Positions 1 through 64,000 of a DNA stretch of 64,000 nt are shown piece after piece. The notes under the pieces were generated by a model. It ran no database searches and had not been told where the DNA came from. It saw only the letters and a program-made list of their open reading frames with translations. This stretch comes from Bryopsis sp. KO-2023 (taxonomy: Eukaryota > Chlorophyta > Ulvophyceae > Bryopsidales > Bryopsidaceae). Where the stretch lies: the NCBI GenBank assembly GCA_030272585.1, contig BSYQ01000013.1, forward strand, positions 1,364,001 to 1,428,000, in the 5' to 3' direction. Within the stretch, counting starts at the first letter, position 1; each line of letters starts with the position of its first letter. Position numbers and translations under genes: made by a program.

Positions 1-502
1 TTCGTTCTTTCGAGAATCGCCTTGGTCAAACCTCAATCGTGGCAGCAATGGACAAACATCCTGTCCAAAATACGATGCATTATTTTTCTTTTAAAGAAAA
101 AAGAAGAGAGAGAGACAGTGAGTCTTATGCTAAACAGCAAACCATTCGTCGATTGTCAATTCTTCTATTGGTTATGACCAACAAACAGGAGTGTCACTAA
201 TGGTTCATCCAAAGATGGCGGAATCAGCATTCTTACCAACACTCTCCTGGTTTTCCTGCCATATTGGGGTACTCTTCTCTTCAGTCTTTTTTTTTGGGTG
301 GGTGATAACCTTCAGGAAACAACACCCATAGCACAGAGGTCCCTGTAAACCTGTCTCGTGATGGAAAGTCGAGGTTTCAAGTGCTGGCCAGAAAAAAAAA
401 ACAACAAAAAACAGACATTCTATGTCAGACCCGGGATTTTCTTATTTTCCTGAACGGCTAAGGTGAAGTGCGTCCATTTCATCCTCACAATAACAACTTC
501 TT
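1..502. other. Non-coding stretch 3' of PIG-H
   Basis: No exon that I can support. The stretch contains poly(A) and poly(T) runs and ordinary AT-rich sequence, and it probably holds the 3' UTR of the minus-strand PIG-H gene that ends at 503. Confidence 0.4.
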
Positions 503-1921
503 TTATATACTGGTTGGAGGAAGAACAAATAAAACGATTAAATATATGGTGCACATATCCTCAAAATGATTGTGGAACAGGGGCAGGACAGAAAAAGCCT
601 CATTCTTGCTGAGTGTTTTGCTTGCTGTCTGCTCTGGTCCATTTAGAACACACACATATATATATATATAGTCCTCCTCCTCTGGGTTCATGCAAATAAA
701 CAAGCAAGAATCTTGAATGGCAAAGATATTTTTGTTATTTGTTTATTTTAATTTTTTTTTGGGGGGGGGTGTTACCTCAAATGCTACAGCCAATTCATCC
801 TGACCCCGCACCACGAAGACCAAGTAGAAATCCACAGACACTGATGTCATCACCTGACAAAAACCATGGGCACAACCCCATCAGTAATGAAATATATATA
901 TATATATAACGGATTGAACAGATTGAAGGGCAGAGAAATTCTCAATCTCCACCCCCCCCCCCAAAAAAAAAACAAAAAAAAGCAAAAAAAAAAAAAAAAA
1001 AAACGAACAAAGAAGATAAAAAAGGGGAAATTTGCATATGGCATTACCTCGCTCAGCACCACATCCTTGATTTTTTCTATTTCGATGAACTTGGAATCGA
1101 TGCATCCAAGGCGACTACGACTTTCGAGAGTGATGCCGAGACCCTCCCACACTATCAGTTTCTCTGAACAGCAACAAAAAACTGTTCGGCAAAATAACAT
1201 AGCTCTTGAGCCCCCCTCCCCCCCACCAAACTGCTATCACAACAGAGACATATATATATATATAATATAGATAGATAGAGAGAGATAAATAAATAAATCG
1301 CTCTGTTGCAAGTGATCACTTCCACACACACAGAGAGGACTTTCAACACGAAATGGATGTCTCATCCAAAAGCACAGGGCACTATTTCCCATTTTCGTCA
1401 ATTTTTTTTCAATTTTTTTTTCCTGTTTTTCAGCACAACAGATTTGTTATTGTTTATTTTATTTCCCCCCCCCCCTTGTCTCACCGCTCTGACAGGATGT
1501 CGCTGAAACAAAAACAGCAATACCCAGCACCACCAACAGCCCCCCAAAACCAACAGCCTGAATCACCACCACGTGCAATACATCTAGTACCAACCAAATG
1601 TTTCAAACTAATGGACAGCAAATTAGTCATTTGCATGATGATGAGGATTCAGCCCCGATGAAATGCATTTGAAGAGAGATGCATCGTTTCAGTGAGTTCT
1701 TTCTTTCTTTCTTTCCAGGCTTTGAAAAACATGTTTGTTTGTTTTTCCTTCCTGCTATGGCAAAAGCAATTTTTTTTTGGTAAAGACCCTGGTACCTGCT
1801 GAGCTATGAAGATTGAGAACAAAACCAGACCGGCGTAAAACGCCAAGCTCTTGCCCCCCTCCGTCCGAACGCAGAATTCTTTACCGAACGGAGTCAGAGT
1901 AGCACTCAACGTACGTCTCAT
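503..1921 (-). CDS. PIGH: PIG-H subunit of GPI-GlcNAc transferase
   Basis: Subunit of the ER enzyme that adds GlcNAc to phosphatidylinositol, the first step of GPI-anchor synthesis. Five exons on the minus strand join in phase (1921-1796, 1557-1485, 1163-1048, 853-776, 604-503) to give 164 residues. Residues 26-64 form a hydrophobic hairpin (two membrane segments, starting at SLAFYAGLVLFSIFIAQQ). The PIG-H domain follows: EKLIVWEGLGITLE, then FIEIEKIKDVVLSE, a hydrophobic beta segment DFYLVFVVRG, and VLPLFHNHFEDMCTIY, in the order found in human PIG-H. The product is slightly shorter than the human one (188 aa). The start at 1921 was chosen because it gives a short cytosolic leader before the first membrane segment; an in-frame ATG at 2098 would add 59 residues. 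The last exon uses an AAG acceptor. The assignment rests on family memory and domain order, without a database search. Confidence 0.85.
652..671. repeat. (TA)n microsatellite
   Basis: Short alternating CA/TA run in the intron and exon-flank region before the last PIG-H exon. Similar TA runs lie at about 891-908 and 1249-1263. Confidence 0.8.
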
Positions 1922-2175
1922 AAACACCAGCCAATGGAGAGAACCTCGAGGGGTTAGAGGTTCCAAACAACAAAAAAACAGACCAGGTTGATTTATTGAG
2001 TCTGACATATGAGCAATTACAGCATTACGAAGTGTGACCGCGTGCCCGATTCGAATCCCCAAGCCACCAGTTTTTGTTGCTCGAAACTTGTTCTTCATAT
2101 CTTTTGTCGGGCTGCCGCCAAGCGCGCTTTAGATTTCGCGTGACATTTTCTCGTGCGCGTTGGTCGAATAGAGGT
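1922..2175. promoter_or_regulatory. Divergent promoter region PIG-H / thioredoxin-like gene
   Basis: About 254 bp separate the start codons of two genes read in opposite directions, so both must be driven from here. The part next to 2176 is GC-richer than the flanking introns and contains GCGCGTGC-type sequence. I see no clear TATA box. The call rests on position, not on recognised motifs. Confidence 0.4.
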
Positions 2176-4993
2176 ATGCCGCCTGCGAGATTGGCGCGGA
2201 GGCGCGTGTCTCGCGCCCAAACCCGAGGTCGCGTCGTCAGACCCGTGACGCCACAGCAATGGGACAAAGTGATCAAAAGAGCGGGGCCCAAACTCGTTTT
2301 GGCTCTGTTCTCAGTGGTACGTTTCCTTTCTGTCTGTAAGTTTTTATTAACAAAAATAAATTATTATAAAAATGAAGACACTTTTTAAAAATATTTTAAA
2401 GAAAATATTACTTCAAAACAGTCGAAAATGGGGGTCCATTTTTTTCATTTTTTTGAGAGAGAATCAGGAGCTACCTTATTCTCTATGAGCTAACTGAAGA
2501 AACGATTTATTTTTTGGGAAAAAAGTTGTCTGGCAAGAAAGAAAAATACATCAAATCAAGAATCCTCAAGTGCTTTCTCGTTTTTTTTTTTGGCAATCGA
2601 TGGCTTCGAGGAAAAAAATACCCATCGTATGGCAATTGTCCACTTCTATTTCTTATTTTTTAATTATGATTTTCAGGAATCTGGAAGGATAGCGTTTCGA
2701 CTGAGAGCAATGATGTCTGAGCTTTCTGGTCAAAGCGAATATCGAAATGTCGAATTCGTTATGGTGGACATGGAGAAAGCTCCGGTAAATGCTGTAGATT
2801 TTTGTTGCACACAAATTTTTGTGATTCGCCGTCCGCTCATTTTTTTAAATAATTTTTGGCTGGATTTAAGAAATCCAAGGATGATCGTAATGTTTTGTAA
2901 TGTTTTTTTTACCTTTTAATTTAAAATTGTGTTTTTTTTTTTGGTTTTTCATGGTTGAACGATCGAAGCAGAGTGAATTTTCAAAAAAACAATTGCTGAC
3001 ATATCAAAATGCTGGTGAAACGAACGAAGAAATGAAAGAAGAAAAGGCGAAAGAAAATGAATGGAAAAAGATACAGCAGTAACCAGAAAAAAAAATTAAG
3101 AAAAAATTATTTTCCTTAATTTAAGAAAACTAATATATATATATAATATGCACGATGGGATTTTCCACACGCAATTTGATAGCACCACATTCGAAACGAT
3201 AGAAAAAAAAAACTTTGCATATGGAATCTGTGCAGGAATTGGCTGAGGAACAGGGAGTCCTGCAGGGGGTGGTGGTGGCTGCTTATCAACACGGTGTCCA
3301 AATTGAAAAAACTCAGGTAAAAACAAAAACAAGCATGCATGCCTTTATTCCTTTAGGAAAAAAAAATAAAAAAAATCAGTTTGTCCTTCGACTGATACTG
3401 CATCTTTTTTTTTTGAATGGGTGCATGTTTTCAGCCCGGCATATTTTTTATTAACAAGAAGAAGAAGAAAAAAATCTGACCCGCTTCCTCCCCCCTTCTG
3501 GAAAAAGGCGAAAAGTGAAAATTGAAAATAAAGGCGCACCTCAAAACGAAACTGGGAATTGTGGGTTTCATCTGGAATGCCCAAAAGCGAAAAAGTCATC
3601 TGCTGGACTTTTTTTTTTGGGGGGGGGGGAGGGGGTTAATCGTCCGCACAGAATTTCAAGGGGAGGAAAAAAGAAAAAGAAAATCATCTCATTGATAAGA
3701 ATGGCGTCGTGTGGCGTTTGATTTCTTTTTTTTTTTTTTCAAACTATTTTTTTGTGTGGAATTTTTTTAAATAAACAGAGGATGCAAGGCGAATATGCAG
3801 GGACGCAGCTGTACCAACTTCTGCAAAGACACACGGGTGCGATTAAAATTCAGAATGCGACAGTACTTGTCATCCATCTGGTAAAAGACAAAAATAAATA
3901 AATAAACAAATGAACTTTAGAAAAAAAACGAAACAAAACAGGAGATGACCTTTCGTTGAGCGGAGATCGCTTTTGTTGATTTCCCCTGCACCATGTTAGT
4001 TATGGGTTTCCATGTTAGTCCGGTTTTTTTTCTACTTTTTTTAAAGGAAAGGGGGAGGGGGGAGGATATTGTGTATTGTATTTGTTCAAACAAAGAATTT
4101 GTTATGCTGAAAACAAAGAGCATGGAGAAAGAAAACCTCAGAATAAATCTCTGCAGTTTTTGCTGTTTTCGTTTTTTTTCCCTGGATATATGTTAAACAA
4201 AATTCCTGGATCAAGGCATCGATAAATTTTTCTTTTTTTATGTGTAAGTTTGTTTCAAGAGCATAAATTTTAATCGACAAAAAAATACGATAGGCACTTG
4301 ACATTTTCTGCACAAATAATTTTGTCATGTTGGCATCAATTTTAAATCGATCAATCAAGAATTGGGTTTTTGTGACTGATCAGCTCGAGTGAATGCGGAG
4401 CTGGCCGGCAGAAATAGAAAAAGAGCAAAAATTTTGTGGATAGGAGGCTCCATTCTGACACTCGCTTCGATTATCGGTGGTGAGTTTTTTTTCAGTTTGT
4501 TTATTCATTTTTCCTTACAAAAAAATTTCCCACATCAAAATCAATCAATCTTAGAAGACAAGACATATGGATTTCAAAAACCTTTTTTTTTCCAACAAGA
4601 AATGACAAAAAAAATAAAAATTCCCCAAGCAAATGAACGATGGGGTAGACTCGATGAAGAGAGCGTTTGCACTCAGGTTGCTCTGATGTTGCAGCATGTC
4701 AGACATGGAGATTTCCTTGGGGATACTCGTTGATTTTCTTTTTTTTTCTGCTTGCAGGGACTGTGATGTACCACCTGCTCCGATTGCAAGAAGAAATGGA
4801 GGAAATCGAAGAATACACCGAACAGGGGAGCTCCAGCGATCAGTTTCTCAGCAACCGCCCCTCTTATACGGAGCCGCTGGATGGCGGCCGGTGGTGGAGC
4901 GGCGACGAAGAAGAGGAAGAAAACGCCGATCGGTGGACCGAATTCGATGACACTGACAGGAACGATTTCTCCGCACCACCAGTCAGTGGTTGA
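2176..4993 (+). CDS. Thioredoxin-fold single-pass membrane protein without CxxC
   Basis: Six exons join in phase (2176-2316, 2677-2784, 3236-3316, 3779-3880, 4401-4479, 4758-4993) to give 248 residues. The thioredoxin pattern is readable: VTPQQWDKVI, then LVLALFSV where the first core strand should be, YRNVEFVMVDMEKAP for the second, and ELAEEQGVLQGVVVAAYQHG for the region that normally carries the cis-proline. The place of the CxxC active site reads SVESGRIAF, so redox activity is unlikely. A membrane segment (ILWIGGSILTLASIIGGTVM) and an acidic tail with Trp and Glu/Asp clusters follow. There is no obvious N-terminal signal peptide; the N-terminus is Arg-rich. The fifth exon start at 4401 is the least certain boundary. 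It could be a chaperone-like or scaffolding relative of TMX proteins, but I cannot name an orthologue. Confidence 0.7.
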
Positions 4994-5824
4994 AGAACAA
5001 AAAAAAGACAACCCCGAAAAAAACGAACAAACAGCATAAGGTTGGGTTTTTTTTATGTTTTTTTGCCATGGTTTGTGGGGTTTCTTTTTTGTGGGGGGTT
5101 GGTTAATGATCGGTTCGTTGTTTATGGGTGGATTGATTTGGGAAAATCGGAATTTGGAGTGGACGATTGAATGGAGGGGTCGAGGAAGTGGGGGGTGGTT
5201 TTGAGATTGGGTGTCTTGTGTTGAAAAAAACAACGACGAAAGGGTGTTCCACGTGCACATCTATTTTGGGTTTTATTGGGATCGAAAGTGGGATTTTTGA
5301 ATTGTAGAGGTGACCGCTCTTAGAAGAAGGGTTTTTTTTCCCTTTTTTGTTGAGGTCTTTTTTTTTTTTTTTGAAGATAAAAAAGATATGGAAAAAAAAT
5401 ACAGTTTTGTTGCTGATATGAGGTTGTAGAGCTCGTTTTGTCAAATTTGTTTTTTCCCTGCGCTCCGATAACCATCCTTTGATTTCATTGCCACACTCTG
5501 GGCGTTTACACAACACAATCAAGAATGCAAAAGTTTGGGTTTTGAGTGGTTCAAAACCTCTGGCGGAGAACCGCCAGCAGGTTCGATGCCAGAAACTCAA
5601 GTCTCCATGACTGCCATACGATCGAAATCGCTTTTTTTTGAGGTTGGAGCTCCTCCCTCACACTCATAGAAAACGAAAAAAAAGCGCTGATCAAAAGCGT
5701 TGCGGTTGTCGTCGAGACCCCAGCCCCCTTTTTGTGCATCGATCGCAGCTGTGTCCAGGGTGCTCCGTGCCTGAAGGTGAAACAAACAAAGAAACTATAG
5801 CACAGGGAGGGCCAAGCATCAGGG
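4994..5824. other. Intergenic region and 5' leader of next gene
   Basis: GT-rich and poly(T)-rich sequence with no supported coding exon. A transcribed 5' exon may end near 5780 at a GTGAAAC donor: the stretch 5684-5780 is open, but it cannot be joined in frame to the next exon, so it is best read as untranslated leader. Confidence 0.4.
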
Positions 5825-8800
5825 ATGGTGAAAAGACGATATGCACCAGAGGGCTCGACAGCGTCAAACTACGCTCGAACCTTAGGTGAGGCGGAAAAAT
5901 GGGGATTGTTTCGAATCAGACCCCTGTGTTTTTTTTTTTTCCGAAACTTTGCAAGGAACGCTTTTTCCTTGCAAAGTTTTGAAATAGACTACCACAAAAA
6001 AAACGCTCGCCGATGTCTTTTCTAACGAGTTGCTTTTCTTTTTCGGAACGAAAAGAAGGCAAATTGCTGTGAGAAATCTAACGATATTTTGCCTTTACCT
6101 TTTCTGTGCTGGTCGGCAGTGGGGGGATATGTCCTTTTATTTATCTATAAACTACAATTGTTTTTTATTTCCCTTGTAAGTTTGACGATTATTTCCTTTC
6201 AGCTTTGAATAAAGAAACTAAGCATACTTCTTCACTTGGACTTTTGTTGCATGTCTGTCATGATTTTTATTCTCAAAAAGATAAAATTGGTTCTATTTTT
6301 TTATGAATAAATGTAATGGAAAAAAAATTGTGGAAGCAGCATTAGTAATTTATTTTTCAATCACACAGCAGCTCAAGCAGAACACCATTCCAGCATTCTT
6401 CATCGAGAAAGAGCTCTCCGACACACACATCAGGTGATTCTTTTAATTTTTTTTATAGGTTATTTTCAGTTCCCCCCCCCCCCAAAAAAAAAAAAAAAAT
6501 TCTGGTTTTTATTTATTTTATTATTTTATTCATTTATTTTATTTTTAAAAATATACGATTATTTTTATTTTTTTCTCACACACCAGGGAGAGGTGACTGT
6601 CCATAACAATGACACTCAATTCCCGGATGTGAGAAAAGAAAGGCCATACAGGAGTTATTCTGGCGAAAAACGAGTGGAAGATGCACATCAGCAACACAAC
6701 TCTACAGGAGACCATGTGAGTAGTTTCTTTTCCTCCAAAATTTTATATTGTTGTTTAGTTATTTTTATTTTCGGAACAATTTTTTTTTTCCCCTTCTCCT
6801 GAAATCAAGATAACATACAGACTCTTTTCTTTAATTTTGATTGTTTTTATTTCCAAGAATTTCCACGAAGAAAACAAGAGTGTGCAAGGGGGGAGATATC
6901 CCTGCGAGTGCATGAGTAATTTGATGATTGAGAATTTTTTTTCTATTTTGGTCCGATAAGCTGACAGGGTTTCTTCCCAAAATCGTGCAAGATTCGTCAG
7001 ACCCCCCTCCTCCTGAAATTTCAAGGCGAGTTTTTTTCTCTTTCTCTTCTTTTTTTTTTGTGTGTGTGTGTGGGTTTTTTTTTGCGTCTTGAAAAAATTA
7101 GAGAAATACTGCAAAGGATTGTGTTCAGAAAATAATTTCATTAAAAAAAAATTCATATTTTCCCCTCTCCTCCGACTTACAGATCCCCCAAAACGTTCAG
7201 ATTTATTTTCTTTTCAGTGAAACTTTCCGGGGAAAAGAACTGATACAATATATACAAAGAGTTCACCCTCCTCCCTTTCAAAAAAAAAAAAAAAGTACAG
7301 GAATAAATAAATAAATAAATGGCAGAAACAAAAAAATAGCAGCTTGAATCACAAATTTCTCCTGAACTTCATCTCTTATACCAACATGGACGTAATTCCC
7401 TTATCTTTGTTTTTTTTTCTAATCGACAGGCCAGACTATTCTTTGCACCGTCCCACCACAGCGGAGCCCGATCCAAACCCTCCGGACTCCAAAAAACGAG
7501 AAATTTACATGGGGAGCTCCGCCGTCCAAAGTGCGATCGAGGGGGGCCGTCCCGGAAGCACCGGCGATGGAGGTTCGTCCATGAAAGGAAAAACGACCTT
7601 CATGTCGACAATGGCTGATCTTCGACCAGGCCTGTCCGATGACCAGAGAAGGAGGGCGAAAGAGCAAAAGGAAACACTCAGAAATCAATTGGAACAGCAG
7701 GTACCCAAGCTGATTGTTTTTTTTTCTGTTTAAAAAAACACGAAAACATGTGTTTCGCACTGATACATTTTTCTTGCATTTTTCTTTTTTCTATTTTGTT
7801 TCATTTCATTCCATTCCATTTGATTTTTTGATTTTTTTTTTGGGGGGGGGGGGGAAGAAGCATGCAGCGTAGGGCTAACATGATGCACATTAACGAAAAT
7901 AATAATAATAAAATCCCTCAATCCACAAGCGGGGTGCCACAAAAATTAAAGGACTGTTTTTTTTTGTAATTTTTTTTGACTTTTTTTTCCCAAGGTCATC
8001 GAGAGAAAACAAAGGGAGGCCAGAGAAAAGGCCGAGCGCCAAGCCAGGGAGGAACAAGAAGATGCTGAAATCAGGGCCTACCATCAAAAACTGAAAGAAA
8101 GGGAGGAGCAGGAACGATTGCGACGATTGGAGGCCACCAAAGTGAACGAAGTGAACCCGGGTGGTGTTTCTCTGAGGGGTCCTTCGATGGGGAGGGACCC
8201 CCCCGCTGTGGTTCGGCACCATCAAATGACGGCTGCTCAAGATAGGGACGAAAGAGTGCTGGGGGTGGCTGGATCCCTACCTGTGAAACAACCGAGGCAC
8301 GGTGAGAAAGCATGCGCGCGCGTGTGGATTTTTTTGTGGGATCGATCATTGTCTTGTTTCATTCAATTCTGGACTGACACTGTTTGTGTGTGTGTGTGGG
8401 GGGGGGGGGGTTGCCCTGCTTTTCGTATTTTTCTCCAGTTATTTGGGGGAGTTTTAGCTGCTTCTTCCATGTTGAATCTAAAAATTATGCATTTTGAATG
8501 GGCTTTTTTTGTTTTTTGTTTCTTTTCGTGTGTTCTTTTAGAGGCTGTCTCTACCTATCGGACGCCCGAACCGATGCCAGACATGTTGGGTAGAACCACC
8601 GTCGAGAATCGAAGAATATCGCCCAGCAGCAGTGTTGCGTAAGTGTTCCGTTTGATAAATTTCTGTTTGTTTTGGAGGAAGCAGCAGGGGGGGGGGGGGG
8701 GGATTTCGCAAAATGCATCGATCAAATCGAAAGAATGCATTGGTTGGGAGAGAGGCTCATCGATTTCTCTTTGCACCTCGTTTTTCGTCTGCTCAGCTGT

Positions 8801-9550
8801 ATGTCTGTCTGTCGTAGCTGGTCTCGTTTATTTTATTTCTGAAAACCCACCTCTGTGTAGGTCTTCCTTTCGGAGCATGGAGAGAGACCCTGTCTCAGGG
8901 AAGCCGATTGCGAGGTTGAGCGGGGGGTACACCTTCGAAGAACTCCACGCTCAACATCAAAAGCTGGACTTGCTGAAAAGGGAACAGGTATGGTGTGTGA
9001 ACCAAAACACTCGGCATTCCAGAAGAAAGAAACACGTGTTGCTTTGCACACAAGTATCCTCTCCCTCATCTTCCCCTCTGATTCCAGAATCACAGCAAAA
9101 ATTCTGTGACGTCTTTGACGTCTTTATCTGACGACTTTGTGACGTCTTTCGCCACAGATTCAGATGAGGGAGGAAGTCGCTCGGCTGACGACGCAAATGA
9201 AGGAGGCTGCTCACCCACCCCCTCGAATGCCATCGGACCGGACCGAAAACGCAAGAAGAGCGATTCGCGATACGGAGGCTTTCCTGAACTCGTGTGGAAG
9301 CCATAATGATGATGAGGACTACTTCGTGGCAACCACGCACCTCCTGCCAAAAAACGTGGCCCAAATTCCCAGTGCTCTGCCGGCGGCGTTCGACACCGAA
9401 GTGTGTCGATTGGGGGAAAGATTTGTAGAAAACGAATTCCCCAATGGACAGAACGAAAACGAAGCAAATGTTGGTCAGCCAGCAGCGCGAGTGGGGCTTG
9501 GAAATTACAGCGGGCGAGGCATGCAGGCCAAAGGGAGGAAGTGGGTGTGA
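5825..9550 (+). CDS. Coiled-coil ciliary/centrosomal protein, CSPP1-like
   Basis: Ten exons join in phase (5825-5885, 6369-6433, 6587-6715, 6858-6915, 6968-7025, 7430-7700, 7995-8301, 8542-8638, 8861-8987, 9158-9550) to give 521 residues. The N-terminal third is Ser/Pro/His-rich. A long charged coiled coil begins at about residue 186 (DDQRRRAKEQKETLRNQLEQ) and continues with REKAERQAREEQEDAEIRAY. This resembles the repeated 'LxxQIxE...R.K.KE..E..E.EAE..AY' segments of CSPP1 and CCDC66, proteins of centrosomes and ciliary axonemes. A second helix (YTFEELHAQHQKLDLLKREQ, then IQMREEVARLTTQMKE) precedes a Gly/Asn-rich tail. The exon ending at 7025 appears to use a GC donor (CAAG|GCGAGT). The start at 5825 is the first ATG in frame with the downstream exons. 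The CSPP1 likeness comes from pattern only and could be convergent coiled-coil similarity. Confidence 0.72.
5944..5979. repeat. Perfect 15-bp hairpin in an intron
   Basis: AAACTTTGCAAGGAA at 5944-5958 is the exact reverse complement of 5965-5979, with a six-base loop CGCTTT. It lies in the first intron of the CSPP1-like gene. No terminal repeats or target-site duplication were recognised around it. Confidence 0.85.
7842..7864. repeat. Composite T(n)G(n) tract
   Basis: Ten T followed directly by thirteen G, inside an intron of the CSPP1-like gene. It is one of many such junction tracts in the window. Confidence 0.9.
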
Positions 9551-10387
9551 TTTCCCAGCGCTTTTTTTTCTTCAGTTCGGTGTTATCTTTCCAATGGCTT
9601 TTTCTTCTCAAAATTCTTGTTTTTCTGTCTTCATTGATATGAAAAACCCTGCATCTTTTGGGGTTTGCTATTCCCTGTGGGTTTTTGCTGACAGTTGTGC
9701 AAACGGTCGGTCTTACTTGGATTTTTCATGGTGTAACAGTGATGGGCACTCCAGGCAAATGGGAGGGTTACTCGATGGGCAAGGCGACGAGGCATCAAAA
9801 TTGGACGGTGTTCAAAAAAGGGGTCTCGGAGCCATCAGGCAACAACACAGGGGAAATGCTCATCCAATCAGAAAGCTCGAAGACGAAAATCACAGTGGGG
9901 ACAAGGTGTGGTGAAGCATTCGAAGGACGATCGATCCATGTGGGCTGAAAATCAGTGCAGAGAGTTTTTCCCCAACTGTTTTTATCTGCAAGATATCTAC
10001 TGGATGTTGTACAGAGTTTGAGCCCCGGTCTCCGAAATGGCTGATGCATTGGGGTGTGAAAAACACGATGTCAAAGGTTGGCTGTGCTTTCAGGGGTGAT
10101 CCAACGTTTTTTTCTGCTTTGTTTCCAATAGATAACCATTTTTTTGGTCTTCCTGCAGGGGCAACTGAAGAAAATATGGCGGTGGTGAAGAGGGAAAAAA
10201 AAAGCGTTCTACTACAAAGTTTTACTACTAAGCAGGGTTACTGTGCATAAATATATATATATATGCTGACCTACAAGCTGGAAGTCGCACGTATGTGATA
10301 GGGTTGATAAAAAATTGAAATATGACGATATGATACTTTCCAATTCTGATTGGAAGTGAAGGGAGAGAGGGGGGGGGGGGTATGATC

Positions 10388-10423
<36 letters not shown>

Positions 10424-11020
10424 GGAAGGGTTGATGGGCTATGTTGGGCATTTTTTTGGGGGGGGGGTTCCCTTAGTATTACGGGCATGTACATAGTTTT
10501 TTTTGAAGGGCTTTGTTTTCAACACAGAGGGGAAAGAAAAGGGAAAAAGGGAAAAGTCGTGAAGGCAGATACTGGGAGAGAGAGGGTAAAAGTTTGTGGT
10601 GGGGTAAAATTACTTCTTTTTTTTTCATCTTTGTAAGGTTTTCATCGTGAAATCTGTTTTTGCGACAAGGATGAGTCAGCATTTTGGATAATCCAGGTGT
10701 CAAAAAATTAAGCACAAGCATACCAAAAAATCAAGCACAAGCATACCAGACTCCATGAATGGGCCATGTTGTTTCTTTCGGATGCTTGCAGGACTTGGTC
10801 AAATTTTAAAGAATTTGGGATGAACTTCGTCCAGCTCAACTCAACTCAAGCACGTGGCAAAAACCTCAATCCCAGAATAGAAACAGATAGAACGAGACAC
10901 CCCTTGAAAATTCTCAAGGGTGGAAAACACCACCCCAGAAACCCCCAAAAAAGAAAGAAAAAAACTCTGGCATGCTCCCTCTGAACTCTCCTTTTTTTAA
11001 TAAAACAAGGCCCTCGAATA
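9551..11020. other. Convergent intergenic region with microsatellites
   Basis: Lies between the 3' ends of the plus-strand CSPP1-like gene and the minus-strand hydrolase. It holds TA and GT/TA microsatellites and several homopolymers. Open frames of up to about 150 codons at 9444-9948 overlap the preceding gene in another frame and show no domain, so I do not call them. A 21-bp direct repeat containing CAAGCACAAGCATACCA occurs near 10710-10750. Confidence 0.5.
10386..10422. repeat. (GT)n(TA)n compound microsatellite
   Basis: A GT run passes directly into a TA run, preceded by a poly(G) tract. A shorter TA run lies at about 10249-10264. Confidence 0.85.
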
Positions 11021-13588
11021 TCAATTTTCGTTCTCGTTCAACCCCACATGATCGAACACGGCATCTGCCACCTCCTCCGCCTTTTCCAGGAAGGCGGCAT
11101 GTCCACACTCATCCAGCCACACCAATTTGGAATCTTGAATTTCTGAATTGAAGCGCTCCGCATAAGCGGGTTCCAGCAGCTCGTCTTGCCTTCCCCAAAT
11201 GATGAGCGTCTTTTGCTGGATTTCTTTGATCCGCTCGCTCAAGCTGTAACCCCCGCTCCTCATGAATGACATGTTGGCTTCCGTCCACCCTGAAAATTTT
11301 CCCAACTCCAAAATTGATGACAAGAAAATCAAAATCGATTTTTCTTTTTTGGCTGATCGTTTTTTTCTGGGGTGTGGAAAGGGCTAATTCAGTTGGGTAG
11401 TTGCTGTGCAGTTTTGTACAGATAGGACTCCGGGTCGTGGTATTTGAAGGGGCTTTGGTTGGAATTGGGGTCGTACTGTTTACTGTAAAAATGTGAATTC
11501 AACAGGGGGGAAATTGAAAGAAAAAAGAGGATTCAAAGCGAAAGGGAAAAAAACTATCCAAGCGAGCGAAAAACGCTCCTTGGGAATCCCATTTTAGTCT
11601 AATTTTTTCAACTTTTTTCAATTTCTTTTTATCTGGAATTGATTTTTTTTTCTGTTTTTGTTTTTTTTTGTGCAAGTGGTTTCAAGTGACTCCATATGTC
11701 TTACCGGGAAAATCCACATGGAGACTCCCGAGCCGAACAGCATCCTCGCTCGCAAATTTTCCATCATAATAACACATCTCGGTGGCAGACCGTCGAAGGA
11801 AATCCGTTTTCAACAAACCCACCCCGATTCTGGTGACGAAACCAGGCATGACAGACATGGGGCCAATTCCGTCTATGAACCCTTGAGCAGATTGCAAAAC
11901 CAAACTGTCCACCGCCTATTTTCCGAAAAAAAGATAGGACGGATTTATGCATATATAAATTCATGTAGAAAAATTTCAAAACCCCACGACGATTTTTCTG
12001 AAGATTTGATATGGAATTATCCTTGGGGTGGGGGGAAATAGAGACAAGGAAAAATTCAGAGAAAATTAACCTGAAAAAAGACAAAAGAAAAACAAGGAAC
12101 TCCCCCCCCCCCCACAAAAAAACAAAATAAAACAAAAATAAATGCATCCTTCGACTACACTGGCTATTGATGTGAAAAAAAAAGCCACGAAAAGAGGGGA
12201 ACAGCGATGACTGACTGGCGAAGAGGAAGAAAGAGGAAAAGAAAAAGAAAAAGAGAGAAAGAGAAAAACAGAAGTATCGTTAAACTTTTTCGTTTGTTTT
12301 TTTGAGGAAAAAAAAAGGTGGAAGCGAGGGGAAGACAAATCCTTCGTACCTTATCTTCTTTTTCTTTCTTTCTTTCTTTTTTTCCCTTCTCGTTTTGGCT
12401 TCTTCTTTTTCGCGTGAGAGAGTGTAAAAAAGATTCCTATTAAGAGTACTCAACAATATGTCAGGTTATTCGTCTCAAAACGAGAAGCTACCCCCCACCT
12501 CTGGGTGTTCCAATGCAAAATCCACCGCAACTGCACCCCCCAGACTGCTGCCATAAAGCACCATGGGACGTTTGATCATGGTTTTCCAGAAATTATACAG
12601 GTGCTCCCGTTTTTGCTTCGGACCCAATTCCGTCCGCCCATCATCCCGGAAAATTTCGTAGTCCGAAAATCCCCATCCAATCTTCACAAAAACGAGAATC
12701 GATATTTGACTTCCAGCCACGTGTCGATGTCTCGTGCTGAGGGGTCCACCAAAATGGACGTATTTTTTTTCCCTTGTTTTTTTTTTTTGTATGAATCAAA
12801 AGCCTCCTTCCTTTGTTCATTCGTTTTTCGATTTTTTAATCCCCCCCCCCCTTCCTTACCGCCTCCTTAATGTCAATTTTAATTTCAATTTTTGAGAATT
12901 CCCAACCCACGACTGGCAAGGAAAACTGACCTGACTTTTTTTAATGAAAATACGAAGGATGTTGCCACCGTAATTGTTTCATTTTTTTCAATTTTATTTT
13001 TGAAACAAGGGGGGGGGGGGTTGTGCAAAAATAAATAAAAAAACAAAAGGACATTTCTGGACCATATCTATCACTGTAGATATAGTAGTATCTACACATA
13101 TATCTATGAGTAATAAGATAGGGGTGGAAGCTCCAACTACTCTGCCACTGAAACTAAAAGAAAAAGTTGGACAAATGAAAAAAGCAGAAAACATTGGCCT
13201 GATTGGAAATTCTCCCAATTATTCAAGATGTCCTCAGACTCACCAGGTCCACCGCCCACGTGGAAAGCTTTTCCGAAAGCAGGGGCTTCAGTCGTCGGAA
13301 ATCCAAGCTGGAACTGTCGAACCCATGCAACAAGCAAACCGGCGGTCGGTCGTCCCTGGACGCCCCTGGGCCGCTGGGTCTCAGAAACGCCGTGGAAACC
13401 TCGACCCCCAGCGACGGGATTTCCAAAGGCGTTCGCTCGTATGTGTTCGCGAACTCGCGAGCGTCTTTCGCGATGACGTTGTTCACCTTCTCAGGGATGA
13501 AGCTTGGACGCTGGCTTGCCTGGAACGAAAACGTAGAACGGGAGTAAGCCTTTCGCGATTCCGATTGGCGAGGAAGCGGTGAACACAA
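11021..13588 (-). CDS. Alpha/beta hydrolase, plant/algal type
   Basis: Four exons on the minus strand join in phase (13588-13244, 12681-12499, 11915-11705, 11289-11021). The oxyanion-hole motif VCLLHGFDSSSLDFRRL is followed across the first junction by WAVDLIGWGFSDYE. The nucleophile elbow is VLYGSSLGGAVAVDF (Ser in GSSLG), the acid lies in IIWGRQDELLEP and the catalytic His in DECGHAAFLEKAEE. The spacing and the phrase KREHLYNFWKTMIKRPMVLY resemble plastid-associated hydrolases that I recall from plants and algae; the substrate is unknown. The frame is open upstream of 13588 to an in-frame stop near 13630 but contains no ATG, so a further 5' exon, possibly coding for a targeting peptide, is expected. 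The Ser/Arg-rich leader (RKAYSRSTFSFQASQRPSF) would suit the end of a transit peptide. Confidence 0.83.
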
Positions 13589-15541
13589 CGGGCTCTCTGG
13601 AGCGTTGAACGTAGCACCTTGACGACATGCGACTGTCTACAGGTCGAGGTGTGAAATCTTTGAGGACTGGGTGTGGCGGCGGATTTGGGATAGGGAGCGG
13701 TGGTGCCGACTGGAAAGAACGCAGCCATTTGGCCAGAGCTGCAGCAGCGACAATACGGGAAGGCGAAGAAAGACGTATCGACGATGGGTTTCTGGCAATT
13801 CAGATCCGATCTGGGTGACATGAATCACCGTTACGTAACTAGAGGAAGCAACCCAGAAGCTGCCGTCCTGGTGATGAGTCACACCAGAGAACAGAAAGCA
13901 GGGAGTTCGATGTGATATTGAGGTGCACTTTTTCTGTCTTCTCGTTGGCTTTGTATCAATTCTTCCATCATGGTGATGGTCCCGTTTTCGGGGAGCAGCA
14001 GAATAGGCTTTTGTTGAGTTGGGGTGAGGGGTGACACGAAAACTGGAAGAGAATTGCAATCATCTTTAGTTGTTGCAACTGTGGGAGGTTGTTCCACAAC
14101 AGGTTGAGGCCCTGGGGATCTTCCACCTGTCTGTCTGTTTTGAGTTGGATTTTCGAAAGACGTGTTTCGTCCTGGCTGCTAGACGCCCGAGGTACGAAAA
14201 GAAGGGCCGCCTCCTCCTCGCCAAGCAATACCGTTCATCGCAACCGCGTTCATCGCTACAGGGATGAAGTGGAAAACCTGGTGTAACAGGATGTATGGCG
14301 TCAGCGTCTGTGTAAACCCTTCTGTGTTTGTGGGTTGCATCCCCACAGGTCACAATAACTGACAGAAACGGGAGAGAGTGACAAAAGCACCTAACGGGCA
14401 CTTTCTGCCCACCCAGCGACAAACATCGTCGCGTTCCCCAAGGGATTTTCCCCCGAGAAGAGAAGCCCGGAGGCTCCCACTCGGAAGTGACCCAAGACGC
14501 TGCGCCATACCTGGAACGAGGGGAAGGAAACGCCGCAGCAGGCGGTTTTGGGAGTGGGCGGTATTTTCAGGGGCGGGTTGCTGAGGAGGGGGGAGTCTTT
14601 GCTCGACTTCTGCAAGAAAGCCGCCAGTTGTCGATTTAAAATGGTTTCGGCTCGGAGGATCAGCTGGATGATCTATGGCTGATGAGGCGCCCGTCAGACA
14701 TAGGCACAAGAATGAACACGTCTGTCGCAATTGCGCTGTTGGTGGTGCCAAGTGTATTTTTTTTTTTTGGCCCAAAGTGGCCCTTTTTGGCCCAAAGTGG
14801 CCTCCCAAAAAAAAAGAATAGCAAATTTTGAGGCCACAAAAGGGCCAAAACTTTGTTTGACAAGATAATTTTGATTCCATTTTGAGGCCAGTGAAATTGA
14901 AAAAATAATATACACCACTGGTGCCTTTTGTGGAGAAAATGCAATCAATCAACCAAGCAATTGCGGGCAAACAACAATGAAAAAGAAAAAATATGTTGAT
15001 TGATTACATGTGTTGAAGAGAAAGGATGCCAGGGTTGGGGACCAATGAACCCACAAAAAAAATAAAATTGGTGAAGTGATGGTAGGCGTCAGGTCTGACA
15101 TGGGTCTGGTTTAAACTTCTTGCCTATTTTTCCTGCAGTTGAAATCCAGACCTCCAAACCCAAACCTACACCACCTCTTCTGCACACCCTAAACCCACAC
15201 AAAAAGAAAACGGAAGCGGAAAGTGTTTTTTCTCTATTGTTTCTAAAAATGAGGCAAAACGAAAAAAACTGATCCTCTGGGAAATGGCCCCTCGTAATTT
15301 CCCAGACCGAAACAAAAAAAATCTCATCGCTCAGCTGGAGAAACGCTGCTCTGCTTTCTGGCGCCTATTTTCTTTTTGCTGATTCGAAGTCCCATCGTTT
15401 GATCACTCTTTCCTCAACCTATTCAGCAAAACACCAGACTAAAAGAGCTTCTTTTCCTCCAAAAAAAAAAAGAAAAAAGAAAAGGCTCCTGATTTCAGAG
15501 CAAATCGGACACAGCATTCGAAGAAAAATGACAGTGCTTAC
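13589..15541. other. Unresolved region between hydrolase and SEN2
   Basis: GC-richer than the introns and with open frames on both strands, among them 13879-14175 minus (containing QQKPILLLPENGTITMMEEL) and 14391-14615 minus. They may be 5' exons of the hydrolase or the last SEN2 exon (candidate open stretch 15335 downward), but no set joins in phase with a recognisable domain. I therefore leave them uncalled. Confidence 0.35.
14769..14802. repeat. Two direct copies of GGCCCAAAGTGGCC
   Basis: Identical 14-bp copies at 14769-14782 and 14789-14802, separated by CTTTTT. Related GGCCACAAAAGGGCC sequence follows at about 14832, partly in inverse orientation. Confidence 0.8.
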
Positions 15542-17979
15542 GGCTATGGAATTCCTCGCTTTCAGGGGTATTGGATGGGGGCCTTCTTCCACATACAACA
15601 GCATCAATCCTTTTGATATCTACACCACACAGCAAAATATAGTCCAAAATATCAACACATATGTTGGAAGTCTGCCCCACCAACTGCCTCCACTTTTCTC
15701 TGTCCATGACAGAAATTCCTTCTTTTTTAAAAAATCAAATGCCCAGTAGTTAGGATGGAGTCCTCCATGCAAATGCGCGTCTGTCTTCTAACTCCAATCA
15801 TATTTTTTTCTGGTTTAATTTCTGTCGAGTGGCCAGTGCCGTTTGCATGTCAGTCTCTGATTCATCCTTACAGAAATAAGATCTCGGAGATCAGGGCCAA
15901 AATTTTAAACAACATTTCGTTTACAAAAGAAGCACCCAATGAATTGAACGATCCTGATGATGTGACCCATCCTCCCCCACACACACCTGATTGCATAATC
16001 TGTGCATGGCTTGGATATCTTTCCATTTGTATTCGTTTTGCTGAGAAGATGGGACGACCACCACACAATAATCTGCGTGAATTTCTGAGGGGTGCCTTTC
16101 GTACAGCACGAAATCGGCTCCGTAGATTATTCCCGACCGCAAGAACCAGCTCTGATGCACAGTTCACAGTTCAGTTACCCCCATTTGGTGAGGAAACGCA
16201 CATGGACACCGATTTGCTCTTCTCTGTTTTTCAGGCTGTTTCTGGCGAGGGCTTCGATCCAGCAGTCGTTTGTGATGGTCCGTTTTTTTCTTTTGTTTCT
16301 TTTTTTTTTTGGGGGGGGGGGGGTCCCTTCGAACGGTTGTAGATCTTTTTGCAGAAATTTTGGTCCCTTGTGCATTTGACTTGTGAAAATGTACAATACT
16401 AAACCAGGAAAAAAAAAACTGGAAAAAGCTGCTTTGCACGAGGATATAGAAAAAGATATTTGCAGGAGGAAGACCCCCCCAAAAAAATAAAAAATAAAAA
16501 ATAAAAAATAAAAAATAGAACACTTCTCACAGAAAATCGATGGCTTTCCGTTGAACAGCATGGAGATCAATTTTTTCTTTCCACAAAACAGCGATTAAAA
16601 CTTGCCTTGGTTCGAAAATGCCGGTATGCGGCATACAGTGGCACAAAGGAGGGCAGCGTTGAAATGCAATAAGTCCAAAAATCCTATGATCGATCGACAA
16701 CTCAAACACGAAAAAAAAAAAAAAAACAGGTTGCGTTGATGATAAGCAAGGTAAACGGAAAAAAATATATAGTTGGAGGAAAGAAAAACACAAGAATCTA
16801 GCATCATTATCAATAAGCTCGCTGCCAGGGCAGAATTTTTCCAGAAGAAGAAGAAAAAAATGCCCTGTTCTCCCCATCAACCCCCCCCCCCTCCCCACCA
16901 ATTGGAGAATTCACAGCAACTTGGCATACCTCATTCGACAGCTCGATCGCTTTCGATCTTTCCCAAATTCTGAGGGCCCCCCAGTCGATCATGTAATGTG
17001 CAGCTTCCACCAAAGTCAAAAGCACACTGACCCGACAAACATCTGCCTGGTAAAAAATAAAATAAAACGCAGGGAGGTATTTTTCAATCCTCGAAAAACT
17101 ACCTGAGGTCAGGAACCACCTCTCAACAGATTATACCCCCATCTTCTGAATTTCATTTTTCCCTCAGACATTTGAAATTGACATGCACTTTTCCAGCCCC
17201 TTGTGATGGCACTTGAAAAAAAAAAATCATAATGTACCCGCCACAGCTGCGAACATACATTTTCAGGAATCACCCCCCCCCCCCCCCCCAAAAAAAAAAA
17301 AAAAAGAAGAAAAGAAAAGACAAGAAAAAAATTGATACTAAAACAGCCAAACAAAAAAATAAAACCAATGATTCAATGAAATTGATTGTGCTACATGTGA
17401 TCAGCATGTCAAAATTGATTTTACCCCGCTCGATCCAAGAGCATCCCTTGTCTGTTTCGCCGTTGCTTCCCCTCCTTCTTGAATCCCCACGACGTATGCA
17501 TTCAACAGAATGGCGACGTCTTCCGAAACAGCCAGCCACACGCCGCCGCCATCCAACACCCCCGTCAGACGACACGCCACCAACCTCGTCGCGATCTACC
17601 GACACCACCATCGCATTCGTCGATTGCTCAGGGAACAGGGGTAATTAGAAGAAACCGAGAAGAACCGACGGATAATGAATCGCATCGTGACGATTTTGAC
17701 GACTTTATCGGGATAAGGTCGTCAACTGGCGGCTGTTCACGAGAATAACACAACGAGTGGCGCGAGGTCGTCGAGGGGGGGGTCCTTGAACCTACGGACA
17801 CCCCTCCCTGCAATCGCTTTCATGTTCATGTCCATGTCCACCCGAAACCATCCACCCAACAACCACCTCTGTTTCGAAACGGAAATGGGAAGAATTTGAC
17901 GAACCTCGCCTGGGGACAATCCGCCGCCGCCACCAACTTTTCCCCCGGGATTGGAATTCTTCTTGACGCGTTTCAGCAT
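15542..17979 (-). CDS. TSEN2: tRNA-splicing endonuclease subunit SEN2
   Basis: Catalytic subunit that cuts the 5' splice site of intron-containing tRNAs. Seven exons join in phase on the minus strand (17979-17905, 17595-17425, 17121-17103, 17042-16930, 16683-16606, 16151-15987, 15619-15542). The family's order is kept: LLTLVEAAHYMIDWGALRIW, then FVPLYAAYRHFRTK joined to SWFLRSGIIYGADFVLYE. The catalytic Tyr lies in VLYE, the His in IHADY eight residues later, and the Lys in ISKGLMLLYVEE, so the whole triad is present. The third exon is only 19 nt (RWFLTS plus one base). The fifth exon uses a GC donor (AAG|GCAAGT). The last exon or exons beyond 15542 are not resolved. The first exon (25 codons, ending LSPGE) is supported by phase and an ATG but not by homology. 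Confidence 0.85.
16300..16323. repeat. Composite T(n)G(n) tract
   Basis: About eleven T followed by thirteen G in the intron between two SEN2 exons. On the sense strand of that gene it reads C(n)A(n). Confidence 0.9.
17103..17121 (-). other. TSEN2: Predicted 19-nt microexon of SEN2
   Basis: The preceding exon ends in phase 0 at 17425 and the next starts needing two bases at 17042. A 19-nt segment with an AG acceptor (TTGAG) and a GTAG donor bridges them exactly, and its frame stops just upstream of the acceptor. The support is phase arithmetic only. Confidence 0.5.
17273..17305. repeat. Composite C(n)A(n) tract
   Basis: Seventeen C followed by about sixteen A, in a SEN2 intron, reading T(n)G(n) in the sense direction of that gene. 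Confidence 0.9.
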
Positions 17980-18401
17980 GCCGTCGCGCGATGTCCAGAA
18001 GGCGGACCCCCAAAAACGATGTCGAAAGTAACCGTGGTTTGTGTGTGTTTACGAATGAAGTTATCCGTCATGCTTACGAAAGCGATCGTGGGTTTTACAC
18101 AGGAAGAAGGGGAAGTTGGCTTGCAGGACTCGACTCGGTTTTTGCCAGCCGTCAGGTTCCTCTCCGTTTCCTACTTCCGTCGGCGGCGGTGAAAGACGCA
18201 GAACAGTCCTCACGGGACGAATCTTTTTCGCGTTGCTGGAGTAAATTCCCCTCGTTCCTTTTGGGTCGACGAGCGTTTAGCTTTACCGTTTCGTGGTGTC
18301 AGTGGCATTGGTTCCAAGACAGGCGCTGAGTGGAAAAAAAACGAACGGAAGGAAAGGAGGCGAACACGGGACAGGAAGGAATCGATAAGGATACTTCCAA
18401 G
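17980..18401. promoter_or_regulatory. Divergent promoter region SEN2 / eIF2A
   Basis: About 420 bp between two divergently read start codons, both for RNA or translation housekeeping functions. The region is comparatively GC-rich and free of long homopolymers. No specific element was recognised. Confidence 0.4.
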
Positions 18402-21400
18402 ATGGCGGACTTGCCGCCGATGAAAATTATATGTAAGTCTGAGTGGAATTCTGGCATGGTTTTTTCACTGGGTTTGTTTTGGTTGGAGTCCTTTCCGGAC
18501 AGTGTCGTCTTTTCGATGGGTTTATCGTCCGCCCTTTTTCCGTTCAGGTCGAAGTTCTGATGCTACGAATATCTTCACGGGACCTCCCGCTGTTGGAAGG
18601 GCGGGCGAGTTGCTGAGGTAAGAATTGACCATTTCGTATTTTGGATGGATTTGAATGAATCATATACATATTTCAACTTAGTTATCAGCACTTTTCTATT
18701 TCTTTGTTTAAAAAAAATCCTATCAACATATCTGGGGCCATAACTGTTCAATCTGATGTTCAAACAATGACTGTTTACCAGAATTTTCCGGAACTGTTTT
18801 ATTTTTGCCATAAATATAAGAAGAATATTTAGTAAAGTTGTTTCGTTTTTTTGTTTTTTTTTTAAATAGTGGGTCTTCAGCGATGGTTGCTTTTTCGAAC
18901 GATGGGGTGTGGATGTGCGCCGTCGGTCGAGAAACTGCCGACCTGGTTACAACCCACACGATGCAACAGGTGAAAGAAGGGAAAAAAAAGAAAGAAAAAG
19001 ACAATTGATTAGATGCAAGTGGCAGCACTCATTCGAAGCTTTTTTGCCCTTTGGATCACAACGCATTCAAATAACAGAAAGGAAATATATCCACAAACAA
19101 GAATTTTTTTTTCGTGAGTCACTAAATCTCGACAAGTTTCTGTGGAGGTCTTTTTTTGCTGGTTTTTTATTTTTTAAATGCAGTTTTCTGTGTGCGTGCT
19201 TTTCGTCTTTGTATTTTCGTATTTTTTTTTCCTTTTTTAAAAGGTTTTGATGGAATGATGCTTAGGTCCGGAGCCTCCCAATCGGCGATATTTTGCACGT
19301 TGGATTTTCCCCCAAAGCCACTTACTTGATCACTTGCCAGCGACCGATGAAGTCTGTGGGGGTATCCAACAAGAATCTCCAGGTAAGAATGCCCAAAAAA
19401 AAAACCTGGAACTGCGCCCATACAAAGCATTCACTCCCAGGAAAAATAGATATGAAGCAACCATCCGTTTTTCCTCCTGAGAAATCGACTGGGTTTTTTT
19501 TTGTTCCCAAGAAAAACAGGGTTTTTTCTTAATCCTTTAGCAAGTTTGAAAACAATGTTTCAAATGCAACATATTATGTTTTCAAAATTAAAAAAGAAAG
19601 GTGCAAAATTTGAGCTCCACTCCACGCACTGATGGATATGCATTTTAAAAACTATGAAGGTTGTCCTTTATAGAAGAAGGTCCATCCACAAAAATTGAGA
19701 AAAAAAATGCTCCTTTTTCCCCTGTAACCAATGCAGGAGGTACCAATAACTAAGGAGGTCATTACACACACAACCCCTTGCATTTTCTTTAGTTTTTTTT
19801 TTTGAATTTGGTTACTGTGTGATCCAGGTGTGGGAAGTAGCTACTGGCAAACTCTGCTGGGAATTCCACCAGCGTCAAGTTTCCGAGGAATCCTGGCCAG
19901 CCATCCATTGGGATGAAAACGAAGGCTATGCGTTTCACATGGTCAAAAACACCATTCACGCTTACGATCCAGTGCAGGGATTTCGAGGTTTGTTACATAA
20001 ACAACTGTTACAGAAACAGCTGTTGCAGTTAGTCCAGATGGCTCGTTTTTGAGTGGACACCCTCCATTGGCCTGACAGCCCTTGGATGTAAAAATTTTTG
20101 ACAAAGAAAGAAAGGAGGTGGTGTGTGTGTATGAGTCATCGAATCTGCTGTTTTTGTTTGTTTTTTTTTGGGGGGGGGGGAGTCGTCATGCTGGCAAGGA
20201 ACCCTTTTTGCATTATTGCAGTCGATATTTTTCGCCGCCTTGAAATTTTAATCTGATTGTTCAACACAATCTTTATTTTTTATGTGGTGTTTTTTTTTTC
20301 ACAAAACTTTTGAAAATTGTTGTCGACACGGTTCTCTTTATAAATTTTATTACAAAATTTCCAGGCCTTTGTGGTGCGGGAATTTTTCTCTTCGATTATC
20401 CATGAATCAGCAAAAAATCATTCGGAATGCCAACTAAGGGCCCAACGTTTTGGGGAGAAGAAAATTGGATCCTGTTACAAAAACAGGCGAGAAGAAATTA
20501 TTTCTCGAGGTGTGCATTAATTTTTTTTGTTGTCTCTGGAAAAAAAGGTGCCGTTTGCAAACTTCCTTTGCCTGGGGTGGCTGGATTCACTATATCGCCC
20601 GGAGCGAAAGCAAAAATTGCCGCGTATGTGGCGGAGTCCAAAGGCCAGCCTGCGACCATCGGCATTTTCCCGGTGTCTGACTTGCCGAGGGACCAAACAA
20701 CGGAGCCGAAGATGACCAATCGAAAGAGCATGTATCGAGTGTCCGGCGTTACATTCATATGGAACAGGTTTGTTATCTTTTTTTTTCTCCCTCTTTTTCC
20801 TCCTGTTTTGGCATTTTTCTCCCCTTTTTATTTCCTTTTTTCCCCACTTTTTTTTCTAATTTTTTGGTATTTTCCCCCCTTTTTTTCTGTTTCTAAATCC
20901 TTTTTTCCCCTCTTTTGTCCCCCATCCTTTTTTCCCTCTGTCAATATATCCACTCCTCACATTGCATTTTTCTGTTTTTTTTAAACGACACTTTTTTTTT
21001 CCACCCACCGTTTTTTTCCAGCACGGGATCGGCCGTTCTCTGCAACTCATACTCGGACGTCGACGTATCAAATCAAAGCTACTACGGCGAGCAGCACTTA
21101 TACTTCATGGATGGAAATGCCGAGGAAGCTGCCCTGGTCCCCGTGGAAAAGGGCCCCATCCACGACATTCAGTGGTCCCCTAAAGGAGATTTTTTTGCGG
21201 TGGTGGCTGGATTCATGCCCGCCAAAACCATGCTTTTCAATGCAAAGTGCAAACCCATTTTCGATCTGGGGAACGGGCCCCACAACATGATCCGGTGGAA
21301 TCCACAAGGTCGATTTCTGTGCGTGGCTGGGTTTGGGAATTTACCAGGTGAGGGTTCCGCTTGGAAAAATGTGTTCACCTCAGGGTTGCAAATCTGGAGC

Positions 21401-23657
21401 CCTGATGTTTTTTGTTTTTTTTTCAACTCATTTTGTGAATCCAGGGTGGTCTATTTATCTGTTAACAGTAAATATATTTTCGGCTGATTTTCTGAATCCA
21501 GGGGAGTTTATTTAGTTATTGATAATAGATAATAATTGTTTCAACTGTTTTTTTTTCTGAATCCAGGGGATATCGTATTTTGGGACAAGAAAAACAACGG
21601 CTCCTGTCGACGCATCACCACCGTGCGGTGCCCCTCAGTCACAATGGAATGGTCTCCCTGTGGCCGCCACATCCTGACAGCCATCACCGCACCCAGGCTG
21701 CGGGTCGATAACGCCTTCAAGGTTTACACTTACTACGGAGAGCTGGTCCATCACGAAACTTTCAAGGAGCTGTACGAAGCCCAATGGGTGCCAGCGCCAG
21801 CCGACCAATACCCGGATCGACCGCCCTCACCAGGGAGGGTAGGAGGGAGTGAGTGGTGGCGATCATATATATATATTTACCATTCATGTTTTTTGAACAT
21901 TCCAAAAAACAAGAAGGATGGCGATTATATATGTACCATTCATGTTTTTTTCATTATTCCAAGAAAAAAAAAGAATGATGCTGATCATATGTATATATAC
22001 CATTCTTTTTTTTTGAACATTCCAAGAAAAAAGAAAAATGATGAATCACACATGGTCCAGGTTTCTTATCCCAATCGGTTCTTCCCAAAGATTCGGACGT
22101 ACCAGATTTGCATCTGTTCAACCAGGTTGAATTGACATCGCTGTAGGCCCAGCTGTTTTACTGTACCTTTTTTTTTCTGCTGTGGGGAAAATTCCAGGTG
22201 TGAATTCTGCTCCAGCTGCCCAAGAAGCCCAAGCAAGTGCCTATGTCCCCCCTCACTTGAGAGGTCGATCGACCAGGTCGAGTGCTGCTCAGTTCAGTCT
22301 GGGTCACAGCACTGACCAGGGGGGGCGTGTCAAGTCCGAGCAGCAGCAGCAACGGAAAGAACCGGATGTGCCAGGTATATATATATATATGTGTCCATTT
22401 AAAAAAATAAAAAAAATCCATTACTACCACACGATATATACTGTTGTGTTGAATGATTTGCATTTTTGCTGGGTTGAGTGGTGGCCTGGCCTGAAAAACT
22501 CGAGAAGGAACCAAAATGGGATTCATATTTTTCTCCCTTATCGATACCAGTCTCCCTCCGTATGCGAATCGCAGATCGCTGTGTCCAGCAAGGTTTGAAC
22601 CCCGGATCCCCCACCGGCCGCCAACCCTGACACCTTGGCCCCTCAATAGAAGCAAAGTGGAGATATTGTTGAGTGTATTGATTGATCAAGGTGGTTTCTG
22701 TTTTTTTTTTGCAGGGGCTTCGTTCGTGGGAAAAGCTGCCACTAAGAATGCGAAACGGCGAGCAAAAAAAGCATCTCAGAAACAAGGGGACGGGAATGAT
22801 AATGGCGAACAGGGGGCCCCAGCAAATCAACAAGGGACGGAGGGCTCCGGCCACAATCGATCACCTTCAGTCAAACAAGTCACAGAAGGTGCCGTCAGGG
22901 ATTTCTTAACACATATCGGGAGAATTTTTTTGTTGCGTTTTTTCTGGTCAGTCAATAGAACAGCCCATGAAGATCACCTCGTATCGTTGAACGGTCCATA
23001 GGGTAGAAAAAAACGATGGTTATTTTTTGGTTGAATTTGTACATTTGGGTTTTGACATCAGGGGTTGCGGAGGTAAATGTCGCTGCTGGAGGTGGGTCAG
23101 AGGAGGCCCAAAAGAAGATCCGAAATTTGAAAAAAAAGCTCAGGCAAATTGACACTCTCAAGGAGAAAATGGCAACGTCAGGTGAGTGGGTGGGTGGGTG
23201 TTTTATTTTATTTTATTTTTATTTTTTTGGGGGGGGTAGGCGAATTAAGAAATTTGGACTAACATCGATATGTAACAATAGATTCAAAAGCTTTTCCTTG
23301 ACAAGTTGAAAACTGGTAAAAAAAAATTATTGCCATTAATGCACGAATTTGCGAAAAGCTGCAAATCCTGTATGTTGTTTGTCGGTGCATAGCCACATTT
23401 TAACACCAACCAAAACGAACCCCCTTTTTTTGTGTAGTAATTATATTTTCGGCTGCGAAGGGAAAAAAAAACAAAAAACTGTTATGAGGATTGGAATGAA
23501 AAGGAAAGATACGAGGCCGTCCTAAGTCAGCTTCCGACTGAAAATGCTACCACCGTGTTGTGCAGGGAAAGATTCATTAGCGAAAGAACAGCTGGAAAAG
23601 TTGGCCGGGGAGGTCAGCATTCGACAAGAATTACGAGCTCTTGGGGACAGTGGATGA
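18402..23657 (+). CDS. EIF2A: Eukaryotic translation initiation factor 2A
   Basis: Non-canonical initiation factor that can deliver Met-tRNA to the 40S ribosome; cytosolic. Twelve exons join in phase (18402-18432, 18548-18617, 18870-18969, 19266-19382, 19828-19987, 20548-20767, 21022-21347, 21567-21848, 22198-22374, 22715-22888, 23062-23181, 23566-23657) to give 622 residues, close to the human length. The N-terminal beta-propeller is clear: TNIFTGPP, VWEVATGKLCWEF, then SYYGEQHLYFMDGN, GFMPAKTMLFNAKCKPIFDL, FLCVAGFGNLPGD, and CGRHILTAITAPRLRVDNAF. An AYVPPHLRG linker, a basic stretch KNAKRRAKKAS and the C-terminal helical motif IRNLKKKLRQIDTLKEKMA with QLEKLAGEVSIRQELRAL complete the family pattern. 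The donor of exon 8 at 21848 was chosen because the stronger-looking site ten bases earlier would break the frame. Confidence 0.95.
20161..20180. repeat. Composite T(n)G(n) tract
   Basis: Nine T followed by eleven G in an eIF2A intron. Confidence 0.9.
21866..22045. repeat. Three-copy intronic minisatellite (about 60 bp unit)
   Basis: Three diverged copies of a unit that reads TATATACCATTCATG, a T run, AACATTCCAA, an A run, and GATGNTGATCATAT. They follow one another inside eIF2A intron 8, just after the exon 8 donor. Confidence 0.75.
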
Positions 23658-24861
23658 GCATTCTTTTTTTTAACTTTAAAAATTTGGCTCCCCACCCCAA
23701 AAAAAAAAGAAAAATAGACAAAATCATAGACATATGCACTTCTAAAATTTCAAGGATTTACCAAATCCCCCTCACCTCCCCTTCCAAAAAAAAAAGAAAA
23801 AAAAGAAAAAACATTTCCCCCATGACAAAGAAAGAAAAGGCTAGTACAGGTGGATGCATCTAGTAATCACAGGTGGATTTTTTTTTTCGTTTGGATTTTT
23901 TTTTTCCTCCTTCAGGCTTTGTTTTTGGTGGTTTCTGTTATATCGCACATGGACTTTGTTCGTTTTCCCCCCACAGCTTTTTGTGGTTTTTTGGGTCAGT
24001 GTCAAAATCAGCATGTGTATCAAACGCAGGGTAATTTGGTAAAGAGGGATTTGTAAAAATTGTTCGTATGTTCTTTTCTTTTCTTTTCTTTCCTTTTTTT
24101 TTGTTTTTTCAACGATTATAGGGTTCATCTCTTATTCGGGCAAAGCTGTCTTTTACTCCTTTTACACCATACTTATTTTTTTCTTGGGTGTAAATTAAGA
24201 AAACGTTTGATTCAAATATCATTCTCACCTCCTCAGTTCTCCTCATTAACTTTTGTTTCAGCTGAACGGATTTGGGCAGCTTCTGTCTTCCCTCCCAGAG
24301 TTTTTCCAATAAGAAAAACTGAACCACAGCCCAAAATCCACCCACCCGAACTCCCTCCCCCCCCACGCAGCTTGTTGACTCATATTGACACGGTCGCAGC
24401 TTCCCATCTTCGCTTGTGCCTTTCTCCTGACCACCGGAACGGTGAATTGAACCGTACCTGACAGCGCACTACCCAAACTTGAACCCCATATGTCAGGAGG
24501 GGCGTAACATTTCCCGCGGTTCGCTTTTTTCCCAAGGGGTCTGCCCGAATTTATCTCGGCAATCGACACCGATCGGATTGAGTGCCGAAACCCCATGAAT
24601 GGTTCCCCCTTTTAATGCGCTAATTCGTGCACTCATTCAACCCCCCCTCGTGAAAAATGAGTCACCAGGAAATCAAACCAGAAATGTACAAACATGAAAA
24701 TGACGACTCCATCCATTGGTCATTTTTGATCACCACCCACAAGCGCTCTATAGTCAACCATCCACCCTACTCTCTTCATTCTGTCAACCGAAAGGCTTCT
24801 AATTCGTTGAGTTTCCTGCCTTCCACCATCGCGCATGTGCTGAGCACCAGCCCCAGCTCCG
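23658..24861. other. Intergenic region eIF2A / dynein
   Basis: AT-rich first half with poly(A) runs and a TTTTC run near 24070-24095, then a GC-richer half leading to the dynein start. A weak tRNA-like stretch on the minus strand near 24440-24500 (see rejected items) is the only other structure noticed. Confidence 0.45.
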
Positions 24862-27800
24862 ATGGCAGATGACGACCACGAGTTCAGGCCTCCGCTGCCA
24901 GAATCGACTGTTTGGTTGCCCGGTTCTTCGATACCGGCCCCTGGCCTCCCCTCACAAAGTCAGTCGAAGACGAGATTGGCGACGCACGGCTCGAGACTGA
25001 CGCAGAGCGTGCATCTGTTCGACATCAACTCGTTGCCTTATGTTGAGTCTTTGGGATTGACTTCACAAACAAAGCGACGGAAGGTAAGCATGGAAACGCT
25101 GCACGATCTCGGAGCGAGTCGATCGAAAAAAACTGGCCGATTCCTCTCTTCGTAAAGAATGGAACGGTTGTGGAGGCGGTGCCGCCGTCTGCGCGCGGAT
25201 ACGGCTCGAACCGCAATCTTGCTAGTACTTTCCGTGCAACACAGCCAATTTTCTTTGATTGGGAAAGAAAACCAAGAAACCTGTGCCCTTCGTGCTTAGA
25301 GCTCCACGATTCCAAAACTGCCGAGCATAGGCGGCCCACAGAGCACCACAACATCGTTGGGGGAAATACCTGCGAAGAGGAGACGGTCCTGTGCCGACGA
25401 TTCGCACGTTTCTTGGAACGATGTGGAGGATTTCGACATGCAAGAGAACATCCCTGTCGATGAGGAGGAACAAGCGAGCGCTGCAGGCAGCGATATTGTG
25501 GCCAACGTCAAGACGGGGGACGACATCATCGAGTTCTATGGAAATTACGGGCAGGACAGCCCCGTCAAGTTTTTCTACTGCAACAGGTGAAACGATATGA
25601 AGATGTTGGCGGCGTTTGTTCCAGGTTTACACACACACACGCACACAAACAAACACTTGAGGAAAAAATCGGCGAGGGGCCATTCGACAGGAGGTGGAAA
25701 TAAGTGGCAGTGGATAACCATTTGATTCTGTGGTGAATTTAGGGCGAACACGGGGGTTCATTTTAGGCCATACGATTTGGTGGTGGTGCCAAGAGAGAAG
25801 ATAGATCATGAGTACTACACGATTTCAGCAACAGGGGTTATGAGGATCAAGAAGGGGGTCCAGGCCGAGTTTACACCATTGTCGGAATTCGTCAGGCAGA
25901 AGACAATGTTCAACCTGCTCACATGCATCCGCTTTTTCAAGCATTACCTTGTGGGGAAGTTTTTTCGGCGTTGGCACAAGGCAAGGGAATTTTTCACACT
26001 GCAAGCAAAGATCGCGCAAGGATATCGAATGAACGAAAAGTATTGGGGAGGGCTCGAAACGGAAACAAGAGCTCCTTGTTCGACTGAAGTCCATTCACAA
26101 ACTGGAGAAGGGAATTGTAGACAGGATTGTGAACTCCACAGGGTGCTGTATTCGATCAAAAAGTGACGCGGAATTTTTGTTTTCTGGCAGGGGGTGCGAA
26201 GGAAGAACTTCATGAGGATTCGCAATCAGATCGTTGAAAAGCTGTTTCTAGCGAAGCCGACGTTCTGTCCCTATGTCATGGAAATATACAGCTATGTCCA
26301 TGAGCTCCGCAGCGTGAGCATGGCATGGGCGAACCCAAACCATCTGTATCAGCTAGACGAGTACGCTGAGCTTCAAGTCGCCACTCGAGAGCAAAAAGCC
26401 AAGCCTGCCCTGGAAACGGTCATCGAGAAGGTCCAGCAGGTGCGGCTAGAGGTTGCTTTTCTCATATCGACGGTGGCTGTGGCATTCATTCAAAGAAAGA
26501 AAGTGGTGAACATGCAGAGCGTTTGATATCTCGACTCCGAAAGTGAGCTTCGTTGGGAATGGGACCACAGGTTGTGGAGCGGCTATGTCGTGAAGTTCAA
26601 AAGCAGGCGCGGCTTTATCAAGAGTCGATACGAGACGTGTCTGAGCTCGTCGACACGACAGGGGTTGAGTTGTTTCAAGGCCGGAGCAGTGGAAAGAACA
26701 GAAGCATGATTGCGATACGTAAGGAAAAGATTGAGAGGGCCAAGACGTACTGGAGAGTGATGGAAGAGGAGAGAATGCTGGGGTCATTTATCAGGCTGGT
26801 AGATTATCTCTTTGTGGAAGGTAGGCACCTCACATTCCAACGACCGTTCGTGTGAACTTGGGAGGGAAGATCAAAACCTTGGGCGTTCCGCTTTTTTTTT
26901 CGCTGAGGCGTGCTTGTTTGTTTGTTTTCTCAGGAGTGATGGCTCGTGCAATAGAAACTGTGTCAGATCTCCTCCAGCTGTTGTCCGGCACCATAACACA
27001 AGCGGACAAGCTGTCAAAGGGGGTGTTTCTGACGACCATCAGTTTCACTGATGAGGACATAGCCTTCCTTCCGGACAAAGACGCCATTGTGGATGTTCTG
27101 AACAACAACACCATCGAGGGGTTGATCAATGTGGCTCAGCAGGTGCCGTTCAATTCTCAACGCCTCCTTGTTCGTTCTTTCGGTTCAAGTACTGTGTGGG
27201 GTCCGTATTTGAATTGCGTTCGACTTGGGTATGTGGATAGGCCCCCAGGATCCTGTTCATGCGAGCGTTTGCGCAGTACTTTGAGGGGAAACCTTCAGGC
27301 CTGAACCCCGTGAATATTATTCGAAGCACACCAAATTTTATCGATCTGAGAGAGAAGATAGATGCGACAGTCATCAGCGACTTCGCGTCTGCACAAGAGT
27401 ACGCCAAGGTACCAGCAGGTTTCCCCCTCTGTTTCTGCATATACCAGGAAGTTAGTGATGTTTGGGGCTGGGGTTAGCTGGGGGCTAATTGCTTGTCGTT
27501 TTCAGATGTTTGAAGACTATCGAAAGATCTATGTTTTTGGACGAGACTGGAATTTCGATGAATACGGTGGAAAGAAAAAGCTGACCATTCGAGAGATCCG
27601 TCGAGACATGCACAAGCAGAGGGAATGGAGGAATGACCTCGAAAAAATGAAAATATCGCAGGTATCCCTCGGACAAGTTCCCTGTTTGATAAATTGAAAT
27701 GTAAGTTCAGTGGAGATGAGACTGTTTGGGTGTTGGGAAAATGGATCTTAGGTGGTTGGCAGCTTGTACGTGGAATCGAAGAGTCTTCGAAACACGCTGA

Positions 27801-30800
27801 TGCCTGTCACTCAAAACACATTGGAGAACATCAAGGGGCTGCTGCTTGGAATGGCGCGTGATTCATGCATAGCAGTTCTGCAGGACCTCACAGAAAGGGT
27901 TGCACTCCTTCAGGATCGGCCAGTTGTTCTTGACGACTTTATGACATATCAGGTTTGCATTCAACAATTCTTGTTCTTGCTGACTCATCGACTTTAACAT
28001 TTTTCCTCATTCTGCAATGATTTACTGCTGCTGCAGGTCATGCACAAGTCGCAGGTCGACCAAAAAAAGACTGTCATGCAGCAAGGCGGCCAGGTGGACG
28101 ATATGTATGAGATGCTGGCCATCTATGAGCAGAAAGTTCCCACAGCTGATCAGGTGAAGCACGACGACCTGAAGGAGGCACTCGCTAAGTTCATCGAGGA
28201 GCTGCGTCTCGGCAAGGAATTCCTGGCGGACCACAAGGTGACTCAAATCGACACGCTGCAGACCGAGATCAATGATGTTAACGAGGAGCTGATGGGGACG
28301 CTCAGGGCTCTCCACACAGGTAGCGACAGCCCCACCACCGTCCCTTACCCCAAATTCCACTTCATGAAAAGCGAAGAACTAAAGAAGCACCACCACATAA
28401 CTCAAAAACGTTGATCCTGAGCCAATACGTAGTGTTTTGAGAGAGCTCTTCGACTTTCAGGTGTATTTGTTGATCCTGAAAGCAGCCCAGGAGATGTGGT
28501 TCAAGAACTGGAATCTATTCTTCAAAAGGTCGAAGGTATTCGGTCGCTTACCGAAACTTACAAGGATTACCAGCAGGTGACTGCAAGTAGCAAATTTGCC
28601 GTTGAAATCTATAAAAACACGGCTTATTCGCATTCATTTCTGTTAGACCCTATTTCCCAGGACGTTTTTATATCTTCTGTTCAACCCATGTGTTTTGCAG
28701 CTTTTTGACATGAACCCAGATGATTTCTCGAACCTGGCCATGACTGATACGGAAGCTCAAGCCAGGTATGATGTATGGAAATCCCTCAACGATTTCATAA
28801 ACAAGAGCACAGACTGGACTCAAGGCCCCATTTTGAACGAGGATGGTGAAGTGCGGCTGGACATTGAAGTTGTTCGTAAAGAGGTGGATGAGTACAATGC
28901 AAAGGCGTACAAGATGGGAAAAGCCAACAAAGAGGTGGGAACACTTGACAGAGTATGAAGCTTGACTCAATCTGGGTTCCTTTTTTAACTCATGAGGGTT
29001 ATATGGGGCTGTAGGATCGAGTTATCTTCCGCTTAAAGGACAAAATCGATGAGTTCAAGGATGTTCTCCCCGTTGTCGAAGAATTGAGCAATCCAGCTTT
29101 GAAAACTCGTCACTGGGCTGAGATCTTCTCCATCGTTGGAGCTGACATTCCGCGTTTTGAAGATGAAAGCGGTGGTTTTGAAGCCTTCAGCGTGAAAGAC
29201 CTTTTGGATTGCGGTATCTTGGACAAGCTGGAGAGTGTCCAGGTCGTGAGTACGAATGCAAGCAAAGAGTACTCTCTGGAAAAAGCTTTGGAAAAAATGA
29301 AGGGAGACTGGGATGGGGTCGAGTTTCGGGTGGTGGAGTACAAGGACACTGGAACTTTTATCATCGGAGGAACTGATGAGATTCAGGTGAGCCCCAATGT
29401 CAGGCTACCGAGGAGATGTGATTTGCGTGTACACTCAAAAATGGTTTGTAGAGTTAATGGCATTGTGCATGGCTCAGGCTCTCCTGGATGACCAAATCGT
29501 GAAAATTCAGTCGATGTGCGCATCTCCTTTCATTGCACCACTGGCGCGAGAAGCAGGCGAATGGGACGATATTTTGAATACTCTTCAGGATATGCTGGAT
29601 AACTGGATGCAATGCCAGGCAACCTGGCAATATCTCGAACCCATTTTTAGCAGCCCAGATATTATGAAGCAAATGCCAGAGGAAGGAGAAAAGTTCCTCC
29701 AGGTTAGCTCCTGATGTGTATCTCCCACTTTCAATTTGTACACGTCGTCCCTTTCATTTCGCCTTACCATGTTAATCCTTTTCTAAGACGAACTGAAGCA
29801 TTCCAGAAAAAGAGTGTTTGTCCCAACTGAGTTATGTCAAGTCTAAGCCAGAAGAATGCAATAGCTTACACTGTTCGTGTGAGCTTTCGCACTGCCTGTG
29901 CAGTGGTTACGGGTTGATCCTATGTACAGCTACACTTTTTCAGGTCGATCAATTATGGCGCGAAATGATGGAAAGTACCCACGAGACTCCCTCCTGCCTG
30001 GTGATTGCGCGGGACAAAGAAAGACTGGCAAACCTGGAAGAGAACAACAGACTTCTAGATGAAATTCAAAAGGTTTGCACCGCAATTAGTTTGTCCTGTC
30101 TTTTTTCCTCCTTTTTCTTGAGAGCAATTTCTTTTCCGGATGTACCTAATGGCATTAAGCTTTCCTTTGTTGTCATTAGGGTCTTGCGGCTTATCTGGAA
30201 GTGAAGAGAATCGCTTTTCCTCGATTCTTTTTCCTTTCTAACGATGAGATGTTGGAAATCCTGTCAGAAACCAAAGACCCGAGCAGGGTGCAGCCTCATT
30301 TGAAGAAGTGCTTCGAAGCGATTGACAAACTCAGATTTGAGCCGAACACGGATATTACTGGAATGATCTCTGCAGAAGGAGAGCTGGTGCCACTGAAAAC
30401 AACAATCAAGCCTAAAGATGCGAACGGGGCTGTTGAAAAGTGGCTTGTACAAGTAAGTGAAGGTCCTCCACGGAGTAATGCATCTTAGATGTGCATGTCT
30501 GATGAAAACTTGCCATCACGGCTGTTGTTATTGTCGTTTATGAACATTTTCTTGTCCCCTTGACTTTGTTCTTGCTTTGGGGTTGAAAAGGTGGAAGCTG
30601 GTATGGTTGAGTCGATACGAGAGGTCTGCAGCTTGGGAGTAGAGTCCTACCCACAAAAGCCCCGCTGCGAATGGGTTCTGGAATGGCCTGGTCAGGTTGT
30701 GCTTGTCGTCACTGCAATATACTGGACAATGGATGTGGAGAATGGCATCCGATCTGGGCGTGCGGGGGCTCTAAAGGAAGTTAGTGAAGACTGTACTTCC

Positions 30801-33800
30801 CAGCTTTCTGACATTGTGGGTCTGGTGCGCGGAGACTTGAGCAAGCTGAACCGAATGACTTTGAGCGCTCTGGTGGTGATGGACGTCCACGCTCGAGACG
30901 TCGTGGCATCTCTTGCAGAAGAAGGAATCGAGGGGGAGCTCAATCACTTCTCATGGGCTTGCCAACTGCGGAGCTACTGGCAGGTGAACATTGAAACGAG
31001 TGTTTTATGAACTCGAAGCAAACTTTCTGGCAGGGCCACACCTCAATTGTGTTATGCTCATTGAATCAGTGCATGGACCCCGATGAATCGGATGAGCTGT
31101 CCATTCCACTTTGTATGATGAACTCAAGAGTGGAGTATGGATACGAGTATCTTGGGAATTCATCCAGGCTGGTGGTGACCCCACTCACAGATCGTTGTTA
31201 TCGGACACTCATGGGTGCGATCCATCTCAACCTTGGTGGAGCTCCAGAAGGGTAAGAACTGGGATGGAAAGGTCAAAAATCTCAAAACATTCACAAGAGA
31301 AAACAAAAGCACGTTCCAACACACTCATGATTGCTTTTTTTCTCCCCCAGGCCCGCTGGAACGGGAAAGACAGAAACGACGAAGGATCTTGCCAAGGCAT
31401 TGGCGCGTCAGTGCGTCGTGTTCAACTGTTCAGACACTCTGGACTACTTGACAATGGCGAAGTTCTTCAAAGGACTTATCTCTTCTGGAGCCTGGGCTTG
31501 TTTCGATGAGTTCAACAGAATAGATCTTGAGGTTGGACCATCGATGTCTTGGCTGCCTCACTGTGTTTGGAGTTTAGTTCAAGACGTGGACGGTTTTTTC
31601 ACTTTTCATGTTTTGCTTTCTCGCACCAGGTGCTGTCTGTCGTGGCGCAACAAGTCCTCGAGCTACAGCTTGCAGTGAAGAATAAGCTCAAGACAGTCGT
31701 GTTCGAGGGCTCGGAGCTACCAGTGCGACCCAGCTGCAACGCTTTCATCACGATGAATCCTGGGTACGCTGGTCGTTCGGAGCTGCCAGACAACCTTAAG
31801 GCGTTGTTCAGAACTGTGGCGATGATGGTTCCTGACTATGCTCTTATCGCGGAGATCATTCTCTATTCCAACGGATATCTGAAGGTATGATCTCGTGGGA
31901 AGAGCTTCCTTTTGTGCTGCTCGTTGGAGGCTGCAGCAGTCAAAGTGTCTGTGCCGCATTGCAGGCGAGGGACTGCGCTCGGAAAATCGTAGCCACGTAC
32001 AAACTCTGCTCTGAGCAGCTTTCGAGTCAAGATCATTACGACTATGGAATGCGAGCCGTGGTCGCCGTCCTTCGAGCAGCCGGAAACATGAAGAGGAAGT
32101 ACGTCGATGGCGACGAATTTGTCCTGACGCTGCGATCGATCATAGACGTGAACTTGTGCAAGTTCCTTAGCCATGATGTTCCCCTCTTCAACGCCATCGT
32201 TTCTGATCTTTTCCCTGGAGTCGAAATGCCAGAAGCGGACAATAACCAGTTGGTGCAAGCCATGAACAACCAGTGCGCCCTGCACAACTTGCAAGCAACG
32301 GACTATTTTATTATGAAGGTGCGCAGCATGAAAAATACCTCCCAAAAAGAATATATATTTTTTGGGGGACTTCGAGGGATGATAAGCGAGAAGATAAGCT
32401 TTTCACAATTGTGTGGCTGGGTGCAGACGATACAACTCTACGAGATGATCATTGTCCGCCACGGCCTCATGCTTGTCGGCCAGCCGTTCTCTGGCAAGTC
32501 GAGCTCTATCAAGGTGCTGTCGGGAGCTCTGACTGAATTGTGCGAGCAAGGAGTGAAAGGCGTCCTTTTCGACAAGGTCCAAACGCGTATTCTGAACCCC
32601 AAGTCTGTCACAATGGGACAACTATACGGCGAAACAGACAAGGCTACCCAGGAGTGGAAGGATGGGGTATTGGCAGTTACTTTCAGGCAGCTGGCATCAG
32701 ACCCTTCTCCTGACAGGAAACTGTGCGTGCTCGACGGTCCTGTGGATGCCATCTGGATTGAAAACATGAACACTGTTCTGGACGACAACAAGAAGCTCTG
32801 TTTGCCCAACTCTGAGATCATACAGATGTCAGCAACAATGTCAATGATATTTGAAGTCGGGGATTTGGCTGTTGCTTCACCGGCCACAGTCTCCAGGTAC
32901 TTCCAGCGACAGTCCATCAATCGCCATAAGTGCATTTCACGCCCAGTTTGTTTCAATGCGAGTCAATCAACAAGTCGCACTTTTCTTTCGATACAGATGC
33001 GGTATGGTGTACCTGGAGCCTCACCAGCTCGGGTGGAGGCCCTTGCTGACATCGTGGATGAACACACTGCCAGAATCGATTTTGGGACAGAGTCTAGTCG
33101 ATCGAATTGGCCAGCTCTTCGGCTGGCTTCTTCCATGCTGTTTGAGGTTTTTGAGAAAGGAGACCAAAGAAGTTTCTCCAACCGAAGATATTAACGTTGC
33201 ACGAACAGCCATGAACACGATCGTTTCCCTTTTGGATGAGTTCCAGCCGTCAGAGGAGGAGGATGCACCTAAACCAGCCGGTATACTTGCCCCACCCCAA
33301 GATTAATCATAAAAAATGGAGCAAAGCGAACCTGGTGTAACGGACGAGTTCGTCGAGCTGGGCTATCCCACCATCCGCTTTTTCTGACACAGTCTGGACT
33401 GATATTCCTTTTCCTCCTTCCAGGTGCAAATTTCCCCAACGATAAGAAGCTGTTGTGGATAGACAGCATCTTCCTTTTTTCGTTCGTATGGTCAGTTGGA
33501 TGCACCACTGACGATCAAGGCAGAAAGAAATTCAACAATTTTTTCAGAGAACTTGCTGGAGGAAAGCTCATTCCGGGGTATGAAGAAGTAATAGGAGAAC
33601 CCGTTGGATTCTCTTGCCCACTCATGCCTGACACGCAGGAAACCACGGTGTACGACTATGTCTTCAACAAGGAAACGTCGACTTGGCAGCTGTGGACGGA
33701 CACGCTCACCGACATGGATATTCCTGCTGGGGCACAATTTTCTGATATTATTGTGCCGACCAAGGACTCGGCCAGGTAAAAGAAAACGATATTTCAATGT

Positions 33801-36800
33801 TGTTGGCACCTGTTGGCTTGAGTATTTCATTCTCTGCAGCGACGATTTTTTTGTGATGGCCCAGGTACACATATCTCCTTGACCTTGCCATCCAGCATAA
33901 TCAGCCCCTTCTGATGGTGGGACCGACCGGGACAGGAAAGTCGGTGTACATCATGCGGCACCTTGTGGAAGGCCTCGCCAAAGAGTCATGGAGCCCAGTT
34001 TTCATAACTTTCTCCGCCAGAACGTCTGGGAATATGACGCAGGATCAAGTTGATGGCAGACTGGACAAACGCCGTAAGGGAATGTTCGGGCCCCCGGTTG
34101 GTAAAAAGTGCGTGATTTTCGTTGATGATATCAACATGCCAGCCAAGGAGACATACGGCGCACAGCCGCCAATCGAACTGTTGCGTCAGTTCATGGACTA
34201 CTCAGGGTGGTATGGCCGCGACAATACATTCCACCAGCTTGTGGACGTGCAGTTTATCGCCGCAATGGGACCTCCAGGAGGGGGGCGGACATTCATCACG
34301 AACCGATATTTGAGGCACTTTAACACACTCGCTCTTGCACAGGTAATAAGATCTACTTGAAGTCCTAGGGCAATAATGCCCCGACTCCCCTTCCTGTTTC
34401 ATGGGTGAAAGTTTTACTGTTGGACACTCTCGCAGGTGTCAGATGACACCCTGAAAAACATATTCCAGAAGATTCTCGATTGGCATTTGAGCTCCGGTGG
34501 CTTCCCTGACGCCATCAAGAAACTTTCTCTCCTTCTTGTCGACGCCACTTTGGAAATCTACACCCAATCCATGCGCAAGCTTTTGCCAACCCCAGCAAAA
34601 TCGCACTACGTTTTCAACTTGCGTGATTTCGCAAGAGTGATTCAAGGAATGATGATGATGGATGCAAGCGTGTTGCCGAAAGAGCCCAAGGAGGCCACGA
34701 ACATGTACAATAGACTGTGGGTGCATGAAGTCTTAAGAGTATTCTATGACAGACTCGTCGAAAACAAGGACAGGAGCTGCTTGCTTGAGGAGGTAACCCA
34801 TTGGATCTGATGCAACCATTCTCGAGCCTGAGTTCTTTAAGCACAAGATGTTTATTTTTTTTTCACTGCTTTTCAGATCAGAACGACAGTCAAGAATCAC
34901 TTTGGTGGGGATTTCGACGAGCTTATGGGCGGCGTTGCTTCAACGCCAGGAAAATCGATCACTCCAGATGACATGCGAAGCTGCTTTTTCGGAGACTACA
35001 TGGATTCGGAGGCTGAACCACCTGAGAGGAAGTACACTGAAGTGAACACGATCGAAGAGCTCCTGGGCGTCATGGAGCAATACCTCATAGATCACAACGC
35101 GATGAGCAAGCGACCCATGAACCTGGCGATGTTCCTCTTCGCTGTGGAACATGTTTCGAGGATCTGTCGTGTTTTAAAGCAGCCTGGCGGCCATGCTTTG
35201 CTCGTGGGAGTTGGCGGTAGTGGGCGTCAAAGTCTGGCTCGTCTCGCTGCGTTTATATGCGGAATGGAAGTCTTTCAGGTCCGCTTCTTGTATCATTTTC
35301 TCGCTGGGGATAACAGCGAGGGGCTTAGAGGTGTAACGACCTGGAATTGGAATTCGTGTGCAGGTGGAGATATCAAAGAGCTACGGGAAAACAGAATGGA
35401 GAGAAGACTTGAAAAGTATACTGAAGAAAGCTGGCGGAGAGATGCAATCCACGGTTTTCTTGTTCTCCGACACACAGATCAAAGACGAGGCTTTCATGGA
35501 GGACATCAACAACGTATTGAATGCAGGAGAAGTCCCGAACATGTTCCCATCAGATGAGAAAATGCAGGCGAGCACCAATCACACACTTTTTGTTGTTGCT
35601 CCTCTTTGTGAACCTTTCTGAAAAACCTTTATTCGCTCTGACCAGATTTTGGAGCTCGTCCGACCTGAAGCATCTAAGAAAGGGTTGGAAACGACAGTTG
35701 AACTGTGGGGATACTTCGTTTCGATGTGCAAACAAAAGTTGCATGTCGTGCTGTGTATGTCCCCGATTGGTGAAGCTTTTCGTGAAAGACTACGCCAAAA
35801 TCCGTCGATTGTGAACTGTTGCACCATCGACTGGTTCACGAAGTGGCCTGCAGATGCTTTGGAGGCGTTCGCTTACAAATTCCTCAAAGAAATGGATCTA
35901 GATGATAACCTCAGAAAGAGCCTGGTGGCTTGCTGTCAATCCTTCCACCAAAAGGTATTTATCCCTCTTCTCAGAAGTTTGAGGCGCACCAGTCCAAAGT
36001 CAGACCCCACTTGACAGCAATATGGAGGGTGTACGAGTGCGAGTTTTGGAATGATTGTGGCAATAACAGGTTCAAGATATGTCTGAAGAGTACCTCGCAG
36101 ACTTGGGACGGCACAACTATGTCACTCCCACCTCATATCTCGAGCTAATATCAATGTTCCAGACGTTGCTCCAGTCATCCCGAGCAGACAATATGAAGCT
36201 GAAAAATCGGTACCTGGTTGGTCTAGAGAAACTGGACAGCAGTGCACAGCAGGTGTGTGTGGGGGGGTTGTTTTGGAGTCTAAGGCTATCTCACTGTTTG
36301 CGACATCAATAATTTAGAACCTTGAGTGTGTGTCGGACATTTTTATAGGTTGCGGGCATGCAAAAAGAACTCCAAGCGCTCCAACCGCAACTCGTCAAAA
36401 CGGTGGCCGAAGTCGAGGCGCTCATGGTGAAAATTGAAACGGAAAAAAGAGAGGTTGTCGAGCCAAAGGCGGCAATCGTGAAAGTTGATGAAGCGAAAGC
36501 ATCCGAGAAGGCTGCAGAGGCAAAAGCTATCAAGGACGAGTGCGAAGCGGAGCTCGCTGAAGCCATCCCAATTCTGAACGAAGCCTTGTCAGCCCTCGAT
36601 ACAATTAAAGAAGCAGACATCACTTACATCAAGAAGCTGGGTAATCCTCCAGGGGCGATCAAGCTGGTGCTCGAGGCCGTTTGTGTAATTCTGGATGCAA
36701 AACCTGCAAAAATCAAGGATGATTCCGGCAAGACTGTACCTGACTACTGGAAGCCGTCTGTTGGCCTCATGAACGAAAAGGATTTCCTTCAGAAGCTTAA

Positions 36801-39800
36801 AAAATATGACAAAGACAACATTCCACCAAAGATCATAGAAAAAATCCGTTCAGTCTACATTACAAACGAAGCGTTTACCCCAGACAACGCTAAGAAAGCC
36901 TCCCCGGCAGCTGAGGGAATGTGCAAGTGGGTCCATGCTATGTCGTCTTACGACAAGGTCGCAAAAGTGGTGGCTCCGAAAAAGGCGGCTCTCAAAGAAG
37001 CCGAGGGTGCTTTTGAAGAAGTGATGGTTGGGCTGCGGGCAAAGCAAGCCGAGCTCAAGGAACTGATGGATAAGCTCGCGGGAATGGAGGCAGACTTGGA
37101 GATTAACACACAGAAAAAGAACGATCTTGAAGCAGAAGTGGAGCTCTGCTCCGTGAAGTTAGAACGTGCTGAAAAACTCATTGGCGGCCTGGGAGGGGAA
37201 AAGGTTAGGTGGACTGAGACAGCCGAAAGGCTATCAGCCGCATACAGCAACCTGACAGGCGATATGTTGATCTCGGCTGGAATTATTGCGTACTTGGGGG
37301 CATTCACGGCTGCCTACCGTCAAAAGATTGCTCAGCAATTTATTCAACTAGCTGCGGAACGAAGTATTCCTCACAGCCAAAACTTTTCCATGACCAACGT
37401 TCTGGGGGAGCCTGTCAAGATCAGGGAGTGGCAAGTCTCTGGCTTGCCGAACGATACATTTTCGATTGAAAATGGAATAATTGTTGCAAATGGGAGACGC
37501 TGGCCGTTGATGATAGACCCTCAGGGACAGGCGAACAAATGGATTCGAAATCTAGAAAAGACGGCCAATCTTCAGGTCATTAAATTGTCTGAAGGAGGGG
37601 AATACCTCAGGACATTGGAGAACGCAATTCAGTTTGGTTTACCCGTTCTGCTGGAGAACGTGGGAGAGGAGCTGGACCCGTCACTGGAACCATTGCTGCT
37701 GAAACAGGTACATCACAAGCACTCAGTTCAAAACCACAAAACCCACCAAATCCACTGTCAGTAAAACAACAGTTTTTTAAAAGACATCAAGAAACGGAAA
37801 AAGTAGAATGACCAAGTTTGTCTCTGCTTGTGGCCATAGATATTCAAGTCTGGAGGCGTAAACTGCATTCGATTGGGCGACTCCACAATCGAGTATTCGA
37901 GCGACTTCAGATTCTACATCACCACCAAGTATAGAAATCCACATTATTTACCCGAAGTGGCAGTCAAGGTTACCTTGTTAAACTTCATGATAACACCAGC
38001 GGGTCTGAGCGACCAGATGCTTGGAGTGGTGGTTGCCAATGAGCGTCCAGACTTGGAAGAGCAAAGAAACGAGCTGGTCATTCAAAGCGCGACGAATGCA
38101 CGGAAGCTGAAGGAAATCGAGGACAAAATTCTTGAGGTGTTGTCGAACTCGGAAGGCAATATTCTGGAGGACGAGACTGCCATCCAGATTATCACCGAAG
38201 CAAAGATTCTGGGTAACGAAATCGCTGAAAAGCAAAAGCTAGCAGAAGAGACGGAGAAAGCGATCGAGAAGGCGAGGGTTGGATACAAAGCCTGTGGAGA
38301 CTACACGGCGATTCTCTTTTTTTGTATATCCGACCTGGCGAATATCGACCCTATGTACCAGTATTCCCTCACATGGTTCATCAATCTTTTCGTCGCCTCC
38401 CTGCACGCGTCGGAGCCGGCTGAAGACCTGGAGAAACGGCTGGAAAATATCCACAATCACTTCACTTACTCGCTCTACTGCAACGTCTGTCGCTCCTTGT
38501 TCGAGAAGGACAAGCTCCTCTTCGCGTTTCTACTGTGCGCGAGGATTTTAGAAAGCGAAGGTAAAATAGTGCAAGAGGAATGGGTCTTCCTTCTTACCGG
38601 CGGCCTTGGTGATTCGAAACAAGGCAAGAATCCGGCAAGCGACTGGCTCACGGAGAAATCGTGGAAGGAAATATGCAGCTTGGGGAGACTGGGACCTTTC
38701 CAGGGGCTATCCGACCGTTTCGCTTTGGTAAGCTCCCTTGCCTAATTCTATTGTATGGTGGTGCATAGGCATTCTTTTGCTTAAATACAAACTAAATTTG
38801 AGCGGGTTTTTTGCGCTCAGGACCTTGACTATTGGAAAGAGATGTACGATAGTTTGGAGCCGCACAAGGTTCCCTTCCCCTCCCCATTCGATGAACTGGA
38901 TTTGTTTCGAAAACTGCTGATCGTAAGATGTCTCCGACCGGACAAAGTCGTCCTCGGAATCGCGGATTTCGTAGAAGAGAGCCTGGGAAGGAAGTATGTG
39001 GAACCACCTCCCTTCAACTTGAAGTCGTGTTACAGGGACTCCAACCCAACCATGCCTCTCATTTTTGTTCTGTCGCCAGGATCCGACCCGTTTGCCGCGC
39101 TCCTTCAGTTCGCAGGTACCTCTGCTCGAAAGTTCTCTGGAAAATGTCTTCAGTTAAGCATTCAAAAAATGCCATATCACGCAAAAGCTCCTTTATAAAT
39201 GAGAACGTGGTTGGCGTGTGTGATTGCAGCTGAAAATGACATGGAGAGTCGCTTGTTCGCCATTTCGCTGGGGCAAGGTCAAGGGCCCAAAGCGGCTGCA
39301 CTTATCGCTGAGGGAATCACCGCAGGAAACTGGGTGGTGTTGCAAAATTGCCATCTGGCTCCTTCGTGGATGCCTTCTCTGGACAAGATTTGTGAGGACA
39401 TGGACCCCGACTCAGTGAATGCTGAGTTTAGGCTGTGGATGACGAGTTACCCATCTCCAAAGTTCCCTGTGAACATCTTGCAGAATGGTGTTAAGATGAC
39501 GAATGAACCGCCAAAGGTCAGCAACTCACCAACAGGACCAATGTGCAGCAATGTCGCAATTGGATGCTTTGTGATTTTTTGTCAGTTCTCAAGCGATCTT
39601 TATTGGTTTCGGCAGGGTATTAGAGCAAACATGAAACGTTCATACATGCTTGAGCCAGTCGCAAATGATGACTTTTTCGAGGGGTGCCAATACCCTGGTC
39701 CGTTTAAGAGGCTTCTTTTTGGATTGGCGTTCTTTCATGCACTCGTGCAAGAAAGAAGAAAGTTTGGTCCTTTGGGATGGAACATTCCTTACGGTATGCA

Positions 39801-41243
39801 TGCACACTCCACCACTGAAACATTCAACTTGAATATAACGCTTGAAAGATGTATTGAAATGAGTATGACAGACAAAGCCTTTCCCCCCAGTTTCTTAGGA
39901 CCATTTTCAAAAGTGACTTGCTTTACTTGTGGAGCAAGGCCTTTTGTGGTGATTCCTTGAGTGTGTTCTGTTCAGGATTCGACGATGGTGATCAAAGAAT
40001 CAGTGTTCAACAATTGCGGATGTTCCTGGACGAAAACGAGAAGATCCCATTCGATGCTTTGCGATATGTCACGGGGGAATGCAATTATGGCGGTCGTGTA
40101 ACTGATGACAAGGACCGCCTTCTTTTGGTCACGGTGTTGCAGAATTGCTATTGCTCAGGGATTGTCGAGGACCCGAACTACAAGCTATCGTCATCAGGGC
40201 TTTACTTCGCTCCCCAAGAGGGTGACAGACAGACATACGTCGATTACATTCAAACTCTACCTCTGATGCCCCTGCCCGAAGCCTTCGGGCTGCATGCAAA
40301 CGCAGATATTACCAAGGACCTGAACGACACGGCTCTGATGTTCAATTCTCTGCTTTCGTTGGGTGGGTCTGGTGGCGGCGGTGGGGGAGGAGGTGGTGTC
40401 GAGGACAGGGTTGGGAATGCTGTGCAGGAATGCATGGTCAGACTTCCACCGAACTATGACATCGAGATGGTGCAAGCGAGGTATCCTGTGCGATACGACG
40501 AGAGTATGAACACTGTCCTCGTTCAGGAAATGGTGCGTTTCAACAAGCTCTTGGCGGTCATCAAAGACTCCCTGAAGAACATCGATCTTGCGGTTCAAGG
40601 GCTCCTGGTGATGTCGGCGGAGTTGGAGGCGGCGTTCCGCAGCATCTCCGTAAACCAAGTGCCCGAATTGTGGAAAAAGGCGTCATACCCTTCAATGAAA
40701 AGTCTTGGATCATATTTGGAGGATTTATATCGCAGGTTAAAAATGCTTCAAGATTGGTATGAGGATGGCGCTCCGCCTGCCTTCTGGATGTCAGGGTTTT
40801 TCTTCGTGCAATCGTTCCTGACGGCGGGATTGCAGAACTATGCAAGGAAGGAAAAGCTGCCTATTGACATGGTCGAGTATGATTTTGAGATGGTGGGAAT
40901 GGACCATACTGCTCTGAAAGCTCCTAAGGAAGGAGTTTACTTGTACGGGCTATTTTTGGAGGGTTGTGGTTGGGATCAAGGGGAAAAGATATTGTGTGAG
41001 TCCAGTCCAAAGGTGCTTTTTACTCCTGCGCCATGCATGTGGTTGAAACCCAAGTCAGTGGACAAAGGTGTCAAAGGGCAATATTATAATTGTCCAGTTT
41101 ATAGGACAGCTGAGAGAAGAGGGGTGCTGGCCACAACAGGACATTCCACAAATTTTGTCATGTTTATTAGAATGCCAAGTGATGTATTGCCAGATCACTG
41201 GATTATGAGGGGTGTTGCAATGCTCAGTCAGCTCACAGATTAG
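24862..41243 (+). CDS. Axonemal inner-arm dynein heavy chain
   Basis: Microtubule motor of the ciliary axoneme, of the single-headed inner-arm class (DNAH1/3/6/7/12 group). The N-terminal region is recognisable from PVKFFYCNR and [17 protein letters not shown] (25.3-26.0 kb) and the linker follows. AAA1 is at about 31.0-31.9 kb with P-loop [17 protein letters not shown] and [13 protein letters not shown]2 P-loop GQPFSGKSS is at 32478, AAA3 [12 protein letters not shown] at 33920 and AAA4 [13 protein letters not shown] at 35207. The stalk helices flank the microtubule-binding domain (about 36.36-37.25 kb, with [19 protein letters not shown] and [20 protein letters not shown]). AAA5 and AAA6 and the C-terminal domain end in [13 protein letters not shown] run of nine glycines lies at 40375-40403. 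The first exon is 24862-25083; introns are short and poorer in homopolymers than in the neighbours. Not every exon edge was resolved. Confidence 0.93.
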
Positions 41244-41571
41244 AAAAGTTTTGGGGTGTTTTTTTTAAAGAGGAAAATGGGATTAAAGCCAAATGGGGAC
41301 ATTGGCTTTTGCTTGTACTTTCACAACTTGTACAATTTTCACTGTTCCAGATATAATTTCTTACACAAAAGGTTGGTTGAGTACACAATATTTCTAAAAC
41401 TCCCACAGCCAAGTGCGGGTTCTCATACTCTAGCACAAATTCTCCATCACAGCAGTATAGAGCACGATCAAAACAAAAATAAAAAACATGGCCAAAAAGA
41501 AGGGAAATATAATTATTCACTTCGTCGTATTATTCGACGGAAACAAAAATAAAACATGTGGAGACGGCAAA
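41244..41571. other. Tail-to-tail intergenic region
   Basis: Only 328 bp separate the dynein stop from the stop of the minus-strand repeat protein, so the 3' UTRs and polyadenylation signals of both genes must lie here. AATAAA occurs on the plus strand near 41477. Confidence 0.5.
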
Positions 41572-44266
41572 TCAGCCATTTGTCGTCGCCACGGTAACTT
41601 GGTTGACCCCATCAAAGTTGCGTGCGGCAGCTCCAGACCCATCCCTGTTTGCTGTTGCAACGGCATCCTGCTTAGCCCCATTGTCGTTGCCTGCAACAGC
41701 AGTGGATCCACCGCCATTGGATGTTGCCGCAGAGTTCTGCTTGTAACCCTTGTCATTCCCAGCCACTGCCACAGAACCACCTCCGTTCGATGTGGCACTG
41801 GCACCTTGAAGTGTTCCATCACGATTCTTTGCCTGGGCAGCAGATCCACCGCCGTTGGATGTCGCATCCGCATCTTGCTTGGTTCCACGCTCGTTCTTTG
41901 CCTTGGCGGATGAGCCACCTCCATTGGATGTGGCATCAGCATTCTGGTTCTGCCCGTTAGAGTTCATGGCTGTTGCTCCAGATCCAGCTCCGTTGGAAGT
42001 AGCGTTGGCATCCTGGGCACTGCCGTTAGAGTTCTTTGCGTCAGCTCCGGATCCATCACCGTTCGAGGTTGCGATGGCATCCTGGTCATTTCCATTCTGG
42101 TTCTTGGCAGAAGCACCTGACCCATCTCCGTTCGATGTCGAGGAAGCAAACTGATCAGATCCGTTGGCATTGCTAGACTTAGCTCCTGACTGCGCTCCGT
42201 TGGATTTAGAGACAGCATCTTGAGCAGCTCCGTTGAAGTTCTTTGACGTAGCTCCTGATTGATCACCATTAGACTCAGCGAAAGCGAACTGGTCGAATCC
42301 CCGAACGTTTTCGGTGTTAGCCTGTGATGCCTGTCCATTGGAGACAGAGATCGCATCTTGAGCGGTTCCATCAACATTCTTCGAGTTGGCATTGGATGCT
42401 TGTCCGTTCGACACCGAGACTGCGAACTGGTCATTGCCCCTCACATTGTCGGCATTGGCAGACGATTGGTCCCCGTTGGTCACAGCAATAGCATCCTGAT
42501 CGTTTCCATTAAAGTTATTCGCCGAACCACCGGATTGGAATCCGTTGGTTGTGGTAATGGCAACTTGGTCAGACCCTCCAAAGTTTCCGGTGGAGGCTCC
42601 AGACTGTACTCCATTGGTTGTCGAGATGGCAACCTGGTCAACTCCTCCAAAGTTCTTAGCACCAGCTCCAGATGACTGCGCATTCGTGGTGGCAATAGCG
42701 GTTTGATCAAGCCCACCAAAGTTCTCTGCACCAGCCCCACTGTTCTTCGCATTGGTGGTGGCAAAAGCACTCTGGTCTTTTCCATTAAAGTTCTTTGCCC
42801 CAGCGCCAGAGTTCCTTGCATTGGTGGTGGCGAAAGCATCCTGGTCAGACCCAGAAAAGTTCTCTGCGGTTGCTCCAGATTGTTCAGCATTGGTGGTGCC
42901 GAATGCATTCTGGTCATTTCCATTGAAGTTCTTGGCAGTCGCAGAAGAGTCATCCGCATTGGTGGTGGCAAATGCATCTTGGTCAGAGCCATTGAAGTTG
43001 GCAGCATCTGCAGAGGACCTGTCGCCATTGGTGGTGCCGAACGCAGTCTGGTCCACTCCATTGAAGTTGCCCCCCCTGGCACTGGAGTCATCTCCATTGG
43101 ACTCAGCGATGGCTGTCTGATCAAAACCACTAGCATTCGTCGTGATAGCATCAGACCTATCTCCGTTGGATGTGGAGATAGCATTCTGCTTCGCTCCATT
43201 GAAGTTGGTGGCACCAGCGAAAGAGTTGTCCCCGTTTGATGTGGTCAAGGCAACCTGGTCTGAACCCTTAACATTCAGCGAGCTGGATGTGGAACCTGGT
43301 CCATTGGAAGTGGAGATGGCAGCCTGCTCCACACCATTGAAGTTGGCACTGTTTGCTGAAGAACCCCCTCCATTCGATGTCGAGATAGCATCCTGATCCT
43401 GGCCCTGGCCATTCTGTCCATTGGAAACTGATCCATCTCCATTGGCAGTGGTCACAGTCACTTGACCATCACCTTGTGAGTTCATTGCGTTCGACTGAGA
43501 GCCAGCTCCGTTGGAAGTAGACACGGAATCCTGGTCGTTTCCCTCAGTGTTGAAAGCGTTGGCCTCAGAACCATCTCCATTGGAAGTGGACACGGCAGCC
43601 TGGTCGGTTCCCTTGGTGTTGGTCGCCGCAGACTTGGAGCCGTCACCATTGGCTGTTGCGATGGCCCTCTGGTCCTTGCCTTGTTCATTCACTGCCTTCG
43701 CTTTGGCGCCTGCTCCGTTACTGGTAGCTATTGCCACTTGATCCTGTCCTCCTTTGTTCACGGCCACGGCGCTGGCGCCGGGTCCTTGAGCTACGGCCTT
43801 GGTAAGATTATCCTTGCCGAAATGAGTGACCTGTGCTGTTGTTTTGGTATCTGCAAGCATAACATTCGCACCAGTGAGCACAGATCCGGACCGTAACGCA
43901 GCAAGCTACGCGAGTTGTCCTTATTCCTTGTACCACAACTGAGGAGTCTGATACAACAGGCGTCACCTATGCAAGAACATCCCGAAACCTAACGGCATCC
44001 CCCTGAAACTGTTACGAGTGTACAACAAGTTCGAGTACCGCCTAGGTCTGCAACCCGTCACTGTACTGGAAACGCTCCTACACATATTGCTTGCTCTGCG
44101 CCGCAAGCAGTACAAAGCCCAACAGAAACTCACCGCCTTCCCCACGGATCACGGTAACCTTAATACCGGTAGCCTTTATACCTTTGAGTTCTCGTGCAGT
44201 TGCTGATTGAATTGCCAGGAGGGCCAAAAGTACTCCTGTTGCTACACGCACGAGTGACGACACCAT
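41572..44266 (-). CDS. Secreted 23-residue-repeat protein, predicted beta-solenoid or curli-like
   Basis: Two exons in phase (44266-44134, 43850-41572) give 803 residues. Residues 1-25 are a signal peptide (MVSSLVRVATGVLLALLAIQ, cleavage likely after ATA). After a short linker, 31 tandem units of exactly 23 residues run from residue 82 to 794. A degenerate unit lies before them (59-81) and a nine-residue partial unit after. The pattern is Q-x-A-x-A-x-(T/S)-N-G-x-x-S-x-A-x-A-x-N-x-x-G-x-x. Q1, N8, N18 and G21 are invariant over all full units, and S12 is kept in all but the first. Small residues alternate with polar ones, as in two beta strands per turn. There is no Cys, Trp, Tyr-rich stretch or membrane anchor beyond the signal. 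Curlin repeats (22-23 residues, inward Gln/Asn ladders) are the nearest analogy that I know; ice-binding or silk-like proteins are alternatives. The gene lacks the homopolymer-rich introns of its neighbours. Confidence 0.85.
41575..43809 (-). repeat. Tandem 69-bp coding repeat array
   Basis: The DNA behind the 23-residue units, about 32 copies. Sub-groups are visible: units 12-16 share NSGAGA-type cores with NFNG or NFGG turns, units 19-22 share NGQAS or NGDQS, and units 24-30 share SNGGGS or SNGDGS. This fits local duplication by unequal exchange. Because the unit length is a multiple of three and the codons are GC-balanced, long shadow frames open on both strands. Confidence 0.9.
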
Positions 44267-47172
44267 TTTTTTTTCTGAAACGCAACACACAATCGAAACA
44301 GGTCAGACCTCGATCAGGTGGCAGAACTTGTTCACAGGGTGCGAACCCAATTCAGCACGTCGAAGGGAGACGAGAAGAGGGTGTCTGTGACGATTTACAC
44401 TAGGGCAGCAAATATCTTTGAAGTTACAGACACGTTCTGCTCCCGACAACTGGACGTTGAGAGATACTGTGGACTCACCCGAAGTCTGTCAAGTTTCTTT
44501 TTTCCTTGCTCAGAGGAACCCGGAGGTGCTGGTGAACTCTACTTCGGCTCGCGTTTTAACTGTTGCGGGTTCGACGTGTCATTCCCTTCCAGTACATTAC
44601 GAATAGTGACAGGAAGGAGAGTTCCTGCTCGCTTGTGTGGTGAACATCTCTTGAGAATTAAAATGGAGCGAATTACTGAACGTGAAAGTATGAAGTTTGG
44701 CCCCCACGGCCCCCACCACACCAGTCTTGACAGCTGGTTTTTCCGCATTAGGACAGCACATTCGCCAGCACGGAGCTGAAACAAACATGATAGGGCTGGT
44801 CTGCTGGTCGCGAGACAATCGCAGACCATAGGGACGAAGTGTGCAACAATCGATAACCATGCCACTTCTCCCCCGTTCTTGCTTATCGCCTCTGAGCGTG
44901 TTCCGCGCGTCGTCATATCAAACTTGGTTTTTTTCAGAGTCAGCAAGCGTTCTGTTCCAATGAGCAGCTGAAAGGTGTGTCCAACACCACACTCGGATGG
45001 AAGTTCAGCACTGCGTTCCAGAGAGGGGATGCTACACACGCATACAAGCGATTCATACCCAATCCACAGTGGATTCACCACACCATTCGTATTCCAAAGT
45101 TCTTAGTGTCCCCGGAATGGAGCTTTCGACAGGGGTGCGTTTTCGTTCTTCAGCACTCATGCTTTAATGCCGAACCTGCCCCTCGTGAAGCGTCTCGTCA
45201 GCGAGCTCGCAGGTTCCTCGAGTGTGTGATGACTTCCGGTCGAGAAGCAAACAAAAAAACCCACCGCAATACGAAACCCCAAATCCCAATAAAACGCCAA
45301 TAACACTTGCCCGAAACACTTTCCTGGTTATGCGCCAGACATACACTCTAGCTGGGAATGTGTACATCCACCTTCCCCCAGGCCTAGCCTTGTGCCTGTG
45401 ATCGTTGTCGAAAAGTGGTGTGCTGAGAGCCCCCACCACAACAAGGCAAGTTTGCGGCGCTTGCATTTATAAAATCAGAAGCGACCTTTGTTGCGAGCGG
45501 GACCAAGGCAGTCCAGGTGAGTGATCTTCACCAGTGTACTGAAAACATTGGGGGTTTTCGCACTTTGTTCACTAATTTTTTTCTCGCAATTTTCTCGTGC
45601 GACAAACGGACTACTATGCCCGTCGTTTTCCCAGCCGCGACCACGTATATGAGATTGATGTCTTAAGAACGAACTGGGGTGGCCAATCCCACTGTTGAAA
45701 CGTTCAGTTTTTTCTCACCCATCCAGTTCCTGACGAAAAATTGGCGAACACTGTTCATACAGAACGACTTTACAAGCTTGCTTATTCTTCGACAATGTGT
45801 CCTAGAGCACAATATCGTCCAGCAGCCACTTTCGCAACAAGTTGTTTATTGATGGTTTGTGGGAAGGCCACTTGCACGATGTTGAATTTGACGACGCTTT
45901 GTTGAGGCTTGTCCGATAATAAGTTGAGACGTGTGAATCTGCGAGGGAAAAGAGGGGCGCGCAGACCCACCACCCGTAAAATGGTCAGTGAAACCCTTTC
46001 ATGGTGTGCAGGGGTTTCTGTCGGGAGAATCTGCCTTTAAGTTTATAAGTGTAGGTGCTGTTCGTGTTTGATTTGGTCCATCGCTCGGCGTATTCTCTTT
46101 CCCCAGTATGCCTTCTGTCCGCGAAACCCAAATCGTTCTTCTTCGCCGTCGAATTGTGCTGCAAGTGCTTGTCACTGTGGTAACAAGTCAATTGCCGCAA
46201 AGAATTCGAAGGTATATGCTGGCAGCCACGACCATGGATCTTGGTATCGAAAACTCGTCGTTCTGTTCCCCATACGCCGCCAATCAACAGTAAGTGGTTT
46301 CAAAGCGAAACGACATCAACAGAACAATTCCATGATTTCTGCGTTTGAGCACCTTCGAAGGAATCTTCTCGATGGTTCCGTCGATCAACAATGAAGGCAT
46401 TGTGTGTTGCGTCGAGATAGACCCTCTACCGAGCTGATCCACCTCGACACCGAGCAGACCCAACGCGATGTCGAGCTGGATCAGCTTTACATCTTTTGTC
46501 GAAGTGCGGACAAAACGTCCTTCGATTCTCTACATTGTTTCGCAGAAAAAGAAGCTCGAGACGGAGAAGGGCGTGTTTTGCAGTGTGTCGACAGCTCAGA
46601 ATTTCACTCAGGCACTCAGGAGATCCATCCCCCTTGCCTCGCTTGGTTCATTCTCGCATAATATCACAGATCACATAAAACGATGTCCCACAAAAAAAAA
46701 AACTTTCTTTTTTTTTCTTATGCACCCAAAAGACAGCGCCCAATTTTTCAAGGCCTGACGTGAACACAGCCCATCGAGATTCGCAAACATTTGCAGATTT
46801 CTCTTTGGTGGAATCATAGCAATCTCCAACAACTTGGGATTTTCCTTTCCGAGGCGCCGCGTTTGTAACCGTTACGAAGTGGGGAGGGAAATTTATTCCA
46901 CGGAAACGGACGATCACGTACACCCCTTGTGTTGCGCATGGCGTTGAGGGCGTCCCTCCTCGGCATGTGGTGAAGTTATCGAACGAGTGGACCCCGTCGG
47001 TGTCGAAACTTTGCTTTGCTTACGTGAGAGCTCTTGTAAGGTGTGTTCAAGAGCTCGTGAAGCGCTTTCTGAAATAACAAAACCCACCGCCACGGTCTCG
47101 CAGATCGAAAAAGCCGTTTGGGATTAGCACGCTTTGCGCCACCCCTTGTTTATGCACACACGGAGTCTCAGT
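44267..47172. other. Divergent spacer with no confident gene
   Basis: The longest non-genic stretch with balanced base composition and few homopolymers. Open frames include 44539-45081 minus (180 codons), 44977-45303 plus, 45985-46287 minus and 46404-46760 plus. None has a recognised domain, and no set joins in phase. It must contain the promoters of the two secreted or surface proteins on either side. An additional fast-evolving gene cannot be excluded. Confidence 0.4.
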
Positions 47173-50100
47173 ATGGCGGGGGGAATAACCCCGCGGCTCC
47201 GTTTCTACGCTGCAACGCTCGTGTTGCTTTTTGTCGGAGTCTCAGGGCACGTTCAGCTCTCTTATCCACCCCCCACGTTGAAGTTAGGTCAGTATCCATG
47301 TCCAACCTCCCACTACGGTGACGTTCTAAATGAAAAAACGTGCGCGACGTTGGGCGACGCTCGATTGATTTCCGCCATCGATGCGTCCCTTGGCTTGGGT
47401 TGGGCCACGCTGATTCGAATCACTCCTGCGTTGTAGATTTTCTGGACAACGCCCGAACGAGGGGAATATGCGGGCACACGGCATCAGGCAGCGACCAGTC
47501 CCAGTTCTGGCGACTTCCGGAACCCGAGCTGGATGCCGTCACGACCTTGAAAACCGGCGAAGACGTCACTGTTAGCTGGTGCGTTGCATGCGCCCAAAAC
47601 TCCGTGGAATCGTCCATATCTAAGTACAATCAGCTTCTGGACTCGCTTTTGGCAAGCAATAAACCTGACTGTCGTTCGCTTGCAGGAGCTTGCACTACGC
47701 CCATCAGGGAGGGTTCCGCTTCGAGCTGTACGATTCGGATTTCAGTATCGTGTCCGTGTGGAACGATACGGACCACTGGGGATGTTCGCACGACGGCACG
47801 CAACAGTCGGTCACGCTCCAGCTTCCCAAGAAGGAATGCGAGGGATGCGTGTTGAGGCTGCAGCGTCAAGCTCTGGAATGGGGCGCCAATTACTTGTTCC
47901 ACAGTTGTGCGCTCGTGGATATCGTGAAGGACTCCGAGCTCGACCCTGGGTGCAACGGCTGCTCAGGCCACGGAAGTTGCAAAAAGGTTCGTAGTCATTG
48001 TAGTTACGTGGTGTCGGACCGACATGCAACCCACGTGGTTCGCTTGCAATTCGACCATCCTCAATTTTCTACCCCCGATTTAGAAAAATTACTCTCTTTC
48101 TCTAAAATACTAGACATTTTAGAAAAAGTCTAGTTTTTTCTCTAAGAATAGAAGTCCAGTTTTCAAAAATTATTTTCAAGAAAAAAAAAGGTGCCGCTGT
48201 TTGTGTGTTCTAAGATTCAGAAACTGAACAACTGGTGTTTTGTGAAATTGAACTGGCCAATATCTTTTATTTATTTTTTGGGTTAAAATTTTGGGGTTCT
48301 TTTTGCCATCAGGGAAAATGCGTGTGCGATAACAGCGAAGCAAAAGGCTTCTTCTACGGTCAATACTGTGAAAATCAAAACGAGTGCGATGAGGATCCGC
48401 ACTGTGGAAAATTCGGAAAGTGCATAGACACCAAGGTAAAAATAAAAAATAAAAAAATATAGAGAAGGCAACGAAAAAATCTAATGAAACAAATATTTGG
48501 AAATATGTGTATGAAGTATGTTTTGGAAAATATTCTGTGGAAAGAACAAACTGAATGGAAACATGGTTGGTACATTCAGCGTCGCTTTTTAATCCCTCAA
48601 ACCCTTCCCCCCCCCCAAAAAAAAAACAAAAAAGAACACAAAACAAAAAAAAAGAGAAGAAAAAAAAAGAAAATGTGTGAAAACAAATTAATTCAATTAT
48701 ATTTAATTTGATACATTTGTGGCGATGATATTTCTGATCAAATTTTGAAAGGCAGGGATGCACCAGGAAACACTGAAGCAAATTGTGAAGTGAATAAATA
48801 TTATTTTTTTAGTTATATTTTTTTTTAATATATATATATCTTTTTGATTCTATTTTTCTTAATATCCTTTTTTTTATTTCAAGGAAGGATGCCTGTTCTC
48901 TCTCTCAGAACTTTAAATTAAAAAAAAAACCCTCTGAACAAACAATTTTTTTGTATGGTAATACTGCAGGCGCTTACAGCACCTGCCAAGCAATGTTATT
49001 GCGAAAAAGGATATTTTGGAGAGGAAGTGCTCCTCGGGAAACCAGCAACTCTTCCTACCAGAAAGTGCACCAAGTATGTTTTTTTCACAAAAGAAAATAG
49101 AGTCGGTGAATAGTGCAAAAAATATAGTTTCCTTGGACAATCTTAAGAAGATTTTTTTTCTCTCTTAAGGATCCCTTCCATAATTCAAAACGAAAAAAAA
49201 AAAGTGTTGAGAAGATGATGAAACCCCTTTTGTTAATTAGTGATATTTCATTGAAATTCTTTTTTTTATTATTATTTAAAAAAACAAGAAACGAAGATGT
49301 TTGACATGGGTTAATCAGTGCTCAAAAAATTTGAAATGATTTGTGGATTCGTGGTGTTTGTGTGTGTGTGTTTTCCTGCAATATATTATACATACCATTA
49401 TTAATATTATATTATATGTATATGTTTTTTTTTTTTTTTTTTTTTTTTTGCACGGTTGCTCTACATTGATCTTTGACAAAAACGCTGTTTTTGCATTTTT
49501 TTTGTTAATAAACTCTTTTTCCCTCACTTTTTAGGAAGTCGAAACTTGATCTGGGCGATCCTGAAAAATGGGGGGATGAGTATGACAAGAGTCTCCAAGC
49601 TGGCGACACGATGACAGTCTACTACAAGGTCAGACATCCATTTCAAAACAAAAGGAAAGTGTCTGGGTCTGGTCTTTTCAAATGAAACTGAGATGGGGTT
49701 TGGTCTCATCAAACAGAAACCAAAGGTGTTGATATTTGATTTGTTATTTCGATAGAAACCAAAAGTGTTAATATTTGACTGGTTGAGTAAGAGAAAGTCT
49801 CATCAGTCATGTTGAGCTGATTGCCAGCTGTTTGTGCTGACTAAAGGTGGATGAAGAGGCGGAAGAAATTGAGTTTGCTGTTCGTGCCAAAACCACCGAC
49901 TGGGCTGCGATCGGAATTCGTGGTGCCAGTGTGAAAGGCCAAGAACCCAAAAAGAGCGCTGCAAAAGAAGGGGGTGATGGAGGTAATGAAATTTGTTTTT
50001 GCACTCTTCCTGTCCTTTTGAGCAAGATAATAACAATACAACTGAGCTGAAGCTGTTGCAGCAAAAAAAAAAATGGGGTGGGGTAAAGAAATGGAAAAAG

Positions 50101-53100
50101 AAACCCAAATTGTGAGAGGAAAAAAAGGAAAGGATTCGTTTATAGAGAATTGATGAAGCTCGGGAAAAAGGCCATCTCAACTTGGTTTTTGTTTTTGTTT
50201 TTTTCCTTTCTGACGATGTGGGGCAGTTGTGTTTCAATCTTCTTATTGATAGAATCCTCTTGTTTTTCATTTTTTTTTTAGAACCTGCCCCTGATGCGGA
50301 TGGGGAGCCTGCAGCTGGCGCTGCAACTGAGCCCGCAGCGAACGCTGCAGCAGAGCCTGCAGGAGGAAATCGCCGTCTTCGAGCATATATGCCAGAATTG
50401 GAGGCAGAGGCTGGAGAGTCCCTTTCCCGTTCTCTGTTGCAAAAGGAAAAGAAGGAAGATGCTCCAGGTAGAGGGGCAGCTGTCGATAAATCTTGTTTCC
50501 CCAATTTGTGAAAAAACGCTGATTTCCACCAGGCCACCAGGGTTTTTTTTTGTGCGTTATTATTAAGGTGTTGGTTTGCTCAACCGCAAATGAATTGATT
50601 TTTTTTTCTGGCAATACAAATGGAAAAAAGAAAATTTTTTGGACGCCTAATATATATATATATATCTATATATCCATATATGTAATCTCTCAGAATGCGT
50701 GGAAGAAAAAAGGATCCTTGTATTTGGTTGTGATCTTTTTGTTGTAAGTTCACAGCTGATGGTGAGCCCGTGGAGGATGCCAAGGAAAAAGATGGATACG
50801 AAAAGAAGGAAGGAGAGGCAGATGGCGAACCGGCTGCAGATGGCGAACCGGCTGCAGATGGGGAACCGGCTGCAGATGGCGAACCGGTCGCAGACGGGGA
50901 GCCCGTTGCTGATGGTGAACCTGGTGCAGACGGCGAGCCAGTCGCTGCTGGGGAGGACACTCCAGCGGGCGGTGTCTGCGAGGCTGTAAGTTTTGTGATA
51001 TGATCCCAATTTTTGTTTTTCTCTATCTGCACGAGGTCAATCGAACTGAGGGAAAAAAAGGGGGAAGTAATCATATATACATATATATTTTTTTATTTCT
51101 TGTTTTCTGAATTCTTGTTTTCGCAGCCCCTGCCTGTGGTGGCTTGTGCATCGATTTCCGAACTTGTTTGGGGAAAAAAAAGTCGATTAAAGAGGAAGAC
51201 ATGAAATGAAAAGAGGTAATCGAAACGAGTTTCATCCCTGTTTGATTATGAACTGTTTTGAGCCCTGCATATTTTCTGCCTTTTTTTTGTGATAACAGGG
51301 TGACCCTGTGACGATCGAGTACGATGAGGGAATTCATTTGAAAAAACCCATCCCCACCACATCCACTCTGGGAGGAGGGACCGAGGCAGCTTCTGAATCG
51401 GAGGCGGAGGCTGGAGACGCCCCAGCTGCGGAGCCCAATGCTGCTGCTGATGGAGAACCAGCCACCGCCGATGGAGAGCCAGCCACCGGCGATGGCAACA
51501 GAAGGAAGAGGGCGTTGCTTTCCAGGATGCCTGTCATGGAATCAGAGTTGGCGGAGCCGAGCTACAGGAGAATGGGCAGGGATTTGCGTCAAGACAAGGA
51601 GGCCAAAGCCGATGGGGAACCCGTTGCAAACGACGAGGAAAAAACTGACGCCGGTGAGGAAGCTTCCCATGATTTTCCTCCTTTTTTTTTCAATATATAT
51701 TTTTTTTAACATATTATTTAATATTTCAACCTTTGTTTTATAAATTCCCTTGCCTCTGATGCCTTGGCATCGTTTTTTCTCAACAGAGCCCGGAGCCGAA
51801 CCTGCAGCCGAACCTGCAGCAAGCGACGCGGAGCCAGGCGAGGGAAAGAAAGGAGATTATGCGGAGGATGAGGAAGAGTTCACATACTTTGGGGAAGGCA
51901 CTTGCAAGAATCGATTGGTGGATAACACTGCGGCTCATCCCATGATCAACCAGGATGTGGTGGTTTGGTATGCCAAGAAGGATGCTTTCCGAATCCAGGA
52001 TACTTTCACCCCCAGCAGGGCTCGACCCACTCCGGATTTCTTCTATGGAGGCACAGACGATATCGTCGATGCGGTGAGCGGAAGGCTTTTTTTTTTATTT
52101 TATGATGGGTGGTTGCGACGAGGGTTTCAAGTTTAAAACTTGATTAAAGCAAATGAGAATTGAAATTCTATGCATGAGTGGGTTGTGTGAATTGTTGTTC
52201 AAAAGAGCAGCTTCAAAATGCCATGCATGAGTGGTGTATTGTTTGTTGGAGTGTTTTCTGAGGATATACGTATATGTGTGCATGTATTTTTTTATTTTTA
52301 TTTTTGGACTATTTTGAAAACAAGAAATGAAAATTTCTGGGGTCGATTTCTGTTGAGTTGTTTCGGGGTGGGGTGTTTGTTTTGCAGAATGGGTTTGAAG
52401 CCGACGGCTACACGAACATCAAATTCCGTAAGAAAATGCAAAGCGAGGATCAGCCAGGAGACTATTGCATTCTCAAGGTCGGTTTCTGGCAGTCCTTTTA
52501 TTAAAAAAAATTAGTACATAAATCATTACATATATATTCATTTTAAAACGAATGCATCAAAGCTGTAACTTTACTTTAAAATTTGGGGTGGGAAAAAAAT
52601 ATCAACACTAGATCGATCGATGCTTCTTTTTTTTCCCCTCCGATGTCTTTGTTCATTTTTTTTTTTTTCACCCCAACAGGATGTCAATTACTTGATGATC
52701 TATGCCATTGGCCAAAGCTCCGCTCCTTCCCACTCCCCGGATTCTTCGCTGGAAACCGGTCGATTTTCCAACAAGAAGTTTTACCGCGAGGATGAGCTGA
52801 AATATCACGGAGGTGGCATCGGCACCACTTTCCCCGGAAGGGGCTCTTTCGGTGTCGTAAATTTTTTCGAAGAGGCCCAAGAAGCGGGGAAATGTGCTCC
52901 ATCCTCATTGGAGGTGAGGGGTATATTCCAAACAAATTGTCATTGCAGACCATGATAAAAAGGAAAAGAAATGTCTGAACGTATGCTTTTAATTAGTTGG
53001 ACAACGTGGGGTACTATTGAAGTGGAAAATCGGTTGATTCAAAAAACATGGGCATTGAAAATGGGACGTATTAATATTTTTAGCCCAGAAAAAAGAGAAA

Positions 53101-56100
53101 GCAGATGTGCGTGCAGCCCTGTAACGATGCAAAGTGATCCCCCCCCCCCCCTTCAGATCAATTTGCATGATCTGTGGGTCAGATGCTCTGTCCGCTGTGC
53201 GCTTGTTGAAAAGGGGGTGGCTGGTTTTTGAGAATTTGAGTGTCTTGCAGGATTTCGACTGCCAAGCTGCTGCGATCGGTGGAGCAATCACTTTGCATTG
53301 GAAGACAGACGATGATGGGGTATGTCCAAAAATCCAAACGAAAAAAAACGATTCTGTCCAAAGAATCGCTGAGATTAGCCCTCATTGATGACTGATTGTT
53401 TCTGGTTTCAGGTGTCATTTGCAGCTGTTCATTCTGGGACTGGATGGGTTGCAGTCGGTTTCCCAGAAACCCCTGGACAGATGGTTGGTGCGGACGCCGT
53501 TTTGGGGTGGGCAGAAGGTGATGAAGGAAATGTCGAGGTTTATAAGTTGGAGGCCAAGACTTCGGCAGGCATTGTGGCTGGAAACGATGCTTTCGAAATC
53601 TCGGATGCGGCTGTGGAAGAAACGGACAGCGGGACGATGCTCACCTTCAGGAGGTGAGTCATGGAAAGCAGCGGTGGAACATCAAAAAACCCTGATCGCA
53701 ACATGTTTGGCAAAACGCCCCCCCCCCCCCCTTCCCCCCTCCCAAAAAAAAAAGAAAAGAAAAGAAATTTGCCGCACATTCGATTTTTGATGAGATATTG
53801 CATGCCGACATGTGTCGAAATCCAGCCTCTGGGGTTTTAATTTCAGGATAAGATACTGAACATGAATCTCTATAAAATTTGCTTCTTTCTGTGCAGGGAT
53901 TTCGACGATTCTTTCTCGGCGGAGGCTCCTGTCGATTTGTTGGTCGCTTTCCACGAGTCTGACAAGGAAGGGTTCACTTATCACGGAACCAACAGAGCTC
54001 CTCTGGTGGCGGACCTCGCTGCAGCACCCTCTGACGATGCCATCCCAATCGAGCCCTGTGCTGCCTCCGATTTGGATGTAGGCTCAACCAGTCAACCGAT
54101 GGACCAAAAAGTCTTCCAAATAAATATAAAAATTAAAATTAAATTGATTAATCCTCCAAACCGAAAGCCTTGCGTTGATTTCTTTTCTAAACTCAGCGCC
54201 AAACCGCAGCCCTTGCATTGCTTGCTTTTCTTTTTCTCGCCTTTTATTTTATTGATCAGCAGAAATGTTTGTTATGTTCTCACATTGACTGTTCCGCTGA
54301 ATGGAGAATTGAGATTGAGGATTCTGGTTGGATGCTCATGTGTGTGTGTTTTTTTCTCTCCCCCCCAGGATTTCGATTGTGCAGTGGAGCAGCTGGATGG
54401 AAAAATGATGGTCAACTGGAAAACTGAGGAAGACGGAGTGAGTCACTTTTCTGAAACCTGATATATATTCCCTCGAGCTCAATAAGCATTTACATTCATT
54501 GCTCGAAACTGCATTAATGATTTTGACTGAGAAAATGTATGCACAGCTTGTCCCACACAACCTTTCCAGATGGAGTTGCATCAACAAGCAGCTGCCAACC
54601 GCTCCATTCATTAGTAACTGTTCTGCTTCTGCTTTTCCCAGGTCATGTTTTCGTTGGAGACTGATGCTGCTGGGTATGTCGCGATCGCCTGGCCAGAAAC
54701 ACCTGGTGAGATGATTGGAGCGGATGCTGTGATTGCAGTGCCTGGTGGAGAAGATGGTCCCGACGTCGGTGTCTATAAGTTGAGCACTAAATCCACCGAT
54801 GGCATCATCCCGAGTGATGCCATCGAGATCAGCGATGCTGCGATCGAAGAAAGAGATGGAAAAACATTCGTCACTTTCAAAAGGTGTGCAATCAGAGGAA
54901 AGCAAAGTTTTTTGTTTTTGTTTTTTTTTTGGTGGGGGGGGAGGAAAGCCGCCATCTCCATCTCTGTTTGTTTGTTTCCATCATGAATGAAATGGGGTAT
55001 GCGGTATCCTCCATTTCGCCTACCCACTTTTCCAATATTCTTTTGTCTTTTTTTTTAACTCCCCCGCTTTCCAAAATTATGCCCACAGGATGTTCGACAC
55101 TTCAAACAGCAGAAGAAAGTTGCTTTTCGACGGCCAGGGTGCGACAGACCTCCTGTTCGCCGTCCACGATTCAGAAACCGCCTTCCAAAGACACACCTCC
55201 CGAGACGGTGCCCCAATCGATTTCCAACAGCCACCGCCCCTGGTCAACGAAGCTCTGCCAACGCTGTCCCGAACCGAGATATCATCCGAGGACTTGAGCG
55301 ATGGGGGCTGCATCCCGTCCACTCTGGATGGCTACTCATGCATGCAAACCGCTGGAGCCTTTTCCTTGCATTGGGAAATGGATGAAGAGTCGGTGAGACT
55401 GGCTGCGGAGGCGGAAACTCCTGGTAAGAAATCAAGAGAAATGTGCTGTTACTCAGTCAGACAAGTTGCACTGACTAAGATGAAACTACAGTACTGTACT
55501 GTACTGTCTTCATCTTTTCAAGTTCTGTTTTTTTTGGGGGGGAATCGTTTTCTTAGCTGCTGCCTGATGTGAAACCTGTTCTCAATTTAGGAGTATCATG
55601 TGATTTTTGTTGTAGGATACGTCGGTTTGGGATTCACAGAAACCCCCGACACAATGATCGGCTCCATGTCAGTCATCGGGTGGGCGGACGGAGACACCCC
55701 CGACGCCCAAGTGTACACCCTCGACTCCAAGGACGTTTCCGGGATCACCGTTGCAGCGAATGCCCTGTCTGACATAGAAGACCTCACCGTCGAGGAGTCC
55801 GGCTCCAAGACGATCGTTTCGTTCATACGCTCTTTCGGGGACGATTTCAAGAGGGACGACACCCACAATATGGTGTATGCTTACGGTCCGATGGATGCGT
55901 TGGGTTACCACGGTCCGGACAGCAGGGCCTCGTTGGATGTTAACTTTATGAGCGGGACTTCGGCTGCCAGCACCGGGGAGGATTTGAAGAAGTACTGGGA
56001 TCTGCATGCATGGTTGATGATCATCAGTTGGGGTGCTCTGTTGCCGATCGGAGTGATCGTTGCCCGAACCATGAAGGATCAGGACCCCTTCTGGTTCTAC

Positions 56101-57217
56101 TTCCACATGGCTTGCCAAATCTTGGGTGAGAAAACGTAGAAAATGGAGAGAAAAGTGTGTTTTTTCTTTTTTTTTTTAATGTAGAAAATGGAGGAAAAAG
56201 TGTGTTTTCACGAAGAAACGTGCGTTCTTTTTCTTATTGAAGGAAAACAGAGAAAAAAGGCTGTTTTTTTATTCAAGGGAGGAAAATAGACCATCATCTG
56301 AACCCCCATTCAAGTCGACAGCCTTTCGATATACCACTGCCTGTCCATCGGTTTTCCCACCTTTTCAGAGATTTGTTTGCTTTTTTTGTCAACAGGTTTG
56401 GTGATTGCTATCGTGGGATGGATTGTTGCACTGGCGAAATTCAACCCTCCAGACAATTTCCGCCACGGTAACATCGGGTGGGCTGTCATGATCATGTCGT
56501 TTTTGCAGCCGTTGAACGGGTTCCTGCGACCCAAGCACGGAATGCCTTACAGGTAGGCACCCTTTCTTTCTTTCTGTACATATGTGTGTATACATGTTTG
56601 TTTATTTATATTCGAATTAAACATTCATTTATTCAGAAACATATATTTTTCTATAGTTATGAATGAATGTTTAATTTACATCAGACAAACTTGCTCAATG
56701 AGGGCCATCCACAACGAGGTGATTATATTTTCATTTCTTTACTTCTTTATTTATGTGCACCCTGGAACGCCTCCTTTCACAAATGCCCTTTACGCATCTC
56801 GATCAATAATGCATATGCTAACGTTTGCCACCAAATTTCCATTGAGGGTTCTAGTCACTGACGGTCGATTGATTTTCTCGCAGAGAACAATGGGAATGGG
56901 TGCACTGGACCGTCGGTCGAGTTTGCATCGTGCTTGCCTTGTGGAACATTTTCCTCGGGTTGGACCAATACAACCTTCTGAACATGGTCGGCCAGAAATA
57001 CCACGTGAATTATGGACTCTGGTTGATGTCCCTTTTCATCGTCTATTTGACCATGGAGGCTCGATCTCAAGGAATTAAAGCGGAAAAAGCCAAACGGGAA
57101 ATCGACCAGCGGTTGAAATCTGTGGAAGCTGCCAGCGGAATTTCACGGGCGTCCCAGATGACTCAACCCTCCTATGCAAACGCCACTTCGAGAACTCCGC
57201 TTAGGAAAGAAAATTGA
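47173..57217 (+). CDS. LPMO-like / EGF / four-DOMON / cytochrome b561 fusion protein
   Basis: Twenty-two exons join in phase for 1,521 codons. Exons 1-3 are 47173-47317, 47437-47578 and 47686-47986; exon 4 is 48313-48435; exon 22 is 56884-57217. Residues 1-25 are a signal peptide. Cleavage at VSG|HVQLSYPPP leaves a His first, as in copper LPMOs, with a second candidate His in LHYAHQGGFRFELY (99 or 102) and an LPMO-type end CVLRLQRQALEWG, YLFHSCALVDI (about 26-180). Cys-rich EGF-like modules follow (about 185-270), then DOMON-1 (272-809, interrupted by an acidic insert) and DOMON-2, -3 and -4 (810-1310). Last comes a b561 domain with heme histidines H1319, H1352, H1382 and H1418 and a short charged cytosolic tail. 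DOMON-b561 proteins pass electrons from cytosolic ascorbate across membranes. The LPMO call is from motif order only; an X325/BIM1-like copper-binding domain is the main alternative. Confidence 0.9.
47248..47950 (+). other. LPMO-like N-terminal domain (exons 1-3)
   Basis: The mature protein should begin with the His codon at 47248. Readable landmarks are HVQLSYPPP, then DFLDNARTRGICG, GEDVTVSW just before a splice junction, and HYAHQGGFRFELYDSD. Paired cysteines lie in WGCSHDG and KECEGCVLRL, and Tyr/Phe stands near the axial copper position in NYLFHSCALVDI. The order (His1, a loop with CG, a strand, H-x-GG-F, C-x-LR, then CA-x-VDI) is that of LPMO families such as AA15. I cannot assign a CAZy family. 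Confidence 0.65.
48313..49073 (+). other. EGF-like modules (exons 4-5, with the end of exon 3)
   Basis: Starting in exon 3 with GCNGCSGHGSCKK, the chain continues GKCVCDNSEAKGFFYGQYC, NECDEDPHCGKFGKCID and KQCYCEKGYFGEE. The Cys spacing and the GxFxG and GxYC turns are EGF-like, giving about two modules, the last lacking a typical end. They would act as a rigid spacer or binding element between the copper domain and the DOMON row. Confidence 0.75.
49535..52913 (+). other. DOMON-1 split by an Ala/Asp/Gly/Glu/Pro-rich insert (exons 6-13)
   Basis: The fold starts with GDTMTVYYKVDEEAEEIEFA and DWAAIGIRG, is broken by roughly 290 low-complexity residues (exons 8-11) and resumes at VVWYAKKDAFRIQDTF, FFYGGTDDIVDA, GYTNIKFRKK and YLMIYAIGQSS. 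The usual heme Met motif (M-x-G-A-D) is missing, though a His is present in LKYHGGG. It may be a ligand-binding rather than heme-binding DOMON. Confidence 0.75.
50810..50950 (+). repeat. Tandem ADGEPA coding repeats
   Basis: Seven or eight near-identical 18-bp units encoding A-D-G-E-P-A/V in exon 9. Looser copies of the same theme occur in exons 8, 10 and 11. Confidence 0.9.
53251..56125 (+). other. DOMON-2, -3 and -4 in series (exons 14-20)
   Basis: Each begins with a hydrophobic strand (ITLHWKTDDDG, MMVNWKTEEDG, FSLHWEMDEES) and has the G-x-V-x-(I/V/L)-(G/A) strand and a Met in the heme position (GQMVGADAV, GEMIGADAV, DTMIGSMSV). Each also carries a later His candidate (TYHGTNRA, QRHTSRDGA, GYHGPDSRA). 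All three could therefore bind heme b with Met/His ligands as AIR12 and cellobiose dehydrogenase cytochromes do. Exon structure repeats too: exons 14 and 17 are both 69 nt, and exons 15 and 18 both 242 nt, pointing to exon-set duplication. Confidence 0.85.
56003..57020 (+). other. Cytochrome b561 transmembrane domain
   Basis: Helices run through DLHAWLMIISWGALLPIGV, FWFYFHMACQIL, LVIAIVGWIVALA, HGNIGWAVMIMSFLQPLNG, VHWTVGRVCIVLALWNIF and NYGLWLMSLFIVYLT. Four histidines at spacings of 33, 30 and 36 residues match the two-heme b561 core. The intervening G-x-x-Q and P-L-N-G phrases are those of DOMON-linked b561 domains. Confidence 0.9.
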
Positions 57218-58098
57218 AAAATCTGAAGAAAAGGGGGTGTATTAGGGAAATGGAAGCTGCCGCCCCCACCCCCCCTTCAAATAATGTTTCATCATGAAAC
57301 ATGCTAAAACAAAAATGCAAAAAATCAACAAAAAAAAGGGGTGGGGGAAAGGGAGCCTTTTGTAGGAGTCGCGTTTGTTAATAGGAATTTGAGGTAGTGT
57401 CGTGTGTGGGGAGTTGCATGCAGGGGGGGTATGGAGCTGATCTTCTTTTGACGATTTGGGATTTCTGAGGGTTGGGCATATATGTACACGGACAAAGTGT
57501 ATTTTTTTGTCAGTATATATTACTATATGACTGAAAAGAAAAAACAAGGAACTCTTGTTTTGGTTTTAAGACGAAAAAAGAAAAAGAGTTGGCACAACTC
57601 TGGTATTGTGACGATTTCTGCACAGTGGTGGTGGTGTTGCCTGTGATATTGGGGAGGGGAAGTTTCGAAACTTTGCAGCAGAAAGATTTTTTTGTTGCAA
57701 GGATGGAATAACCAATTATACGTTTACCCCCGTCTGGTGGAGTTGATGTTTTTTTGTTTTTGCTTTCCCTTTCCTCTGTTTTGTGCAACGGGGTTCTCTC
57801 TCTTTTTGTCATGTCCTTTTTTCGCTTTTCTGGGAACTTTTCAAAAAAAGTGAGAAGTGTGATGAGAGTGAGAAAAGTGTGATTTGAGTCAAATCGTCCG
57901 GTGTTATTTTTGGTATGGGGCTCGTCCCTGGGTGGGGTTTAGTTTTGGAAAGTGTTACACTCACATATGCATCCATATGTTCAAAAGGTTTGAGAAGTTT
58001 TAGTGTTAATATTGTTGATTTTGCTCAGCAGCTTGTTGAAAACTGGACGATTCGCAAGGAAAAAAAAGGGTGCAAAAAAAAGTGTGCATTTTTGGCTT

Positions 58099-58136
58099 AC
58101 TGAAAACCACTTCAGGAAACTGAAGTGGTTTTCAGT
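58099..58136. repeat. Perfect 17-bp hairpin with GAAA loop
   Basis: ACTGAAAACCACTTCAG at 58099-58115 is the exact reverse complement of 58120-58136, leaving a GAAA tetraloop. It lies about 0.9 kb after the DOMON/b561 gene stop. No flanking target-site duplication was seen. Confidence 0.9.
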
Positions 58137-59303
58137 TCCTTTTTTGTGTCGGTTATGGGAAGAAACAGAGTTGAAGGCAAAAAGGAAAAAAGAAAAAAAA
58201 ACTTGCATGTGATGGTGGAAAATTGACCAGGTTTTGGTGTCTGGGTTTTCTACTTTTGTTAGGGAGTGCTTCTGACGAAAGAGAATCGAGAGTTTGAAAA
58301 TTAAAATCAAAAAAAAAAACAAAAAAAAAAAAAGATTTCGAACTCTCTTCTGGTTATATTTTAGAACACGATAATAAGTGGGTATTATATTTTCTGAAGA
58401 AATTATATATGCATTTGTTGTTGATTGAAGGAGTGGGGGTTGAAAATTTGCATTCTTTTCTATTTTTATTAAAAGAGGGGATGGGACTGGGTTCTAGTTT
58501 TATCAAGGGAAAAAAAAATATACCAAAACCCAGGGCACTTGTACAAAAAAAAGAAGATAATTTTCTGAGGGAACAGAAGGGTGATGAATTCAAGAGGGGA
58601 GGGAAAAAAAGTGGAAACAAAAAGTTCGAGGGATAAAGAAAAAAACAGCACATGGAAGTCATCATTTTTAACAGAAGATGAAAGGTTCATCTTCTGTGTT
58701 GTTTCACCGAGAAAAAAAACATATTTTTTTCGTGTAAGCATACATTCCCTTTGCCTTTGCATTCTGTATTCTGAAATTTATTTTTTTTTACATTTCCTTA
58801 AAATTGGCAGTCAAAACGACTTTATCGTTCAACATCAGAAAAATAGACTCCAACCAAATGGTTTTCTCTTCATCGATCCTTAATGAAGAAATTGGGAAAG
58901 AAAAACTGAATCTTCCGAAAAAATCTTTCCCGAGTGTTTCTCTGAATTTGGCCCATTGGTCAATTCAGAGGACTGCCTTGATTGGTGACTTGTTTTTCCC
59001 AGAAGATCAATTAATTAAGTGCAAGTTGACGACAGGGAGAAATACTTCAGAAAATTTGAGCTTCCAGCACAAAAAGGAGGTACCAAGCAGGCCTTGTAAA
59101 TGCATGGTGGCGGCGTAACTTTGGTGAATCTTCGATACTCAACCTTCCAAAAGTTCTTGTTTCCACAACCTTTGAACAACCTTTTATAAAAGGCGTTTCT
59201 CCAAACACCTATCTTCACTGGGGAACAGCCACACCAGATTCAATCTTCGGAAACCCAGCCGCCTCCCTAAATTGGATTCGCGGCTAACGACGCCTGTCGA
59301 CGA

Positions 59304-59380
59304 CCGTCGACCGTCGACCGTCGACCGTCGACCGTCGACCGTCGACCGTCGACCGTCGACCGTCGACCGTCGACCGTCGA
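59304..59380. repeat. CCGTCGA heptanucleotide minisatellite, 11 copies
   Basis: Eleven perfect head-to-tail copies of CCGTCGA, preceded by a partial GTCGACGA. Each junction creates GTCGAC, so the array is rich in short palindromes and CpG. It is not a known telomere unit. Confidence 0.95.
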
Positions 59381-60014
59381 CCGGCAAAAACCTCGGCAGT
59401 ATCGATCGATGGGGGAGCCCCGTCGTTTCAATAACTGCACAGCATAGTCCTGTCTCAGAACACCCATATTTTTCCCACTACCGTATCGCCGATTTAACGA
59501 GCGCGCGAAGAGAAGGATGGGCAGGTGGTTGTTCCTCCTTCTCAAGCTTCGACACAACTCGGTTTGGTACGAGCACGAGCGCCGTCTTGAACTCTCTTCG
59601 GTCGTGATTCTTTTGGTGCCTATGTCTGCTAGACAGACATATGCTGTGCTTCGTTTTCAAGAGCAGGACAAGGCTGTTTTTTTTTGGTGGCGGCGACGTC
59701 CCTGGTCGTCACAACCTGCGGTGTGGACCTCCATCCACCCCAGCGCAAATGCGTCGAGACAGCGGCGGCGTTTGGTTTTGAAGTTTGAAATCAGACGGAG
59801 GGGCTGTTTTAAAGATGGGGTGGCGCGGTCGCCTGCTTCGGGTTCGACTCCCGCACGCCCCTTGCTGTTGATGCCAGAAACGCATGGAAAGACAGAAACC
59901 AACTGCTCCAACCGTCGAGCCGGCCGCACTTGAGCGAAGTCGTCGCCGACGCCACCTACCCGCGCACCGACTGTGGAAGACTTTGAGCTCTACAGGCCAG
60001 GAACGGGAACAAGG

Positions 60015-62081
60015 ATGATGCTTGCTTTGATGTTCGAATTTCTTGCGAGGTGGGACCTCGCCCTGTCCAGAAGTCGGTACTGAAAAGTTCGTCTTCCTCA
60101 GTCGGACTGTGCTGAAGGGGTGTTTTTCCATTCTCTCTCTCTCCAGCTATCTCCATCTTATCGTCTTTGCTGTTGGGTGGAGCTCACTGGAGTGCTGTCT
60201 CCAGCTGTGGTGGCAAAAGGTGGAGTTTCTTTCCCTCAGCAAGACTATGGGCCAATCTATGTGAAATTTTGGTTCAAGATTTTTCTGGTCGGAAAGACAT
60301 TTGGTGGGCCTTTTTAGAGATGTTTGGTATCATCTCAAGGGCATGGAAATTGTGCCCCCCTGTCGTGTGTCTTTCTGATTAAACTGGACTTGATTACTTC
60401 ATGTTGGTGTTTCTAAAATAAAAAAAAAGAAAGCCAAAGGTTAATGGAGTGTGTTTTTTCTTGGTTTCTTTCCAGAGGAGGGGCGATCGACTTGCCCAGA
60501 AAGAACGGCGACTGATGAGATGGCAGAAGAAGCTCCAAGAGTGGGAGAGCAGCTTGGCAGCAACACAAGCGAGACTTCACAATGAACAGGTACTTCCTGT
60601 TTTCTTTTTTTTTTTTTTTGGGCCAATTTTGACTTCATGGTTTGCCTTGATTTTGGTAACTTAATTGTTTTTGTTTCTTCTTCTTCTTCTTTTCCTCAGG
60701 AGGAAACTAAAGCCGACCTGGAAGTCATGAAAATAACCATGTCGAGTCAATTGGCTGAAGAAAGGGGAGCCTTGGAAAGATGGTAGGAGAGAGGAAGAGG
60801 AAAAGTGAAGCTGCTGATTAAGAAAAAACTTGCCAAAAAAAAAACTGTGTCAGAGCTCATCCAGCTGTGTTGTCTATTCCATGGTTGGATTTCTGTGGAA
60901 CTGAAACCTTGACCAGGAATTTTTATTTTCCCACAGGCAAAACATGTTGGAGACTCAAGAAAAGAAATTACAGCAACAGGCTGTGGAAGAGAATCCAAAA
61001 CCCGCACCAGCGCTACCCTTTACTTTCTCAGCGGTACGGTGGAATGTGACAAAGCATCGAAATGAAAAAGTTAAAACTGCAGGCCAAGAGGGGGAGGAAA
61101 TCAGAAATATTAAAATTGTTCTCTCTCTAATTTTATATTTTTTACTTGTGAGGAGCAATCGGTTGGATTCAATTTCAAGAAAAAAAAAACATCAACAGAA
61201 CTTTGATTCAAAAAAGATTTCTAGGGTAAAAAACCCTGGAAGGGAAGTGCGTGCCCCTCACTTGTTTGATTTTCTGGAATCAGGGACCCAATGAATACGA
61301 TCAGCATCAAGAGGCGGCTGCAACTCAACGACGTCTGACAGAGGGGTTTTCCGCCTATTTGGCAAGTAAGGAGGAGGAGCACGATGAGGAGCAGCAACGG
61401 TGTATCAGTCCCGATTACGGGTAAAAATTGCTTGGGATGGGGGGGGGGAAGGAGAGGGGGGGTTAAAAAAAGAAAAGCAAAGAAAAAAAGAAAAAGAATG
61501 AAAAAAAAACAAAAATTTGAGGGGAGTGCATGTGTTTGTCTTTTCAATATTTCTGTGGGTGTGTTGGGTGGGGGTGGGGCTTAAAAAAACAGAGAAAAAC
61601 AAAGAAAAACAAAACCAAAAAATATAAAAAGAATGAAAAAAAATAAATTTGAGGGGAGTGCATGTGTTAGATTTTTCTGTGGGTGTGTTGTGGGTGGGGA
61701 TTGAAAAAAAAAAAGTTCGAAAAAAAAATATGGGTAGTGGGTTTTTTTCTTTTTTGGGGGGGGTGTTTTTTTTGGAGTTTTTTTTAGCGCAAGGTTTTTT
61801 CTCCGTCATCAAAAAAAAAGAGCAGTGTGTCATGATGGGGCACAAAAAAGGGTTCGATTCCCAAATTGCTCAGAATATATTCAAACAAATACCAAGGAAT
61901 ATTATTATTTTTGAATAGATTCATTTCGAGCTTCGTAAAACAGCCACCACCATGTTTTTCAGACTCGATAGATTTATTTTGCAAGGGTGGTGCTGAAGCC
62001 TGGAATATTTTCAGAGGTATGCCTGGCACAAATCAAAACTCGGAGAAGTTTGCCAGGATGTGGCTTGAAAAGAAACTTTAA
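60015..62081 (+). CDS. Unknown membrane-anchored coiled-coil protein
   Basis: Seven exons join in phase (60015-60049, 60102-60219, 60476-60589, 60700-60782, 60937-61033, 61284-61420, 62015-62081) for 216 residues from the ATG at 60015. The frame is open further upstream, so the true start may be in an earlier exon. Near the N-terminus are two hydrophobic segments, MMLALMFEFLA and FSILSLSSYLHLIVFAVGW. A charged coiled coil follows (RLAQKERRLMRWQKKLQEWE, then MLETQEKKLQQQAVEEN). The tail contains TEGFSAYLASKEEEHDEE and ends KFARMWLEKKL. I do not recognise the family. The coiled-coil exons are well supported; the membrane exons depend on phase and splice sites only. It might be a small tethering or trafficking protein, but that is a guess. 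Confidence 0.6.
61496..61704. repeat. Imperfect direct duplication in an intron
   Basis: Two copies of about 75-80 bp (61496-61577 and 61631-61704) share GAATGAAAAAAAA, then TTGAGGGGAGTGCATGTGTT, and TTTCTGTGGGTGTGTTG. The copies sit in the last intron of the coiled-coil gene. Confidence 0.85.
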
Positions 62082-62586
62082 CCCGGATGAAGAATGCTTT
62101 TTGGGATGGGGATTAAGGTGGTTTGTTACCTTTGCATTCTGTTTTCTAACAAAAGTTGGAACTTTTTTCCGCAACGGAGGCCGGGCGACTTCTATGTGTG
62201 TAATCTTTGTTGTTGTATTCAAACAATTTCATCCTTCATCCCCTTGGCGATCAAATCAACTTAAAAAAAAAAAGAAAAAATCTATCTCATTCAAAAGCTG
62301 AAGTCCGACCATTCAATGAGGAAAAAAAAAAAGCAAAACGATGAATTTCCAGCAGCGAGAAAGCATTCTCTTCTCTGTACACATGAATACTCAATTTCTC
62401 ATCCAGTGGAAAAAAAAAACCAACCAAACAAACAAACAAACAAACATCAAATTACATTGGAAAAAAAAAACTCATCACGAAACTCGAAAAATCTGATGAA
62501 TCATCTCATACCATCACAGATCCCCATCAAAAGCGCATCACGGAAAAAAACGAGGAAGCCACATCCAAAAGACGATCGATCGCACC
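62082..62586. other. Intergenic region before NAXE
   Basis: AT-rich with A runs and an (AAAC)n stretch near 62420-62445. It should contain the 3' UTR of the coiled-coil gene and the NAXE promoter. No further exon is supported. Confidence 0.5.
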
Positions 62587-63778
62587 ATGTTGTTGCGCGC
62601 GATCGGAGGCTGCGCAAGACTGAAATCCTTTTCCAGAAAATCCTGGACACCGCTCACAAACACGCATTCCATCGACAGGGATCCCAGCATTGGCGTCGCC
62701 GCCTTTCGGCATCCGAAACGAGTTCACGCCAGATTCAGCCCAGCGAGCGCAGCATCCACCACCATGACGGAGACCTCCGTAACTTATTTGTAAGAAATTC
62801 CAAAAACAATTGTTGTTCATGTTTGAGTGGAGGGATTTGCTCTCCAAATCCCAACCATGAGATGCATCAGTTCACAGTGCTTCGAATTTTTTTTCCTCGT
62901 TTTTCTGCAAAAGGTGCCATTTTTTTTTTGGAATATGTCTGTGTAGGAACCAGAAGGATGCCATCAGTGTGGATGAAGAGCTGATGGGTCCTCTCGGATT
63001 CAGCGTCGATCAATTGATGGAATTGGCAGGCTTGTCTGTGGCCTGCTCATTGGCCTCAGAATATCCCCAGACCAGCCACAGATCGGTGTTAGTCATTGCT
63101 GGTCCTGGAAACAACGGGGGGGATGGATTGGTGGCAGCAAGGCATTTGCACCATTTTGGATATGATGTCAAGGTGAGGGGAAGTCATCTTCTATTTTTCT
63201 TTTGCCGAATTTTTCGTCTATGTTTTCATTTCGTTGGATGTGAGTTCGATTGAGGTTGAAAGGGTCATGCCAATGTGTGTATGTGTGTGGGGGGTGGGGG
63301 GTGGGGGGGGGGGGGTGGGGGGGCGGGTGGGGGGGGGTGCTTTAAAAAAAATGCCTGTTTGATCTTTCTTTTTTACTTTTTCATGCCAGAGGGGGGGAGG
63401 GTGCGAGTGTTGGATATGAAATTTGGTTTGATTTATGGTTCCTAAAAATGTTGGTTCGAAGTTTGAAAGAGGACCTTTGTTTTTTCGGGAGGGGGGGGGG
63501 GGAGCTTAAAAAATAGTGGACGAAAACTAGGAAGAAAGAAAATCAAAGCATTAAAAGCGGTAGATGAAAACTAGAAAGCAAGAAAATTTACGTGGTGCAA
63601 TCGATTTCACTTAATGGCTCTCACATCTTAACTTTTTTTTTGTGGGTTTCTTTTTTTCGTTTCTTTTTTTTTGGAACAGATAGCATATCCTAAACCCACC
63701 GACAAACCTCTGTACAATGGACTGGTCACTCAATGCAAGGCTCTGGGCATCGACTTTGTTCTGGTGGAAGATCTCCAG
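62587..63778 (+). CDS. NAXE: NAD(P)H-hydrate epimerase, 5' part
   Basis: Repairs damaged NAD(P)HX by epimerising R and S forms, working with the dehydratase NAXD. Three exons are in phase (62587-62789, 62947-63172, 63680-63778) and the gene runs out of the window. The first 60 residues are Arg/Ser-rich and low in acidic residues ([20 protein letters not shown]), which suggests a mitochondrial leader. The YjeF_N domain starts at [19 protein letters not shown] and continues with [19 protein letters not shown], the nucleotide-site loop [21 protein letters not shown], and [17 protein letters not shown], colinear with human NAXE. The third exon appears to end at a GC donor (CTCCAG|GCAAGC); reading on instead gives residues unlike the family and soon a stop. 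Confidence 0.9.
63286..63342. repeat. G-rich intronic tract
   Basis: A stretch of G runs (3 to 14 long) broken by single T or C, in NAXE intron 2. It has ample G-runs for quadruplex formation. Shorter pure-G runs follow near 63390 and 63490. Confidence 0.85.
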
Positions 63779-64000
63779 GCAAGCAACCCCCATGACAGAC
63801 AAAAATTATCGATATTTTTTACCGACACCTCTTTTCGATCAGGTACATTCCCATCCCACTGATCAAAACTAAAGCATAAAAAAACTGCTATCGAAATTAT
63901 TATTTCACATTACTAATGGGTGGATATGTGCATGATGTGTTGGAAAAACTCGGTTTTCATTTGTGTGTTTTTCTCCTTCGAGTTTGCTTTTTTTGACTTG

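Follow-up and report, generated by a model that had tools for sequence, protein, structure and literature searches.

The locus at positions 47173-57217 of the window, by which we mean the whole 64,000-nucleotide stretch of Bryopsis sp. KO-2023 DNA analysed here, raises the question of whether an LPMO-like copper domain, a row of DOMON heme domains and a cytochrome b561 membrane module are encoded as a single chain, and what such a chain would do. To our knowledge, the reductant of LPMOs outside fungi is an open question. Bryopsis is a giant-celled green seaweed, and the genes described here encode one long putative surface protein. Splicing of the window sequence recovered 22 of 22 exons with every intron GT-AG and one continuous frame (Table 1). 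The predicted product comprises 1,511 amino acids, or 1,512 codons including the stop; the sequence-only reading of 22 exons in phase over 10 kb was thus correct in its exons and frame but not in its length of 1,521 codons. In-frame stops flagged in the genome search rows are absent from the spliced window gene. The splicing is predicted, and protein database searches returned no deposited protein identical to the window copy. The window protein aligns from the signal peptide to the C-terminus, except for the linker and one DOMON, with P0001, a Bryopsis protein that NCBI lists and whose gene lies at another place in this genome (the C3 locus). Within this alignment HVQLSYPPPTLKLDFLDN of the window protein matches HIQLSYPPPITVLDFLDN of P0001 without gaps, which supports the exon 1/2 junction of the model. 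The alignment, together with the Pfam matches of the whole protein (DOMON, E 1.1e-53; b561, E 1e-9), indicates that the domain assignment is not due to chance.

Table 1 Features of the gene in window coordinates.
Feature	Position	Strand	Evidence or remark
Whole gene	47173..57217	+	22 exons; GT-AG, single frame, 1,511 aa; alignment with P0001
Exons 1-8	47173-47287, 47437-47578, 47686-47986, 48313-48435, 48970-49073, 49535-49628, 49847-49982, 50282-50467	+	
Exons 9-16	50756-50985, 51299-51653, 51787-52073, 52388-52477, 52680-52913, 53251-53319, 53412-53653, 53897-54077	+	
Exons 17-22	54369-54437, 54642-54883, 55089-55423, 55616-56125, 56396-56552, 56884-57217	+	
Signal peptide, residues 1-25	47173..47247	+	hydrophobic leader; cleavage before His26 inferred from sequence
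LPMO-like domain, residues 26-168 (exons 1-3)	47248..47932	+	
His26, expected N-terminal brace histidine	47248..47250	+	
His92, expected second brace histidine, on His91 of TdAA15A	47702..47704	+	invariant in A5; aligned to 5MSZ
Phe157, candidate axial residue, on Tyr184 of TdAA15A	47897..47899	+	alignment stretch weak, -3.6 bits
Two EGF-like units, residues 175-261	47951..49071	+	fragment scan: EGF_integrin 27.3 (cut-off 27), EGF_Teneurin 25.0 (24.3), EGF_2 23.4 (22.1)
DOMON1 first half, residues 262-322	49072..49933	+	profile positions 3-37, 23.1 bits
Acidic, disordered-looking insert within DOMON1, residues 323-629	49934..51887	+	13 DGEP repeats; disorder judged by composition
DOMON1 second half, residues 630-790, Met648/His764	51888..52886	+	profile positions 41-124, 51.0 bits
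DOMON2, residues 793-945, Met846/His932	52893..54023	+	43.9 bits
DOMON3, residues 959-1116, Met1010/His1102	54063..55236	+	41.5 bits; mostly opposite gap in P0001 alignment
DOMON4, residues 1141-1292, Met1192/His1277	55309..55956	+	46.8 bits
Cytochrome b561 domain, residues 1303-1460; His1309, His1342, His1372, His1408	55987..57061	+	PF03188 44.5 bits (cut-off 23)

The order of the domains recurs outside the window. At C3, the seven exons of P0001 were reproduced exactly and yield a spliced gene without stops and with the order of the window gene; exons 3 and 4 each cross a domain border. The paralogue at C1 shows the same order at the exon level, and the one flagged stop examined there lies at an intron border. 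P0002, which like P0003, P0004 and P0005 is a eukprot entry, also has this order, with a b561 stretch of 15.3 bits that lies below the cut-off of 23. An uninterrupted ORF of P0035 spans the LPMO, the EGF and the start of DOMON1, and P0004 contains EGF-like and DOMON sequence and, at 18.6 bits, a weak stretch of b561. The full-order count excludes P0003 and P0004, whose gene models appear to be mergers (TMC; glutamyl-tRNA reductase). The proposed LPMO-like/DOMON/b561 order is borne out by its recurrence at C3, at C1 and in P0002, and the paralogues and homologues lend strong support to the claim that the fusion is no product of joining adjacent genes.

Searches allowing longer proteins gave 4 matches among 175 candidates and 2 among 294. 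Alignments A5 (15 sequences) and A6 (26 domain sequences) were hand-chosen from a pool made up of the window and C1 domains and 36 returned proteins; the remainder were mostly fragments. Searching the genome with the NCBIfam SCE4755 model (NF043005) yielded three matches of low significance, which fall at the three loci (E 0.007 to 0.25), whereas a six-frame search of the entire genome with Pfam LPMO_10 (PF03067) had no match at E up to 1; our guess is that the division of the domain among exons hides it from that search. Scans of viral_contigs and genome_contigs by a few short peptides, which have limited reach, found no relatives. The existence of bacterial relatives is implied by the SCE4755 model.

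The relationship of the N-terminal domain to LPMOs, as first proposed, is supported by matches to the LPMO_10 and SCE4755 profiles and by comparison with solved LPMOs. LPMO_10 matches the isolated domain with 22.5 bits and the whole protein with 17.2, both below the curated cut-off of 23; among the relatives, the domains of P0001 and P0002 score 22.4 and 17.3 bits and P0013 scores 27.2, above the cut-off. The best family match is SCE4755 (44.1 bits, E 2e-11, residues 18-138 of the domain), a model matched by 14 of the 15 A5 members. Because its curated cut-off is 75 bits, the profile score makes the window domain a relative of that family and not a member. The model has a length of 146, so the proteins of that family are presumably small and, unlike the window protein, lack EGF, DOMON and b561. 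The solved LPMO nearest by profile is an AA15 enzyme (TdAA15A, PDB accession number 5MSZ), whereas by fold AA15 and AA10 are tied. The TdAA15A chain has 195 residues compared with about 143 in the window domain. The partners of AA15 named in the relevant passages of the 2018 paper are CBM, GH18 and GH19, and "Domon" occurs in them only as an author name (PMC5823890). When the window domain was searched on its own against PDB sequences, the sole match was a designed FN3 fusion (E 0.094). Membership in BIM1/X325 (PF20238, cut-off 27) was rejected, as a scan of the window domain listing matches at E up to 10, with filters that drop most of those above 0.1, contained no match to this profile.

A histidine brace formed by H26 and H99/H102 had been proposed. 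The internal histidines are numbered H89 and H92 in the present model and are taken as H99 and H102, a shift of 10. His26 stands as the expected mature N-terminus: a histidine directly follows the hydrophobic leader in the sequences of the window protein and 14 relatives, a count that is partly circular since these relatives are those with a domain match reaching profile position 1, itself a histidine (P0003 and P0004 lack the start). His92 likewise stands, on sequence grounds, as the expected second brace histidine: all 15 rows of A5 have it, and it aligns with a residue that has a brace role in TdAA15A (PMC5823890). H89 is a histidine in 8 of the 15 rows and is not conserved among the relatives; it was rejected as a brace ligand.

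The EGF profiles that exceed their cut-offs in the fragment scan all fall below them when the whole window protein is scanned. Pfam reports five DOMON stretches, but the domains number four. Profile positions 3-37 are matched by residues 285-317 and positions 41-124 by residues 647-732, so that the first two stretches are halves of one DOMON and a count of five was rejected; they lie 329 residues apart, separated by acidic sequence rich in A, E, G and P. The Met and His ligand columns are invariant in all nine DOMONs compared (four from the window protein, three from P0001 and two from P0002), the DOMON1 rows having large gaps, and the proposed heme row is upheld at the level of its ligand residues. 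The b561 module was likewise confirmed, with PF03188 above its cut-off and the four histidines retained in P0001. Both profiles of the CYBDOM architecture occur in one chain when the whole protein is scanned (PF03351, 181.2 bits, cut-off 32.7; PF03188, 39.2 bits, cut-off 23). A PDB sequence search with DOMON4-b561 gave no match at E up to 1. In the features described for the Arabidopsis CYBDOM proteins HYP1 and CRR, these share a signal peptide, a Met/His DOMON and a four-His b561 with the window protein. However, they carry one DOMON and b561, whereas the window protein has four DOMONs, EGF units and the LPMO-like head. By analogy with CRR and HYP1, and from the signal peptide, the DOMONs would face outside, the C-terminus would be cytosolic and heme b would be bound.

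We judge the chances to be evenly balanced that this is a plasma-membrane protein whose surface copper oxygenase is powered from within the same chain. The inner b561 heme would be reduced by cytosolic ascorbate, and electrons would pass from it to the outer b561 heme, through the four DOMONs by way of their Met/His hemes, and finally to the histidine-brace copper of the outermost, N-terminal domain. A stalk and tether, with which the copper head reaches the wall and stays wired to the cell, may be formed by the EGF units together with the long acidic insert. With O2 or H2O2, the reduced copper would oxidize polysaccharides in the wall of the alga itself as it grows, repairs wounds or renews that wall. 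The wall polysaccharides of Bryopsis are xylans/glucans or mannans. A DOMON-fold heme or b561 serves a copper monooxygenase in two known systems: fungal cellobiose dehydrogenase, which supplies a separate LPMO, and dopamine beta-hydroxylase, supplied via cytochrome b561. In neither are donor and oxygenase one b561 membrane chain, unlike the window protein. Voshol et al. 2019 (PMC6950343) placed sequences combining DOMON/EGF and LPMO_10 at the base of the LPMO tree, and these possibly belong to the same family; the passages of that paper treating them are one sentence and an outlook, in which b561, species and mechanism do not appear.

A function in metal reduction and uptake is a serious alternative, albeit an unlikely one. 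The DOMON-b561 part would reduce extracellular Fe(III)/Cu(II), and the LPMO-like head would capture or hand over copper in the manner of BIM1/X325, oxidizing no polysaccharide. X325/BIM1 are copper proteins, and one fragment relative, P0012, shows weak similarity to BIM1 (E 0.061; 14.2 bits against a cut-off of 27). Two plant DOMON-b561 proteins take electrons from ascorbate and reduce Fe(III) outside the cell: HYP1 is described as reducing ferric chelates and also Cu(II) (PMC10784544), and CRR as a ferric reductase (PMC10784552). Nonetheless, the window domain itself matches LPMO_10 and SCE4755 with BIM1 not listed, and the same genome contains a DOMON-b561 open frame (C1:1561428-1562987) with no SCE4755 match nearby, so that a reductase would need no extra head.

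It is improbable that the N-terminal domain is merely a remnant that binds carbohydrate without catalysis and positions a DOMON-b561 reductase of the ordinary kind in the wall, given that His26 and His92 are retained wherever the aligned rows cover their positions and that the domain is strongly constrained (window versus P0001: pN 0.27, pS 0.84 and saturated). About as improbable, in our estimate, is a surface peroxide source in which the heme-fed copper head mainly converts O2 to H2O2 for a wound response or wall cross-linking, with little cleavage. Uncoupled LPMOs produce H2O2 and the wiring would permit this, but nothing specific in the sequence points to it and DOMON-b561 alone could also leak electrons to O2. 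An artefact joining an LPMO-like gene to an adjoining DOMON-b561 gene is scarcely credible: although the 22 exons are a prediction put together from splice borders, and P0003 and P0004 suggest that annotation mergers occur in such genes, the order common to three loci and P0002, the border-spanning C3 exons and the unbroken P0035 frame speak against it.

Returning to the self-powered oxygenase, we tentatively propose that the window protein may be the first hard-wired LPMO, in which one chain would conduct electrons from cytosolic ascorbate across the plasma membrane, by way of b561 and as many as four DOMON hemes, to its own brace copper at the surface. The cell, and not a diffusible reductant, would then time wall cutting, and the protein would represent a green-algal family that has three loci in the present genome. 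With an LPMO-like head and a known ascorbate-driven electron channel in one chain, the question of LPMO reduction becomes testable in a single protein. The arrangement also suggests a design for an LPMO with no need for added reductant. If true, the proposal would show how a giant alga consisting of one cell could place the cutting of its wall under cytosolic control.

The gene at 47173-57217 (+) belongs to a 28-contig, 91 Mb genome of Bryopsis, a coenocytic green alga. The sequence-only reading of 22 exons joined in phase holds, with a single frame and GT-AG borders at all introns, but the predicted product comprises 1,511 amino acids rather than the claimed 1,521 codons. His26 is expected to be the first residue of the mature protein.

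Domain layout of the predicted window protein
Feature	Residues	Remark
Signal peptide, putative	1-25	From the appearance of the sequence
LPMO-like domain	26-168	
Two EGF-like units	175-261	Above cut-off when scanned as a fragment; below cut-off in the whole-protein scan
DOMONs, then b561		C-terminal to the EGF-like units

Pfam lists five DOMON stretches. The first two, residues 285-317 and 647-732, align with profile positions 3-37 and 41-124, respectively, and are separated by 329 residues of an acidic stretch rich in A, E, G and P, with 13 DGEP repeats. Because the two stretches cover complementary parts of the profile, they are halves of one split DOMON, which brings the total to four and rules out five separate DOMONs. 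Inspected by eye, the insert of this first DOMON (window 49934-51887) carries basic spots of the type RRxL...MPxLxxE, which are kept in the window gene, in its Bryopsis paralogue P0001 and in the related database proteins P0002, P0003 and P0036. These may be processing sites that would free the copper head from the membrane part.

Elsewhere in the window, long open frames at 26825-41243 (+) and open frames at 20897-22598 (+) resemble, by eye, an axonemal dynein heavy chain and the translation initiation factor eIF2A, respectively. A stop-to-stop ORF of 777 residues at 41572-43905 (-) consists mostly of a 23-residue repeat (69-base unit) of the form ...SNGDGSxAxAxNxNGxDQxAxATSNG..., matches no family in Pfam at E up to 1, and might encode a secreted repetitive or beta-solenoid protein.

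Paralogues and homologues strongly support that the fusion is real and, as had been proposed, does not arise from merged neighbours. The genome-wide search with NF043005, the SCE4755 family polysaccharide monooxygenase-like model, yielded matches (E 0.007 to 0.25) at three loci only: the window gene on C13, a gene on C3, and C1:7442851-7448465. At C3, a chain of 7 exons reproduces P0001 ("hypothetical protein BSKO_04133 [Bryopsis sp. KO-2023]" at NCBI) letter for letter, in the same domain order. Three of its exons span domain borders: exon 3 by itself covers the latter half of the LPMO-like domain together with EGF, exon 4 covers the EGF end and the first part of DOMON1, and DOMON and b561 are linked within the last exon. 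Introns 1 and 2 are identical in position and phase between the window and C3 genes. The LPMO-like domain is under strong constraint, as indicated by a pN of 0.27 versus a saturated pS of 0.84 between these two copies. The C1 locus shows the same order, judged exon by exon. All domains also follow in this order in P0002, which comes from another source, its b561 stretch scoring 15.3 bits, below the cut-off of 23. On a 915-base contig, the 278-codon ORF P0035 continues unbroken from the histidine through LPMO and EGF into DOMON1. Counting against the fusion, the protein database search results included no deposited protein identical to the window copy. Two other models, P0004, which starts with glutamyl-tRNA reductase, and P0003, which ends with TMC, are probably merged gene models.

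The domain-profile search gave 30 matches among 2,225 candidates, including metagenome proteins, nematode proteins (Ostertagia P0018, Strongylus P0019 and Plectus P0032) and P0006, which carries LPMO and EGF and whose label, Tetstr1, is taken to mean Tetraselmis striata. A histidine directly follows the leader in the window protein and in 14 proteins matching from profile position 1, a count that is partly circular because that position is itself histidine. In the 15-sequence alignment, His92 is present in every row and His89 in 8; in P0021, of the type lacking His89, the LPMO continues by eye into EGF-like sequence.

Methionine and histidine columns are invariant in all nine aligned DOMONs (four from the window protein, three from P0001, two from P0002), and PMC10784544 and PMC10784552 describe such a pair as coordinating heme b in DOMONs of this kind. 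The b561 part exceeds the Pfam cut-off (44.5 bits), and its four histidines are all kept in P0001. If every site were filled, as we infer, up to six hemes would stand in line with one copper.

Each kind of part is already known, and Voshol et al. 2019 (PMC6950343) mention basal DOMON/EGF and LPMO_10 sequences in an LPMO tree. The openly licensed papers searched yielded no account of a protein in which an LPMO-like domain is linked to DOMON and b561. By analogy with the Arabidopsis CYBDOM proteins HYP1 and CRR, the b561 part would draw electrons from cytosolic ascorbate and send them outward, the DOMON row would hand them on to copper bound in the LPMO-like head, and the EGF stalk and long insert would supply reach. 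Alternatively, the head would merely bind copper and the whole protein would be a metal reductase; HYP1 is reported in PMC10784544 to reduce Cu(II) and ferric chelates. Against this alternative, the head is related to LPMOs, the Pfam scan gave no match of the LPMO-like domain to the copper-protein family BIM1, and the genome also contains, at C1:1561428-1562987, an open frame of 642 residues that matches both DOMON and b561 and lies near no SCE4755 match, apparently a plain CYBDOM gene. On these three grounds, an oxygenase role of the LPMO-like head is the reading that the sequences favour.
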